Assembly: GCA_948099385.1 (NCBI GenBank)
Contig: CANUEZ040000183.1
Location: 992,001 to 1,056,000 of the forward strand
Direction of reading: 5' to 3'
Source: Fasciola hepatica
Lineage: Eukaryota > Platyhelminthes > Trematoda > Plagiorchiida > Fasciolidae
Length of the DNA: 64,000 nt
Positions 1-64,000 of this stretch are shown piece after piece. Numbering within the stretch: position 1 is the stretch's first letter; each line of letters starts with the position of its first letter. The position numbers and the translations under genes are program-made. The notes beneath the pieces were generated by a model, which was not told where the DNA came from, did not search any database, and was given only the letters and a program-made list of their open reading frames with translations.

Positions 1-1265
1 AACAATCGAAGTGTGGTTTATGGGGCGATGGTTCCCCGGATCATGCAGAGGCCCATTTTTGTGTTTTGGAATTATACTGGACGCTTTCCATTGAGTTGGG
101 TAGATTCCAGACGACATAGATAATGTAAAGAGATTCAGCAATAAGAGAGCTAGGTCAGGTCCTCCAAGTCGAAGTAGGACGGGTGGAAGGCCATCAGGCC
201 CTGGGTGATAGGAGGGTTTCGTGTTGGCCAGGAATTTCCTGATGTTGGCCCTGGTAAATGTCATGGTTGATATCGCGTCCTGTTTGAGCATCGGATAGCA
301 GAATGGTGGAGGGTTAGTGTCCGTAATAGGAGCTGAGGCGAAATAGTAGTCGAAAGCCTCAGCTTTATCTCTGGCGGGATAAGGTGGGTGCCATTTTGGA
401 TAAGGAATGGGATATTGTTTTCATCGCTTCGCGAGTTGCGAGATTTTGGCAGTCTTGAGAGAAGCTTCACACTGTGAGGCTGTTGTAGGCGAGTCCGTTC
501 TTGCTTTTTGAGCTTATTCTCGGTTGCTGCATGGAGATCATGGCAGAGTTGGCTTATTCTGAGTGTCACAGAGAAGTCTCGATTCCTCAGGAATGAAATC
601 TGGAGCTTACAAATCTTTTGTCGAAGTCTGCCAATTTTGGTAGTCTTGGCTATAGTATGTCTAACGGTTGAGATAAGACAATTTATGGAGGAAAGCAACT
701 TGACGTAGAACACATTGGTTGCTTTTTGCGGATCAGATGTGAGGAAGAAGTCAGACCAGTCAGTGCCCCGGAGGGAGGTTGCCAACTGGGCCCAGTTATT
801 TAGTCTGTAGGTGTTTTGGTTTTTGATTTCGACAACTTCAGGTAGGCATGATTCTTGTGTAACAGTGAAATGATATATGACCATTTTGTGGTCACTACCG
901 GGCAGGTTTTGTGTGACGGAGATGTTCACGTCACGGAGGCCATGAGTGAACACTAAATCGAGGATACTGTTATGCCTTGTTAGAGAAGAGACATGCTGTG
1001 TCCATCCTGCAGAGTGGGTGTCCAGAAGAAAATTGGATAAATGGGAGGGGGCAGTCATTGCATTCCAACAAATACCCGGAGTATTAAAGTCTCCCGCTAT
1101 GATCTTCAAACCTAAGGATAGAGTAGAAATGTACTCGAAAGCCCTAATGATATGTGGAAAATCAGAGAAGCCAGAGGCAGGTGCCAGGTAGACGCACCCA
1201 ATATGCAACACGTTTCCAGGAATTAGGACGGAAAGCCAAAGAGAGTCGGGAATACAGTCAAGCAC
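1..1265 (-). pseudogene. LINE-B1 ORF2: endonuclease C-terminal part and RT N-terminal part
   Basis: The 334-residue open stretch at 261-1265 carries the second half of an APE-like endonuclease: a GDFN motif (residues about 58-61), an S-I-L-D-L-V-F-T motif and a G-S-D-H motif, all typical of LINE endonucleases that nick the target for target-primed reverse transcription. The following roughly 150 residues resemble the endonuclease-RT linker. Below 261, in another frame, the minus strand encodes a GPDGLPPVLL-type segment, the conserved start of a LINE RT domain, so a frameshift near 300-400 separates the parts. The RT catalytic motifs lie outside the window. Confidence 0.8.
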
Positions 1266-1298
1266 TGTGTGGTGGAGGAAGGTGGTAGTAAATTTATG

Positions 1299-2627
1299 CT
1301 AAATGTATGCAAGACAGCCACCGCCTCGGAGGTTCAGTCTGCTTACTCGAAAGGAGTCATGACCTACCAGCGAGACAACGTCAGTTAGGATGTGATCGGC
1401 TAACCATGTTTCTTTAACCAGAACAATGTCAAAGATAGAAGCAAGTACAAGTTTCCTCGCATGGTTAATTTTGTTCAACAGCGAACGGGAGTTCAACAGC
1501 AGGAGAGAAACTCTGCCTGTGGCTTCGAGATAACAAGGCGCCAGAGCTCCGCGTGAGGGTAGCGGAAGATTATTGGGGACGAGTAAGCTTCCGGCAGCCG
1601 GGTTGTCAGCCAGGAGGGTGTCACCAGGGGGAGTAGTAACTGGGCTAGGGGGATTAGCAGGTGGGTTACATGGTCGTGGTCTGTAGGGTAAGGTGTGGTC
1701 GCCTATATAGGTCGCCTGATTGGAGGGTGTCAAGTCTAAAAAGACATCAAGAGGAGGACTGCCGCAGGATGCAAGTTGGGTGAGACTCTCTGGAGGACTG
1801 ATTGGGAGCAGCATTGGGTGCGGTGGCGGGTGAGTCGAGGACCAATAGAGGGACCTTTGGTCAGTATCAGAACGACCAATAAAGACTAGGGGAGTGCTGT
1901 TAGGACAGGCAGTACGATCGAATTCGGTGATTTCTGAGTTCGATTGGGAGCCTATGGAGTGGCCGGCCGCCGCAGGATCAACCAAGAAGGCAAGGGGAGC
2001 CTCGTCAAGGATGAATGGGGGAGTCTGAAGCGAAGAACCAGTGTGGAGTGGATGGATGTTAGAAGTATCGTCTGCAATTATAGAGGTGGTGCCTCGGTTT
2101 GTGGATGAAATACGAGTTGGCGGACTGATGGTTATACCACCATTGGGGAACAGGTGAGGACGAACATTCTGGGATGGTATGGAGCCATGTTTCGCCCAGG
2201 GTATATGATGAAAAAAATTGGTATTTCGCGTCGGTACTGAGTAGCTGTGGGATGCACCACCGGTTGTTTGGGTAAAGTGGGAGCCCGATTGGAACGGGTG
2301 GTTGACGGTATACTGCCGCAGTTGGATTGAGGTAGGTAAGTAGCTGGGGTGCAGGTAGGGACTGCAGTGGGGCGAGAGGCTCAAAGGAAAGTCTGGTAAC
2401 TGAATCCGACCGGGTGAAACATTGAGCGAGTACAACGAACGCTGTGCGTGGTGTACTGGAAAATGAGAGGGTTTGAATGGTGGTGACAAAGGTGGTGGTG
2501 GCATGAACAGGGGCAAATTTACAATATGGTGGGGCCTCGGTAGACAGGACGAAGGTGACATACGAGTAGTTGGTCGCACCACGTTGGGGTTGGCTGCATG
2601 GGTCTTTAGACGTTTACTTAGGTGCAC
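1299..2627 (-). pseudogene. LINE-B1 proline/serine-rich ORF segment joined to the start of the endonuclease
   Basis: This 442-residue open frame is very rich in Pro, Ser, His and Thr for about 370 residues, with no recognised domain. It then runs directly into the start of an APE endonuclease (L-L-L-N-S-R-S-L-L-N-K, then V-K-E-T-W-L). The remainder of the endonuclease continues in the next ORF (261-1265) after a stop near 1300. A proline-rich region between the ORF1 core and the endonuclease is also present in LINE-B3 (about 53800-54030), so this arrangement is a trait of the group. The role of the proline-rich part is unknown. Confidence 0.7.
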
Positions 2628-2724
2628 AGGTGGAATACTGATGGAGGGAACGAGGAGTTTCGGTGGGTGTGCCGGTGATGGAGATGGTTGGGTTAAAATT
2701 TGTTTGGCGCTTACACGAGAGGCC

Positions 2725-3848
2725 TCAGTCTGGTTTATGAAGGGGCGTGGTGATGCCGAGGCTGAGATGATCTAGGCCACGGGAAACAACAGGGATGGGG
2801 GAAGAGACTGTGCTCGATTTCGTTGGGGACGATGTTGTTGCTGATTTATTGGTACGGGGTGGTGAGTTGGAAGCGTTCACTTTCTCGGCATGCTTATAAG
2901 ACAAGCCAATAGCTGAGCGATAGCTGTCTTTGAGAGATGATTGCGTCTCCCGGCTTTCGGTACGTTCTATGAATAATGGTGGAGATTGAGTTGTAATGTG
3001 GAGCCGTTTGGATGGGCGCTGAGGAGTTGGCGACCAGCAGGATATATCGAGGTCTACATGCACTGGCGGTGCATTGGTGGATGGTGCGCGTGTGAATGTG
3101 TCAACTGTGGTGGGTTGTTGACGGGGTTTGGGCGTTCCTGGATCAGGAGATTGTGACGAGGAGGGATTGCCGATCACCGAGTTCAGGACGTCCCTCTGCA
3201 ATGGGGTCTTGTTGGCGAAAATTTTTATGCTTTTGAACGGGGTGGCCTTGGCGATAGCCCCTCTCTTCCTGATGAATTCCGTGGCAATGTTTTCCTCACT
3301 GAACTGAAACAGAGGTGGACACATGTGCCGCTGTGGCTTTTTTCTTAGTCGTACGCAGCCGCACTCGTGGTGTGACATACCGCAGGTTAGAAGCAACGAT
3401 TGTTTGATCGAGGAAAGCGGAAGACGGATCGGAATATTAAAGCCACGGCATTCTTGGATCTTTTACATCTTTGGTGGACTTCAGAAGCAATTGAGTCCAG
3501 AAAGCGACCGGCCGTTAGTAAACTTTGGGTGTTCGGGTATTTTGAAGAATCCACGACAAACGCTAGCGGTGACAACGCTGTCAGAGCATTATCCATGGTA
3601 CATAACTGTCCTTCCAAGGATTCTGAGTTTCGTTCTAGTGTCCTAAATTTGATACCAGCTTCACTGTAGATATCAACTAGTGGTACCAGGGAAGGTACCA
3701 AAGCTGTGGGGAGTCGGGGGCGTTTAGTGCTCGCGCACTGAGGAAGGCTTGCCGCTCGGTGGTGAAGGCGGACAGAAGTCGCTTTAGGCATTCTTTGGAA
3801 AAGTGTTTTTATAGGGTTGGAGATAGACGTGTTGATAATGGGGAACAT
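2725..3848 (-). pseudogene. LINE-B1 ORF1 N-terminal region, two frames
   Basis: Two overlapping minus-strand frames (3387-3848 and 2725-3396) together look like an ORF1. The first has a heptad-like, leucine-containing stretch (compare the coiled coil at 52.9-53.1 kb in LINE-B3). The second has a segment with basic residues and a pattern like the globular core of LINE-B3 ORF1, followed by a Pro/Ser/Thr-rich tail. A frameshift near 3390 joins them. ORF1 proteins of this group bind RNA and coat the transcript; that role is inferred from the family, not from a visible catalytic motif. Confidence 0.55.
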
Positions 3849-3920
3849 TCAACTGTCTGACACTGGCAGTCGGGAAGTTATTCTAACAACGTTTTGTAGA
3901 TTAGCTGGTTGTCCATGAGT

Positions 3921-4786
3921 TTATTGTTCAGAAAAACCCGAATTACTTCGAGTTGTGGAGATATTCCTAGGAGCTATTATTCCTAATATCACATTAGATA
4001 GCTTAGTGGAAACTAAACCGATAACTGCACGCAATCTGACGCGGTGTAGCGCAGTGACCCAGCAATCGTAAGCCACTATCCTATAGCCTATTTCCAAAGC
4101 ATCTGAAAACAAGTGGAATTGGACATCGTTTGTACACTAGATTCCTGTCAAGCACCTCTGTATCTTGATCTTGCCAAGTTGATCTGGGCTGTGCAACCAG
4201 TCATTCCGTCGCTTGTCATCGCCTTCCGTCAGAGATTCTTCCGTCCCCGTCCTCCTCTGGCACAGCGATTGAAGCAAGCGTTTTCCCGGTAACAACCATG
4301 GCGAAACGAAACCTAGACGAGCACAGAGGCTTGAGACTGATAATATGATTCCTTTCCATGTGGCTGGTCCTTTGGGTAGGTCCAGAGTGAATGTGAATTC
4401 GTCACTTTCGTCTCGCGCACTCCCTTCTACGGGACTCCGGGATAACACTGGGCACCTCCTGGCTGTGAAGTCCATTTTGCGAGGTGGAATCCTCCGGCAT
4501 TTAGAGCGGCGATCAGCTCGGTCATATAAAGAATAGCAGCGTTTGGTTCGTCAAAGGAACACAGAAAACCGTCCACGTAGAAGTGGTCCATTGATCATCC
4601 CAACAGGTTGCTGAGTCCGCCGAAACGCTTGAGGGTTTCCCGGGGGGGCAAAATTAGCACATAAGGCGGATGATACCGTGCCAAGGGGATGAACGATAAG
4701 CCTGTACTCGTCAGGTGCGCGACTTGCGTCGTTTTCATGCCACCAGAGAAGACGAAAGGCGTTCTCATCTTCAACGGCAACTTCAT
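3921..4786 (-). pseudogene. BEL-4 RT C-terminal half and RNase H start, frameshifted
   Basis: Fragments in different frames match the BEL-5 polyprotein in order. First an RT piece around 4595-4786, ending in a region like the motif preceding the active site. Then a YVDG sequence, where the active YVDD box should be (minus strand near 4570-4590). Then a 112-residue piece at 4137-4475 resembling the RT-RNase H connection (G-F-V-S-P-W-L-L-P is shared with BEL-5). Last an F-S-D-A-L-E-I-G-Y segment at 3921-4112 matching the RNase H start (F-S-D-A-S-E-V-G-Y in BEL-5). The copy is certainly inactive. Confidence 0.7.
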
Positions 4787-4830
4787 TTATAGAAACGTTT
4801 CACGGATGTCCGCAGAGACGGCCACTTTTC

Positions 4831-6747
4831 CTAGCCAAAACAACATAAGACCTCGACTAGTGGTGTTGTCCAGTCTGAGCCCTGTAGTATATGGTCGTTC
4901 AGTGACACACCTTGACACTTCGCGGCACAGTCGAAAACCACTCTGACCTTCCTCAGTTTATTTGGGTTCACGACCGGGTTATGGGGTAGGTACCACCTCA
5001 AGGCTGCGCTGAGTACCGCTGTATCCACTCTTTCTATATAACCCAAGTCCACGTTATGTTGCATGGCTCGCGTGTATTCTATCTTTAATTGTGGTTCCCG
5101 AATTAGCCTGGTTATGAGGAAGCCTAATCTTTTCGGAGCCATTTCTCGGCTGTTTGGCATAGGTTTCATGTTTGGTCTCCATGGGACAGAAACCTCAAAA
5201 CGATCCATTACATACTTGGCTTTCTCGGCCATCATCTTCCAAGCCGCTTTATCTTCTCGTGATGGAGCATCTCTATCAATGGCCAGGTTGGCAAATTCGG
5301 CGTTATACAGCTGTCGGAATACTTGTTCAATTTTCGCCGTTTCCACCGAAGTGCAGTTGATTTGAATTTGTTTGCCGCATCTTCCATCTCTACTGCCATA
5401 TAAAGTCCAGCCGAATATAGTGCGTACTGCATAGAATGTTTTGCGGCTTCCTATTCGTTGATCCAGGACCAGGTGAGCTTCCGGTATATCAGAGCCGATC
5501 AGCAGACCAATTTCGTTATTCCGCCACTCCTCGATCGTAACCCCGTCGAGATGCGTCCACTGAGTCAGAATCGATTGCACTGACTGAGGTGCTCTCATTG
5601 GCAGGTCCTTTATAGTGAATGCTTCTAGGGTTTCTGCTCCATCGTTGCCGACCAAGGAAGCTAGTTGTGGGTGAAGTTTGGTCGACTGGATGACTTCGGT
5701 GCCACTTACTGTGCTCACTGCTAATGAGGATTGATTCCCTCTGATCCCATATCTCTCTGTAAACTTCTGCCCTACCAAAGTGGTATCCAAGCCGATATCT
5801 ACCGGGGCCAATGCTCTCATCACCCCAACTGGGGCTACTGCGCCGACCACCATCACTCTCAGGCGAATGGGCTTGTCGCTGAAGCGAGACACTAAACAGA
5901 CCACACTTAGCTTCGGGATTTCTTCGGCGTCCAATTTCTTGGGTTTGTGCAGTAGGTAATGGTGTTTCCTATGGCATCCCTCATGACTACAACTGAGTTT
6001 CGTTCGGCACAGCGCTGCTCGATTGAAACCGTTAAGACAGACAAAGCACGCGCTCAGTATCTTAGCTTTTTCCCATCGTTCGTAGACGTCTACGTTGCGG
6101 AAGCGAGGGCATTTCGCTAGGCGATGAGGCGCCCCGCACACCTTACACACCGGCAAATTTTGAACTTCGCGGGATAGTGCGAGTACGCTTGCCCATGTTT
6201 GGCGTCCACTTGGTTCCCTAGTCCAGGTTTGCTTCGTCGAAATCCTAGGTAACTTGCTCGTCTCGAGCACAAGTTGACCGAAAAGACTGCTTGCTATTCG
6301 GCCAAGACGGTCTATAGACTGCGTCAGGTCTTCAAAAGTAGTTTCTCGCCCAGACCTACTGATCTCCCCGGCTTCCTCGGCCCATCTATTCTGCAGTTCT
6401 GTGGGCAAGCTGCTCACTACGGTCTCCAATGTGTGAAGTGCGTTCTGGTACGATCGGTAACCTAGATTGTTCATTGCTAAGCAGCAGTTCTGAATTTTTA
6501 TCACCAGACGGACTGGAGAGCTCGACTCGGCTTTGGAACGTCTTACCTCCGATAGTACACAATCGATCAAACCACGATCGACCCTAAAAGGTTGCACAAA
6601 CGGGTTTTTCAGGATTTTACGTGCCCCGGTGTAACCCTCTTTGAGATTCAGCATCGAGCATCCGTTTATTGCCTCCCTAGCTCTTCCACGACAGCAATAT
6701 AGCAGATACAAAAATCTCTGTCCTGTACCGGATACTCTCCTTCCCAC
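4831..6747 (-). pseudogene. BEL-4 Gag-protease-RT polyprotein fragment
   Basis: A 638-residue uninterrupted frame. Residues about 1-170 are BEL-type Gag (R-G-R-A-R-E-A-I, also seen in BEL-1 and BEL-2). Residues about 195-265 hold Cys/His-rich knuckles (C-K-V-C-G-A-P-H-R-L, then C-F-V-C-L-N, then a C-S-H-E-G-C-H-R-K-H-H block). Residues about 295-330 are the protease region, where the active site reads D-I-G-L-D-T-T-L instead of the D-S-G-S-D-T-T-L of BEL-5. The end is the RT N-terminal part with V-V-F-D-C-A-A-K. The frame closes before RT motif A. The initiator shown is only the first Met in the open frame; true Gag starts further upstream (6925-7224). Confidence 0.85.
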
Positions 6748-6924
6748 AAAGTTCTCGTATTGTTTAGTGAACTTGCATTACTGTTCTGCGCCCCTGTCGA
6801 AGGGGGACAGTTCTCCCTTTGGTAAATCAATAGCTTGTGTTACATTGACACAAGTCGGCTCCAGTCGTTCCACGGAATTTCTAGGCTGAGTGGCCGCGTG
6901 ATCCGTGGTCTCCAAGACCACTTC

Positions 6925-7224
6925 TCACTCTCGTCTTCGAAGTTGTTCTTTCCTGGCTGACGCTTTCCTATCCTGTCTAAGCTGGATTTGTAATTCTACT
7001 ATTCTCAATCTATACATATCATCACCCCTAAATGCTATACCATTGGCTGAAGTACATGAAATTGCACTGAAGGGACTAGCAGACCTAGCAATATCTAAGG
7101 AATTAGCATCATCTAAAAATATCCCTGGGGCTTGCCGGGCTAGTTCCTGTCCAGCTTCGGTTTGCCTTTGTCTTCTTCTTGGCATCCGGGATTGACTTCC
7201 TCGTGGAGATTCCAAGTTGAGCAC
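6925..7224 (-). pseudogene. BEL-4 Gag N-terminus
   Basis: A 99-residue frame whose probable start is the internal Met followed by P-R-R-R-Q-R (near 7188). It shares the pattern R-x-R-I-V-E-L-x-x-x-L with the Gag N-termini of BEL-1 (27676-28770) and BEL-2 (32960-33215), likely a short coiled coil. The link to the main Gag frame (6747 and lower) is broken by a stop near 6780. Confidence 0.65.
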
Positions 7225-7230
7225 TGTTAC

Positions 7231-7590
7231 TGTTATTTCAGTGGTGAGTAACCCGTAGCCAATTCAAACGAATCCCAAAACCAGAACAAGATTCATTCGT
7301 AGCTTCTACGGTAATGGGTTAACAAATTATATGCATATAAATATGTACAAACCTCAACTGTACGGCCAAAACGTCTAGCAACGAGGACCAAAGTTCAACA
7401 AAAGGTCAATGTCAGGTACCACCGTCACGGCAGTCCAAGTTCGAATCAAAATCGTGCCATTTCACGTGAGCAAGTTCAAAACAAATGTTGGAGTGAAGTG
7501 ATTGATGCATGCTGTACTTGTTCGAGGGTCAAAGAGATAAGGAGCATGGTTTCAGTAACAAAAGTATGTGACGACGACTAGGGAGGATTT
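7231..7590 (-). repeat. BEL-4 5' LTR remnant
   Basis: The plus-strand text from about 7240 to 7360 matches the reverse complement of the BEL-2 LTR (shared blocks such as acccgtagccaattcaaac at 7249-7267 and tatgtacaaacctcaa near 7343). It stands directly upstream of Gag in element sense. The outer half is too diverged to place the LTR end; 7590 is an estimate from the 358-bp length of the BEL-2 LTR. Confidence 0.6.
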
Positions 7591-8555
7591 CCACACATGT
7601 ACGGTAAACAGGATGATGGCCGAAGTATTTTCGTTACATAAGGGCTTTGCACATGCTCTAACGATGTCACCCCCACTGGTGATGAAACCTTTGCGACTTA
7701 AATGCCAAGCTGAGAGATTAGAACATCATGGAAACCAACAACCTGAGCTACAACCAACACAAATACTTAAAACAACTGTGATGAGTTTTCCCAAGGTCAC
7801 GCTTGCAATACGGCTATAATTCGAAGGCTGACCACGGGCATGTGCTTGTTGGCCAGCATCATGTTATAGGATAATTTCCATTCGTACCCTTGGTCAGAGA
7901 AATGTTATTGAGACCATGGCAGGTCACGTGTCTGCACAAGTGGTGAAGTAGACATAGTGTTAGTAGGGATGACTGCTAGGTTAATAGGTGAAATCATATA
8001 GGGTCTTAGGAGGATTGCGTCGGGCACCGTGGCTACTTGAGCACCAGCTTTCTTTTATGTGTGGGCCATTGATGATTGCGTGGTTTTGCTCCAGTCGCCA
8101 GCCGCTAGAGTCGAGTTTGGGGTGGTTTATGTTCTTGATGTATGAGGTATATATATTCAACACCTTGTGCAATCACATGTTTGGAGGGTGAAGCTTGAGG
8201 CTACCGCGGAGGAAGCTCCAGCTGAAAATTCATTTGAACTAAAAAGAACAACGTAAGCGCATGGAAACCTAGGTGGTTCGCAAACGACTTATGAGTAAGT
8301 ATCCGGGGTTGGCTTCAGAGAAATTTATCCCTCACATTATTCTTGGGAGGCAACAAGTGTTGGTGACAACCAGTCCATGTATCATCGAGAAAAATTTTGA
8401 ACACAGCGGAATTCACATCAACGAACTTTGGAAAGCATGTATGGACAACGGGGTTTTGGTGGTCGCAGCTGGAACAAGGAACCCAAAAGGGTTTAATTCA
8501 AGAGGAATGGGGTCGGTTTATGCGTAGATAGCTCATCTGGCACGTTAGCCACCCC
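7591..8555. other. Unassigned stretch
   Basis: Between BEL-4 and the Gypsy remnant. Open frames up to 84 codons exist on both strands but show no domain I recognise and overlap each other. I see no convincing repeat, tRNA or promoter. It may hold the 3' UTR and LTR of the Gypsy element, since it lies on the 3' side of its integrase in element sense. Confidence 0.4.
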
Positions 8556-8685
8556 GCACAGGGTCAGGCAGAAATACCGAGGGCTTAGCTCGTAAGCTCT
8601 TTTTTCCTTGAGGCCTTCACAGGGCCACTGTAGAGGTGTTCTAACGCTATCCACGTGTAGAAAGACGTAGGTGCAGACGGACAGG

Positions 8686-9639
8686 TCAGCCGGAATGTGG
8701 GTCACTAGAGACCGCTGTTGAGGAGAGTGCATTTGCAAACGGTGCCTTTTGGCAGCTTACTGTTGAGCATATGAAACACAGTCTGTCGTAGTTCAAGCGA
8801 CCTATGGTAAAGTAATCCCCTGGCAACCGAAGTGTTTGTCCAAAAGCTAATTCCACAGCTGACGCTTTAACTTCAGGTTTATAAGCGGAAAGCAAACCCA
8901 AGAGGACGACTGGAGGTGCCTGTCCCCAACCAGAACTGTCAGTTGCGGTGCGCGAAGCTTTGAGCTGTCGATGAAGACGATCAATCATAACGTTTGCTGC
9001 TGCATGATATGCCGTGGTACGATAACGGTCACAGCCTCACATATGTAACGTTTCTCCAAACACTTTTGACCCAAACAGTGGCCCGTGATCAGCAGTTACC
9101 TTCGCGTGGAAACCGTATGACGAAATCTGACGTTCGACGAAAGCAGTTATTATGGTTTTTGTCTCCACACCGGCAATAGAAAAAGCCTCTGGCCAGCGGG
9201 TGAAATGGTCGACCATATTGAAAAGATAACGGAAACCTTTACAGGCGACGAGAGAAGCAACCATATCCATGTGGATATGGGAAAACTGTGAGGATGAGAC
9301 TGAAAAGTGGCCTATTGGAGCAATTGTTTGTCTACTTACCTTCGATCGCTGGCAATAAGCGCATGAACGAGACCAAGTACGAACACCCTTCTGCGTACCA
9401 TGCCAGACTCACCTATCTGCAACTAGCTTGGTTGTGGCTCGGAGGCCAGGATGGGCTATATTACGCAAAACGTCGAAAACAGTGCGGCGCGAGGACGTAG
9501 GTATGATAGGGAGTGGGTGTGTCAATGTTGTATCACACATTACCGAGCCCCAAAAAGTGGTTAGAAGAAAATCCGAAGGTTTAAGTTGAGATCTGGCTTG
9601 GATCTGTGAAATCCAATTACAAATTTGGGCCGCAGCCAA
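8686..9639 (-). pseudogene. Gypsy integrase, broken
   Basis: Three frames. 9409-9639 contains R-R-T-V-F-D-V-L-R-N-I-A-H-P-G, the segment at the integrase N-terminal zinc-binding region. 9037-9270 contains the catalytic-core signature V-D-H-F-T-R-W-P-E-A and then T-A-D-H-G-P-L-F, where the second acidic residue (normally D-x-G) is retained. 8686-8988 contains R-L-H-R-Q-L-K-A-S and a LGL-x-S-A-Y-K-P stretch typical of the C-terminal half. Integrase inserts the element cDNA; this copy cannot work because of frameshifts and stops. Confidence 0.8.
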
Positions 9640-10300
9640 AGCCTCGAAGTCTATGGCCCATAGATGACTAGGAACCGCGCCTACTCAAGATCGGCACCAG
9701 GCACAACGTTGTTGGTTCCAGAAATGTGACAAACATCACTGGAAGAATGCGCCACAAAGTCTGGATGACGCAAGTCGCGTTGCGAGTATTTATCGAATCG
9801 GCTGTGAAGTGCATATGTCCGTGGTTTGAGATCGGCAAAGATGACGAGCTGTCTGCCTTCGAGAACACTCTAGAAATTTTTTACAGTACTGTAAACAGCA
9901 AGTAGTTCCCGACTAAACGTAGAATACTTGGCTTCAGCTGGTAGGAGACGACCAGGGAAAAAGGTTAGTGGTTTCCATTGTGATTTAGATCATTGCTGTA
10001 ACATGCAGCCTACTGTTTTGTCCGAAGCATCGGTGGCTATACTCAACTGAGCTTCGGAGTCAAGATTAACCAACAAGATAGCAGAGGCCAAAGTATTCTT
10101 TACTGCATCGAAGGCAGTTTTGGCATCCTCGGATAATTCTATGGGACCATCTTTAGGGCCTCGGAGTGATCATGGTAACGGATGCTTCAAGTGACCAAAT
10201 TTTTGGAAGAAACATCGATAATAGCTCACCATTCCATTGTGACGATGAACGGCGGCTAGTGAGTAGGTGGCAGAAATTTTGACCCAAATGCACGAGTGCA
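9640..10300 (-). pseudogene. Gypsy RNase H and RT-RNase H connection, broken
   Basis: The minus-strand translation gives A-T-D-A-S-D-K-T-V-G-C, then a K-Y-S-T-F-S-R-E-L-L-A-V-Y block, then I-F-A-D-L-K-P-R-T-Y-A-L-H, the standard landmarks of a Ty3/Gypsy RNase H. Stops interrupt it several times. Upstream in element sense (about 10200-10260) a Y-Y-R-C-F-F-Q-K-F-G segment matches the end of the RT (connection) domain. Confidence 0.7.
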
Positions 10301-11217
10301 CTTACTTCAGCACCAAGTAGTGTCCCTGAATTATGGTCGATTAGGTTGAACTGGCAACTGCCCTGTCCAGTAGAGTCCGTCGCAGCCACGCACTGGAGTG
10401 CTCGTTTCGCTGACTGGCTGGGGCAATGGCGCAAGTTGGAGTGCGATAACGCACCTTTGAACCATACCATTGATGCTACCAGCAAAGAACTTCAGATGAT
10501 GTTGGCTGAAGCGGAATTCTTATGCTATTCCTACTGGGAGATCTTTTTGGGTGAGACTGTCTGTAAGTTGCTGACTGGGCCGGGCGTTCAACTGAAGATA
10601 CACTCGGTGCTTCGACCTTTTTGAAAAGATCGTGCATGTTGGCTGTTAGAGAGGCAACAACAGACTCAGTTTGCGGGGAAATCGCCTGATTAACCTTCTA
10701 CTGGTATGTTTCCCTAATTTAGTCGGCCCTCTTGGCAAGTTTTTGAGAATTTCTTCTGTGGACACGGAGAATTTTCCGCACGTCGTTGGGAAGAAATTGG
10801 ATCCAAATGTCTGCTGTTCTTAGTAGTTCCCGAGAGGGTTTGCATATGCCGGAGAAACTGCGAAGATTTTTGACCTGCGAGCTTTGCGTCCGCGAACAAA
10901 GGGACTATTGTGGTATATCATACATGCCAATCAGGCTATGACTGCTGCATCCATGCTTTCATAGGGGGCGGATTCTTCTGATTCAAACACATCTTGTATT
11001 TCGTCGAAGATGTGTGGAGGAAGCGCTGCAACCACGTAGTGAAACCCACTACTTTCGCAGTCAGACTGTGTAGAGCGAAATTTGATTCTAACTGCGCGAA
11101 CCAAATCCTAGGGTTACTTTCCTTGAAAGGTGCGAACGGAACGGTAAGTGCATTCGCTCCAATGTAAATAAACTTAGCTTTGTGCATATTGCAAACTGTA
11201 TAATAAGTTGAAATCAC
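10301..11217 (-). pseudogene. Gypsy Gag and protease trace
   Basis: 10936-11217 encodes 93 residues with F-K-E-S-N-P-R-I-W-F-A-Q-L-E-S-N-F, the Gag N-terminal signature of CsRn1-like elements. About 10714-10899 gives S-Q-F-L-R-H-M-Q and, in the next frame, F-L-P-N-D-V-R-K-I-L, the Gag central part. About 10350-10400 gives L-L-G-A-E-V-S-A where protease should read D-T-G-A-E-V-S. The protease active aspartate is therefore lost. The RT core is absent between this point and 10300. Confidence 0.65.
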
Positions 11218-11880
11218 TCAAAGGATGGAAAAACGATGCAGTGAAAAAAATGCACAAAAACTTGTTAAAACCACTGAGCTACCATAGACCAAAATTGATA
11301 AAAATGTAGACCAGTACTCGAAGATCTACGAAGAAAAATAGAAAAGGCGAAGGGCAAAAATCTAGTACTCCGGGTACCAGGTACTAACTGGATCCCGAGG
11401 GTGGCCTATGGAACGGGCAATAAGCCAAAATTCCGACGCGTGCCAAAAGACGGTAAACGTCCATGGACTAGGTGTAGGAAGTTTTAGGTAGAAGAATGTC
11501 CTTCACGTTTACCTTCGGGAGTGACTCCAGCTGCGATACCAGCTAAGGGAGCTGAGGTTCAACCTTCCGCATGCAGAGCAGAGAGAAGTGTTTTTCAGTT
11601 GACGGAAGCCTATTGTCCTCCCCGCGAGCAGTCCCGTGGCATAGAGAAGCATACAGACTGCAAAGATTTAGGTGCTAATTGGTTGTGTTTGTCTACGGTA
11701 ATTTTTGGTCATGAAATTACACGCTCAAACCCAGTCGTCTCCAAGTCGGTACAAGGGTCCCATGAAACAATTTCTCCTCAACCGGAAGTTGAGTTCAGCT
11801 AACGAGGCACCTCCAGTAAAATTTCGAAGACTACTTTGCCGAACTTTTCCGAAAAATTAAGACGAGTATGTGGCACAAGC
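11218..11880. other. Unassigned stretch, possibly Gypsy 5' leader
   Basis: No domain recognised. It lies 5' of Gypsy Gag in element sense, where a leader and LTR would be expected, but I cannot find a second LTR copy to confirm this. The 93-codon plus-strand frame at 11521-11802 has no recognisable content. Confidence 0.35.
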
Positions 11881-13060
11881 AGATGGGAGCAGAAGCAAAT
11901 TGAATAGGTAAGTAACGGGAAAGTAGTAATGACGAACACCCTGCGGCTATGGTAGGGGAGGCAATGAGGTGTTCAGACAAAGCAGTTCAAACGCTTACAG
12001 AAGTCTAGCTCAAATTTATAACCTTCTCCCTCACTTATCATATTGATTAGCGGGATAAAATACAGGTAAACAGGACTCAAGTGCAAAGGATGTGCTGAAA
12101 ATCCTTTCAACGCTTATACGTGTCTTGCGAATGTGGCTGTTTCAAATTATTTTGCTTAGGTTATTCACACACAAGAATTTTGCACGTTCTGCTGCCTTAT
12201 GTGAGACATCTTGATTTAGCTCTGAACCGCTTATCACTGTCGTGCTTGGACCAAGAAAAACTGAACCTTTGGTTTATGCCGTTACGTCTATTTTGCCGCA
12301 TACTTTAGGTTTGTGTATGGTTGTACGTTTTGTGATTTGCAATTTAGTGCCGTAAAAACTACAAATCGATCTTGTTCTGGTTTTGTGGTTCGTGTGAATT
12401 GGGTACGCGTCGCACGTATGGCAAATCTATGCTGGGTCGGGCTTGGCATAAAGTGCTCCAGTAAATACTGAAAGATATGGACTCGGATGATCTTCTCGAG
12501 AACTTTAAATGAGACGCTAGTAAGGCTTACCGGTCTTAAGATACCCATGGCCGACCAAGGTCAACTCTTACGTACTACCTCGACCGCCGCGCTTTTCCGC
12601 TCCTGAGGCAGCTTCCTCTGGTTTGGCCTGGATGCACACAGCTTACACACAGAAGGAGCTCTGATATCTCACGACGGCTTGAAGATAACAGGAAGAAAAC
12701 AGTTTATTACCGCTTAAATGTGAAAAATTAATTCCTGTAGATACTTGTGCGCGATTCCTTCTGAAGTGTTTAGATATTTTAACTCCAGCGAGAGGTGCGC
12801 CGGCTTCAAATAGACTGGTATACCACCATATGCTTTGTGTACACCACCAAAGTGTTCATCCATGGCACCTGCTTTGCTCTGGTCATCAGTGGCGGTACCG
12901 TGGCCCTTGAGAAAGAGCCGTCCTATTTCATCGTTTTGAACCTTCAACTGCTAGTAACGGTAAAATTTCTCCGGCTTTTTTAAGCTTTTGGCCAATTTGA
13001 GCTTAAACTCTTGCTCGGGAATTCGTAGACGGCTCATTGCCTTGATTTGAAGCTTCGTTA
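11881..13060 (-). mobile_element. LINE-A RT fragment interrupted by an LTR
   Basis: Minus-strand translation of 12421-13060 follows the intact LINE-A copy at 57593-59312. It covers the linker (F-K-L-K-L-A-K-S), then T-D-D-Q-S-K-A-x-A-M-D-E-H-F-G, then R-P-V-S-L-T-S-V and L-E-K-I-I-R-V-H, ending at Q-H-R-F-A. On the far side of the LTR (below 12081) weaker matches resume (E-S-C-L-P, then L-D-F-C-K where LINE-A has L-D-F-S-K). The LTR therefore splits a LINE copy. The fragment is heavily mutated. Confidence 0.7.
12082..12420 (+). repeat. Solo LTR, BEL-2 type
   Basis: Plus orientation. Blocks shared in order with the BEL-2 LTR (32592-32949) include ctgaaaatcc, gtgagacat, gaaccgctt, actgtcgtgcttg, gccgcatactt, ggtttgt and atcttgttctg. 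It starts TGCAAAG (BEL-2: TGTAAAG). The right end is blurred. LINE-A sequence is present on both sides, so it is an insertion without internal element sequence. Confidence 0.7.
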
Positions 13061-13229
13061 CTGAAAGTTTTAAGCAGTTATCCTTATTGTGTCCCTCCTT
13101 GCATATTTTACTTGTTTCTCCTCTTCTACCCTTAAATGTTGAGCAGGTGAATTTTACTTGACGATCACTCTTTTATGCTGAATTACGAGGTAGGGCTAAT
13201 GACTTCTTTCTAGTTGACACAGCTATCTG

Positions 13230-13975
13230 CCCAAAATGACCCCGGGTTATTCGAACTTCGGCTTCCACGAATTATGCCAGTTGTTTCAAGTTCGGCGCAC
13301 CTGATGCCTCGGATGTTTCGCCTGCAAGTCGTGCCCATTGACGTTGCAGCGGCCAAGATAGCATACGAACGACCTCCTCAAGCGTGACTACCGAAAGATG
13401 ATCCGCGTCGTATTCAAACCGAGATAGGGATATTTCGCAGCTCTCCTATTTTATCGCCAATCGATTTAGTGATTCGACTTCATCGGCGTTAGATATCACA
13501 GCTGACAGCAGGCTGTTCAACAGGGATCGTTCAACGGCTTGCCTCCGACCAAACAGATCTTTGAGGATTTCGTGAGCATTTCCATAGCCCTGGTTTGAAG
13601 GCAACCTTAAAAAATGTTCTATTGCCTTTTTAGCTTTACTGTTGCAGTAATACAGGATATAGCAACCTTTGGCATTCATCACTAATTCTGCCTCCGATAT
13701 AATACTCAAGTTGTCTCACAAACCTACAGTGTTTTGTTGAGTTACCATCGAATTCAACTAGTTCTACCCTAGGTAGCCGCATTTTGCATAAGGCTTCTCG
13801 AGTTTCTTCCGGCTTGGAAAAGCACGATTCGCGGAGTGGATTGAGATCATGTTCCTCAAAGTCGATGAGGAGCCCTCGATTAACTGATGAACTGCTTTTG
13901 CTCTAACAGGATGAAAAACACCATCTTGTTCTAAATTCAGATGTGTCATCTGAACCTCGTTTCTCGCATTCAAAT
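13230..13975 (-). pseudogene. BEL Gag fragment
   Basis: 13446-13709 encodes a segment matching BEL Gag: I-L-Y-Y-C-N-S-K-A-K-K-A-I (BEL-1: L-T-H-Y-C-R-G-R-A-R-E-V-V), then H-E-I-L-K-D-L-F-G. Below it the translation continues with L-Q-R-Q-W-A-R-L-A-G, where other copies have L-Q-N-R-W-A-E-E-A-G. 13764-13973 is probably the Gag N-terminal part but is less clear. No protease or RT is attached and no LTR is seen, so this is an isolated relic. Confidence 0.65.
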
Positions 13976-16199
13976 AACGGTGCTCATTCTCTAGTCAAAT
14001 TTCTTCAATTAGGTGTTATTTCTTCAGTTGGGCTAGCAGAAGCATATTTTTTGCAAAATTTGAACGAGATGACGCTAGGCTTAAAAGCCAGTGAGCCACG
14101 AAGATAAACTTCATAATAGCTTGGAAGAGAAAGGATTGGACTTGCCTCCGAATCTTGGGTTCAATTAAAGATAGTTCGTTTCGGATAGCCTTAAAGCAAG
14201 CTACAGTACGAGATAAGGCGTTACAGTTGAAAGCGGAATCCGAGTTTCAGGAGAATCGTGCAAGTGTATGCAAGCCACGGAGAGTAGGATAAAGAATTTA
14301 AGTCAGCTTTCGCGGTAGCGCCCTGCAAACTAAAACTTGAGGTTATGTGGTCGAGTCAGCCGAATCCATGTGGAGTTAATTGGGAGTATTTAAAACATAC
14401 AAATCGTATGAAATAAAAACAGTCCTAACGGAGAACCAAGCTGGATTGACGGATAATTTGATACTGCGAAAAAGAGAATAGGAAAATTCCCAAAGGGAAA
14501 GTGAACGTGCAGTAGCCCTCTGCGGATAGAGGCGGAAACACAGCCTGCAAAAGAGGTGGTCAATTAAATGACAGGTAGTTATCCACACATTGATGTTCCT
14601 CAGCAAAAGACTACACGTGGAAGAAGTGTTGGAAGGATCGGAAGTTTCTGAGACGATCTATCGGAATAGAGTACCGGATAGAAAATACACAAACCAACAA
14701 ATGAGTGGATCTGCAAACTCGGCAGCTGGATGTGGGCAGAGTGTGATAAACCAGATGAAATGCACACCCTGATAGTGGTTGCCAAATTGATGAGAAAAGA
14801 AGTGGCCGGATAGAAACATGTAAACCTCAGTGGATTGTTTGCCCTCAGGCAAATAGAATATAATGCATCAACTTGAAGGTGAGAACTGGTGATAAATCGA
14901 TGTGTGGTGCTTTTCTACGACGGCAGCGGTGACATACAGCTCGCAAAGCTGACAAAGGGGCAATTAGCAGACTACCTACGGGTGTTTTTTTTAAGGGTGG
15001 ACCACTTTGTGACGACAGATCAGAACTTTGCATTACAAGTTCTAATCAGATGTGCATATGTGGGACGCGATACCTTGCAATTTAAGGATATTGCAGGGCA
15101 ACAGCATTAAGTGGGCGAACTGTGGAACCGACGGAAGAAGCAAACAATCGCAGAAAAATGAAATATCGGAAGTCTTTAGAGGTAAACTTCCCAGTGATAT
15201 ATACTGCTTGAAGATTTTGGTACTGAAATGGATGACAACAATAAAAGTGTCAATTTTTGAACATATCAGTAAGGGTAGTGAAAAGGGTGAGTTTTACCTT
15301 GGGGATTGGTTAGGTTTACGAATGGGACTAATGAGTAGTTTGGCATTCAACCTCGGGAAAGTGGACCGTGAACGATCAGCCACCATGGAATGTCGATGTT
15401 AGCTGGAGGAGACAGAAGAATGCTTGCAGCATTTGGAATATATGGAAGGTTTTTTTCAATTTTTTTAATCTGCTACCAGTGGTAGTGGGTGGGGCCGACC
15501 ATGCTATGGACACCCGACCTAAAAGCCATTTCTGGGGGAGGGGGTGCCATCTACCAACCTAGCTGCACCCGTATATCATTGCAAACTTCCTGCAGGCCCG
15601 ACATGCATCAGCCAAAGCGGTTGGTCCGACAGTGCCCCGCACCGGCGGGGTTTGCACAGTGATATTGGCGAGATTATATAGCCCTAGGGATGGAGTAGTC
15701 CCGGGGGCATGCTGCCAGATTGCGGAGAATCCTGGAGGACAGGGCCAACGAGAGAGCGGCGGAATGACTGGTGTGCATCTTACTTCCAGCCGAAAGAGTG
15801 GAAAGATAGCTGGCCGGTATTATCTCCGGATAATTCCAAGACATTGAAGGGCAGACGCGCCAGTTGGTGTCTGGAAATATAAAAAATGAGGAGAAGCAGC
15901 CTGGGATGCTCTCAGTGGGGGATCACCGGTCAGTGGTGAGAAGAAACAACCATTCATTTGGATACTGAGATTACTTGGAGGAGAATGAGGACAATGAGCT
16001 ATTGGGAGTGGATATGAATTTTTAAAAAATCTAAGAGAAGGAATGATGATTTGAAGGTGAATGGTGATCGCTGGAATCAGCTTTCGGGTTGGAATGTCGG
16101 AGAAAAACAAGGAAACATAATGAGGCCAGTTAGGACCGAGCGAAGCGAATAAAAATCGATGGATATGGATAAGAGACATGAGGGCACGCAAATTAGAGA
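13976..16199. other. Unassigned 2.2-kb stretch
   Basis: No domain or LTR recognised. The longest frames (123 codons minus at 15820-16191, 116 codons plus at 15052-15402) show no family signature. GC-rich patches near 15600-15760 differ from the AT-richer 14000-14500. It may be an old unidentified repeat or unique intergenic DNA. Confidence 0.4.
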
Positions 16200-16574
16200 C
16201 CTACGACGCATTTGAGAAATACGTGGCCAAATTTGAAATGGATCCCGAAATCAGAACGTGATTATCCGTGAAGTTCTACGATACTCCATTATCAAATGAA
16301 CGACGACATAAAACAGATACAAACCTCAATTATGCGGTCACAAGGACTCAGAAAACGAGAGCCAAACTGCGGCGTGCGAGAAAGGAGCACGCGCGTCATG
16401 CAGGTCCACAATAAGTATATGACAGAATGGCGCATTGGACGCGAACAGCCAAACGTTGGTTCATGAAAACATACAGTGCATAGAAACAGGCCAATAGTGT
16501 AAGTGAGTGAGTGATGTCATAGAAGCATGAAATTTTGATGTTTCTGAGGAGACTTTCCACGACCGGTGGTTACA
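16200..16574 (-). repeat. BEL-1m 3' LTR
   Basis: About 375 bp; in element sense it begins TGTAACCACCGGTCG. Its central 240 bp are virtually identical to the 5' LTR at 21730-22102; differences concentrate at both ends. The last base is set by alignment to the TTACA end of other copies and is uncertain by a few bases. Confidence 0.85.
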
Positions 16575-17198
16575 CACCCCACTAAAATGCTCCCCAACCC
16601 TGACAGAGTCAAAGGTTTGGAAAAAGGCTTTTGATTCTTCATATCTATCTAGACCTTGCTCTCAAAGCGCGTATTTAATACTTCTACCGTCAACATCCTG
16701 CTCGCAATCGCACTCGATACGGTGGCTACACCGAAGCGATGTTAATCCGCATCGTCCGCGAGAGCGGCTGATTGACGGCAGGCGGGAAGGGGGGACATAG
16801 GCGCTTTTCTCGGGATAGCCGTCGTGCATTGGCTGCTTGTGCCTCTGTTAGTGCGCGTGCGCGCGGGTGCCATTGGTGCGGTCGCACTCTGGTATATCGG
16901 CAAATAGTAACAACCATCACTTACGGGTGATCTCTTCCATAATGTCGGTGATAAAGGAGGAACAATCGGCCCAGCGGCATGTTTTGGTGGGGGTCATGAA
17001 TTATAACCGTGTATTATGTGAGTGTATGACTGGTGTGTGTCTGGGTGTACGGTGGAATAACAACTACTACCACATTTGGGAAAAGATTTCTATGACACCA
17101 ACCGAAAAACGACGAACATTGCAGCGTGTTTGATGGAGGTCATGAAGTATAAACATGTACCATGTAAGTATGTATATATCAGGGTGCATGATGGTTAA
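16575..17198 (-). other. BEL-1m 3' UTR with tandem repeat and purine-pyrimidine tract
   Basis: Two units spaced 146 bp apart start around 16979 and 17126; both contain ggtcatgaa-ataaac-type cores (ggtcatgaa at 16992 and 17138). A GC/GT-rich alternating tract lies near 16850-16870. The same layout occurs in the 3' UTRs of BEL-1p (32467-32591 plus 36715-37215) and BEL-5 (59689-60386). No coding capacity is evident. Confidence 0.6.
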
Positions 17199-18349
17199 TT
17201 ACGCCAGTATTTTACGAATGCGCCCGCACATGAGAGGTTCTTTCAACCATTTCAAAGAAGAATGTAAAATAGTCTGCTGGGTTTCCGTGTTATCGGCTTC
17301 TTCGTCTTCACTCTCAAGGAGATTGATACTGCGTGCGTTGCGGATTAGCGTTCCGTTGGAGGTCTTCAACTTCATAATTCTTATCATTCCGTCAGAGCTT
17401 CCGATGGCTTCCATCACCACACCCAAAGGCCAGGTGCTGAAAGGCGCGTGTTCGTCTGTGATCATCACTGCATCCCCAAGCTCGAATGGTCTTGTTTTGA
17501 TCAGGCACTCCTCTCGGGCGGCTGTTGTTCAATGATCGACAGCAATGTTCGCCTGGTGGACCGGATCAGGCGTTCTCATGCGCCGCTGCGATGACTGGCC
17601 TGCGGGGGATTGACGTGGCTTTGTATACCATAGATCAAGTTTCGTTTCTGCAGTTTGCCTCTGTTCATGTTTTTGTGCCAACGCTGCAGCTCCCGGTGAG
17701 CGCCCGCGAAGTTCGATCCATTATCAGAGTATGTATCTGCCGGCACTCCTCTTTGGTTGATGAAGCGCTTCAAAGCCCGCAGGAAAAAGTCGGTTGTCAT
17801 CGAATGAACAACTAATAGGTGTACCGCGCGTGACTTCATGCACGTCTAATACACCCGTATCGTTTTTCCAACCTCTTCCCACACGATCTACTTCGTGTCA
17901 AAGCTCAGGCGGGAGTTGGTCAGCCTACCATTTACCCGTAGTAGTCCATTATTGAGTTTGGGGTTTAAGTGCTTCAAGTTGCCTCCCGGGGGTGATATTC
18001 CTTTGTCGATTGGTCCCACTTTTTCCGCCCTCTCGAGTTCTCGGGTGAAAGCTTCCCGTTGTATCATCTTGAATAAATCGTAATCTGCTGCTCGTAATTC
18101 ATCGGGGCTTATCGGACCCACTCGTATCCGGCCGGAGAGTCGGATCCCTTCCATGACAAACAAATGTCCTTTGAACCTGGCCAACCAAACTAATGCCCGA
18201 AGTGTCTTCATCCAGGAAGAAAACCTGACCAATCGTGACAAAATGAATGTCGCTTCAAGGACTGTGGCCGTCCTCACTAGGCCATTGATCTCCAGTTCTA
18301 ATTCCAGAGGAGGTTTTAGTTCGTACACGGTCCAGTCCTGTTCGGGCAT
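17199..18349 (-). pseudogene. BEL-1m integrase, with a 287-bp deletion
   Basis: Mirror image of the BEL-1p integrase (31024-32466). The N-terminal part (17888-18349), a catalytic-core piece with S-D-N-G-S-N-F-A-G (17576-17839) and the C-terminal piece (17199-17468) remain. Compared with BEL-1p the whole HHCC zinc-binding region and first core part are missing between 17880 and 17895, with a 3-bp gta microhomology at the break. A few substitutions separate the copies 3' of the deletion (for example R for C and L for P in the last piece). Confidence 0.85.
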
Positions 18350-18577
18350 CCGCAGGAATTTCGGCCCTCCCGTTCACGTGTCGAGTTGCCGGAGGTACGT
18401 AGCAAATCGGGAGCATAGGCCGGCTGGGTTATCGCCAGACTTGACATTTTCTCACTGATTCATGGCCGATTCGTCGTGGATGATCGTGAGTCGGTTAGCA
18501 ACGAAAGTACTAAAACGGCTCCCGACGTCGTTAATGGAGCACAGTACTATCGTCGAGCTCGTCCAAAAACTGGCCCA

Positions 18578-20569
18578 CTAAATGTAGAAGTCGAAACATC
18601 TCTTTAGAGCTTGTACCACCCTGACTGCTAACACGGCCGCGCTGAGTTCAAGGCGCGGGATCGAAACTGACTTCAGTGGGGCAACGTGGGTTTTGGCGAA
18701 CAGGATCCTCGCGGTATATTGTCCATCTCCCGTGCACCATCGTCCGTGTACCACGGCTCCATAACCGACTTCGGATGCGTCAGAAAAGGCATGTAGTTCT
18801 CCTGTCCGTGTTGTATGACCAGGGGGCAAACATCGTGGAATCCGTATGTCCCCTAGTTTCTTTGAGGTATTCAGAAATTCTTCCCAGCTCAACCGGTCTT
18901 CTTGGTCCAGTGGCTGGCCTCAATCGACTTCCATACGGCAGAGCCGCTGCAGCAGGATCTTTCGGGTAATAGCCAAGGAAAGGCGAAACCAAGCGGATCG
19001 AACAAACTAGAGGCAGCAGATAGCATGCCGCGACGGGTTACTGGCAGCTTGGGAACGCTTAGCTCGAAAACAAAGTCATCCGTTTCCGCGTTCTATTGTA
19101 TTCCTAGAATGCGTTCGGTGGAAAGTGGAGAACCGTCCAAATCTCCAACCCTTTCGGCCCTCCCGTTGTACGGAATTACTCTGAACAATCCCGAGGCGTC
19201 CGACATCCATTCCGTTAGATGAAAGCCACTCTCTTCTAGCAATCTTGTGAGGCACCTGAAGAGCGCTTGGCCGAGTCCGCACCATCGAATGACCCAAGAT
19301 AGCCGTCGACGTAGAAGGTCCTGCCAACGCTCTCTACTACCGACCGATGGACCAAATCTCCACGTTTGTTCGCTGACTCTCGAGGGGCGTAGTTTGCACA
19401 GAACGGTGATAATATGGCTCCGAAAGGGTGGACGATCATCCTATAATCCATCACTGCATTGTCCCGGTCGTTCTCTGCCCACCACAGGAAACGCAACGCA
19501 TCTCGCTGTTCAACCGGTATCTTCACCTGGAGGAACACACCCATGATGTTGGCGGACAATGCCACCCTACACACTGTGAAACGGCACGAAACTTCAATCA
19601 GTGGCGTGGTCCGGTCAGGCCCATGTAGTAGGCGATCGTGTAACGGCTTACCCTGGAACTTGGCTGCACAGTCGAGAACAACTCGCAGATTTTCGGGTTT
19701 CTCGGAGTAAAGAACCAGGTGGTGAGGTAGGTACCAGATCCCCTTCCGGCCGTCGGTGGTTGCAGCACTTTTCAACGGAGCCGAGGGTTTCGTTTTGCGT
19801 CATTACCTTCGCACATCGTTGCCACAGATCCTGGCCCCGAACGAAGTGTTCTTTTTATCACAGTGGTCTTTGCAGAACATAGATTCTGTTATCAACCCAA
19901 CGGTCAGCCGGTGTGCGTTATGGAAGGGAAACCTCAAACTGTTGTTTAAGGCCTCCAGTTCATTGCCGCACTGTTTGCAAAACGAAATGGTCCTCTTGAG
20001 ACAGCGATAGTCTTTCGTCTCCGATGTCGTGTAACTCCTTCTCATGTAGTCGCCGCAATTGATACTCCATGCGGTTTCTCTTCTACTGATACGCAATTTA
20101 TGGAACCACGTTCCCCTATTGGACCATACACCATCCGTCCTGGTGCTGTGCGTACGGCATAAGGTGCCTGGCGGCTGCCCGCTCTCTGGTTGAGTACCCA
20201 ATATGCCTCTGGCACGTCGCAGCCGATAAGGAGGTCCAACTCGTCTTCCTCTCAGTCTACAACGGTTACATCCTGCAGGTGGGGCCACATAGTTAAAATT
20301 GCATTCACCGACCTCGGTGCTTGCACGGGGAAATCAGCTAATGTGAGTGCCTTCGTTGATTTGATTCGCTCGCTAGTGTCTAACAAGATGAGCTGTGACC
20401 TCAACTGGTCTGCAGTCATTACTTGTGTTCCGCCTTCCGTGCTCACCGCTAACGGAGTCGTGCTTGTAGCGAGCCGGGGCTTATCGGCAAACCGCTCCCT
20501 CATCAGGGTAGTGTCCGATACACTTTCGACGGGAGCCAACGCTTTGGCCACCCCGGTCGGGGTCATCAC
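18578..20569 (-). pseudogene. BEL-1m protease, RT and RNase H, decayed
   Basis: Exact mirror of BEL-1p 28804-30795; every open frame on either strand has an identical partner with coordinates summing to 49,373. Stops and frame changes are in the same places in both copies. See the BEL-1p entries for domains and lost catalytic residues. Confidence 0.9.
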
Positions 20570-20602
20570 TCCTGCAGCAACTACCCCAGCCGTATTAGTT
20601 TG

Positions 20603-21697
20603 CTAGCAAACCGAGAAGTTGGCGTCGCAGGACCTGCAACTTGGATGAGCTATAGCCTCACGTGGAATGCCGTGTGAATTGGTCCAAGGCTTATATTTCA
20701 GATGTTTCCGTGCAGTGGTTTGATTCTGGCTGTTGCTAAGCACGTTAACCCGGTTACTATCGCGAATGAGTCGGCCAAACTTACTGTTGGCTATCTCGGC
20801 TTGCCTGCCCAAGTATTCGGCCAAGTCTTCGAAGTTAGCCTCGCGGTCGCTCCGACTTATACGTTCCGCCTCTTTCACCCGCTGAACCTGTTGTTCGGAA
20901 GAGAGGTGACGGGCTATGCACTCCAAGGTGTGCATCGCATCAAGGTCAGCCATGTAACCTAAATGGTCGAGGGCTATTGAACAGTTTTGCTTGATCAGTA
21001 AGTCGGCCATTGTGTAGACGCCGCCCTCGGTTCTTTTGGCCTCTAACATCACGCTCTCTGTTAGATTGCGTGTTACCTTGAGTGGCTGGCTGAAAAGATC
21101 CCTCAAAATCTTCCTTACCCGTGTGTGGCCCTGTTTTGGGTCAAGCACTGTGCACCCATCGACAACTTCTCTTGCTCGGCCTCGACAGTAATGAGTCAGA
21201 TAGAGAAGCCTTTGCCCGAGGTCGGTTATCTTGTTTTCGACGAAAGTTTCAAACTGCCTGATGAACTTGCGATATCGTTCAGATCGTCCGTCGAAAACTA
21301 TCAGTTCCACTTCTGGTAAATCAATCTTTGGTTGCGTCGATGTTTTATATTCGACGGCCGGCGCAGAGTTCCCTACTTTAATTTGTCCTGATCTGCCGGA
21401 TGGGTCGTATTCGTCGGTCGTTTGCTCACCCTCGTTCTGCCTACACTTCTCTCCTGCTTCCTGGGCCTGTTGCCTAGACAACAACAGTTGCTGTTCCAGG
21501 TCTAATATCCTCAGCTTGAATACATCGACATTCTTGCAATCCGCAGTACCCTCAGCATTGCATGAGCTGGCACCGAGAGGACTAGGTGACCTAACATTTA
21601 CTGTAGAATCAAAAGTATCCAATAAACCCCAGTGACTTGCCGTATTACTTCCTGTCCAGATTCCGATTGCTTCGCTCCTTTTCTTGGCATGTTGCAT
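20603..21697 (-). pseudogene. BEL-1m Gag (364 residues)
   Basis: Identical in translation to BEL-1p Gag at 27676-28770, including the premature end after the first zinc-knuckle cysteines. It starts 33 bp inside the 5' LTR boundary. The features are described under BEL-1p. Confidence 0.85.
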
Positions 21698-21729
21698 ATT
21701 TTCTCACTCCAAGTTGATCAGTTGAGTGT

Positions 21730-22102
21730 TGTAAGACGCCTTTGAGCAATACGTAGCCAAATTCGAAATGGATCCCGAAATCAGAACGCGATTATCCGTG
21801 AAGTTCTACGATACTCCATTATCAAATGAACGACGACATAAAACAGATACAAACCTCAATTATGCGGTCACAAGGACTCAGAAAACGAGAGCCAAACTGC
21901 GGCGTGCGAGAAAGGAGCACGCGCGTCATGCAGGTCCACAATAAGTATATGACAGAATGGCGCATTGGACGCGAACAGCCAAACGTCGGTTCATGTAAAC
22001 ATACAGTGCATAGAAACAGGCCAATAGTGTAAGTGAGTGAGTGATGTCAAGGAAGCATGAAATTGTTATGCTTCTGGAGGAGTTTTACCAGCCGTCGGTG
22101 CA
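21730..22102 (-). repeat. BEL-1m 5' LTR
   Basis: Plus-strand text begins TGTAAGACGCC at 21730, so in element sense it ends ...TTACA. Identical to the BEL-1p 5' LTR (27269-27643) up to about 22055; the last roughly 50 bp differ from it and from the 3' LTR. Confidence 0.85.
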
Positions 22103-22590
22103 ATCAAGAATCTACCAAGAGCTGTGTCAATGATATAAATCATCATAATGATACTTACATACTGGCTATATAGAATGCACATGGAGCTGGCGATACGTGC
22201 TTTGCATGGGATGTGACCTGGGTCATGCTTTCTTCAGCTTTTCGAAAATCTAGTTTGCCCCCGCAAGGTTCCACCAACGCGGTGCACGTGTGGGTTAATT
22301 CCATTACTTTGGAGACATCGAGAATTCCTGTGAGGCCAACTTTGATTCGGTCTAGTGTTTCAGTCAGGCCTGAGTTTTTTTCGAGGATTTCTTTTCAAAC
22401 TCAGGAACAGACAGTAATAAGGAAGTGTTCTGTTTCATTCTAAAGCGTGGAACCCTGGAAGTTGCGAAGGGGGTAGAGTGCATCTTGAGCGAAATATAAA
22501 TGAGTGTTGGAGGTATGCACTCTAGAATGTAGGAGGATGAATGGAAGATAAGGACAAGCTCCCCAAGTCTTAGCCACAGCGATTCAAGTT
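22103..22590. other. Unassigned stretch between BEL-1m and LINE-B2
   Basis: No domain recognised. In minus sense it lies 3' of the LINE-B2 RT, so it may be LINE-B2 C-terminus and 3' UTR. Confidence 0.35.
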
Positions 22591-25500
22591 CTAGTAGCTC
22601 GCAACTCGCCCTGTAATTCGGAGGAGATTATGGGCCGAGTAATTGATTGATGAAGGATCACTGGACTCTTCGATCGCGAGTCTATCAGATTTGCGAGTAC
22701 GAGCGTATACCAGAGGGCAGCACGCGAGCTGCGGTCTGGCATGTGACTTAATGATCAGAAGCTGGCTATTGCGCATTCTCAATGCTGTGCAGGTAAGGGC
22801 TATAGTTCTTCTGGTCTTAGCCGCCTGGTAGGCTTCCTGTCCTTGGAAGGTAAGGGTGCCTGAATACTGTAGGCCGAGATTTCCCATTGGCGGAATAATA
22901 GGAATGTATGATCCGTCTTAGGCGAGTGATTCAGGAGGAATTTGGCTTTAACACGTGAGAACGGCACTATTACCAGCAAAGAAACTCATTTTCCAAATAC
23001 TGCACCATATGTCAAGGGCGTTCGGGTGATCAGCTATTTTTGGGAGTGTAAAGGTCAAGGCATAGGGCTCATTAGGATAGACAATTTTGATACCGTCGGA
23101 GAATAAAAACGTACTGCCATGGCGTATTACTTTGAATAACTCCTCAGTGTAGAGAAGAGATATAGTTGGCCTAAAACTCTGCCCTGTATAACACCACTTG
23201 GGGTTGGCTGGGATGATTAAAGGTAGCTCTAACGGCCGCTCTCTGCGATCAGTTCAAAATCTCGCTATTTGATGTTTGGCAGATTTCCCATAGCGGCTTC
23301 TTAGTGCCACTCTTGATGAACGGAAGGCCACAAAGTCGAATTTTCTGTCGCTGTCCAGCGACCTATCTTCCAGTTCGTCGGCAATACCAGATGCTTCGTG
23401 CTGTCAAGACTTGCATTTTGAACCCTTACCCTTTTTCCCACTGCTCCATTATCCGGAGAACTAACTTTCAGCTCACTGGTGCAATTCTAATGGCAAGGTA
23501 GTCACAAGGTCCGGGAAAATGTTGGGCTTCGGCCTTGCACCTGTGTAGAAATTCAAGACCTCAAGACTACTGCTTGCAATCCCATGCTAAGACAAGAAGA
23601 CAACCAAGAAAAGAGTGGGCCTGTTACTCCGTAAAATTCGACCTTGGCTAGCAGCTGAGCGTGATGCACGTGATCAAATGCTTTTATCGTATAAATAAAG
23701 ATAACGATAGATGCTCAGCTAGAGTCGGCTGAATTTGTGATGGGAATAGGGCAATCTAGTTGGCAGGTCAGATGCAACCCAGACTTTATGAAGCTATGTT
23801 GGTTGTTATTTATTAGCCCGTGTGCGTGGATAAGATGGGCAATCTTATCTCCAACTATTCGTTCCATTGTCCCAGATATAAAGGAGAATGTGGTTAGTGG
23901 GTCGGTAGTTAACCTGATCATGTAAGGCCCCCTTTTTGTCGGGGGATGATGGCGGATGTTCTCCACTGGGATAACGGTATACTTTTTGACGTGGGGAGAT
24001 TGAATAAGCTTAGCAAAAGCGTCACAATGCCCTGGCCACCAAGACAGATCGGAGCTGGAGGGGTACTATTAAGGCCAAAGGCGGCCAGAGGTCGAGTGGT
24101 GTTTAGCAGGTTTCGGACCTCAATAGGACTGGATACCACGGCTGACAAGGTATCGGCGGTCAGGTAGATGAGATCCTTGGTTGGATTATCCCGGTCTGTG
24201 TTGGGGGTAGAATAGCAGAAATTATTGAAAGCCTCAGCGGTTAACGGCAACAAGCTAATGTGAATTTTCTCTGATAAGAGCATATATGGTGTTTTGTTCG
24301 GTTGCGAGTTTTACTAGGGCCAGAGTTATAGGCCATTTTATTCGCTCGGTTGAGGGCGCAAAGTTCTTGCCCTTTTAGCGGGTTTTGCTTTTCGCGTAGA
24401 AGCTGAAGTGAGAGGTGGCTGGGGCAGAGGAAGGTAGAGAGGTCGTTGGTCCCTTCAAAGGCTTGTGGCTGCTTTATAAGTTTACTTTGCCTTTTTTGCT
24501 GCCTATGTGTCTTTATCACAATGACTTTGACTATCTCGGAAAAAAATGTTGTTCATAGAGGTGAATAAGTTGTGGTACATCACATCCGGCACCAGCTGAT
24601 GACCGGACGTTAGGAAGAAGGCATCCCATGTCTGATCACGCAGGATAGCGGGTGAGAAGCGTCTATTCAAATTTTGGAAAGATTTCTGATTTAAAGGCTT
24701 CTGCGTTGGTTCAGTTGTACGAAAAATTCGCAGTTTATGACCTTGTGATCACAACCAGGAAAAAGGTTGAGGGCACTGGCTTTTACACCTCGGAGGCTCA
24801 AGTAAAGATAAGGCCATGAATATTGTTTCTGCTGTTTGGTAATGTTATGTTAATTCCACCCACCTGCTGGGAAACGAGATACGACTACGTAGTCTCGACG
24901 AAGATTTCAGGGTTGTTTAACAGATGCCATGGGGGTGGAAGTCCCCTGCTATGATTTTGGCAACTTGTGGGATTTCAGCTGTGCGACAGAAAGCACCGGC
25001 GACTGTATCTACGTCATCCGTGCTGCAAACCGGCGGACAGTAGATACAACCAACGACGAGCTGTACCTGAAGCAGTGGCATGGGGATTCAAACAGAGTCT
25101 TGGATCTCATCAAGGGCAGGAAGCTGGAGTGCGGTCCAAGGCTGTTGTTCCTATTAGAAACACATCCGCCAACTTGTCTCTCACATCTGTTAGTAACGAA
25201 TATATTATAACCTGGTGTGAAGGTGCGCTGGAGGGGAGTTTTCTCCGTAAGCCAAGTTCCAGTTATGAAGATCGCATCCAAGTGAGATTGTAGTGCCGAG
25301 TTGCAGACGGATGTAAGTTTGACCACAACAGAGGGGGCATTGAAAAGTGGTACTGCAAAACTATTATTATGATGGCCACGATATCTGTTGAATATATCGC
25401 CCCTAAGGTTGGCTGCCAGGTATGAAGAAATTGTAGCCACCGGTGGACTGTAGGATGGTGTGGGAAGAGATATGCTACGAGAGGACGCAGGATAGTCAGA

Positions 25501-25712
25501 GAAAACGGAAAAACCGGAAAATTTGTATGAGGTGGATTTGAGTCCGGAAGCTCATGACTATTTTCGAATAGGGAGTAGGACGCATGGCGTGGTTGGGTAG
25601 GCCAAAAGTAATCAACCGGAACCGCACTTCGATAAAGTGCAGGCATAACCATCTGAATAGTTTCGCCGAGACTTACTTTGTCGTCGGTGGATGAAGTGTT
25701 ATTATGTTTCAC
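22591..25712 (-). mobile_element. LINE-B2: decayed CR1/Jockey-group LINE
   Basis: Minus strand, in order: the end of ORF1 (25263-25712), the APE endonuclease start (25009-25440: D-A-I-F-I-T-G-T-W-L-T), RT N-terminal part (23918-24283: A-E-A-F-N-N-F, then S-T-P-P-A-P-I-C-L-G-G), further RT (23715-23966) and RT thumb (22591-22887: S-H-A-R-P-Q-L-A). It is broken into many frames and the RT active site is not visible. It fills most of the spacer between the BEL-1 inverted arms and resembles LINE-B1 (same A-E-A-F and L-G-G blocks near 180-330). Confidence 0.7.
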
Positions 25713-27268
25713 TCAACCTGGAGGCGAAAAACTGATTGAGACAGGACAGTAAGGCCCAGGTCCCCGAGGTGAGACGACTGGCTTAGCTGATAGCTCTAAC
25801 CAATTTATTTATGAGTTCGGTAAGGGTACTGGAAGAAAGACTGGGATGACCTGTTTTTGCGTCACGATGACACTGAACACCATCTAGCAGTCCGTCAGCA
25901 AGAGGCGTCATTTTCGCTGGCATCTTGATTCCAAGCTCGTTAGGAACTGTAACGGACTCCTAGTAGCCGTTAAGATACTCGTAAAACAGTCCAAAAACCA
26001 TAGGCTTCCAAAGGGGGGGGGTCATTCCGGCTATTTATAGAATAACCACAAATATAACACAGAAGCCGTACGGACCCTAACGATAACCGCTGTGAGAATC
26101 GAATTCGGGCAAACCTGTATTCGGTAGAAAAGTAAGGCAGGCACTAGTACATGCAGGCACAATAAAAAGCCAACAAGTCGGCAAGCTCGTGAGCTGAGGC
26201 TATAAGCAATCAAAAGAGCAAGACAACGGTACAATCGCGCTAAGCTGCACAAGGTTGCGCAAATTGTGACACAATCTGATTGGTCAGTGCTGTCCGGTCC
26301 GAAACACGGCAGACGTCAGCTATTTACGTGCATGTGGGTGCGTGTGAGATTGTCGGTCTAAGCACGCGCTCATTCAGGCCAAACACAACAGGGGACGAGA
26401 ATTTAAAAAACAAAGATCTGGCCGCTGTACCAGCTGTGGGTGAACATGGCATCGACGGTGAACAGAAAAGACTCGGTGTCAAAGCGCGGAGTTTTTCTAC
26501 GGATGCGAGTTTGCTCCTTCTTCGTGAGAATCATGTGGATGCAGTAGCATGCGGTAGCTAAGTGGAACCGGGTCCTAACACAATACTGGCCTATGCGCAG
26601 GCTGGCCAGGGGTGGTTTTCGTGGAACAGTATTTCGCGGGGCAAGGCTAGATTTTACGAAAAATGCGAGGAAAAGAGCAATGAGACCAACGCTTCAGAGC
26701 CCGATGTGAGAGTATCGGGTGAAGCTAAAGACAGCCTCAAACAGCTACTGTTGAGAGATTGATAGCATCTGCGTTGTCGAGTTTCGATTAACATCGGCCC
26801 AACGGCATTTCCGTGCCCACGGATCACACGCCCGTATAGTTGAAGATGCCGCGTAAGATCCGTCCGAAAAAGAGTCCAGGTTCCATCCTGGGCGCCACAC
26901 TGACCGATGGTCTCATTTCCCAGTGAGGGGTCAGCCCCTTTTACGTACACAGGACTCAGCAACGGTACCGACGAAGCCCATGTGGCCATATGGATCTTCC
27001 TGAGAGAGGGCAAAGCACACTAGCAGAAAACACTCGTTTGCGGGTGCAGTCAGATGATGGACCACAATAACAAGCACGAAGCCGACGTCCAGTGTAACTG
27101 TAGTCTACAGAAGATAAGAAAAAAGCGGAATTGAAATTCAAGACTGTAGTTCCTCCAGCCTGCAGACTGGTAAAACCATGGCTAGCTACAAAACCTAGTA
27201 CCAGCTATAAGGTGCAAAATTTGAAACGACCCAGGCGAAACGGACAGGATTTTGTAATCGGTGAACAT
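25713..27268. other. Unassigned stretch holding an unknown ORF
   Basis: No transposon domain recognised. A run of nine G occurs near 26015. The only coherent coding candidate is the plus-strand frame 26280-26762, listed separately. Confidence 0.4.
26280..26762 (+). other. Unknown open frame with one internal stop
   Basis: Two open stretches in the same frame (26280-26561 and 26562-26762) are divided by one TAG, giving about 160 codons. The second part is charged (K, E, D-rich, residues about 115-155). I do not recognise it. No splice or promoter evidence. It could be a decayed exon, an unknown repeat or chance. Confidence 0.2.
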
Positions 27269-27643
27269 TGCATCGACAGGTTGTGAGAAATCTCCTCAGA
27301 AACAACAAAATGTCATGCTTCCTTGACATCACTCACTCACTTACACTATTGGCCTGTTTCTATGCACTGTATGTTTACATGAACCGACGTTTGGCTGTTC
27401 GCGTCCAATGCGCCATTCTGTCATATACTTATTGTGGACCTGCATGACGCGCGTGCTCCTTTCTCGCACGCCGCAGTTTGGCTCTCGTTTTCTGAGTCCT
27501 TGTGACCGCATAATTGAGGTTTGTATCTGTTTTATGTCGTCGTTCATTTGATAATGGAGTATCGTAGAACTTCACGGATAATCGCGTTCTGATTTCGGGA
27601 TCCATTTCGAATTTGGCTACGTATTGCTCAAAGGCGTCTTACA
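27269..27643 (+). repeat. BEL-1p 5' LTR
   Basis: 375 bp, starting TGCATCGACAGG (expected TGTAACAACCGG) and ending CGTCTTACA. From about 27313 it is identical to the BEL-1m 5' LTR; its first 45 bp differ. It differs clearly from its own 3' LTR at 37216-37591. Confidence 0.85.
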
Positions 27644-27675
27644 ACACTCAACTGATCAACTTGGAGTGAGAAAAT

Positions 27676-28770
27676 ATGCAACATGCCAAGAAAAGGAGCG
27701 AAGCAATCGGAATCTGGACAGGAAGTAATACGGCAAGTCACTGGGGTTTATTGGATACTTTTGATTCTACAGTAAATGTTAGGTCACCTAGTCCTCTCGG
27801 TGCCAGCTCATGCAATGCTGAGGGTACTGCGGATTGCAAGAATGTCGATGTATTCAAGCTGAGGATATTAGACCTGGAACAGCAACTGTTGTTGTCTAGG
27901 CAACAGGCCCAGGAAGCAGGAGAGAAGTGTAGGCAGAACGAGGGTGAGCAAACGACCGACGAATACGACCCATCCGGCAGATCAGGACAAATTAAAGTAG
28001 GGAACTCTGCGCCGGCCGTCGAATATAAAACATCGACGCAACCAAAGATTGATTTACCAGAAGTGGAACTGATAGTTTTCGACGGACGATCTGAACGATA
28101 TCGCAAGTTCATCAGGCAGTTTGAAACTTTCGTCGAAAACAAGATAACCGACCTCGGGCAAAGGCTTCTCTATCTGACTCATTACTGTCGAGGCCGAGCA
28201 AGAGAAGTTGTCGATGGGTGCACAGTGCTTGACCCAAAACAGGGCCACACACGGGTAAGGAAGATTTTGAGGGATCTTTTCAGCCAGCCACTCAAGGTAA
28301 CACGCAATCTAACAGAGAGCGTGATGTTAGAGGCCAAAAGAACCGAGGGCGGCGTCTACACAATGGCCGACTTACTGATCAAGCAAAACTGTTCAATAGC
28401 CCTCGACCATTTAGGTTACATGGCTGACCTTGATGCGATGCACACCTTGGAGTGCATAGCCCGTCACCTCTCTTCCGAACAACAGGTTCAGCGGGTGAAA
28501 GAGGCGGAACGTATAAGTCGGAGCGACCGCGAGGCTAACTTCGAAGACTTGGCCGAATACTTGGGCAGGCAAGCCGAGATAGCCAACAGTAAGTTTGGCC
28601 GACTCATTCGCGATAGTAACCGGGTTAACGTGCTTAGCAACAGCCAGAATCAAACCACTGCACGGAAACATCTGAAATATAAGCCTTGGACCAATTCACA
28701 CGGCATTCCACGTGAGGCTATAGCTCATCCAAGTTGCAGGTCCTGCGACGCCAACTTCTCGGTTTGCTAG
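27676..28770 (+). pseudogene. BEL-1p Gag, 364 residues, C-terminally truncated
   Basis: The ATG at 27676 lies 33 bp after the LTR. Residues about 60-95 form a likely short coiled coil (L-R-I-L-D-L-E-Q-Q-L-L-L). Residues about 125-330 are the BEL capsid-like domain: V-E-L-I-V-F-D-G, then F-I-R-Q-F-E-T-F-V, then H-Y-C-R-G-R-A-R-E-V-V, then K-I-L-R-D-L-F. Gag assembles the cytoplasmic particle in which cDNA is made. The frame stops after C-R-S-C-D-A-N, so the zinc knuckles and the Gag-protease junction (over 100 residues in BEL-4) have been deleted; protease sequence follows within 35 bp. The identical break in BEL-1m shows it predates their homogenisation. Confidence 0.85.
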
Positions 28771-28803
28771 CAAACTAATACGGCTGGGGTAGTTGCTGCA
28801 GGA

Positions 28804-29570
28804 GTGATGACCCCGACCGGGGTGGCCAAAGCGTTGGCTCCCGTCGAAAGTGTATCGGACACTACCCTGATGAGGGAGCGGTTTGCCGATAAGCCCCGGC
28901 TCGCTACAAGCACGACTCCGTTAGCGGTGAGCACGGAAGGCGGAACACAAGTAATGACTGCAGACCAGTTGAGGTCACAGCTCATCTTGTTAGACACTAG
29001 CGAGCGAATCAAATCAACGAAGGCACTCACATTAGCTGATTTCCCCGTGCAAGCACCGAGGTCGGTGAATGCAATTTTAACTATGTGGCCCCACCTGCAG
29101 GATGTAACCGTTGTAGACTGAGAGGAAGACGAGTTGGACCTCCTTATCGGCTGCGACGTGCCAGAGGCATATTGGGTACTCAACCAGAGAGCGGGCAGCC
29201 GCCAGGCACCTTATGCCGTACGCACAGCACCAGGACGGATGGTGTATGGTCCAATAGGGGAACGTGGTTCCATAAATTGCGTATCAGTAGAAGAGAAACC
29301 GCATGGAGTATCAATTGCGGCGACTACATGAGAAGGAGTTACACGACATCGGAGACGAAAGACTATCGCTGTCTCAAGAGGACCATTTCGTTTTGCAAAC
29401 AGTGCGGCAATGAACTGGAGGCCTTAAACAACAGTTTGAGGTTTCCCTTCCATAACGCACACCGGCTGACCGTTGGGTTGATAACAGAATCTATGTTCTG
29501 CAAAGACCACTGTGATAAAAAGAACACTTCGTTCGGGGCCAGGATCTGTGGCAACGATGTGCGAAGGTAA
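28804..29570 (+). pseudogene. BEL-1p protease and RT N-terminal region, inactive
   Basis: 28804-29121 (105 residues) matches the start of the BEL-5 Pol (60387-63996): M-R-E-R-F-A-D-K-P, then L-A-V-S-T-E-G-G-T-Q-V-M-T-A. The protease active site reads V-E-S-V-S-D-T-T-L, whereas BEL-5 has V-D-S-G-S-D-T-T-L; the catalytic Asp and Gly are both replaced. After a TGA near 29119 the frame continues with D-L-L-I-G-C-D-V-P-E-A (29134-29331) and then shifts (29085-29570 carries the next piece). Enzymatically dead. Confidence 0.85.
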
Positions 29571-29597
29571 TGACGCAAAACGAAACCCTCGGCTCCG

Positions 29598-30480
29598 TTG
29601 AAAAGTGCTGCAACCACCGACGGCCGGAAGGGGATCTGGTACCTACCTCACCACCTGGTTCTTTACTCCGAGAAACCCGAAAATCTGCGAGTTGTTCTCG
29701 ACTGTGCAGCCAAGTTCCAGGGTAAGCCGTTACACGATCGCCTACTACATGGGCCTGACCGGACCACGCCACTGATTGAAGTTTCGTGCCGTTTCACAGT
29801 GTGTAGGGTGGCATTGTCCGCCAACATCATGGGTGTGTTCCTCCAGGTGAAGATACCGGTTGAACAGCGAGATGCGTTGCGTTTCCTGTGGTGGGCAGAG
29901 AACGACCGGGACAATGCAGTGATGGATTATAGGATGATCGTCCACCCTTTCGGAGCCATATTATCACCGTTCTGTGCAAACTACGCCCCTCGAGAGTCAG
30001 CGAACAAACGTGGAGATTTGGTCCATCGGTCGGTAGTAGAGAGCGTTGGCAGGACCTTCTACGTCGACGGCTATCTTGGGTCATTCGATGGTGCGGACTC
30101 GGCCAAGCGCTCTTCAGGTGCCTCACAAGATTGCTAGAAGAGAGTGGCTTTCATCTAACGGAATGGATGTCGGACGCCTCGGGATTGTTCAGAGTAATTC
30201 CGTACAACGGGAGGGCCGAAAGGGTTGGAGATTTGGACGGTTCTCCACTTTCCACCGAACGCATTCTAGGAATACAATAGAACGCGGAAACGGATGACTT
30301 TGTTTTCGAGCTAAGCGTTCCCAAGCTGCCAGTAACCCGTCGCGGCATGCTATCTGCTGCCTCTAGTTTGTTCGATCCGCTTGGTTTCGCCTTTCCTTGG
30401 CTATTACCCGAAAGATCCTGCTGCAGCGGCTCTGCCGTATGGAAGTCGATTGAGGCCAGCCACTGGACCAAGAAGACCGG
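29598..30480 (+). pseudogene. BEL-1p reverse transcriptase, catalytic residues lost
   Basis: 29598-30137 (179 residues) has the RT core: L-R-V-V-L-D-C-A-A-K, then D-R-T-T-P-L-I-E-V, then motif A as A-L-S-A-N-I (BEL-5: A-L-S-A-D-I), then H-P-F-G-A-I-L-S-P-F-C-A-N-Y-A (motif B region), then F-Y-V-D-G-Y-L (BEL-5: F-Y-V-D-D-Y-L). Two of the three catalytic aspartates are therefore gone. 30138-30480 continues through frameshifts with the thumb and connection. Confidence 0.88.
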
Positions 30481-31023
30481 TTGAGCTGGGAAGAATTTCT
30501 GAATACCTCAAAGAAACTAGGGGACATACGGATTCCACGATGTTTGCCCCCTGGTCATACAACACGGACAGGAGAACTACATGCCTTTTCTGACGCATCC
30601 GAAGTCGGTTATGGAGCCGTGGTACACGGACGATGGTGCACGGGAGATGGACAATATACCGCGAGGATCCTGTTCGCCAAAACCCACGTTGCCCCACTGA
30701 AGTCAGTTTCGATCCCGCGCCTTGAACTCAGCGCGGCCGTGTTAGCAGTCAGGGTGGTACAAGCTCTAAAGAGATGTTTCGACTTCTACATTTAGTGGGC
30801 CAGTTTTTGGACGAGCTCGACGATAGTACTGTGCTCCATTAACGACGTCGGGAGCCGTTTTAGTACTTTCGTTGCTAACCGACTCACGATCATCCACGAC
30901 GAATCGGCCATGAATCAGTGAGAAAATGTCAAGTCTGGCGATAACCCAGCCGGCCTATGCTCCCGATTTGCTACGTACCTCCGGCAACTCGACACGTGAA
31001 CGGGAGGGCCGAAATTCCTGCGG
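30481..31023 (+). pseudogene. BEL-1p RNase H, broken
   Basis: 30481-30795 (104 residues) contains H-A-F-S-D-A-S-E-V-G-Y-G-A-V (first catalytic Asp kept) and S-I-P-R-L-E-L-S-A-A-V (second acidic position kept), and stops where BEL-5 reads W-S-V-S-F-W-T-D-S-T. 30796-31023 holds the rest with stops. RNase H would degrade the RNA template during cDNA synthesis. Confidence 0.85.
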
Positions 31024-32466
31024 ATGCCCGAACAGGACTGGACCGTGTACGAACTAAAACCTCCTCTGGAATTAGAACTGGAGATCAATGGCCTAGTGAG
31101 GACGGCCACAGTCCTTGAAGCGACATTCATTTTGTCACGATTGGTCAGGTTTTCTTCCTGGATGAAGACACTTCGGGCATTAGTTTGGTTGGCCAGGTTC
31201 AAAGGACATTTGTTTGTCATGGAAGGGATCCGACTCTCCGGCCGGATACGAGTGGGTCCGATAAGCCCCGATGAATTACGAGCAGCAGATTACGATTTAT
31301 TCAAGATGATACAACGGGAAGCTTTCACCCGAGAACTCGAGAGGGCGGAAAAAGTGGGACCAATCGACAAAGGAATATCACCCCCGGGAGGCAACTTGAA
31401 GCACTTAAACCCCAAACTCAATAATGGACTACTACGGGTAAATGGTAGGCTGACCAACTCCCGCCTGAGCTTTGACACGAAGTACCCCATATTGGTACAG
31501 GCTCGACAAACTGTGATAGAACTAATGACCCAACACGTCCATGCCGTGGAGGAGCATGCCGGGGAAAGTCACGTGAAGAGCGTCATCCGAAAGCGCCCTT
31601 GGTTGCTTATAGGAATGGCGACTGTAAAACGCGTAATCCGACGTTGTGTACATTGTTGGAGACGCAACGCCGCAGCGAGCAAACGACACACGGCCCGCTA
31701 CCAGGATGCAGAGTGACGCCGGGCTGGTGGCCGTTCAGCGACACCGGGTTGGAAAACTTCGAACGCTTGTAGATCAAGTGTGGGAAGAGGTTGGAAAAAC
31801 GATACGGGTGTATTAGACGTGCATGAAGTCACGCGCGGTACACCTATTAGTTGTTCATTCGATGACAACCGACTTTTTCCTGCGGGCTTTGAAGCGCTTC
31901 ATCAACCAAAGAGGAGTGCCGGCAGATACATACTCTGATAATGGATCGAACTTCGCGGGCGCTCACCGGGAGCTGCAGCGTTGGCACAAAAACATGAACA
32001 GAGGCAAACTGCAGAAACGAAAATTGATCTATGGTATACAAAGCCACGTCAATCCCCCGCAGGCCAGTCATCGCAGCGGCGCATGAGAACGCCTGATCCG
32101 GTCCACCAGGCGAACATTGCTGTCGATCATTGAACAACAGCCGCCCGAGAGGAGTGCCTGATCAAAACAAGACCATTCGAGCTTGGGGATGCAGTGATGA
32201 TCACAGACGAACACGCGCCTTTCAGCACCTGGCCTTTGGGTGTGGTGATGGAAGCCATCGGAAGCTCTGACGGAATGATAAGAATTATGAAGTTGAAGAC
32301 CTCCAACGGAACGCTAATCTGCAACGCACGCAGTATCAATCTCCTTGAGAGTGAAGACGAAGAAGCCGATAACACGGAAACCCAGCAGACTATTCCACAT
32401 TCTTCTTTGAAATGGTTGAAGGAACCTCTCATGTGCGGGCGCATTCGTAAAATACTGGCGTATTGA
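31024..32466 (+). pseudogene. BEL-1p integrase, decayed
   Basis: 31024-31716 (230 residues) carries the N-terminal region, the HHCC zinc-binding site (H-V-H-A-V-E-E-H-A-G-E-S-H, then C-V-H-C) and is out of frame afterwards. 31823-32086 has the core piece with S-D-N-G-S-N-F-A-G (second catalytic Asp). 32194-32466 has the C-terminal piece ending L-L-E-S-E-D-E-E-A-D, also seen in BEL-5 at 60387-60581. Between 32100 and 32190 the part with the catalytic Glu and the following region is deleted compared with BEL-5. Confidence 0.85.
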
Positions 32467-32591
32467 ACCATCATGCACCCTGATATTTACATACTTACAT
32501 GGTACATGTTCATACTTCATGACCTCCATCAAACACGCTGCAATGTTCGTCGTTTTTCGTCGGTGTTACATAAGGCCTTTAGAATATGTAG

Positions 32592-32949
32592 TGTAAAGAA
32601 CAAATACTGAAAATCCTTCTGAATTTTCAACATGCTTTGCTAATTTGACTATGTTTAACATTACCTTGAAGAGCTTGCTCAAATACCACACTTTTCACGA
32701 TTGTTTATCCATGTGAGACATTTGAATTTGGCTTTTAACCGCTTCTGACTGTCGTGCTTGAGCCATGGGGTTTTGAGCCTTTGAGTTTTACTGTGAAGTC
32801 TATTTGGCCGCATACTTGAGGTTTGTACATATTTGTACCCTTTGTGAATGTCAATTTAGCACAGTAGGAACTATGAATCAATCTTGTTCTGATTTTGGGA
32901 TTCGTTTGAATTGGCTACGCGTTTCTCGATTTGCGAGAATTGACTCACA
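32592..32949 (+). repeat. BEL-2 5' LTR
   Basis: Starts TGTAAAGAAC and ends GACTCACA; 358 bp, the same length as the 3' LTR. Confidence 0.92.
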
Positions 32950-32959
32950 GTACTCAAGT

Positions 32960-34450
32960 GGATCCTGGACATGAAAACCCATCGGACGTGCCCAGACAAG
33001 GAACCAAGGAACTTTTGAGACAACAGGAATTAACTGGGCAAGTCTTTGGGGACGGTTTCGGCGTTACTGATTCCCTGGATAATGCTAGGTCCTCTAGCTC
33101 TGTCAGCGCCAGGTCATATATTTCTAACCGCCATGAGTTTCTTGATATTAGTACCTACAGAATGAGAGTGGTGGAATTAGAGAACGAGCTGCTGTTAGCC
33201 AGGAAGCAAGCATAGCCTCCTAAGCAAGGAACTGGTCTCAGAGAGCCAGAAAACATCCATATATTTCAAGATGTCAACGTCGAAACGGCACTGTGACCGA
33301 CGCACAAAAACCCTTGTGACCGCCGGAAACCACCGAGGTTTTGCATTCGACCTGCTGACAGTGGGGCTATCCCATTTCGACGGGCATCCCGAACAATACA
33401 ATATATTCATGAAAAAATTCGAAAATTTTGTTGGGAGCAAAGTTGCAGATCAAGGTCAAAGGTTTTCGTATTTATTACATTACCGTCGTGGGAGGGCCAA
33501 AAGTGCTATCGAAGGCTGCGCGGTGCTTGGTCCACCAGTGGGTTACATCAGGCCACGCAGAATCCTGAAAGATTTGTTTGGACAAACATTCAAGGTGGCT
33601 AGAAGCTTGATTGATGGTGTTTTATTGGAGGAAAACAGGACTGAGAGCAAGGCTGAATTACTGTCACATTTGGTGATAAAAATGCAGAATTGCAACATAT
33701 CACTGGAGCGCTTAGGATACCGGTCTGATTTGAATGCTTCGCACACACAGGAATGTATTGTTCGTTGTCTACTTATTGATTTACAGAGCCGATGGGCAAA
33801 AGGGAGCTGAAGAAATAAATACCCTTGGGCGGGAATCTACGTTCAACGATTTGACTAAGTTCATCGGTCGTCAATCTCTTATCACCAACAGCCGATTCGG
33901 ACAAATAGTACGCGAAAGTGGCAGGCTGGCACAAATGGAACTGACATCTGCTCAAATTGTAGGGAAGGACTGTAACCGAATTCGGCCTTTGGCTAACATG
34001 CACATGATAAGTCGAGAACCCGAGAGGTCAACTGAATGCAAGCTATGCAACTCCCTACATCGGTTACCAGATTGTCCGACCTTTCATTGGATGAGTGTGC
34101 CCAATCAGTGGTGCGCAGTAAAAAGGATTGGCTCATGCTTGATGTGTTTGAACAACTCTTATCGAGCCTCTGAATGCAGCTTAAGAATGAAATGTAACCA
34201 AGACGGATGCTTGGGTAATCATCACTCATTACTATATGGCCCTCTCAATGATAGGCCTATTCAGCCGAATGAGCCCAGAATTGTCTGTTCAACGGGGCAT
34301 GATGACTTCAAACCGGCGAGATTAGGCATCGTACCTGTCGACATCGTGAAAACTAAAGGATTTAGGATGGTCAATGCATTTCTGGACACGGGGTCGGATA
34401 CCTCGCTGATTACCCGCGAGCTTGTAGAAAACTGTGAACTAATCGGCTAG
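32960..34450 (+). pseudogene. BEL-2 Gag and protease start
   Basis: Three frames in series. About 32960-33215 is the Gag N-terminus (Y-R-M-R-V-V-E-L-E-N-E-L-L). 33271-33810 is the capsid-like part (H-F-D-G-H-P-E-Q-Y, H-Y-R-R-G-R-A-K-S-A). 33734-34450 continues with three Cys/His groups (C-K-L-C-N-S-L-H-R-L; C-L-M-C-L-N; C-N-Q-D-G-C-L-G-N-H-H) and the protease active site F-L-D-T-G-S-D-T-S-L-I, intact at the motif level. No ATG opens the first frame after the LTR. A stop at 34448 interrupts protease. Confidence 0.85.
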
Positions 34451-35127
34451 CCTACCTCGCTTACTATCAGCACGATTGCAGGGGCTCATGGTAACAACTC
34501 TAAGAGGCTGACCCTGCAGTTGACGTCTTTATCTGATGAGGGGACTGTAAAACTTCCGGAAGACTTTGCATTAGACAGCTTGCCAATAAGATCAATCGAC
34601 TCTATTAGATCGATCTCCAAGAGATGGTCTCATCTCAGAGAAATAGCGTTAAAAGTGTCTAGCCCCCACGTCGACATACTACTTGGATGCATTGTATCAA
34701 AGTCTCATTAGGTGCTTGAACGGAGCATGAAAAATCTAAAAGAACCATTCGCTACGCGAACGATACCTGGCCGGACACTTCTCGGACCCCTGACTAACGA
34801 ACCTCATCAATCGGCATCAATGAATTGCTTAACTGCTGCTGAAAGAAGTGCCTCTATAGAACACAATCAACTTTTCGACGTCGAATCCAGCGGTCCATCT
34901 CAAGAAAGCGAAGTTCACTCAAAAGAAGATCAGTCGTTGCTTTCGACGGTGAATTCAAAGACGGGACGCCACAATGGGCAAAACGAAGTTTCTATACCCA
35001 AGAGACCACCGTCAAGTCACCTATCAAGAAATGGAGAAATTGTCCGGAGGCGTTTGAAATATTTCAAAAAAGGACAATTTTGAGAAGCTCTGCTGAAATA
35101 TGAACACCAGCAGGTCACGCAGAGCAG
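34451..35127 (+). pseudogene. BEL-2 protease C-terminal part and RT N-terminus
   Basis: 34520-34711 and 34712-35083 are in series with one stop between them. They match the region between protease and RT in BEL-4 and BEL-5 (P-H-V-D-I-L-L-G-C; A-T-R-T-I-P-G-R-T-L-L-G-P). The last residues (S-R-N-G-E-I-V-R-R-R-L-K-Y) correspond to the RT N-terminal linker. The RT motifs that should follow are absent. Confidence 0.75.
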
Positions 35128-35128
35128 C

Positions 35129-35623
35129 TTGGAATTTGCCGACCTAGTCACAGTGTACGGTACCTGGGTGGAACTGCATGGCCGGCGGCGAAACAAAGTA
35201 TCCCTTGCCAAAACAAAGATAGCTGAGCTGGATTCAGTATCCCTAAACAAACTCAAAATGACTGCGCTGGTATCGGGTTTTAATAAGGCACTATTGCTAA
35301 AAGAGAACGGTACTACCATCGAACTCAGTCTTGCGTATTGGGCAGATCCTACAGTTGCCTTACGTTACAGGAAACGGGAAAAACAAAGAGCGTGTTCGAA
35401 ACATCCGAGAGCTAATCCACTCGTAGCAGGAAACGGCGAGGAAGATGTTCATGATTCGAGTTTGAAACCACATACAAAGGACAAAGCAGCTTGCAGATCA
35501 CCTCGCTCCGAGCTACCCAGCATTTTATTCCATTTCATGATCCACAACTATTCAAGTGGACCCATTTTTCCTGAACAGTGGCAAAATGTACTTAGTTCCA
35601 GTTTCTATCCGGCGTGCACATAG
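35129..35623 (+). pseudogene. BEL-2 RNase H fragment directly after the RT N-terminus
   Basis: The 164-residue frame fits BEL RNase H in order: V-T-V-Y-G-T-W (BEL-5: A-V-V-Y-G-R-W), L-A-K-T-K-I-A-E-L-D-S-V-S-L (BEL-5: F-A-K-A-R-V-D-P-L-K-S-V-S-I), and L-A-Y-W-A-D-P-T-V-A-L-R-Y (BEL-5: V-S-F-W-T-D-S-T-I-V-L-Y-Y). The last part may match the region just before integrase. About 1.2 kb of RT core is missing upstream. Confidence 0.65.
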
Positions 35624-36356
35624 GCGAAAAAGAAAAATTCACCAAGACTTCATTTGAACTGTTCAAGTGAGGTCTATTAGCTGTAAGCACATTGTGAAAC
35701 TATTCTTGCCCTTGAAGAAGAACATTTCATACAATATTGTGTCACATATTTTTTATACAGAAAAACTTGGAAGTACTCTGGTAGATGCCAGTATTCGGTC
35801 AATTTCCGTGTTCATGGGTATTTCTATACTGTCCGTCGCACACTTGTTTTCGAAACTTATTCATAGTCAGAAACCGGTTTCCATTTCTTTCGAAAAATTT
35901 AGCGCCTTAATTTTATGCAATTCTACTGGTTCGTGACCTTTCATTTTCACGCGATATCTCATTAGGCGTTGCACTTACGTTCAACTTGCGCTCTCATGCC
36001 TGTAAACAAAATAGGTCTGACCAATTGCTGCAATAGTTTACTGCTTGAGATAAGTATACTGAGCTTGCGCATCGAAATGTTTTACACTGCAAATCCCTCA
36101 TCTGCATCTTTCGTTTAATTGTGTGCTTCGGTCTCCTGATGAATATGCCAATCTGAAGTTGTGCAGCGGGATTTGGAATTAATTCCTTATGGATTGTGCA
36201 AACGATGACCACGGTGGAAACCTGTTTTATGCGCAGCTGGCACAGAAAGTTAGCAACCACAGGCACTGACAATAAGTTACAGGTAGGTGGGGTGAGAATC
36301 ACGACTCAATCCTCAACATTAGACAAACCTATTTCCGGAAGGATTTTGGCTGGCAG
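35624..36356. other. BEL-2 3' internal region, no integrase seen
   Basis: About 730 bp between RNase H and the 3' LTR, where an integrase of roughly 1.3 kb would be expected. No HHCC or DDE motif on either strand. Possibly all 3' UTR. Confidence 0.55.
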
Positions 36357-36714
36357 CGTAAAGAACAAATACTGAAAATCCTTCTGAATTTTCAACATGC
36401 TTTGCTAATTTGACTATGTTTAACATTACCTTGGAGAGCTTGCTCAAATACCACACTTTTCACGTTTGTTTATCCATGTGAGACATTTGAATTTGGCTTT
36501 TAACCGCTTCTGACTGTCGTGCTTGAGCCATGGGGTTTTGAGCCTTTGAGTTTTACTGTGAAGTCTATTTGGCCGCATACTTGAGGTTTGTACATATTTG
36601 TACCCTTTGTGAATGTCAATTTAGCGCAGTAGGAACTACGAATCAATCTTGTTCTGATTTTGGGATTCGTTTGAATTGGCTACGGGTTGCTCGATTTGCG
36701 AGAATTGACTTACA
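36357..36714 (+). repeat. BEL-2 3' LTR
   Basis: Begins CGTAAAGAAC (first T changed to C) and ends GACTTACA. Near-identical to the 5' LTR at 32592-32949. Confidence 0.92.
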
Positions 36715-37215
36715 TATAGTAATAGCTGTGGTTCTATAATATTCCCAGACATACCACAGTCACATTCACCTAATACACGTTTATACTTCATGGTCCCCAC
36801 CAAAACGTGCCGTGGGGCTGATTGTTCCTCCTTTATCACTGAAATTGTGGAAGATATAACCCTTAAATGATGGTTGTTAATATTTGCTCATATACCGGAG
36901 TGCGACCTTAGCCATAACATCCATACGCACACACAAACACCCACACGAACATACGAGGCCGAGGCACAACTGCTCTCCCGAGGACAGCTCGTACGCTCCT
37001 CCTTCAGGCCCACCATCGATCAGCCTTTTTCATGGACGACGCAGAGTAACCGTTTGTCGGTGTCGCCACCGGATCAGGCGCGATCGTGAGTAGAGCGTTG
37101 AAGACGATGTATTAGGTGCGCGCACTGACAGCGAGGTCTACATAGGCAGGAAGAATCAGTACCCTTATTCCAATGCTTTGACTATGCTAAGATTCGGGAG
37201 GGTTTCAGTGGGGTG
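36715..37215 (+). other. BEL-1p 3' UTR remainder
   Basis: Aligns with the reverse complement of 16575-17060 in BEL-1m but with many substitutions, unlike the identical coding part. It contains a CA-rich tract near 36925-36950 and a purine-rich stretch just before the 3' LTR (gggtttcagtggggtg, about 37199-37214) that is a good polypurine-tract candidate for plus-strand priming. Confidence 0.65.
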
Positions 37216-37591
37216 TGTAACAACCGGTAGTAAAATAATCCCCCCAAAACACTGCAACTCCATGTTTCCCTAGCATCACTCACTTATTTACACCATTGAC
37301 TTGTTTTATGCACCGTATGCTTTTACGAACCAAAGTTTGTTTGTTCGCGTCCAGTGCGCTATTCCGTCATATCCTTGTTCTGGGCCTGCGTGACGCACGA
37401 GCTTCTTCCTCGAAAGCCGCAATTCGGTTCTCGTTTTTTGAGTCCCTGTGAAAGCGTGACTGAGGTTTGTACCTGCTTCTTGTCGTTGTTCATTTGATAA
37501 TCTAGTATCGTAGAATTTAACGGTTAATCGCGTTCTGCTTTCGGGATCCTTTGCGAATTTGGCTACGCGTTGCTCAAACTGTTTTTCCACA
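37216..37591 (+). repeat. BEL-1p 3' LTR
   Basis: Starts TGTAACAACCGG and ends near TTTCCACA; 376 bp. Its core is almost identical, in inverted orientation, to the solo LTR at 45984-46355, and far more different from its own 5' LTR. Confidence 0.85.
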
Positions 37592-37599
37592 ATGATCAA
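37306..37599 (-). other. Antisense open frame across the LTR (97 codons)
   Basis: Reads F-E-Q-x-V-A-K-F-A, then D-P-E-S-R-T-R-L, then V-K-F-Y-D-T. The same frame is open in the solo LTR at 45984-46355 and is kept without frame-breaking indels, but with one or two stops, in the LTRs at 16200-16574 and 21730-22102. Not recognised as any family. It may be chance. Confidence 0.25.
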
Positions 37600-38553
37600 T
37601 ACTCCCTGTTGCGGTTGCGGCTGTAGATTCTGACGAACTAGTTCATGGTTTTTAACTAGGTGTAACAGTAGTTGTGCAAGTGATAGCTCACCTTCACACT
37701 GTTGGTTAGTCTCTTCTCACAATCGTACCCTGCTTATCACGGCTGGGCTTGGGCTAATTTTCTGGCCGTCTTGCAGGCGGCTTATGTGTATTGGGCGCTG
37801 TGAAGCATGTATTGAGCCCATAACTTTCTACAAACTATTAACACCCTTGCAATCTTCGGCCTCCCTCAAGGTGGACGATTCCCATTCCTTCACTGTGTTA
37901 CCGAGGTAAATCCGTCGGCCTAGCTTATCGGCCTAGCTTATCGGCGCGGTTTTCATTGCCCTCTATTTTTCCTCCCTAGATAGTTCCGGCCCTTCCGCGT
38001 ACCGAGATATGCTTGGTTCCCCTACCCCCAAGTTAAACCTCATCTACTCTAGAGTGGTTCCGAACCAACTTAGATCCTGTTTTGTCGTGCGGTAAAATGC
38101 TGTGACTCACTTAGCGCCATCAGTAGAAATTGTATTAGTTCAGAACGTTCTTCCCCGTCTGCTTGCCGTTCTCTATAGAAAATAACCCTACCGGCTTCCG
38201 GCCCGGGCGGAAGCAATGTGCAGTAGTTTGTACTTTGGGCTTTACAAGTGTAAAAAGGACCTCTCACGGATTATAACTAGCTCTTGCGAGGAGGAGTACC
38301 CTTCTACCCAGCCTAGCGCCAATTCTACCCCGTTCGTAGGAGGTGTAGTCGCAAAATTACATGTCACTGAGTCCTCTCCAGCCACGCCTCGGTGACAGCC
38401 GTGATCACTGAGCCATTCTATCCAGCCAGTACTTCCCTCCTCACCTTCTAAGCCACAAGAGTTTGCGTATCATATGGTGGCACATCCTGCCCAGTCATCT
38501 GCCCCGGTTATAAGCTTTTAGGCCGTTGTGCTATCGGGAGTAAGTCTCGAGTC
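37592..38553. other. Unassigned stretch
   Basis: No coding domain recognised. A direct duplication of cggcctagcttat sits at about 37916-37942. Otherwise featureless to me. Confidence 0.4.
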
Positions 38554-39988
38554 CAGTTCAGTTCAAATTGCGCAGGAGTGGTAAAAGCTATGGACCATCG
38601 AGTGTCGAGACTCCTTCAGATGGTATGCCCACCGGCTATGCACACGCCAACGCACAATGTATTTCTCTGAGTCCTAGAGAAGTTCAAGGTTCAGCTCCCA
38701 CAATTTTAAAAGCCGTCTACCATATTGGCCAGTTTCTTACTCTAGTGAGCTCTTCGATCTCCGGGTGTTTCAACATTATGAAGAGTCGCCTTTTCGTCGT
38801 ACTTGCGTCTGGAAATGGTTGTAAGGGAAATCATGGATTAGACCGGCCTCAAATCTCCGCTCCGGTTGACCACGGGTCGAAGCTGTTAGTCGTCCTCTGT
38901 GCCTGACCAGTGATCTCATGGGGAAAAACATTCAAGTCAGCCAATGAGAGGGGAGCACAAAGGTGACGGAGAAGGTTCTGATAGCCACCCTTACCAAACT
39001 ATCCCTCCGAGGTCCCACCTATTAGGCTTTTAAGGCGTAAGCCGAAGTTGCTTCAATTACCTCCCCCCGTCAGCTTACTCCAAAGGTCGAAGAACCTCAC
39101 AGTGAACGAATGGCTCCTGGCATATTATCTTACACGGTCATCCGAGAGTTGGAACCTGCGTATTCGCAGTCCGTCATCTCCCGAAGACTGAAGAGAGTCT
39201 TCCAAGGTCCAGCTGGTGTGTCCACTGTTTTAACAGCCTTGAACACTTCTATTAGACCCCCCATAATCTCCTTCTTTTTGACGGGGAGGCTTTTGTCTTT
39301 TACGACCTTTGTTCATAGCCTGGCCCCCAGCAACTTCCAAAAAACCTGGTAAATCGCCGTTATATTTGCTCCAGGGTATTTGCCCGCGCAGAGAGACGAG
39401 CTCCAGGCCTGAACGCAGTATTTTATTATGGGTCTAGCTTCTGCCCTGTATGTTCACACTAAGACTTTTCGACCCCTCGAACTTGCCAAATGCTTCAGTT
39501 GGTAGAACGCGCTTAAGGCTCTTTGCGAAACATTCAAATTTCCTGCCTGGTTTAGGGTCCGACGTAATTGCCACTACCAAATCCCCAACTTTCACTGTTT
39601 ATGCACCCACAGTCTGATTGCCTGATGGGCACGAGTCGGAATAGGCCGTGGTTCTATCAGCAGCGATGACTGGTATTTGTTAACTTTGGTGGGGAAGTCC
39701 CACACCACCGGCCACGAACATAAGATACCCAGATCCCTCTGTGCTGTATCATTCGCAACCTATCTGGACAGTCTTACATCTTCCGAAAATGTGTGGCACT
39801 TACACTCCAGTTCACTTCCTGGGTCAGTGATGGACAAGGTTAACGGCAGAAGGCCCAGGACAAAACCCGGTAGTACGCCGTTACGCAGTCTTCCCTCCAC
39901 CCCCACATGGAACCAAATTCCACTGAGTCCTGTGATGGTCTCTCCCTACCAAAGGACCCAACCGGAATTCTTTCAACTAACTAGTCAA
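38554..39988 (-). mobile_element. LINE-A-like fragment, RT C-terminal part and 3' UTR
   Basis: In minus sense it begins next to the (CTGAA) tail of the neighbouring LINE-A end (39989) and finishes in its own short tail (cagttcagttca at 38554-38565). The translation of about 39300-39600 shows A-I-T-S-D-P-K-P-G-R and K-Y-C-V-Q-A-W-S-S, the post-RT region of LINE-A (compare V-R-P-Q-L-E-G-S-V-Q-A in the 57.6-kb copy). About 39230-39280 gives G-G-L-I-E-V-F-K-A-V-K. Multiple stops. Confidence 0.65.
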
Positions 39989-40533
39989 CAGTTCAGTTCA
40001 GTTCAGTTCAGTCTGCACAGGACAGGTAATGGTCAAGGCCAATCGAGCGTCCAGAATTCCTTCGATGGTATGCACACCAGTTATGCACCCACCACTGCCG
40101 AGTGTATTTGATCGAATCCCCGCTAAAACGGAGAGGGAAACGGAAAACCTCATCGCACATCAACTGCGAGAGACATTATGCATCGTGAGCGTTCACTGAG
40201 ACAGTATGCAATGAGGGAAAAAGTCTGCTAAAACATACTCCAGAAGGACCACAGTGCTACCCATCATCCATCTAGTTGATATACTCAAGGCTCACTACAA
40301 TGAAAGATCTCGTACCACTTGCGATCTAGGGCATCTTTGAAGGATTGGACTGTCTGCAGATCTACCATTTCACCAGGCAGACCGTTCCAACTGTTCACAA
40401 CCCTGTTGCTGAAGAAGTGCGATCTATCCATCAACCTAGATCGGGCTTTTATCAACTTCTTTTCATGTCCCCTTGTTCTGGAGTCTACAGCGAATTGGAA
40501 GAGACTATCTGGTCTAATGTCTGAAAAATACAC
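39989..40533 (-). mobile_element. LINE-A 3' end with (CTGAA)n tail
   Basis: The C-terminal 82 residues of LINE-A ORF2 (40285-40533: S-H-F-F-S-N-R-V-V-N-S-W-N-G-L-P) are open and nearly identical to 57047-57277. A 270-bp 3' UTR follows, then the pentanucleotide tail (39989-40011 as TTCAG repeats on the plus strand). 5'-truncated; the Penelope pair starts just beyond. Confidence 0.85.
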
Positions 40534-40539
40534 ATTGCA

Positions 40540-42442
40540 TCATATAGAAGTTCAAATCGGCGAAACAATTGTTTTTCAGCAATTCATTCTCAAGCCATTT
40601 ACGGATTACATAGTAGACACTAGACAAAAGATCATGAACATGGACATGGAATAAACACCAATCATGGGCAGGGGTTTGTCAGTCAAGTTATCCTTATCAT
40701 GTGATTGGTTTATCTAGCTGACGCCTTCTAGGTAACCGGACGGTAGGTTCATGCGGCCTTGTTCAGTCTTGGGCCAGGGGAGTTGGAGTGCCCGGACCAA
40801 ACGCTTTTGGGCGTACAGGTCAGGGGTCAGCTTCCTTATTCCGACTGCCTCGGCTATCGCTAGAGTGCGCAACTGAACACCTTTGCATTTGTTTGGGGGG
40901 ACACGATAAAGAACTTTGAAAGCGGCTTCCGGATTCACCTGATGTCCAGTATCGACCAAATGCGCTAAGATTGCGCTATTTATCGATCCAGTTTGTCCTT
41001 GACTCAACCAGCGTGGATGATGCTCTTTAATCCGAGTTGATAGCTGTCGTGCCGTTCGACCTACATAAGATGCGTCACAAACACATCTGAAAGAGTATAC
41101 GACCACTGATGAGGTCAGCATCGGCAGCCTATCCTTGTTCTGAATCTGGATTAGAGGAGCCCCTCGGAACAAACACCGTAGTGTGGCGGCATTGAAAGTA
41201 TTTCGAATTTCTCTCCCTAGTCGACGGTTTAAGATTTCACTAACAATATCGCCTTTAAATGGCAAACTAATATGAAGATCTTTCTTCCTTACGGTTTCCA
41301 CGGTGATTTTTGGCACTCTTTCGGTAAGATTTCTTTCGATAAACCGATCCGGGTAACTGTTCTCACGTAGGGTGTTTCTTATAAGCATTAATTCGTCATC
41401 TAAAGTCTCTGTGGAACAAATTTCCCTCGCTCTGAAAGCCAGGCATTTTACTAAGTTTTGCTTCTGTTGCATACTAAAAAAACTGTTAAAATTGGGATAT
41501 TGGCCGCTCCACGTTTGTTTTCGGTGCACATTTCGCTGGATCCGACCATCCTCCATTCTCGTGAGAGTCACATCGAGAAATGATAGTTGATTGTTTATAT
41601 CGCGTTTAGTTGTAAAGCGTACTGCTTTGTGTGCCTCATTGAATATTGTTTGCACAAAATTAAGGTCACAATCAACGTCAGTCACGCAAAATATGTCATC
41701 CACATAACGATGGTAATGATCAAAGCTGTCAATTGTAGATTTCAGCTTGGTTCTTTCTAACTTCGCTAGGAATGCGTCGGCAAGAAATAGACCTAGTGGT
41801 GATCCCATAGCCACAACATCCCGTTGTCTGTACAAAGTTCCATGAAATAGAAACTGAACATTAAGTGTGCATCGAAGCAAGAGCTCGCGCAAACCTTCTA
41901 GTGGTAAACCGACGTTCATATTATTCTCTTTTATGTAGTTCACCACGAAGTCAATGGTTTCTGTTAGTGGTACATTCGTGAATAGAGACTCAACGTCAAA
42001 CAAAAACATTATTTTGTCACTCATATTGACATCTTTTATTCGCTCTATGAAATCAAATGTGTCGTTGAGACTGTGTATAGCCATATGTTTTTTGATTGGT
42101 TCCAGTAACTCAAATAACCATCGAGCGACATTATGGTAGGGTGAATTTGTCATTGATAGGATGGGGCGAATCGGTGTTCCAGGTTTGTGGATCTTGGGGA
42201 GTCCGTACAGCCTGGGGATTGTAGATCCCGTGGGTCTTAGCTGCTCGTACAATTGGTTTGAAACAAAACCAGCATCCCTCATGTGTTTCAAAGTAGTTTT
42301 TATCTGGCGCTCAACCTGTTGAGTTGAGTCTGTCTCACCAGGACTAGTGCTGAATTTGGTTTCATCACTCAGAATTGCTGTGAGTTTTCCAATGTAGTCA
42401 CATCTGTCCATCACCACTATTCCACTACCTTTGTCAGGTCTC
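40540..42442 (-). mobile_element. Penelope-like element copy 1 (PLE-m), 5'-truncated
   Basis: The left arm of an inverted pair with 43026-44928. It lacks the first roughly 170 residues of the PLE protein that copy 2 shows, and its 5' end is joined directly to the region where copy 2 begins. The outer end extends about 170 bp past the stop codon and ends near LINE-A. Confidence 0.88.
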
Positions 42443-42480
42443 TCTCCGACGACATCGGATCTACCCAAATAGTAAATCAC
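40714..42480 (-). CDS. Penelope-like reverse transcriptase with GIY-YIG endonuclease (PLE-m, N-truncated but open)
   Basis: 588 residues without a stop. The first about 12 residues lie outside the repeat and are not PLE. RT landmarks: G-L-P-K-I-H-K-P-G-T-P-I-R-P-I-L-S (about 90-107), motif A F-D-V-E-S-L-F-T-N (about 160-170), A-M-G-S-P-L-G-L-F-L-A-D (motif B, about 222-235) and Y-V-D-D-I-F (motif C, about 258-263). A GIY-YIG-type domain follows near 455-520 (Y-S-F-R-C, then C-D-A-S-Y-V-G-R-T, then R-I-K-E-H-H). PLE proteins copy RNA at a nicked target and often sit as partial or inverted copies. All catalytic RT aspartates are present, but the N-terminal domain is missing, so activity is doubtful. 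Confidence 0.9.
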   Translation of the reverse strand: MIYYLGRSDVVGERPDKGSGIVVMDRCDYIGKLTAILSDETKFSTSPGETDSTQQVERQIKTTLKHMRDAGFVSNQLYEQLRPTGSTIPRLYGLPKIHKPGTPIRPILSMTNSPYHNVARWLFELLEPIKKHMAIHSLNDTFDFIERIKDVNMSDKIMFLFDVESLFTNVPLTETIDFVVNYIKENNMNVGLPLEGLRELLLRCTLNVQFLFHGTLYRQRDVVAMGSPLGLFLADAFLAKLERTKLKSTIDSFDHYHRYVDDIFCVTDVDCDLNFVQTIFNEAHKAVRFTTKRDINNQLSFLDVTLTRMEDGRIQRNVHRKQTWSGQYPNFNSFFSMQQKQNLVKCLAFRAREICSTETLDDELMLIRNTLRENSYPDRFIERNLTERVPKITVETVRKKDLHISLPFKGDIVSEILNRRLGREIRNTFNAATLRCLFRGAPLIQIQNKDRLPMLTSSVVVYSFRCVCDASYVGRTARQLSTRIKEHHPRWLSQGQTGSINSAILAHLVDTGHQVNPEAAFKVLYRVPPNKCKGVQLRTLAIAEAVGIRKLTPDLYAQKRLVRALQLPWPKTEQGRMNLPSGYLEGVS

Positions 42481-42488
42481 TTCGGCGG

Positions 42489-44935
42489 TGTGTGGTAAAT
42501 CAATGTGACACTTTACGTTCTAAACTATCGGAATACGAACGGAATATTTCACAACGTCAGCACTTCATAGATTGCTTAATTGGAGACTTGAGAATAATGT
42601 TCCTTACCTACGCTGGAGCTATCCTGGATTCTGGAACAAGGAAGAAACAAAATGCATTGAAGAAAGGGATGGAAGCCAAGACTCCTCAGTGTGTTTTCCC
42701 TAATCAACCCAATCGGTATGTGCATAACTGCTCTAACTTGAATTTGAATGATCATATGATCGAGGCCTTATCACTTGGTCCTAAGTTCCGTATCCCTACG
42801 CGGAAACGTCACAAGTTTGATTACTAGGTGCATTTTGAAACCGTATATTCTCAAACTCAAGGGTTGATGCCAACATCTAATGAAGCATAAGAGGAACTCA
42901 AGTCAACCCTAGTGAACACTTGCCATTCATATCGAAAGATTAACCCGAGACTACAAAGGCCAGTCAAAAAAGAGCATTCAGATGCAGTGAAGGAATTGTT
43001 GAATAATAAAGATATCTTACTGAGCAGACCTGACAAAGGTAGTGGAATAGTGGTGATGGACAGATGTGACTACATTGGAAAACTCACAGCAATTCTGAGT
43101 GATGAAACCAAATTCAGCACTAGTCCTGGTGAGACAGACTCAACTCAACAGGTTGAGCGCCAGATAAAAACTACTTTGAAACACATGAGGGATGCTGGTT
43201 TTGTTTCAAACCAATTGTACGAGCAGCTAAGACCCACGGGATCTACAATCCCCAGGCTGTACGGACTCCCCAAGATCCACAAACCTGGAACACCGATTCG
43301 CCCCATCCTATCAATGACAAATTCACCCTACCATAATGTCGCTCGATGGTTATCTGAGTTACTGGAACCAATCAAAAAACATATGGCTATACACAGTCTC
43401 AACGACACATTTGATTTCATAGAGCGAATAAAAGATGTCAATATGAGTGACAAAATAATGTTTTCGTTTGACGTTGAGTCTCTATTCACGAATGTACCAC
43501 TAACAGAAACCATTGACTTCGTGGTGAACTACATAAAAGAGAATAATATGAACGTCGGTTTACCACTAGAAGGTTTGCGCGAGCTCTTGCTTCGATGCAC
43601 ACTTAATGTTCAGTTTCTATTTCATGGAACTTTGTACAGACAACGGGATGTTGTGGCTATGGGATCACCACTAGGTCTATTTCTTGCCGACGCATTCCTA
43701 GCGAAGTTAGAAAGAACCAAGCTGAAATCTACAATTGACAGCTTTGATCATTACCATCGTTATGTGGATGACATATTTTGCGTGACTGACGTTGATTGTG
43801 ACCTTAATTTTGTGCAAACAATATTCAATGAGGCACACAAAGCAGTACGCTTTACAACTAAACGCGATATAAACAATCAACTATCATTTCTCGATGTGAC
43901 TCTCACGAGAATGGAGGATGGTCGGATCCAGCGAAATGTGCACCGAAAACAAACGTGGAGCGGCCAATATCCCAATTTTAACAGTTTTTTTTAGTATGCA
44001 ACAGAAGCAAAACTTAGTAAAATGCCTGGCTTTCAGAGCGAGGGAAATTTGTTCCACAGAGACTTTAGATGACGAATTAATGCTTATAAGAAACACCCTA
44101 CGTGAGAACAGTTACCCGGATCGGTTTATCGAAAGAAATCTTACCGAAAGAGTGCCAAAAATCACCGTGGAAACCGTAAGGAAGAAAGATCTTCATATTA
44201 GTTTGCCATTTAAAGGCGATATTGTTAGTGAAATCTTAAACCGTCGACTAGGGAGAGAAATTCGAAATACTTTCAATGCCGCCACACTACGGTGTTTGTT
44301 CCGAGGGGCTCCTCTAATCCAGATTCAGAACAAGGATAGGCTGCCGATGCTGACCTCATCAGTGGTCGTATACTCTTTCAGATGTGTTTGTGACGCATCT
44401 TATGTAGGTCGAACGGCACGACAGCTATCAACTCGGATTAAAGAGCATCATCCACGCTGGTTGAGTCAAGGACAAACTGGATCGATAAATAGCGCAATCT
44501 TAGCGCATTTGGTCGATACTGGACATCAGGTGAATCCGGAAGCCGCTTTCAAAGTTCTTTATCGTGTCCCCCCAAACAAATGCAAAGGTGTTCAGTTGCG
44601 CACTCTAGCGATAGCCGAGGCAGTCGGAATAAGGAAGCTGACCCCTGACCTGTACGCCCAAAAGCGTTTGGTCCGGGCACTCCAACTCCCCTGGCCCAAG
44701 ACTGAACAAGGCCGCATGAACCTACCGTCCGGTTACCTAGAAGGCGTCAGCTAGATAAACCAATCACATGATAAGGATAACTTGACTGACAAACCCCTGC
44801 CCATGATTGGTGTTTATTCCATGTCCATGTTCATGATCTTTTGTCTAGTGTCTACTATGTAATCCGTAAATGGCTTGAGAATGAATTGCTGAAAAACAAT
44901 TGTTTCGCCGATTTGGACTTCTATATGGTGTAAAA
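42489..44935 (+). mobile_element. Penelope-like element copy 2 (PLE-p), nearly complete
   Basis: The right arm of the pair. Coding sequence starts by about 42492 and the element runs to about 44935, including the PLE-specific N-terminal region absent from copy 1. Mirror coordinates with copy 1 sum to 85,468 (85,467 beyond the homopolymer indel). Confidence 0.88.
42492..44754 (+). pseudogene. PLE-p reverse transcriptase-GIY-YIG gene with two stops and one frameshift
   Basis: The N-terminal part (42492-42827) has the PLE-typical A-L-S-L-G-P-K-F-R-I-P-T-R block. Two in-frame stops (TAG at about 42825, TAA at about 42888) separate it from the RT frame 42912-43994; all three parts share one frame. 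RT motifs: F-S-F-D-V-E-S-L-F-T-N and Y-V-D-D-I-F. A run of eight T at 43985-43992 (seven in PLE-m) shifts the frame; the rest, including the GIY-YIG domain, continues in 43918-44754. Apart from the indel, only a few residues differ from PLE-m (for example S for F before D-V-E). Confidence 0.9.
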
Positions 44936-45983
44936 CCAGGCCGTGTTTTACCGACTCCATTTCCTTCTGGAAATCCAAATATCAGAACTCAAACCCCTCC
45001 CTGCTTTATTTTCCCAGTTCCTTTCCCGATCTGCGTGTGTGGTCAGACAAGCATGTCCTCTGGCTGAAGAACCTGTGCCGTTGCTGAGCTAATTATCGCC
45101 GGCTTTCAAGGTGCTTAAATTTGGCTGCCCCTTTGTAACCATTTCATGAGTTTCAGCGATAATGACTTCAGGTTTACCAATAATAACAATAACGGTATAT
45201 TTCTCGGTTGGGATTATTACACATGCATAAGGCATGATCACGGAATACAACTTTCAACAGCTTTTAGAAGTTCCCACTGGTCCCAAAGGTCAGGTTTGTA
45301 CATCACAGCCACGGTGAGATAGGACTAGGTAGTGTTTGAAATAACTGAAGTGGGAACGGTTAACGCGAGAAGTGTAAAGCCTTTTTGGTTTCGGTAGCGG
45401 GGCATTGTGGAGAGGTTTCCAAGTGCAAAGCTGCTGGTTAAGGCGCTATTGAAGTGTGAGGAAGATTTAGTGTATACAAGGACGGATTAAACAGTGGTTT
45501 ACCGGGAGATCGAAGAAAAATCGGGATGTATGGAAACAAAAACAATGATACACCGGCTCTTTGCCTGAAGCATTTCTAGCGGTAGACCGGAGGAAGATTT
45601 CCAACAATAGAGGCAGAGGGCCGGACTCAAGGCGACAACAGATATTATGTTTCACGTGGAGACAAACGTTTCTGCATATACAACCAAAGAATATAGAGAC
45701 AAGTTTCAACCTGCAGCAAGTGACTAGTATTTTATTCTATAGGGTTCATTTTTGTCATTGACGGTGGGTCACGAACTAAGGCCCTAGCATGGGCAAACTC
45801 ACCAGACGTGACTGGATGTTCAAGGGAAAATTACTGGGTAGCAAGACCTAATGGACTGAAATAACGGTAGGAAGAAGCTGAAGAGGTTATAAATGCGACG
45901 GCGCCGGCAGAATTTCATTCACGATTCGGGAACAACAAGGCTCGATTGGAGGGCATGCTGGAAGTAAACGTTGGGGCAGTGCG
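44936..45983. other. Unassigned stretch
   Basis: No domain recognised on either strand; frames do not exceed 80 codons. It lies between the Penelope pair and a solo LTR. Confidence 0.4.
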
Positions 45984-46355
45984 TGCAAGACATTCGAGCA
46001 ATGCGTAGCCAAATTCGCAAAGGATCCCGAAAGCAGAACGCGATTAACCGTTAAATTCTACGATACTGGATTATCAAATGAACAACGACAAGAAGCAGGT
46101 ACAAACCTCAGTCACGCTTTCACAGGGACTCAAAAAACGAGAACCGAATTGCGGCTTTCGAGGAAGAAGCTCGTGCGTCACGCAGGCCCAGAACAAGGAT
46201 ATGACGGAATAGCGCACTGGACGCGAACAAACAAACTTTGGTTCGTAAAAGCATACGGTGCATAAAACAAGTCAATGGTGTAAATAAGTGAGTGATGCTA
46301 GGGAAACATGGAGTTGCAGTGTTTTTGGGGGATTTTTTTCCTACCGGTCTTTACA
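45984..46355 (-). repeat. Solo LTR, BEL-1 family
   Basis: Bounded by TGCAAGAC and CTTTACA on the plus strand. Flanking 5-mers are gtgcg and atcgc-like atgcg (45979-45983 and 46356-46360), a target duplication with one mismatch. No Gag or UTR sequence on either side. Core nearly identical to 37216-37591. Confidence 0.8.
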
Positions 46356-46944
46356 ATGCGTGATGTTCGATGTCGGGGATCCGCCTTGCGGTCCATTGAA
46401 ACTGTTATGGGGTTTTGTCCCGGGTAGCACTATTGCAATTGTATTGGAGTGCAACGTACTAGGCTCCATATATCGCCGGCCAGCTTGAGTATGAGCTTGA
46501 CCCATGGGCGTCCTGCTTGGAAAGTAGTCCAGTCCGATCAGTCATATTCATTCAGTCCTTGCGGTAATCCGAGAGTAGGGCCTAGTGGGCCGGTCAACAA
46601 CTCGCACGCCCCCCTGTCGTCTTCTCGTGGATTGGAGTGACGGTGGATACAAGCCAGCCCTGTGGTGCCTCAACTTTTCCTGCGACGAAATGACCAGAAG
46701 CGTCAGCGGTTCGACGAATAGATCGAATAAGGCTTTATTGTGGTTGGATGAATTCCCCCAGACCCTGTTTCCTTGCACCACTATAGGAATTTAGGTTCCT
46801 CGCAATCTTCACTCTCACAGACTTCAGTGTCTAACATCGCCGGGATGTTTGCGTTTTGTTCTATGGTTTTTCCGGCTCTCGTTGATCAGGTCTGTTTGCG
46901 CCCTAAAAGAATGGCGAGAAGTTATCATCCTGTTATGCTCCGTG
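46356..46944. other. Unassigned stretch between two solo LTRs
   Basis: No domain recognised; 66-77 codon frames overlap on both strands. Nothing repeat-like found within the window. Confidence 0.35.
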
Positions 46945-47302
46945 TGTAGCACCCTGTCGCGCAAAGCGTAGACGAATTGCAGCGAATCTCAAAACCAAAA
47001 CACGGTTGATCCATGAATTCTACGACACTGAATTAATAAATGAACAATATCGTGAAACATACAAACCTCAGTAATGTGATCACACGGGCTCAGAAAGAGA
47101 GAACTAAGTTTACGGCTGGCGAGAGACAGGCAACGACAAGATGGGGTATGACGGGGTGGAGCGCTGGATACGAAAAAACAAAGGTTGGGCCATAGAAACA
47201 TAAAATGTACGCAAACACGCCAGCAGTGTGTGAGAGAGAGTAATATCATGAAAACACGAAACTATGGTGTCTCTGAAAGATTTTCTACGGCCGATCTTTA
47301 CA
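46945..47302 (-). repeat. Solo LTR with a perfect 5-bp target duplication, BEL-1 family (diverged)
   Basis: Plus text starts TGTAGCACC and ends GATCTTTACA. It is flanked by ccgtg on both sides (46940-46944 and 47303-47307). 358 bp. Diverged from the other LTRs throughout, hence old, yet the duplication is intact. Confidence 0.88.
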
Positions 47303-47364
47303 CCGTGCCTGCCCTTGTCCCCTTTCCATCTGCAAAGCCACGCACTGCTCTTCGGGTAGCGTCA

Positions 47365-48020
47365 GCTTTGGTTCAATTCATTCTGAACAGGACAGGCAAT
47401 AGTCACGGCCAAATGTGCACCCAGAATTCCTTCGGTGGTGTGCACAATACTCGTGCAGCCAAAACTGCCCGATGCATGTCGTCGACTCCCCTCCAAAAAT
47501 AAGAGGGAAAAGTTGAACCTCATCACATATCGAACGTGGGAAGTATCATGCATCGTAAGCGGTCACTGGAACTGTATGCAACAGGCGCACGCCTCAAGTA
47601 TTATAAGCTAAAGAAGGACCTTAGTGTTATTCTTCATCCATCTAGTGAACAAACGCAAAACTCATCCCCAGATATAAACCCCTTCCACTTACCATCCAGG
47701 ACCACCTGTAAACAGTGGACGGTCTGCAGGTTTACCACTTCCCCAATTTAGAGGTTACCATATTTCACTACCCTCTTGCCAATGATGTGCGACCAGGTTA
47801 TCAATCTAGATCGAAATTCCGTCAGCTCTTTCTTGCATTCCCCTGTTCAGGGTTCTAAATCCATTCGGAGTAGACCATGTGACCTGCAAAGCCTCCTAAT
47901 TTCTGAGATGTTCCCCTGGTTTCTCCCAGAAGTTTTCCATTTTCGAACACAGAAGTTCGAGATCTCAGTCCGTCCATGTCTTTCCCTTCTACTTTTCAGT
48001 CATTTGCTCTGCGTGATGCT
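47365..48020 (-). mobile_element. LINE-A 3' end, decayed
   Basis: The minus-strand text follows the 3' part of LINE-A at 57047-57590: tail relic (47370-47390), the 3' UTR with caccactgccgag-like and ggaccttagtg-like blocks, then the ORF2 C-terminus (about 47740-47880) with several stops. 5'-truncated near 48.0 kb. Confidence 0.65.
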
Positions 48021-48204
48021 GAACCTTCTCCGAGTAGGCGACGTCCCTCTTGTAGAACAGTGGCAGCGCCCGTACTCTGGTTTCCATTTGGAGTCATATT
48101 TATGGAGCCAAGACCGCCGGCTTGGCAGTGCTATGTCAATCCCAGTGTCATGCTTACGTCATGGGGTGCCTAGCTTCCTCTCACTTTCGGGTCCAGCAGC
48201 TAGT

Positions 48205-48736
48205 GTGGTTCTGGCGCGTCGCAGCCGATGAGAAGGTCCAACTCGTCGTCTTCCCAGTCTGCAACGGTTACATCCTGCAGGCGGGGCCGCATAGTTAAAA
48301 TTGCGTTCACCGACCTCGGTGCTTGCATGGGGAAATCAGCTAATGTGATTGCCTGCGTCGACTCGATTTGCTCCTACGTGTCTAGGGAGGCTAGCTGTAA
48401 CCTCAGCCGGTCTGCAGTCATTACTTGTGTTCCGCCTTCCGTGCTCACCGCTAACGGAGTCGTGCTTGTAGCGAGCCGGGGCTTATCGGCAAACCGCTCC
48501 CTCCCCAGGATTGTGCCCGATCCGCCGTAGAAGAAATCCAAGGATTTTACCACCCCATTTGGCGTCGTCAGCCTTACAGCAACCACCCCTAGACGCATTG
48601 GTTTGTTGGCAGACAGTACTGATGTGCAGGCCACACTGGGCTTTGTGATCTCACCGAGCGTAGCTTCTTTCACTTGATGTTGTAACCGATGATGTCCGCC
48701 TGTGCAAATTCTTGCGCTCTTTCGGGAAGCTGCTGT
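48205..48736 (-). pseudogene. BEL-1-family Gag end and protease fragment
   Basis: 48374-48775 encodes a knuckle remnant (C-T-G-G-H-H-R-L-Q-H) and the protease region (R-E-R-F-A-D-K-P-R-L, then G-G-T-Q-V-M-T-A-D-R-L) close to BEL-1. The active site reads G-G-S-G-T-I-L, so the catalytic Asp is absent. The part below 48374 continues with a frame change (D-L-L-I-G-C region near 48210-48260). An LTR adjoins it directly, so most of Gag is missing. Confidence 0.75.
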
Positions 48737-49109
48737 TGTAACGAACGTTTGAGCAATGCGTAGCCCAATACGCAACGGATTCCGAAATCAAAAGACGTTT
48801 ATCCGCGATATTATACGATACTAGATTATCGAATGAACGGTGACATCAAAAATATACAAACCTCAATAATACAATCGCAGGAACCCAACAACGAGAAACC
48901 GAATAGCAGTGTGTGAGCAAGGATCACGTGCGTCACGCAGGTCCTGAACATGGATGTGCCAAAGTAGCGCTCTGGGCGCGAACAAACAACAATTGGTCCA
49001 TAGAAACAACCAGTTCGTAAAGACAAGTCAGTAGTGTAGGCAAATGAGTGATGTTAGGAAAAACACTGAATCGCGACGGTTAAAGGGGATTTTCCACAAC
49101 CGGTTGTCA
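48737..49109 (-). repeat. LTR of the BEL-1 family adjoining the protease fragment
   Basis: Plus text starts TGTAACGAACG at 48737, as in the BEL-5 3' LTR (59313), and ends CCGGTTGTCA near 49109. Flanking 5-mers do not match (gctgt, gaagg). It may be the 5' LTR of an internally deleted copy or an LTR inserted in Gag. Confidence 0.75.
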
Positions 49110-50429
49110 GAAGGGACACCTGGTCCAATTCGCCTTTAACTGGGGCCCTATCCCCTGGGCACCTTTTGATTGCTGTTTGCATCGCGTGAACTTTCTCTCC
49201 TGGAGTGTGGCGGTCCGGCTGTTAAGTCCTGCACGGCGACGGAGGTAGCCAAAATGGAACGAGAGCAGCCAGCTGCCACGCTCCTCGTGGCCGGACTACG
49301 TAGGTTCAGCTATGAAGAACTCCCGGAGGCCACAGGGTTGTTTCCCGTTGCCTAGAGGGGTCTTCGAGGTGACCTGTCCTTTGTCGGGCGAATCATCCTT
49401 GGTGATTTGGGCCCGGGCCTGCGGTTGGAATTCACCCTCAAGAGTATTGACATTACCAGAAGACGCGCACTGAAGCTCCGTTAGGTGCACCTCACCGGCT
49501 TGCCGGCCATCTATAGAATACCTCGGAGAGTGGCCATTCCCTGAAAAACCCTTCCGGCTGAAGTGGTGAAACAGGAACAGGAAACACCTTTCAACAGGAA
49601 TTTGGACCATATTCTGAAGAATTACTGGCAGGACACTGACATTCGGACGAATAAATAGAGTAAGATGCGATGAAGCTCATGCGGGATGACTTTCCACTGC
49701 CCTTCACCTGAAGACTGAAGAATGGGCATCCTTTTTGAACAAGAAAGCGGCCTGCCTAGGAGGGGCCCAGGGACTAGCCACTCGGATGGTTGAAGGACAG
49801 AAAGGAAAACCATATGAACAGGCGCTGCAGGATATGGGACTCTTCTGACTCGGGAGAAGAAGACTCAGAGGAGGCCTCGTTGGACATTTCAAGATCCTCG
49901 AGGATCTACCGGCCTAAGTGCAGGGGATTTATTTGAAGGGCCACTGATCACAGAACAACGAGGAATAGCATAAATTTGTGTAAGTAGGAAAGTGGGATAG
50001 ACTGACCGAAGAAATAGTTAGCGCACAATGTGTAGGGCATTTTAAAAAGATACTGGATGCTAACTGGGGCTAGTTGTTTACAAAAGTAGAATAGTGGGGG
50101 ATAGGGAGAAACTGTAGTTTACCCCAGGCTTCCCAGTATTGTGTCCAAGCCTGCGATCTGAAGCTCTATGTGTGATGGAACACCAAATTCATGGTTGCCT
50201 CTCCCCTGGATGATGAGAAAAGCGCTTCTTCTACGTCGATTTTTCGGCCAACTGAAGGAATAAATCCACTTGTGTAAAAGGACTGGAAGGAATTAACAAA
50301 GTCGCAGTGGTTGGTGCCCATCTCCGTGCATACCACTGGAAGAATTCTGAATGATCGACTGTCCCCAGCCACTATCGTTCCTGTGCAACCCAATCTGGCC
50401 AGACTTCACCTGACTGAGCTGCTATGGTA
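49110..50429. other. Unassigned stretch
   Basis: Frames of up to 104 codons (49296-49610 minus) and shorter plus-strand ones show no domain. No LTR or LINE similarity found. Possibly an unrecognised old repeat. Confidence 0.35.
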
Positions 50430-51162
50430 CGACCTCACTTAGAAGATAGCGTGCAGGCTTGGACACCTACAGGGAAGAGGCCGCCTGCTTAGAGAAAGTC
50501 AATAGTCTCGCGACGCGGAAGGCTGATGGGCAAAGGGGTAAGAAGTACGAGCAGAGACTGTGTGGTCGGAATCTTCTTTTGTTGGAAAGGAGGAAAAATC
50601 CAGGGGGTCTTATGGAAACTTTCAAGGTGATGAAGGGTTCTTTGACCTTATACCGGATAGTCTATTCCAAGTGGCTTTAGATTCCAGAACAAGGGGACAC
50701 GAAAAGAATCTGACAGAAGTCTGAGCTAGGTTGATGGCTAGATTGTGCTTCTTCAGCAACAGGGTAGTGAACAGTTGGAACGGCCTGCTTAGCGGAATGA
50801 TAGATCCGCAGACCATCCAGTCCTTCAAAGTAGCCCTAGATCGCAAATGGTAGGAGATATATCCTGGTAATGAGCTTTGAGTGTTTACACCTGACTGATG
50901 AAGGGTAGCACTGAGGTCCTTCTGGTGTGCTTTATAATTGCCTTTTCGGTTCGCTGCGTACTGTCCCCGTGACCGCTCATGGTGCCTAATTTCTATCGCA
51001 GTTGGTGCGCAACTAGGTTTGGCGTTTCCCTCTCTTGTTTTGGCGGGGATTCGACGAGATGGACTGCGCAATGGTGGGCTCATAACTGGTGTGCATAGCA
51101 TAGAAAGAATTCTGGACGCTCATTTGGCCATGGTCATTACCTACGCAGATTGAACTGAACTG
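50430..51162 (+). mobile_element. LINE-A copy, 5'-truncated, ending in a (CTGAA) tail
   Basis: Starts in the post-RT region (V-R-P-H-L-E-like text near 50430, then A-W-T) and runs through the C-terminal part (about 50680-50860: D-S-R-T-R-G-H-E-K-N; F-F-S-N-R-V-V-N-S-W-N-G-L) and the 3' UTR. It ends tgaactgaactg at 51151-51162. Several stops. Confidence 0.75.
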
Positions 51163-52628
51163 CACCCCGCCAAAAGACCGGAAACTACCGGCCGGTTAGC
51201 TTGACTTCAGTACTGTGTAAGTGCCTGGAGCGATTAGTCAGGAAACAGGTCTCTAGGCATTTGGTTCAACACAACCTCATATCAAATGCCCAGCATGGAT
51301 TTGTGGCAGGACGATCCTGTCTGACGAATCTCCTGCTGTTCCTCGATGAAGTAACCAAGCTTCTGGACGATGGGTAATCGATTGCGGCCTGTTACTTGGA
51401 CTTCAGCAAGGCGTTTGATTCTGTGAACCAAAGATTTCTGGACGTCAAACTGCAGTCTGTGGGAATTGTTGGAAAGACAAGACAATGGGTAAATAGTTTT
51501 TTAGCTGGGCGAACCTTTGGTGTTAAGAAGGGGAGTCATGTCTCAAAACCAGAAGGTTTAACAAGTGGGGTGCCACAGGGCTCGGTGCTCGGCCCTCTGC
51601 TCTTCCTCATCTTCATCAATGACCCAGCAAGTGAGCTTACAAACCCTACCTTCAGGTTCTGCCGATGACGTCAAAATAGCTGGAGTAGATATAGAACTTG
51701 ACGTGTTAGCAGCACAAAACTGGGTGCGCAAATGGGACCTTCCGCTAAACCTCACCAAGTGTCAATGCTTGACCACAAATACAGGGGCTAGTGGGAATGG
51801 TGTAGGCTCTGTGCAAGTGGTCTCGCAGGTCAAAGGCTTGGGCGTTACGATGGACAACAGCTTTAAGCCGTCGAAGCAGTGCCCCGCAGCAGCCAATATG
51901 GCCAGGAGAGAACTCTTTCTAGTTAGATCCATTATGTCGTGTAGAGAGCCGGGGGTTTTCGTTCCGATATATCAGGCCATAGTTAGGCCGCATAAGGAGT
52001 GCTGCTTGCAGGCCTGGGAACCGTACTACCAGAAAGATATCGACTGTCTGGAGAAAGTGCAAGGGCTATCCACTAGAATGGTGGCTAGGAAGGGGGGTTT
52101 AGCTACACAGAGCGTCTCCGTGCCCTAGACCTGTTCTCGATGGAAAGACCGCGCGTTCGCGGGGATTTGATAGAAACCTCCAAGGTAATGAAGGGGCTGT
52201 CAGGAATAAGTCGAGAAGAACTTTTCTCTCCGATCCCCGAGAGAAGCACAAGGGGGCATAGACTAAGATTACAAAGGAAGCATTCGAGGCTCAGAATTAG
52301 GGCGAAGTACTTCTCAAATAGTGGTACCCCATTGGGATATGCTCCCGGAGGAGGTCATAAATACCACAACAGTGAAGGCTTTTAAGAAAGCAGTAGACCT
52401 ATGTCGGGCGGCAGTATACCCCGAGTTATGTTAGGCAGCTTTTAGGGTCAGATGCAATTTACTTATTGTTTCCACCTTACTCTGCCAGGACTGGTACTGC
52501 ACAAAATTTCTGCCTTTTGGAAAAGAAAATGACGCAGTGTTGGGAGCTACGGAAACGCGCCGACAACACAACTATCCGGTCACACGATTGGCTCTAGGCA
52601 CACCAAGACCTGTGCAAACTGAACTGAA
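51163..52628 (+). mobile_element. LINE-A copy, 5'-truncated within the RT
   Basis: It begins directly after the previous tail, in the RT (N-Y-R-P-V-S-L-T-S), and ends in its own tail (ctgaactgaa at 52619-52628). RT motif A is L-D-F-S-K-A-F-D-S-V-N (about 51400-51430). The motif before the active site is S-G-V-P-Q-G-S-V-L-G-P-L. The active site A-D-D-V-K-I-A follows a frameshift near 51660. The C-terminal part (to about 52440) is frameshifted again. Confidence 0.85.
51396..52128 (+). pseudogene. LINE-A RT core, two frames
   Basis: 51396-51668 holds RT motifs A and B; 51565-52128 continues in another frame with the active site and thumb: S-A-D-D-V-K-I-A-G at about residues 32-40, then L-N-L-T-K-C-Q-C-L, then V-P-I-Y-Q-A-I-V-R-P. 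A stop (TAA) at about 51377, in frame with the upstream part, also breaks it. Function in the intact family is target-primed reverse transcription. Confidence 0.85.
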
Positions 52629-52744
52629 CCAGCAATGTGGTCGTCTCCCTCGGTGAGTGTAGCTGTTCTTGAAATTTTTAGAACACACAGCTCGTCCCCA
52701 TCAATTTAAGTTTATATTTATCTGTGCTGACTGGATCCTGAACA

Positions 52745-54055
52745 ATGTCAATGACTCTCACCATTGATATAACCGCTTGCTCAGATGAGGCTACTTTCCC
52801 CATGAGGCAGTGCGATTCCCCGTCTGTGGCCAATGCCTCACTTCTCAATCCGGACGAAACGGTCCTTCATAATGCGCTGGCAACGGACGCACTAAAATGT
52901 GCAGTCCAAAGTTAGGCTGCAGAGATAGCCGAGCTAAGGGTCACCGTCCGCACCCTTAAGGATGAGCTGATCAGCCTGAGGAGTTTGGTAGTCAAATCCC
53001 TCCAGGAGTCCCAGGCAGCCGATCAGGTGTGTAGAGTTTCTGAGCAGCAAATGCTTGATGCCGCCAAGATATTACAAGATACCGATAATTGCTCCAAGTG
53101 AGTCATCCTTTGGGGCCGCTTCCTCAGTTCGGATCACCCTCATGACACCTACGCCCAGATGTTTAATCGCCTTAAGCTCCCTTTCCCACTTCAAGGTCGG
53201 TCCACTTGGTTAGTAACCAAACGCACCAACCGGGTTTACGGTATTCTTATTATATTGGGCTCCACAGATGCAGCCAAACGAATTTTTTCCTCGGCCGCAA
53301 AGCTCAAGGAGGAAATTAAAGGGCTTAAGGGCGTGTCCATTGATAAGCCACTTCATCTGAGGCTCCGCAGTGAGAAGGCTAAGCCAGAAATTCCACAAAA
53401 AACCGATCCTAAGCTCAGAGAGCTGCCAGTTGTCCAGGTAACTCGCCTTGAGGACCGAGCTGCATGCCCACCATCCCTCGCTTCCCTACTGACACCATTT
53501 CCCGTCGCCGAAAGTACTTCCAGTAGTAGGCCTCGTGCCACTAAACATCTGTCGACTAAGAAAAGTATCCCAGGCCCCATCATAGCCAATAAGACTAATT
53601 CAGCGGACGAGTCTCACTCATCCCTGAGCTCAGATATGAACCTGCAACCTGTTTCTACTGAAAGAAGCAGTGAGGAGGTTAAAGCACCAGATAATATATC
53701 TGGTGGTGTCACGAAAAATAAGCTCACTAAAAGGAAAACTCAGAACAGGGCATCACGCAGTGCGCAGAAGGGCAAACCACAAAAAGCAGCCCACCCTTTT
53801 CGAAGACCGAAGGATGTAGACCGTCCGCCTGGTATGATACCCCCCAGGTTACTAGACATCAAAACCTACCGGTCCCCCCAGCAGTCTACTTACCCTCTGG
53901 CCCCCCAATATCTTCAGCCCACGACTCTCCCAGGACCCCCTTTCCATCCCCAAATCCCCCTCTTTCCCACTCCTCAAACCCAAAATCAGTTGCCCCTGGC
54001 GATTCAGAAACAACTCCTGAGCATGTGCTCAAGTGTTTTTACAGCGATTGCCTGA
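52745..54055 (+). pseudogene. LINE-B3 ORF1 protein, two internal stops
   Basis: The ATG at 52745 is in frame with the long open part 53159-54055 (298 residues). TAG at 52913 and TGA at 53099 interrupt it. Residues about 55-110 form a coiled coil (A-E-I-A-E-L-R-V-T-V-R-T-L-K). Residues about 120-210 look like a small alpha/beta RNA-binding fold (V-I-L-W-G-R-F start; Y-G-I-L-I-I-L-G strand), inferred from pattern only. The remainder is basic, then Pro/Gln-rich. ORF1 proteins bind and chaperone the element RNA. It overlaps ORF2 by 31 bp in a different frame. Confidence 0.75.
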
Positions 54056-54801
54056 GTGTGTTGAATAAGATCCCGGAGCTTCGACAGCTTGCAGTGGATA
54101 AGGAGCCTCAGACCATAGCCCTCACAGAAACCTGGCTCACCCCTGACATACTTGATGCAGAAATATCCATTCCGGGATACTTCACAGTAGGGCAGGACTC
54201 CAGTAGAGGTCGTGCCGGCGGGGTCATCATTTACTACGATAATTCGATCCCTCCTCCCACTTTACTGATAACCCCTACCTTTTCATGTGTTGATTGTTTG
54301 TGGGCTGTGTTTAACCTCTCTAGGACAGACACCCTATTGCTTGGTGTTGTCTACCGTCTTCCCGCATGCAATTCAGCTGATTGCCTAGGTCTCATATACT
54401 TATTGGGCTCCCTGAAAAGCTACACAGACTTCACCCATCTGTTAGCCACTGGTGACTTCAACTCTCCCAGTACAAACTGGCAAAAAGCTCATGCCCCGGG
54501 TATCACTTTCGGTAAACCCCTCCTTGATATCGTACTGAAAAACTCATGGGTGCAGAACGCAAGAGATCCGACTAGATGTCGCACAGGCCACGCCCCGTCC
54601 CTACTAGACCTGATCATCACCAGTGATCCAATCCTAATAGATATGGTGCATTACTTGCCGCCCCTCGGCAAAAGTGATCACATTCTCATTGGATTCGATT
54701 ATATCGTGAAATGGCCTCCTCTTCCTTCGGAAACTAAAATTTTGAGATCCTTCAAAAGGACCAATTTTGACCAAGTCTGTGCATTTTTCACTCCCAACTA
54801 A
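54025..54801 (+). pseudogene. LINE-B3 ORF2 part 1: APE endonuclease
   Basis: 258 residues. Landmarks: I-A-L-T-E-T-W-L-T (catalytic Glu of the E-T-W motif, about residue 35), G-V-V-Y-R-L-P (about 110), A-T-G-D-F-N-S-P (about 150), S-L-L-D-L-I-I-T (about 190) and K-S-D-H-I-L (about 222). All expected catalytic Asp/Glu/His positions are present. This domain nicks target DNA. It ends by a frameshift near 54790, after which the frame continues at 54834. Confidence 0.88.
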
Positions 54802-54833
54802 ATTCGACTAACCCAGGTAACTCTGCGGATGGA

Positions 54834-55418
54834 ATGGCAGAGAATCTCAGAGAGTTATTCTTCTTAGCTGATAGGCTATTTGTCCCCAGAATTCGTCGCC
54901 CACAGACCGCTAAGCGACCCCTCCCTCGTCCCATTAGGCGCATTCTAGACGAACGCGCACGCCTCTTTGCTATATATAAAGCCACAGGCCTTGCCCGTTA
55001 TGCAGAAGACTTCAGGATCATACGAAACATATGCAAAGACAAGATTAGGTCCCATCAGAATGCAGTCCAACGATCTGTACTTGATCGAGCACGGACCAAT
55101 TAGGCGTTTTTTCAGTACATGCGCCGTTTTAGGGGTACAGCTCCGACGCCATTAGCTCTCAAAGATAGTGCCGGATCTCCAATCACTTTCCCTAGCCAAG
55201 TAGCCGAGGCATTCGGCTCCTACTTCCGTACAATTTTTATCTCCATGCCCATATCATCCCACCCTACCATGCACCCGTTATCTCTGACCACTACCCTTAA
55301 CCGCGTCACTGTTCCCATTGGTGCAGTCGCTCAAGGTTTCCGACGGCTCAACCAATATTGCTCTATGGGTCCTGACCTAATCCACCCCGTATTCTCAAGG
55401 AAGCCGCGGATACATTAG
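54834..55418 (+). pseudogene. LINE-B3 ORF2 part 2: linker to RT
   Basis: The 54834-55103 and 55119-55418 frames are the same frame split by one TAG (55101-55103). The basic linker (R-R-I-L-D-E-R-A-R-L-F-A-I-Y) is followed by M-G-P-D-L-I-H-P at about 55365, the start of the RT domain. A frameshift at about 55385 moves to the main RT frame. Confidence 0.75.
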
Positions 55419-56854
55419 ATGCTCCCTACGCCTCGCTTTTTCAGCGATGTGTTGACGATGGAGTTTTTCTCCGTAGCTGGAAAAAAGCAGTGATCGCACC
55501 CATCTATAAGAAGGGTAGCAGACACCTTGCTTCTAGTTACAGACTCATAAGCCTCACTGGCATCCCTAGCAAAATTTTTGAGGGAATTCTTAAGAGTGAG
55601 ATTCTTTCCCATCTTCATAGAACTAAGATCCTCTCCCCGTCCCAACATGGGTTTCTTCCTGGTAGATCAAGCATCATCAATATGCTTACTGTCATGAATA
55701 GTCTAGCGAAAGCCTATGATGATGGCCAACTCTCACAATCTGTATTCATCGATTTTGCTAAGGCCTTCGATAAGGTCCCCCATGTCCTTCTTCTTTATAA
55801 GCTGCAGACATACGGGATCACAGGCTCCATGTTGGCCATCCTACGTAGCCTCATCACCGACCGCACCTTTGTGGTTAAAGTCGGGAATGTTTTCTCTCAA
55901 CCCTCCCCAGTAACAACTGGGGTCCCCCAAGGGTCGGACTTAGGTCCTCTTCTTTTCTTGATCTATATAAACGATCTTCCGACAGCCCTTCCTGCGAACA
56001 TTTCCATGTACGCAGATGATGTAACCCTCTGGAGTTCAAGCGTTGAAGACCTGCAAATTGCAGTTTATGAAACAAAACGCTGGCCCGAGGATTGGAACCT
56101 CCCAGGTAATGATGACAAATGCGTGAGCATGTCTTTCGGCAGAGGGACTGGTCACGCGCTTTCCATTAATGAAGCAACCACACTGCCAAGGGTTGACCGA
56201 CACAAGGTGCTCGGTTTCTGGTTAGATTGTAACTTACCCTTCTCTCATCATCACCAACTTGCGAGCAAGTCTGTCTTTCGAGTCCTAAGCATGATTCGAA
56301 GGTCCTTCCCGCGCATATCTAAGGATGATTTCCCCATAATTTTCGGCACGTATATCCGAACTCTGCTGGAGTACGGTAGTCAGATAGTGCACTCCGGTTT
56401 CGTCCGAGACCGTGAAACCCTAGAAAGAGTTCAGCGGGCCTCCACCAAGGCAGTAAGGGGTCTATCCCATCTACCTTACCCCGTCCGCCTCTCACTCCTC
56501 AACCTCTATCCCCTTGAAGTAAGACGCGTAAGAGGTGATCGGTTTTTGATGTTCCACCTTTTTGAAACAGGTCAAAGCGATTGCTTCTTCTCCGTCTGTC
56601 CAGCCTTTTCTGTCCGTGGTCACGGCAGAAACGTTTTGAAACCGAGGCCACGCACCTCAATAAGGATTAACTTTTTTAGCCATAGGGTTATTTCTCCGTG
56701 GAATGCACTTCCGGAAGATATTGTTACCTCGCAGAACAAAAATATCTTCAAGAAAAAGCTAGACCACTACCTGGGTCTCTCCCAGTATTTCATTTGGAAA
56801 AAAATAGATGTCCTTTATCGCATATATGTTCATGAATGCCGCAACCCCACTTAG
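55419..56854 (+). pseudogene. LINE-B3 ORF2 part 3: reverse transcriptase, open
   Basis: The open 454-residue frame from 55490 (upstream residues from 55390 read in the same frame) contains V-F-I-D-F-A-K-A-F-D-K-V (motif A, about residue 85), T-G-V-P-Q-G-S-D-L-G-P-L (about 142), S-M-Y-A-D-D-V-T-L-W (motif C, about 172) and the C-terminal part N-F-F-S-H-R-V-I-S-P-W-N-A-L-P. Active-site aspartates are intact. No RNase H domain is seen. Confidence 0.88.
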
Positions 56855-56974
56855 CTTAAGGCACTGTCCACAGAGTGACACTGCATGATGTTATGTGCAT
56901 CTTATTTCCGCTGCCACCTCCGCGCCCCCTCCCCCCCCCGCATCATTTTACCCTCGTTTCAGCATGGTGAATCC

Positions 56975-57590
56975 GACAGAAGATCAAAGATTTCCTCAAG
57001 AACCGGGACAAATGGGCTCAAAGAATTGAACCCGTGGAGTACTTCAAGACCAGATAGACTACTCCAAGTGGCCGTAGACTCCAGAACAAGGGGACATGAA
57101 AAGAAGTTGATAAAAGCCCGATCTAGGTTGATGGATAGATCGCACTTCTTCAGCAACAGGGTTGTGAACAGTTGGAACGGTCTGCCTGGTGAAATGGTAG
57201 ATCTGCAGATAGTCCAATCCTTCAAAGGTGCCCTAGATCGCAAGTGGTACGAGATCTTTCATTGTAGTGAGCCTTGAGTATATCAACTAGATGGATGATG
57301 GGTAGCACTGTGGTCCTTCTGGAGTATGTTTTAGCAGACTTTTTCCCTCATTGCATACTGTCTCAGTGAACGCTCACGATGCATAATGTCTCTCGCAGTT
57401 GATGTGCGATGAGGTTTTCCGTTTCCCTCTCCGTTTTAGCGGGGATTCGATCAAATACACTCGGCAGTGGTGGGTGCATAACTGGTGTGCATACCATCGA
57501 AAGAATTCTGGACGCTCGATTGGCCGTGACCATTACCTGTCCTGTGCAGACTGAACTGAACTGAACTGAGCTGAACTGAACTGAACTGAA
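56975..57590 (+). mobile_element. LINE-A 3' end with (CTGAA)8 tail
   Basis: 5'-truncated copy. The ORF2 C-terminus in the frame 56885-57277 is open to W-Y-E-I-F-H-C-S-E-P. Then comes the 3' UTR and a 40-bp tail of eight CTGAA units (57551-57590, one A-to-G). Nearly identical to 39989-40533. The exact 5' junction (56960-57045) is uncertain. Confidence 0.85.
57551..57590 (+). repeat. (CTGAA)8 pentanucleotide tail
   Basis: Eight units with one change; shared 3' terminus of LINE-A copies. The following LINE-A copy starts at 57591. Confidence 0.95.
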
Positions 57591-59312
57591 AGAGTGACCA
57601 CGTGTGTGTCAAAATAGTTCTATGCATGCGGCAACCAAAGGTACCCTCAAGGCTGATTAGGAATTTCGGTAGTATGGACATAGATAGGCTTCGTAATACG
57701 GCGATGGGTTTGACCTGGGACGCGCCAGAGGAGGCTACTGTGGAGGAGCGCTGGCAGGCCATAAAGGGATCCCTGACTGCCCTACAGGAAGAGTTCGCAC
57801 CCTTAAAATGGAGGAGTGGGGAGGGCAAGCCCATGTGGTGGAAGGCTGCAATAGCCAAGGCCATCAGACGTAGAAACCGCTCTTGGAACCAGTACAAAGC
57901 TTCCGGCAGTCAGCTAGCCTGGAACAGCTATACGAAGCTGAGAAACGAGACTGTAAGCCTTTTGAGAACTTCTAAGCGAGAATTTGAGCTCAAATTGGCC
58001 CAGTCTGTAAGACAACAGCCGAAGAAGTTCTACAGCTATGTACAGCCTAAAGGCTCAACAAGAAATGCCGTAGGTCCGCTATCCACTAGAGACTATGGTA
58101 TTGTCACTGATGACCAGGGCAAAGCAGACGCCCTGGGGGAATACTTTGGTAGTGTACATAGGATAGATAGTGGTGTACGAGTAGATCTGGCTCTGGTGCA
58201 TCCTCCTCGGTTAAACGAGCTAGATCTCTCAAAGGAATGCGTGCGAAAGTACCTACAGCAGTTAAACAGCCACAAGTCAGCGGGCCCAGATGGCATTCAT
58301 CCAGCTATCATCAAGCCGTTGGCGGATATCATAGCTCCATCGGTATGCAGATTGTATAGATCCACGTTGGACCAAGGAAAGCTTCCTCAGGACTGGAAAG
58401 TCGCGGCGGTCGTGGCAATACATAAGAGTGGGCCTAAGTCGGATGTGCAGAACTACAGGCCGGTAAGCCTAACTAGCATTCTCTGTAAAGTCCTCGAGAA
58501 GATCATCCGTGCCCATATCTGCCAGCACTTACTACAGCACTCTATGCTAAGCCCGGCGCAGCATGGATTCCTGAAGAATAGATCTTGCCTGACCAATCTC
58601 CTGTGCTTCTTAGATGAAGTAACTCGACGACTGGACGAAGGTGAGGAAGTTGAGGTATGCTACCTCGACTTTAGCAAGGCGTTCGACTTCGTGAATCATC
58701 GTCTTTTGCTACGCAAGATGGAGACTTTCGGTATAGGTGGGCCAGTATATAGGTGGCTGGAGGACTTCCTCTCCCACAGGACGTTTTACGTCAAAGTGGG
58801 GGACAGGTGCCCCAGTTTGGTGAACGTCACCAGTGGTGTACCTCAGGGGTCCGTCCTAGGCCCGGTCCTATTCTTGTTATTTATTAATGACCTAGCATCC
58901 ACTCTTCAATCGCCCAGCTTTATTTTTGCGGATGATGTGAAGATTGTTGGATCTAAGGGTAGGGCGGACTTCGGCAGGGAAATAGGTACCGTCCTGAACT
59001 GGGCATACAAATGGGGCTTACCTCTAAACGCTCAAAAAAGCCATTTGTTGTCAAGGGCAACAGAAAGCCTAACTGTCGCTCATGATCAAGGGCTGTTCAC
59101 CGTAGAGGCAGCCAGTAGTGTTAAAGACCTGGGGATCATCATGAAAAGTGACTTCAAATGGTCGGAGCAGTGCAACGCTGCCGCGCATAAGGCTCGTGGG
59201 GAGCTCTTTAGACTGCGATCAGCTTTGTCTTGCCGGAAGCCGGAGGTATTCGTACCTATTTACATGGCTATAGTACGACCTCAGTTAGAAGGTAGCGTGC
59301 AGGCTGGGTCAC
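57591..59312 (+). mobile_element. LINE-A copy, 5'-truncated at the end of the endonuclease, cut at its 3' side by BEL-5
   Basis: It starts directly after the (CTGAA)8 tail with the S-D-H motif of the endonuclease (57593-57601) and proceeds without a stop to 59312, where the BEL-5 LTR begins (tgtaacg at 59313). The C-terminal part and tail should be found beyond the other end of BEL-5, outside the window. Confidence 0.9.
57602..59312 (+). CDS. LINE-A ORF2: reverse transcriptase, open but truncated at both ends
   Basis: About 570 residues; the codon at 57602 (GTG) is simply where the open part is counted from, with S-D-H just before it. The linker with a basic block (R-R-R-N-R-S-W-N) is followed by the RT: S-A-G-P-D-G-I-H-P (about 230), N-Y-R-P-V-S-L-T-S (about 285), C-Y-L-D-F-S-K-A-F-D (motif A, about 355), S-G-V-P-Q-G-S-V-L-G-P-V (about 413), F-I-F-A-D-D-V-K-I-V (motif C, about 440) and V-P-I-Y-M-A-I-V-R-P (about 555). 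All RT catalytic residues are present. Near 59300 a 1-bp loss (Q-A-G-S instead of Q-A-W) precedes the LTR. The copy is clearly young, but it has no start region and no C-terminus. Confidence 0.88.
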
Positions 59313-59688
59313 TGTAACGAACGTTTGAGCAATGTGTAGCCAAATTCGCAACGGATCCCGAATTCAAAAGACCATTATCCGTGATATTCTACGATACTAG
59401 ATTATTACAATAAACAATGACATAAACAATATACAAACCTCAATAATACGATCACGAGGACTCAACAACGAGAAACAGAATAGCAGCGTGTGAGCAGACA
59501 GCACGTGAGTCACGCAGGTCCTGAACAAGGATGTGCCAAAGTAGCGCTCTGGGCGCGAACAAACAAAATTGGTCCAGAAAAACAGCCAGTTCGTAAAGAC
59601 AAGTCAATAGTGTATGGAAATGAGTGGTGTTGGGAAAAACACTGAATCGCGAGGGGAAAAGGGGGATTTTCCACGACCGGCTGTTACA
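59313..59688 (-). repeat. BEL-5 3' LTR
   Basis: 376 bp; in element sense TGTAACAGCCGG to GTTCGTTACA. The purine-rich stretch immediately upstream in element sense (ggtgggcgg, plus-strand 59689-59697 complement) is a polypurine-tract candidate. The LTR adjoins 3' UTR on one side and LINE-A on the other. Confidence 0.9.
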
Positions 59689-60386
59689 CCGCCCACCAAA
59701 ATCCTCCTGGATCCTTAGCAAAGTCAAAGGTTGGGTATAAAGGTACTGATTATTCCTACCTGCCTAGGCCCTGCTGTCAGTGCGCGCGTCTAATGCTCGT
59801 CGTCAACGTTCTACTACTGGTCGCACCTAATCCATTGGATACATAGACGTGAGGCCAGTCTACATCTTCCACAATACCAAATGACCGAAGGCGGGCGTGA
59901 AGGGTCACATAGACGTTGTCCTCGTAAGGGGCCGTCCGGTCCTGATGTACGTGCTTGAGTGTGTGTGAGTGCGTGTGTGTGGGTGCCGGGGTTACAATGA
60001 AATCACAGGTTTGACTACACATCAAAGGAGGACTTTCTGCAATGTCAACAAAAGACCGCGTGGCAAGAAAACGAGTAAAATGTAGCATGTGTGTGTGACC
60101 TGAGCTCCGCCACTTCCACATATGCAAAAGGCATTCGGTAGCGTCAACAAAAAGCAAAACAACGAACACTGTCACATGTTTGACGGGTTTACGGGATGTA
60201 GAGTTCGTCGTGCATGCGTGTATGTATCGGGATGTACAATGGAATCGCACTCATCACCACATATCGGAAAGAACCTTCTGTAATGTCAACGAGAAGACCG
60301 CGAGCACCTTAACGTGTTTGACGGAGACCGTGTGGTATATATGGTGCTTCTTTATCCACCTCGATTACTGGTGTGAAAAAGGTTTA
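59689..60386 (-). other. BEL-5 3' UTR with degenerate tandem units
   Basis: Three degenerate units of about 120 bp share a gtcaac core (near 60040, 60140 and 60282), some with agaccgcg just downstream. A GT-rich tract lies at 59950-59985. The first part (59700-59830) aligns with 16580-16720 of BEL-1m (gtcaaagg, ctaggcc-like, gtcaacgtt blocks). Confidence 0.6.
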
Positions 60387-61785
60387 CTAGGCCTCAGGGT
60401 TATCAGCTCCTCCGTCTTCGCTCTCGAGTAGGTTAATACTGCGTATGTCACGAATGAGCACTCCGTTAGCTGTCTTCACCTTCACCGTTCTTATCATTTC
60501 GTCAGTGCTTTTGATGGTTTCCGTAACTACTCCCAAAGACCAAGTGCTGAAATGTGCGCGTTCGTTGGCGATCATAACCATGTCCCCAACTTTGAATGGT
60601 CTTGTTTTGGCCAGCCAGGGGGCGGTTGTTCAGGATTCGCTCCACCTCAGTCATGACGGTGTTCAGCGTCTCGTCGTCGGGCGGCTGCTGCTCCATGATT
60701 GACAGCAATATCCGTCTGGCGGACTGGATCATGCGTTCCCATACGCCGCCTCGGTGGCTGGCCTGTGGGGGGTTGAAATGCTATCGTGTGCCGTAGGCCA
60801 CGGTTCGATCCTGCAGTTCGTCCCTGTTTATGTTCTTGTGCAAACGCTGCAATTCCTGGTGAGCGCCCACAAAGTTCGATCCATTATCTGAGCATATATC
60901 GGCCGATACTCCTCTTCGGTTGATAAATCTTTGCAAGGCCCGTAGAAACGAATCGGTCGTCATCGAATGTGCGACTTCTAGGTGTACCGCACGTGATTTC
61001 ATGCACGTCATGATACATCCGTATCGCTTTTTTAATCTTTTCCCGCACTTGATCCACAAGGGCCCGAAATAGTCCAACCCGGTGTCACTGAACGGCCACC
61101 AGCCCGTAGTCACCCTGCATTCTGGTAGTGGGGTCATGAGTTGTTTGCCTGCTGTGGCATTGCGTCTCCTGCATTGCACACACCGTCGGATTACGCGTTT
61201 TACAGTCTCTCGTCCTCTCAACAACCAAAGGCGCTTTCGGATGACGCTCGTCACGTGACTTTCCCCGGCATGTCCCTCCACGGCGTGGACGTGTCGAATC
61301 ATTAGCTCTACTACAGGTTGTCTCGCAGGCAGCAGTATAGGATACTTTGTGTCGAAGTTCGGGTGGGCGTTGGTCAGCCTACCATCCACCCGCAGCAGTC
61401 CGTTGATGAGTTTGGGGTTTAATCGCTTCAGCTCGCCTCTTGGAGATGGCATTTCTTTATTGGTCGGCCCCACTTCTTGCGCCCTCTTGAGTTCTCGGTC
61501 GAAAGCCTCGCGTTGTATCATTCTGAAAATATCGTACTCTGCCGCTTGTAGCTCATCGGGACCTATCGGGCCGACCCGTATCCGACCTGAGGGCAGTAGC
61601 CCTTTCATGACTAGTAAATTTCTCTTGAACCTGGTTAACCAAACTAGCAAACGAAGCGTCTTCATCCAGGAAGAAAACCTGACCAGTCGCGATAGAATGG
61701 ATGACGCTTCGATGACGCTGGTTGCTATCACTACGCCTTTGATTTCCAGTTCCACTTCCGTAGGGGGTTTTAATTCGAGCACGGG
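60387..61785 (-). pseudogene. BEL-5 integrase, one internal stop and a C-terminal deletion
   Basis: 60781-61782 (333 residues) is in frame with the upstream Pol frame and separated from it only by TAG (61786-61788). It has an HHCC zinc-binding site (H-V-H-A-V-E-G-H-A-G-E-S-H; C-V-Q-C-R-R-R), the first catalytic Asp in G-L-D-Y-F-G-P and the second in S-D-N-G-S-N-F. A TAG (replacing Trp in T-R-x-H-F-N-P-P) ends it, but the frame continues with G-G-V-W-E-R-M, giving the catalytic Glu, and I-L-N-N-R-P-L. After that a deletion joins to [10 protein letters not shown] (60387-60581). Integrase inserts the cDNA. Confidence 0.88.
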
Positions 61786-63996
61786 CTAGTACTGTTTAGG
61801 CAAGTGCGGGAAGTTTGGCCCTCTCGTCCACGTGTCCAGTTGCCTGAAGTTGTTCGCACCTCGGGAGCACAGGTCGGCCGGATTATCGCCAGACCTGACA
61901 TGACTCCACTGGTGCGTGGCTGATTCATCGTGGATAATCGTGAGCCGGTTAGCAACGAAAGTACTAAACCGGCTCCGGACGCTGTTGATATAGTAAAGTA
62001 CTATGGTTGAATCCGTCCAGAAGCTCACCGACCAAATGTAGAGATCGAAACATCTCTTCACAGCTTGCACCACCCTGACTGCCAACACGGCTGCGCTGAG
62101 TTCAATGCGTGGGATTGAGACCGACTTCAGTGGATCAACGCGGGCTTTGGCAAACAGGATCCTCGTGGTATATTGTCCATCTCCTGCGCACCATCGGCCG
62201 TACACCACAGCTCCATAACCAACTTCGGATGCATCGGAAAAGGCATGTAGTTCTCCAGTCCGTGTCGTATGGCCAGGAGTCAAACATCGTGGGATTCTTA
62301 TGCCCCCTAATTTCTTCAAGGTGTTCAAAAATTCTTCCCAGCCCAGCCGGTTCCCTCGGTCCAGTGACTGGTCCCAATCAACTTTCTTACGGCACAGCCG
62401 CTGCAGCAAGATCTTTCTGGGTAGCAGCCATGGTGAGACGAAACCGAGCGGGTCGAACAAACTTGAGACGGCAGATAGTATGCCACGACGGGTTATTGAC
62501 AGCTCGGGAACATTTAGCTCGAAAACAAAATCGTCCGTTTCCGCGTCCCATTGTATCCCTAAGGTGCGCTCGATAGGAAGTGGAGAGCCGTCCAAGTCTC
62601 CTGCCCTTTCGGCCTTTTCGTGAAACGGGATGGCCTTCAGCACTTCTGAAGCGTTCGACATCCATTTAGTTAGATGGAAGCCGCCCTCTTCCAGCAATCT
62701 CGTCAGACCCCTGAACTGCTCTAGAGCTGATTCCACATCACCGAATGACCCAAGGTAGTCGTCGACGTAGAAGTTCCTGCTGACGCTTTCTACCACCGTC
62801 CGATGTACTAGATCGCCATGTTTGTTCGCTGATTCTCGGAGGGCGTAGTTGGCACAAAATGGTGACGATATGGCTCCGAAGGGGTGGACGGTCATCCTAT
62901 AATTCACCACTGCGTTGTCCCGGTCGCTCCCTTCCCACCACAGGAAACGCAAAGCATCTCGTTCTCCTACCGGAATCTTCACCTGATGGAATATTGCCCT
63001 AATGTCGGCAGACAAAGCCACTTTACCCACCCTGAAACGGCACAAAACATCGATCAGCGGTGTGGTCCAGTCAGGCCCCTGTAGTAGGCGATCGTTTAAC
63101 GACTTGCCCTGGAACTTGGCCGCACAGTTGAAAACCACCCGCAGTTTATTGGGTTTCTTGGGGTTGATAACCGGATGGTGAGGCAGATACCAGATACCCC
63201 TTTTGCTGTCGGTGTTAACAGGCACCTTTTCAACGTAACCGAGGGTCTCGTTTCGCTTCATCAAGTCCGCGGATCGTTCCCACAGATTCTGGTCTCGAAT
63301 GAAGCGTTCTTTTAGTCGTAGTAATCGTTGGAGAACATAATTTCTGTTGTCAGTCCACGGGTCGACCAGTGTGCGCCATGGGAGGGGAACCTCGAACTGT
63401 TTTTTGAGGCCTCTAGTGCCTTGCCGCACCTTTTGTAGAGCGAAGTGATCCTCTTGAGACAACGTCGGTCTTTCGTCTCCAATGTCATGAAACTCCTTTT
63501 CATAAAGCCGTTGCAGATGATACTCTATGCGGTCCGTTTCGGCGGATAAGTAATTCACGGAACCGCGTACCCCTACTGGACCGTATAACATCCATCCCAG
63601 AGCCGTGCGTACGGCATAAGGTGCCTGGCGGTCGCTCACTCTCTGGTCAAGCACCCAATGCGCTTCTGGCACGTCGCAGCCGATGAGGAGATCCACTTCA
63701 TCATCTTCCCAGTCTACAACGGTTACATCCTGCAGGTGGGGCCACCGAGTCAAGATTGCGTTCACCGACCTTGGTGCTCGCATGGGGAGATCCGCTAACG
63801 TGAATGCCTCCGTTGGTTCAATTTCCTCGTTAGTGTCTAGAGAGATGAGTTGCAGCCTTAATCTACCGGCAGTCATCACCTGTGTTCCGCCCACCGTGCT
63901 CACTGCTAACGACGTCGCACCTTTAGCCAGTTGGTGTTTGTCGGCAAACCGCTCTTTCACTAAAGTGGTGTCGGATCCACTATCAACGAAAGCCAA
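61786..63996 (-). CDS. BEL-5 Pol: protease, reverse transcriptase, RNase H (736 residues, open to the window edge)
   Basis: Domains in order: protease with F-V-D-S-G-S-D-T-T-L at residues 3-12 (intact D-S-G). A C-D-V-P-E-A-H region (about 110). RT with V-V-F-N-C-A-A-K (about 285), motif A A-L-S-A-D-I (about 327), H-P-F-G-A-I-S-S-P-F-C-A-N-Y-A (about 370) and F-Y-V-D-D-Y-L-G (about 407). RNase H with H-A-F-S-D-A-S-E-V-G-Y-G (about 583), a R-I-E-L-S-A-A-V Glu (about 632) and F-W-T-D-S-T (about 658). All catalytic acids checked are present. The protein would be made as a Gag-Pol polyprotein; Gag is outside the window. It ends at TAG where BEL-1p has Trp. Confidence 0.92.
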   Translation of the reverse strand: MAFVDSGSDTTLVKERFADKHQLAKGATSLAVSTVGGTQVMTAGRLRLQLISLDTNEEIEPTEAFTLADLPMRAPRSVNAILTRWPHLQDVTVVDWEDDEVDLLIGCDVPEAHWVLDQRVSDRQAPYAVRTALGWMLYGPVGVRGSVNYLSAETDRIEYHLQRLYEKEFHDIGDERPTLSQEDHFALQKVRQGTRGLKKQFEVPLPWRTLVDPWTDNRNYVLQRLLRLKERFIRDQNLWERSADLMKRNETLGYVEKVPVNTDSKRGIWYLPHHPVINPKKPNKLRVVFNCAAKFQGKSLNDRLLQGPDWTTPLIDVLCRFRVGKVALSADIRAIFHQVKIPVGERDALRFLWWEGSDRDNAVVNYRMTVHPFGAISSPFCANYALRESANKHGDLVHRTVVESVSRNFYVDDYLGSFGDVESALEQFRGLTRLLEEGGFHLTKWMSNASEVLKAIPFHEKAERAGDLDGSPLPIERTLGIQWDAETDDFVFELNVPELSITRRGILSAVSSLFDPLGFVSPWLLPRKILLQRLCRKKVDWDQSLDRGNRLGWEEFLNTLKKLGGIRIPRCLTPGHTTRTGELHAFSDASEVGYGAVVYGRWCAGDGQYTTRILFAKARVDPLKSVSIPRIELSAAVLAVRVVQAVKRCFDLYIWSVSFWTDSTIVLYYINSVRSRFSTFVANRLTIIHDESATHQWSHVRSGDNPADLCSRGANNFRQLDTWTRGPNFPHLPKQY

Positions 63997-64000
63997 CGCC

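Follow-up and report, generated by a model that had tools for sequence, protein, structure and literature searches.

Identical interiors of two separately inserted, inverted BEL-type LTR elements in Fasciola hepatica probably reflect ectopic gene conversion

How can two transposable elements that face each other about 5 kb apart be identical in their interiors and ordinarily diverged at their ends? The question is raised by two BEL-type LTR elements, arms A and B, inverted to each other within the stretch of 64,000 nucleotides of Fasciola hepatica DNA analysed here (the window). The initial annotation had ended arm B at 32570; we found that the arm resumes beyond a nested LTR element at 32590-36714 and extends to about 37585, the arm B sequences on either side of the nested element being contiguous homologues of the arm A 3' UTR. 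The layout is as follows.

16200-22102, minus strand: arm A, whole, BEL-type LTR element
16200-16574, minus strand: 3' LTR of arm A, with ends judged by eye, outer flank being repeat Z continued
16575-17103, minus strand: 3' UTR of arm A, beyond the identical tract, 26.1% from the arm B 3' UTR
17104-17885, minus strand: outer taper of the tract in arm A, 98.8% identical to arm B 31778-32558, differences concentrated outward
17892-22060, minus strand: identical core of arm A, 4169 bp, 0 differences from arm B (global alignment)
21730-22102, minus strand: 5' LTR of arm A, first ~42 bp (22061-22102) unlike arm B
22103-27268, no strand: 5166-bp spacer separating the arms, bordered by repeat Z flank at the arm A end and repeat V flank at the arm B end
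27269 to ~37585, plus strand: arm B, whole, BEL-type LTR element
27269-27643, plus strand: 5' LTR of arm B, 27269-27312 unlike arm A, remainder identical
27313-31481, plus strand: identical core of arm B, 4169 bp (global alignment; 250-bp identity profile)
31485-31768, plus strand: 284-bp stretch present in arm B and in a relative at 60670-63999, deleted in arm A
31769-32558, plus strand: outer taper of the tract in arm B, identity falling from 100% to 96.8% per 250 bp
32590-36714, plus strand: LTR element nested within arm B, starting 32 bp past the identity break
36715-37215, plus strand: 3' UTR of arm B, beyond the identical tract
37216-37585, plus strand: 3' LTR of arm B, its end placed to within a few bases, outer flank being repeat V for ~105 bp

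By self-BLAST and global alignment, positions 27313-31481 (+) match 22060-17892 (-) over 4169 bp without a mismatch or an indel, which bears out the indel-free identical core that had been described between mirror-image arms at about 27313-31484. Just past the core follow a 284-bp gap in arm A and a 2-bp indel, then ~790 bp with a 1-bp indel and 10 mismatches, matching the substitutions previously reported after 31.8 kb; nine of the 10 fall at 32320-32561, and identity between the arms ends at about 32558 in arm B (17104 in arm A). Because the relative at 60670-63999 aligns unbroken across the 284 bp, the deletion is arm A's. At the opposite end, the first 45 bp of the 5' LTR had been called unlike, and 10 mismatches and two small indels were indeed found in 27269-27312. 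The identical tract occupies all uninterrupted homology, reaching up to the element nested in arm B, and similarity is at ordinary family level in the first ~44 bp of the 5' LTR, in the 3' UTR and at the arm B 3' LTR; the 3' UTR distance between the arms (26.1%) lies within the 16.3-28.5% spanned by unlinked copies. If the core had the mismatch rate seen in the outer 790 bp, 0 mismatches in 4169 bp would have a probability of 9e-24, and chance is excluded as the source of the core identity, the exactness of which could partly reflect assembly consensus.

Arms A and B are two separate insertions in different repeats, as had been proposed. The flanks of arm A adjoin each other in 7/7 repeat Z copies (L010-L016, out of 39 other matches listed), within a few bases in five of them, and those of arm B do so in 6/6 repeat V copies (L045-L050, chosen from 39 other matches listed because they reach the insertion point), with a weak right-flank match in two of the six (E 0.002 and 0.006). 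The empty site of arm B was decided with its inner flank as query; when its outer flank was used, the repeat matched by other copies began 105 bp beyond the LTR and gave no decision. Each arm thus interrupts a different repeat whose uninterrupted copies bring its two flanks together, which rules out both duplication of a block and inversion by a net crossover. An inversion crossover between the arms had been hinted at by a 4/5 base match between the inner target bases of arm A and the outer ones of arm B, and is refuted by the unswapped flanks. Target-site copies, read by eye, agree at 2/5 bases for arm A, 3/5 for arm B and 5/5 for the C76 copy, and read TGTAG/TATAG for the nested element; their poor preservation at the arms is a point against the insertion reading.

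The two LTRs of one element are identical when inserted. The 5' and 3' LTR interiors are 4.2% apart in arm A and 19.1% apart in arm B, and the 5' LTR interiors of the two arms are 0.0% apart; the discordance of arm B's pair, set against that of arm A, indicates that exchange took place after insertion. Clear divergence had been claimed for the 3' UTR and the 3' LTR, and it holds for the 3' UTR and for the 3' LTR of arm B, but not for the 3' LTR of arm A. The arm B 3' LTR is only 2.5% from an LTR at 45987-46355 (-), as against 19.1% from its own 5' LTR, and among the best 40 matches scored in an LTR search of the genome, the three at 97% or above are all at this locus, the next being at 87%. 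At the LTR edges (~45 bp), the arm B 5' LTR is closer to the arm A 3' LTR (37/46) than to the arm B 3' LTR (28/46), and the best match of the arm A 5' edge reaches only 33/48, so that the edges do not sort cleanly and further exchanges or fast edge change are required. When the two LTRs of an element are compared with each other, differences occupy 29/250 edge columns versus 21/1622 interior columns (12/200 versus 10/1295 without arm A), as counted in five of the six given pairs; C26 was left out because no boundary was found, and the C146 and nested-element pairs likewise lie outside the count. Counted separately, the C26 pair has 9 differences in the first 40 columns, 1 in 314 and 5 in the last 20. 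Such edge-heavy differences fit conversion inside LTR pairs too, and fast edge mutation may be their source.

An identical tract between diverged homologous ends was thus found at two separate loci, and the gene conversion between separate inverted insertions that the initial annotation had invoked is supported by the empty sites and by the discordant LTRs of arm B. We assign a probability of about 0.78 to the reading that the identical interior arose by ectopic gene conversion between two independent inverted insertions. Two old, decayed BEL-type insertions would have been in place ~5 kb apart in opposite orientation, and the uninterrupted homology, which starts a short way into the 5' LTR and stops shortly before the nested element, would then have been homogenised, presumably from a chromosomal template and without net crossover. 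Conversion would have reached the ends of this homology less often, and these would have retained old differences. Conversion may have recurred since both copies were young, in which case recombination across a 20% difference would never have been necessary. Arm A was probably the last donor and arm B the recipient, as judged solely from LTR concordance; the polarity of the outer differences between the arms is mixed as to donor direction.

Two genome searches with the element interior (best 40 matches each) returned at least 16 further inverted neighbour pairs and at least one direct pair, whereas neighbour pairs from other repeats in the same assembly comprised at least five inverted and at least 15 direct among the matches listed. 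With the LTR as query, at least three inverted and at least two direct pairs were present among the matches listed, which speaks against an orientation bias. In five of ten further inverted pairs we counted 0, 0, 1, 0 and 0 differences per 350 bp (1 in 1750 bp), compared with distances of 14.3-19.4% between those pairs (40 comparisons), and their flank probes were unlike in 5/5 outward and 5/5 inward. The inverted C138 pair is difference-free over 1069 bp but has 5 differences within the first 27 bp and 9 within the last 46, and the C67 pair is so over 530 bp, with 5 differences in its first 21 bp; within the window, the LTR pair 37216/46355 and the repeat 39988/57574 show the same profile. 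End differences are partly expected in local alignments with continuing diverged homology, so these short pairs are weaker evidence than arms A and B. In the palindromes C159 (arms at least 9.2 kb) and C146 (arms at least 11.3 kb), which are ~99.95% identical, the arms also include flanking DNA, and inverted duplication is the better reading for both. A wider and tentative proposal, to which we give somewhat less than even odds, is that in this 1.5-Gb genome an old LTR family persists largely as inverted neighbour pairs, each a continuing conversion unit at 3-88 kb with palindrome-like identity, direct neighbours having been lost by crossover, leaving small dispersed palindromes and reset LTR clocks.

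A 4169-bp match without a single difference invites suspicion, and assembly or polishing could have filled or overwritten the arm B interior with arm A sequence. In read mapping, however, copies that truly differ by ~20% would be kept apart, so that an artefact could erase small differences only. Interior queries of the BEL family give nearly always inverted neighbours and other repeats mostly direct pairs among the matches listed, and self-BLAST of the 5166-bp spacer revealed neither inverted similarity between its ends nor a self-complementary match, unlike a hairpin-read artefact. The assembly alternative is weakened, and we consider it unlikely.

The family itself is decayed. As in BEL/Pao LTR retrotransposons, its direct LTRs are bounded by TG...CA; in an alignment of seven LTRs, the 5' LTRs of both arms run TG...TTACA over ~375 bp, and the end of the arm A 3' LTR is altered. 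Of the domains expected in BEL/Pao elements, DUF1759 on the gag side and an integrase zinc finger and core, the Pfam matches in arm B (DUF1759, E 0.018; zf-H2C2, 3.1e-5) are both under Pfam's cut-off, as are DUF1759 in the nested element (8.5e-4) and rve (1.1e-5) in the relative at 60784-61785, in which Integrase_H2C2 (1.7e-9) is above it. The arm B frame 29574-30134 matched no Pfam family at E <= 1, the gag frame had no match at E <= 0.001 among 2333 candidates, and Rfam and tRNA scans gave no matches. The longest open frames in nine copies counted are only 175-392 aa, which argues against a cDNA copy of the element, instead of the neighbouring arm, as the conversion template. Such templating is known from yeast LTR retrotransposons (cited in the accessible text of PMC4558846), but it gives no reason to expect that an inverted neighbour should be favoured, and of the unlinked LTRs scored, the nearest is ~13% away; we regard it as quite unlikely.

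Inverted segmental duplication or a replication template switch might have placed part of arm A at arm B, and palindromes with flanking DNA do exist in the same genome (C159, C146). Identity at this locus nevertheless stops short of the flanks, the arms sit in different repeats, and arm B is complete as an insertion, having an LTR edge, a 3' UTR and a 3' LTR of its own and flanks that adjoin in repeat V. A copied fragment would land in register inside another BEL element only if guided by homology, which is conversion, and duplication as such is very unlikely. Co-insertion of two sister cDNAs in opposite orientation would yield inverted neighbours that are identical yet lie in unrelated flanks, like the five sampled pairs (interiors compared), but is contradicted for arms A and B, whose 3' UTRs (26%) and 3' LTRs (19%) ought to match too, and is very unlikely here.

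If ectopic gene conversion is real here, unlinked copies of a dead family drift 14-19% apart while inverted pairs remain near-identical, and such pairs could gauge how fast ectopic repair proceeds in an ordinary genome, how far it reaches and how it behaves at its edges, outside sex chromosomes and outside selection on genes. LTR divergence, the standard clock, would date the most recent conversion instead of the insertion, and the edges of elements and the copies of their target sites would make better clocks. The 16:1 inverted-to-direct bias among the matches listed yields a testable claim, namely that direct neighbours are deleted and inverted ones kept.

The X palindromes of mammals reportedly undergo arm-to-arm gene conversion. 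The arms of mammalian sex-chromosome palindromes are duplicated blocks, unlike arms A and B, which are two unrelated insertions with only the element in common. What is alike is that inverted copies are held near-identical by conversion in kb-long tracts, those of human palindrome P6 having a mean of 2068 bp and a maximum over 9 kb, with inversions rare, in the accessible text of PMC3723533. Inverted repeats of Caenorhabditis are, in the portion consulted of PMC1803023, alike within a genome and diverging between genomes, but they are paralogous gene pairs across species and not transposon insertions. Conversion of LTR elements in a flatworm has its likeness in the taeniid TRIM elements, with GENECONV signals and four cases in Taenia solium; these are few cases in small non-autonomous elements, and the word 'inverted' is absent from the main text as accessible (PMC4558846). 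In the open-licence literature, mostly judged by title, we recognised no case of inverted transposon pairs whose likeness is maintained by conversion. Conversion between neighbouring transposon copies is shared with LTR-LTR conversion in plants, which disturbs LTR dating (PMC7251063), and with the interspersed Alu repeats (PMC8230782), and as far as the available text of both sources goes these cases involve either the LTRs of a single element or short SINEs. At the present locus, in contrast, it is the whole-element interiors of inverted neighbours that are alike, with an orientation bias in one family.

Self-comparison of the window and global alignment confirmed the inverted pair described in the initial annotation, element A on the minus strand and element B on the plus strand, with the following parts:

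21730-22102, minus strand, 5' LTR of A (A5)
16200-16574, minus strand, 3' LTR of A (A3)
27269-27643, plus strand, 5' LTR of B (B5)
37216 to ~37585, plus strand, 3' LTR of B (B3)
32590-36714, second LTR element nested in B

The two flanks of the nested element were continuous with each other and homologous to the 3' UTR of A, which indicates that B is one element. The longest sense-strand open frame measured 366 aa in A and 366 aa in B, and both elements are dead. Pfam matches in B stayed under the cut-off (DUF1759, E = 0.018; zf-H2C2, E = 3.1e-5), with better support for BEL/Pao in a relative elsewhere in the window (60784-61785) than this weak support in B; besides Pfam, the name BEL comes from the initial annotation and from the known anatomy of such elements.

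In the assembly sequence, global alignment revealed 0 differences between A and B over 4169 bp (27313-31481, plus strand, against 22060-17892, minus strand; the core), matching the indel-free identical interior of ~4.2 kb that had been claimed. Identity in 250-bp steps was 96.0% in the first step, with all differences within its first ~44 bp, followed by 100%, later 99.6% and 96.8%, and then a break. Beyond the core lay 284 bp absent from A and common to B and the relative (60670-63999), and then ~790 bp with 10 A/B mismatches, 9 of them within 32320-32561. The left border of the tract was abrupt (27312/27313). The right border faded gradually across ~240 bp, which fits conversion being less frequent at the ends of homologous blocks, and similarity ended at ~32558/17104. 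The tract comprised the whole uninterrupted A/B homology, from ~44 bp inside the 5' edge of the element to the identity break 32 bp ahead of the nested insertion in B.

Central to the analysis was the question of whether the two flanks of each arm belong together in other repeat copies of the searched genome (G000; 1.5 Gb, 656 contigs; window at C183:992001-1056000). The flanks of A (up to 16199; from ~22103) adjoined in 7/7 loci (L010-L016) cut from matches to its host repeat Z, within a few bases in five and, for L011 and L012, within ~16-80 bases, and those of B (up to 27268; from ~37583) adjoined in 6/6 loci (L045-L050) from copies of its host repeat V, where the right-flank match was short (63-114 bp) and in two of the six weak (E = 0.002 and 0.006). 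Each arm is therefore a single insertion at its own site, as the claim of two separate insertions had it. A duplicated block carrying A's flanks is excluded because the flanks of A and B adjoin in different repeats, and a net inversion by crossover between the arms because each arm's own flanks adjoin in repeat copies.

An LTR element inserts with two identical LTRs. In the LTR interior, A5 and A3 were 4.2% apart and B5 and B3 19.1%, with no difference between A5 and B5; the A/B distance was 26.1% in the 3' UTR, and B3 lay 19-20% from A's LTRs, both within the range seen for copies at unrelated loci (11.7-22.5% in the LTR interior, 16.3-28.5% in the 3' UTR). The 3' UTR had indeed been called diverged; the same call for the 3' LTRs holds for B3 and fails for A3, only 4.2% from A5. 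Among the best 40 of 6536 candidates in a genome search with the LTR, three matches reached at least 97%, all at the A/B locus, and the next was 87%. Collectively, the discordance of B's LTRs, the family-level outer distances and the lack of a close LTR elsewhere among these matches indicate that the shared interior is far younger than either insertion. With two sites and this discordance, the pair is judged real, and gene conversion between separate inverted insertions, as initially suggested, is its most likely cause; the template may have been chromosomal or a cDNA. A is favoured as the last donor, since its LTR pair agrees and that of B does not. Differences among A5, A3, B5 and B3 in the short 5' edge sort neither by element nor by locus, so that more than one exchange, or fast LTR-edge change, must be assumed. 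Compared with A3 and the empty sites, A shows an unusual degree of alteration in its 5' edge and target bases (22061-22107). The exactness of the A/B identity could stem from assembly consensus or polishing, but polishing could hardly remove a 20% difference, and the local, inverted, family-specific pattern is unlike expected consensus errors.

Among the best 40 of 4974 candidates for the interior query 31485-32566, 22 places formed 11 inverted pairs (counting A/B) at spacings below 100 kb, and no direct pair; the best 40 of 5514 for the query 27670-28770 held eight inverted pairs, including A/B and the already-seen pair on contig C174, and a single direct pair on C138 (4.02-4.03 Mb; scores of 996 and 992 bits). 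Near-identical inverted pairs were thus in excess among the best 40 of each query (16 besides A/B vs 1 direct; binomial P = 0.0003). Partner bit scores were equal in 7/7 pairs of the query 27670-28770 and in 5/10 of the query 31485-32566, the remaining five differing by 4-5 bits. In five of the latter ten (C168, C174, C210, C92 and C24, with 17-38 kb between arms), 350-bp pieces of the core differed within pairs at 0, 0, 1, 0 and 0 positions, respectively, and between different pairs by 14.3-19.4% (40 comparisons). Flank probes of 501 bp, at one offset ~1 kb past element ends of estimated position, detected no arm-to-arm similarity in 5/5 outward and 5/5 inward tests of these pairs, with the C210 probe lying within another BEL piece and one match linking probes of two different loci. 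The 3'-part scores were unequal in four of the ten pairs (C92, C24, C23, C110), hinting at diverged element ends, and equal or near-equal in the other six. The five sampled pairs may reflect conversion or co-insertion, both compatible with the data. Profiles like that of A/B recurred in shorter inverted pairs on C138 (1069 bp difference-free; 5 differences within 27 bp of the start and 9 within 46 bp of the end) and C67 (530 bp difference-free; 5 differences within 21 bp of the start), and, within the window, in the inverted LTR pair 37216/46355 (7 of 8 differences at most 30 bp from an end) and the 528-bp inverted repeat 39988-40515/57047-57574 (12 mismatches, 8 at most 30 bp from an end).

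Other repeats were also observed. A second inverted repeat in the window (40541-42441/43026-44927; 1.9-kb arms, 3 mismatches, 584-bp spacer) encodes a reverse transcriptase (RVT_1, E = 9.4e-7, just under the cut-off), and a later part of its frame presumably corresponds to the GIY-YIG end of Penelope-like elements, for which inverted dimers are known. Large palindromes of ~99.95% identity occur on C159 (L019-L020; arms at least 9.2 kb) and C146 (L021-L023; arms at least 11.3 kb). Single elements on C26, C29, C175, C76 and C3 (L024-L033), all with broken frames, have their own LTRs ~0.8% apart inside and ~6% at the edges (10/1295 interior and 12/200 edge columns in the last four; more in C26), and their LTR ages look reset. 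The nested element's family also occurs as neighbouring copies arranged head to tail at intervals of 3.74-3.99 kb, the length of LTR plus interior, as LTR-LTR crossover would leave, in G000 at:

C40:6125031-6133764
C59:1545650-1550650
C144:846682-851679
C120:14613837-14619084

We propose that an old burst placed many copies of the element family, after which direct-orientation neighbours would be merged or deleted by crossover, while inverted neighbours would escape this loss and stay alike via recurrent repair without crossover, with the two members of each pair diverging together from all other pairs. The A/B pair and its two sites are observed directly, as is the excess of near-identical inverted pairs among the best 40 of each query; deletion of direct pairs, continuity of conversion and a chromosomal template are what we infer. 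Precedents for conversion include palindrome arms (PMC3723533), inverted genes of Caenorhabditis (PMC1803023), conversion between LTRs in plants (PMC7251063), conversion among Alu copies within ~10 kb of each other (PMC8230782) and a few tapeworm TRIM cases (PMC4558846); the portions of these five papers available to us describe no inverted whole-element pairs with independent flanks. Conversion between A and B would be an instance of a known process that reaches unexpectedly far.
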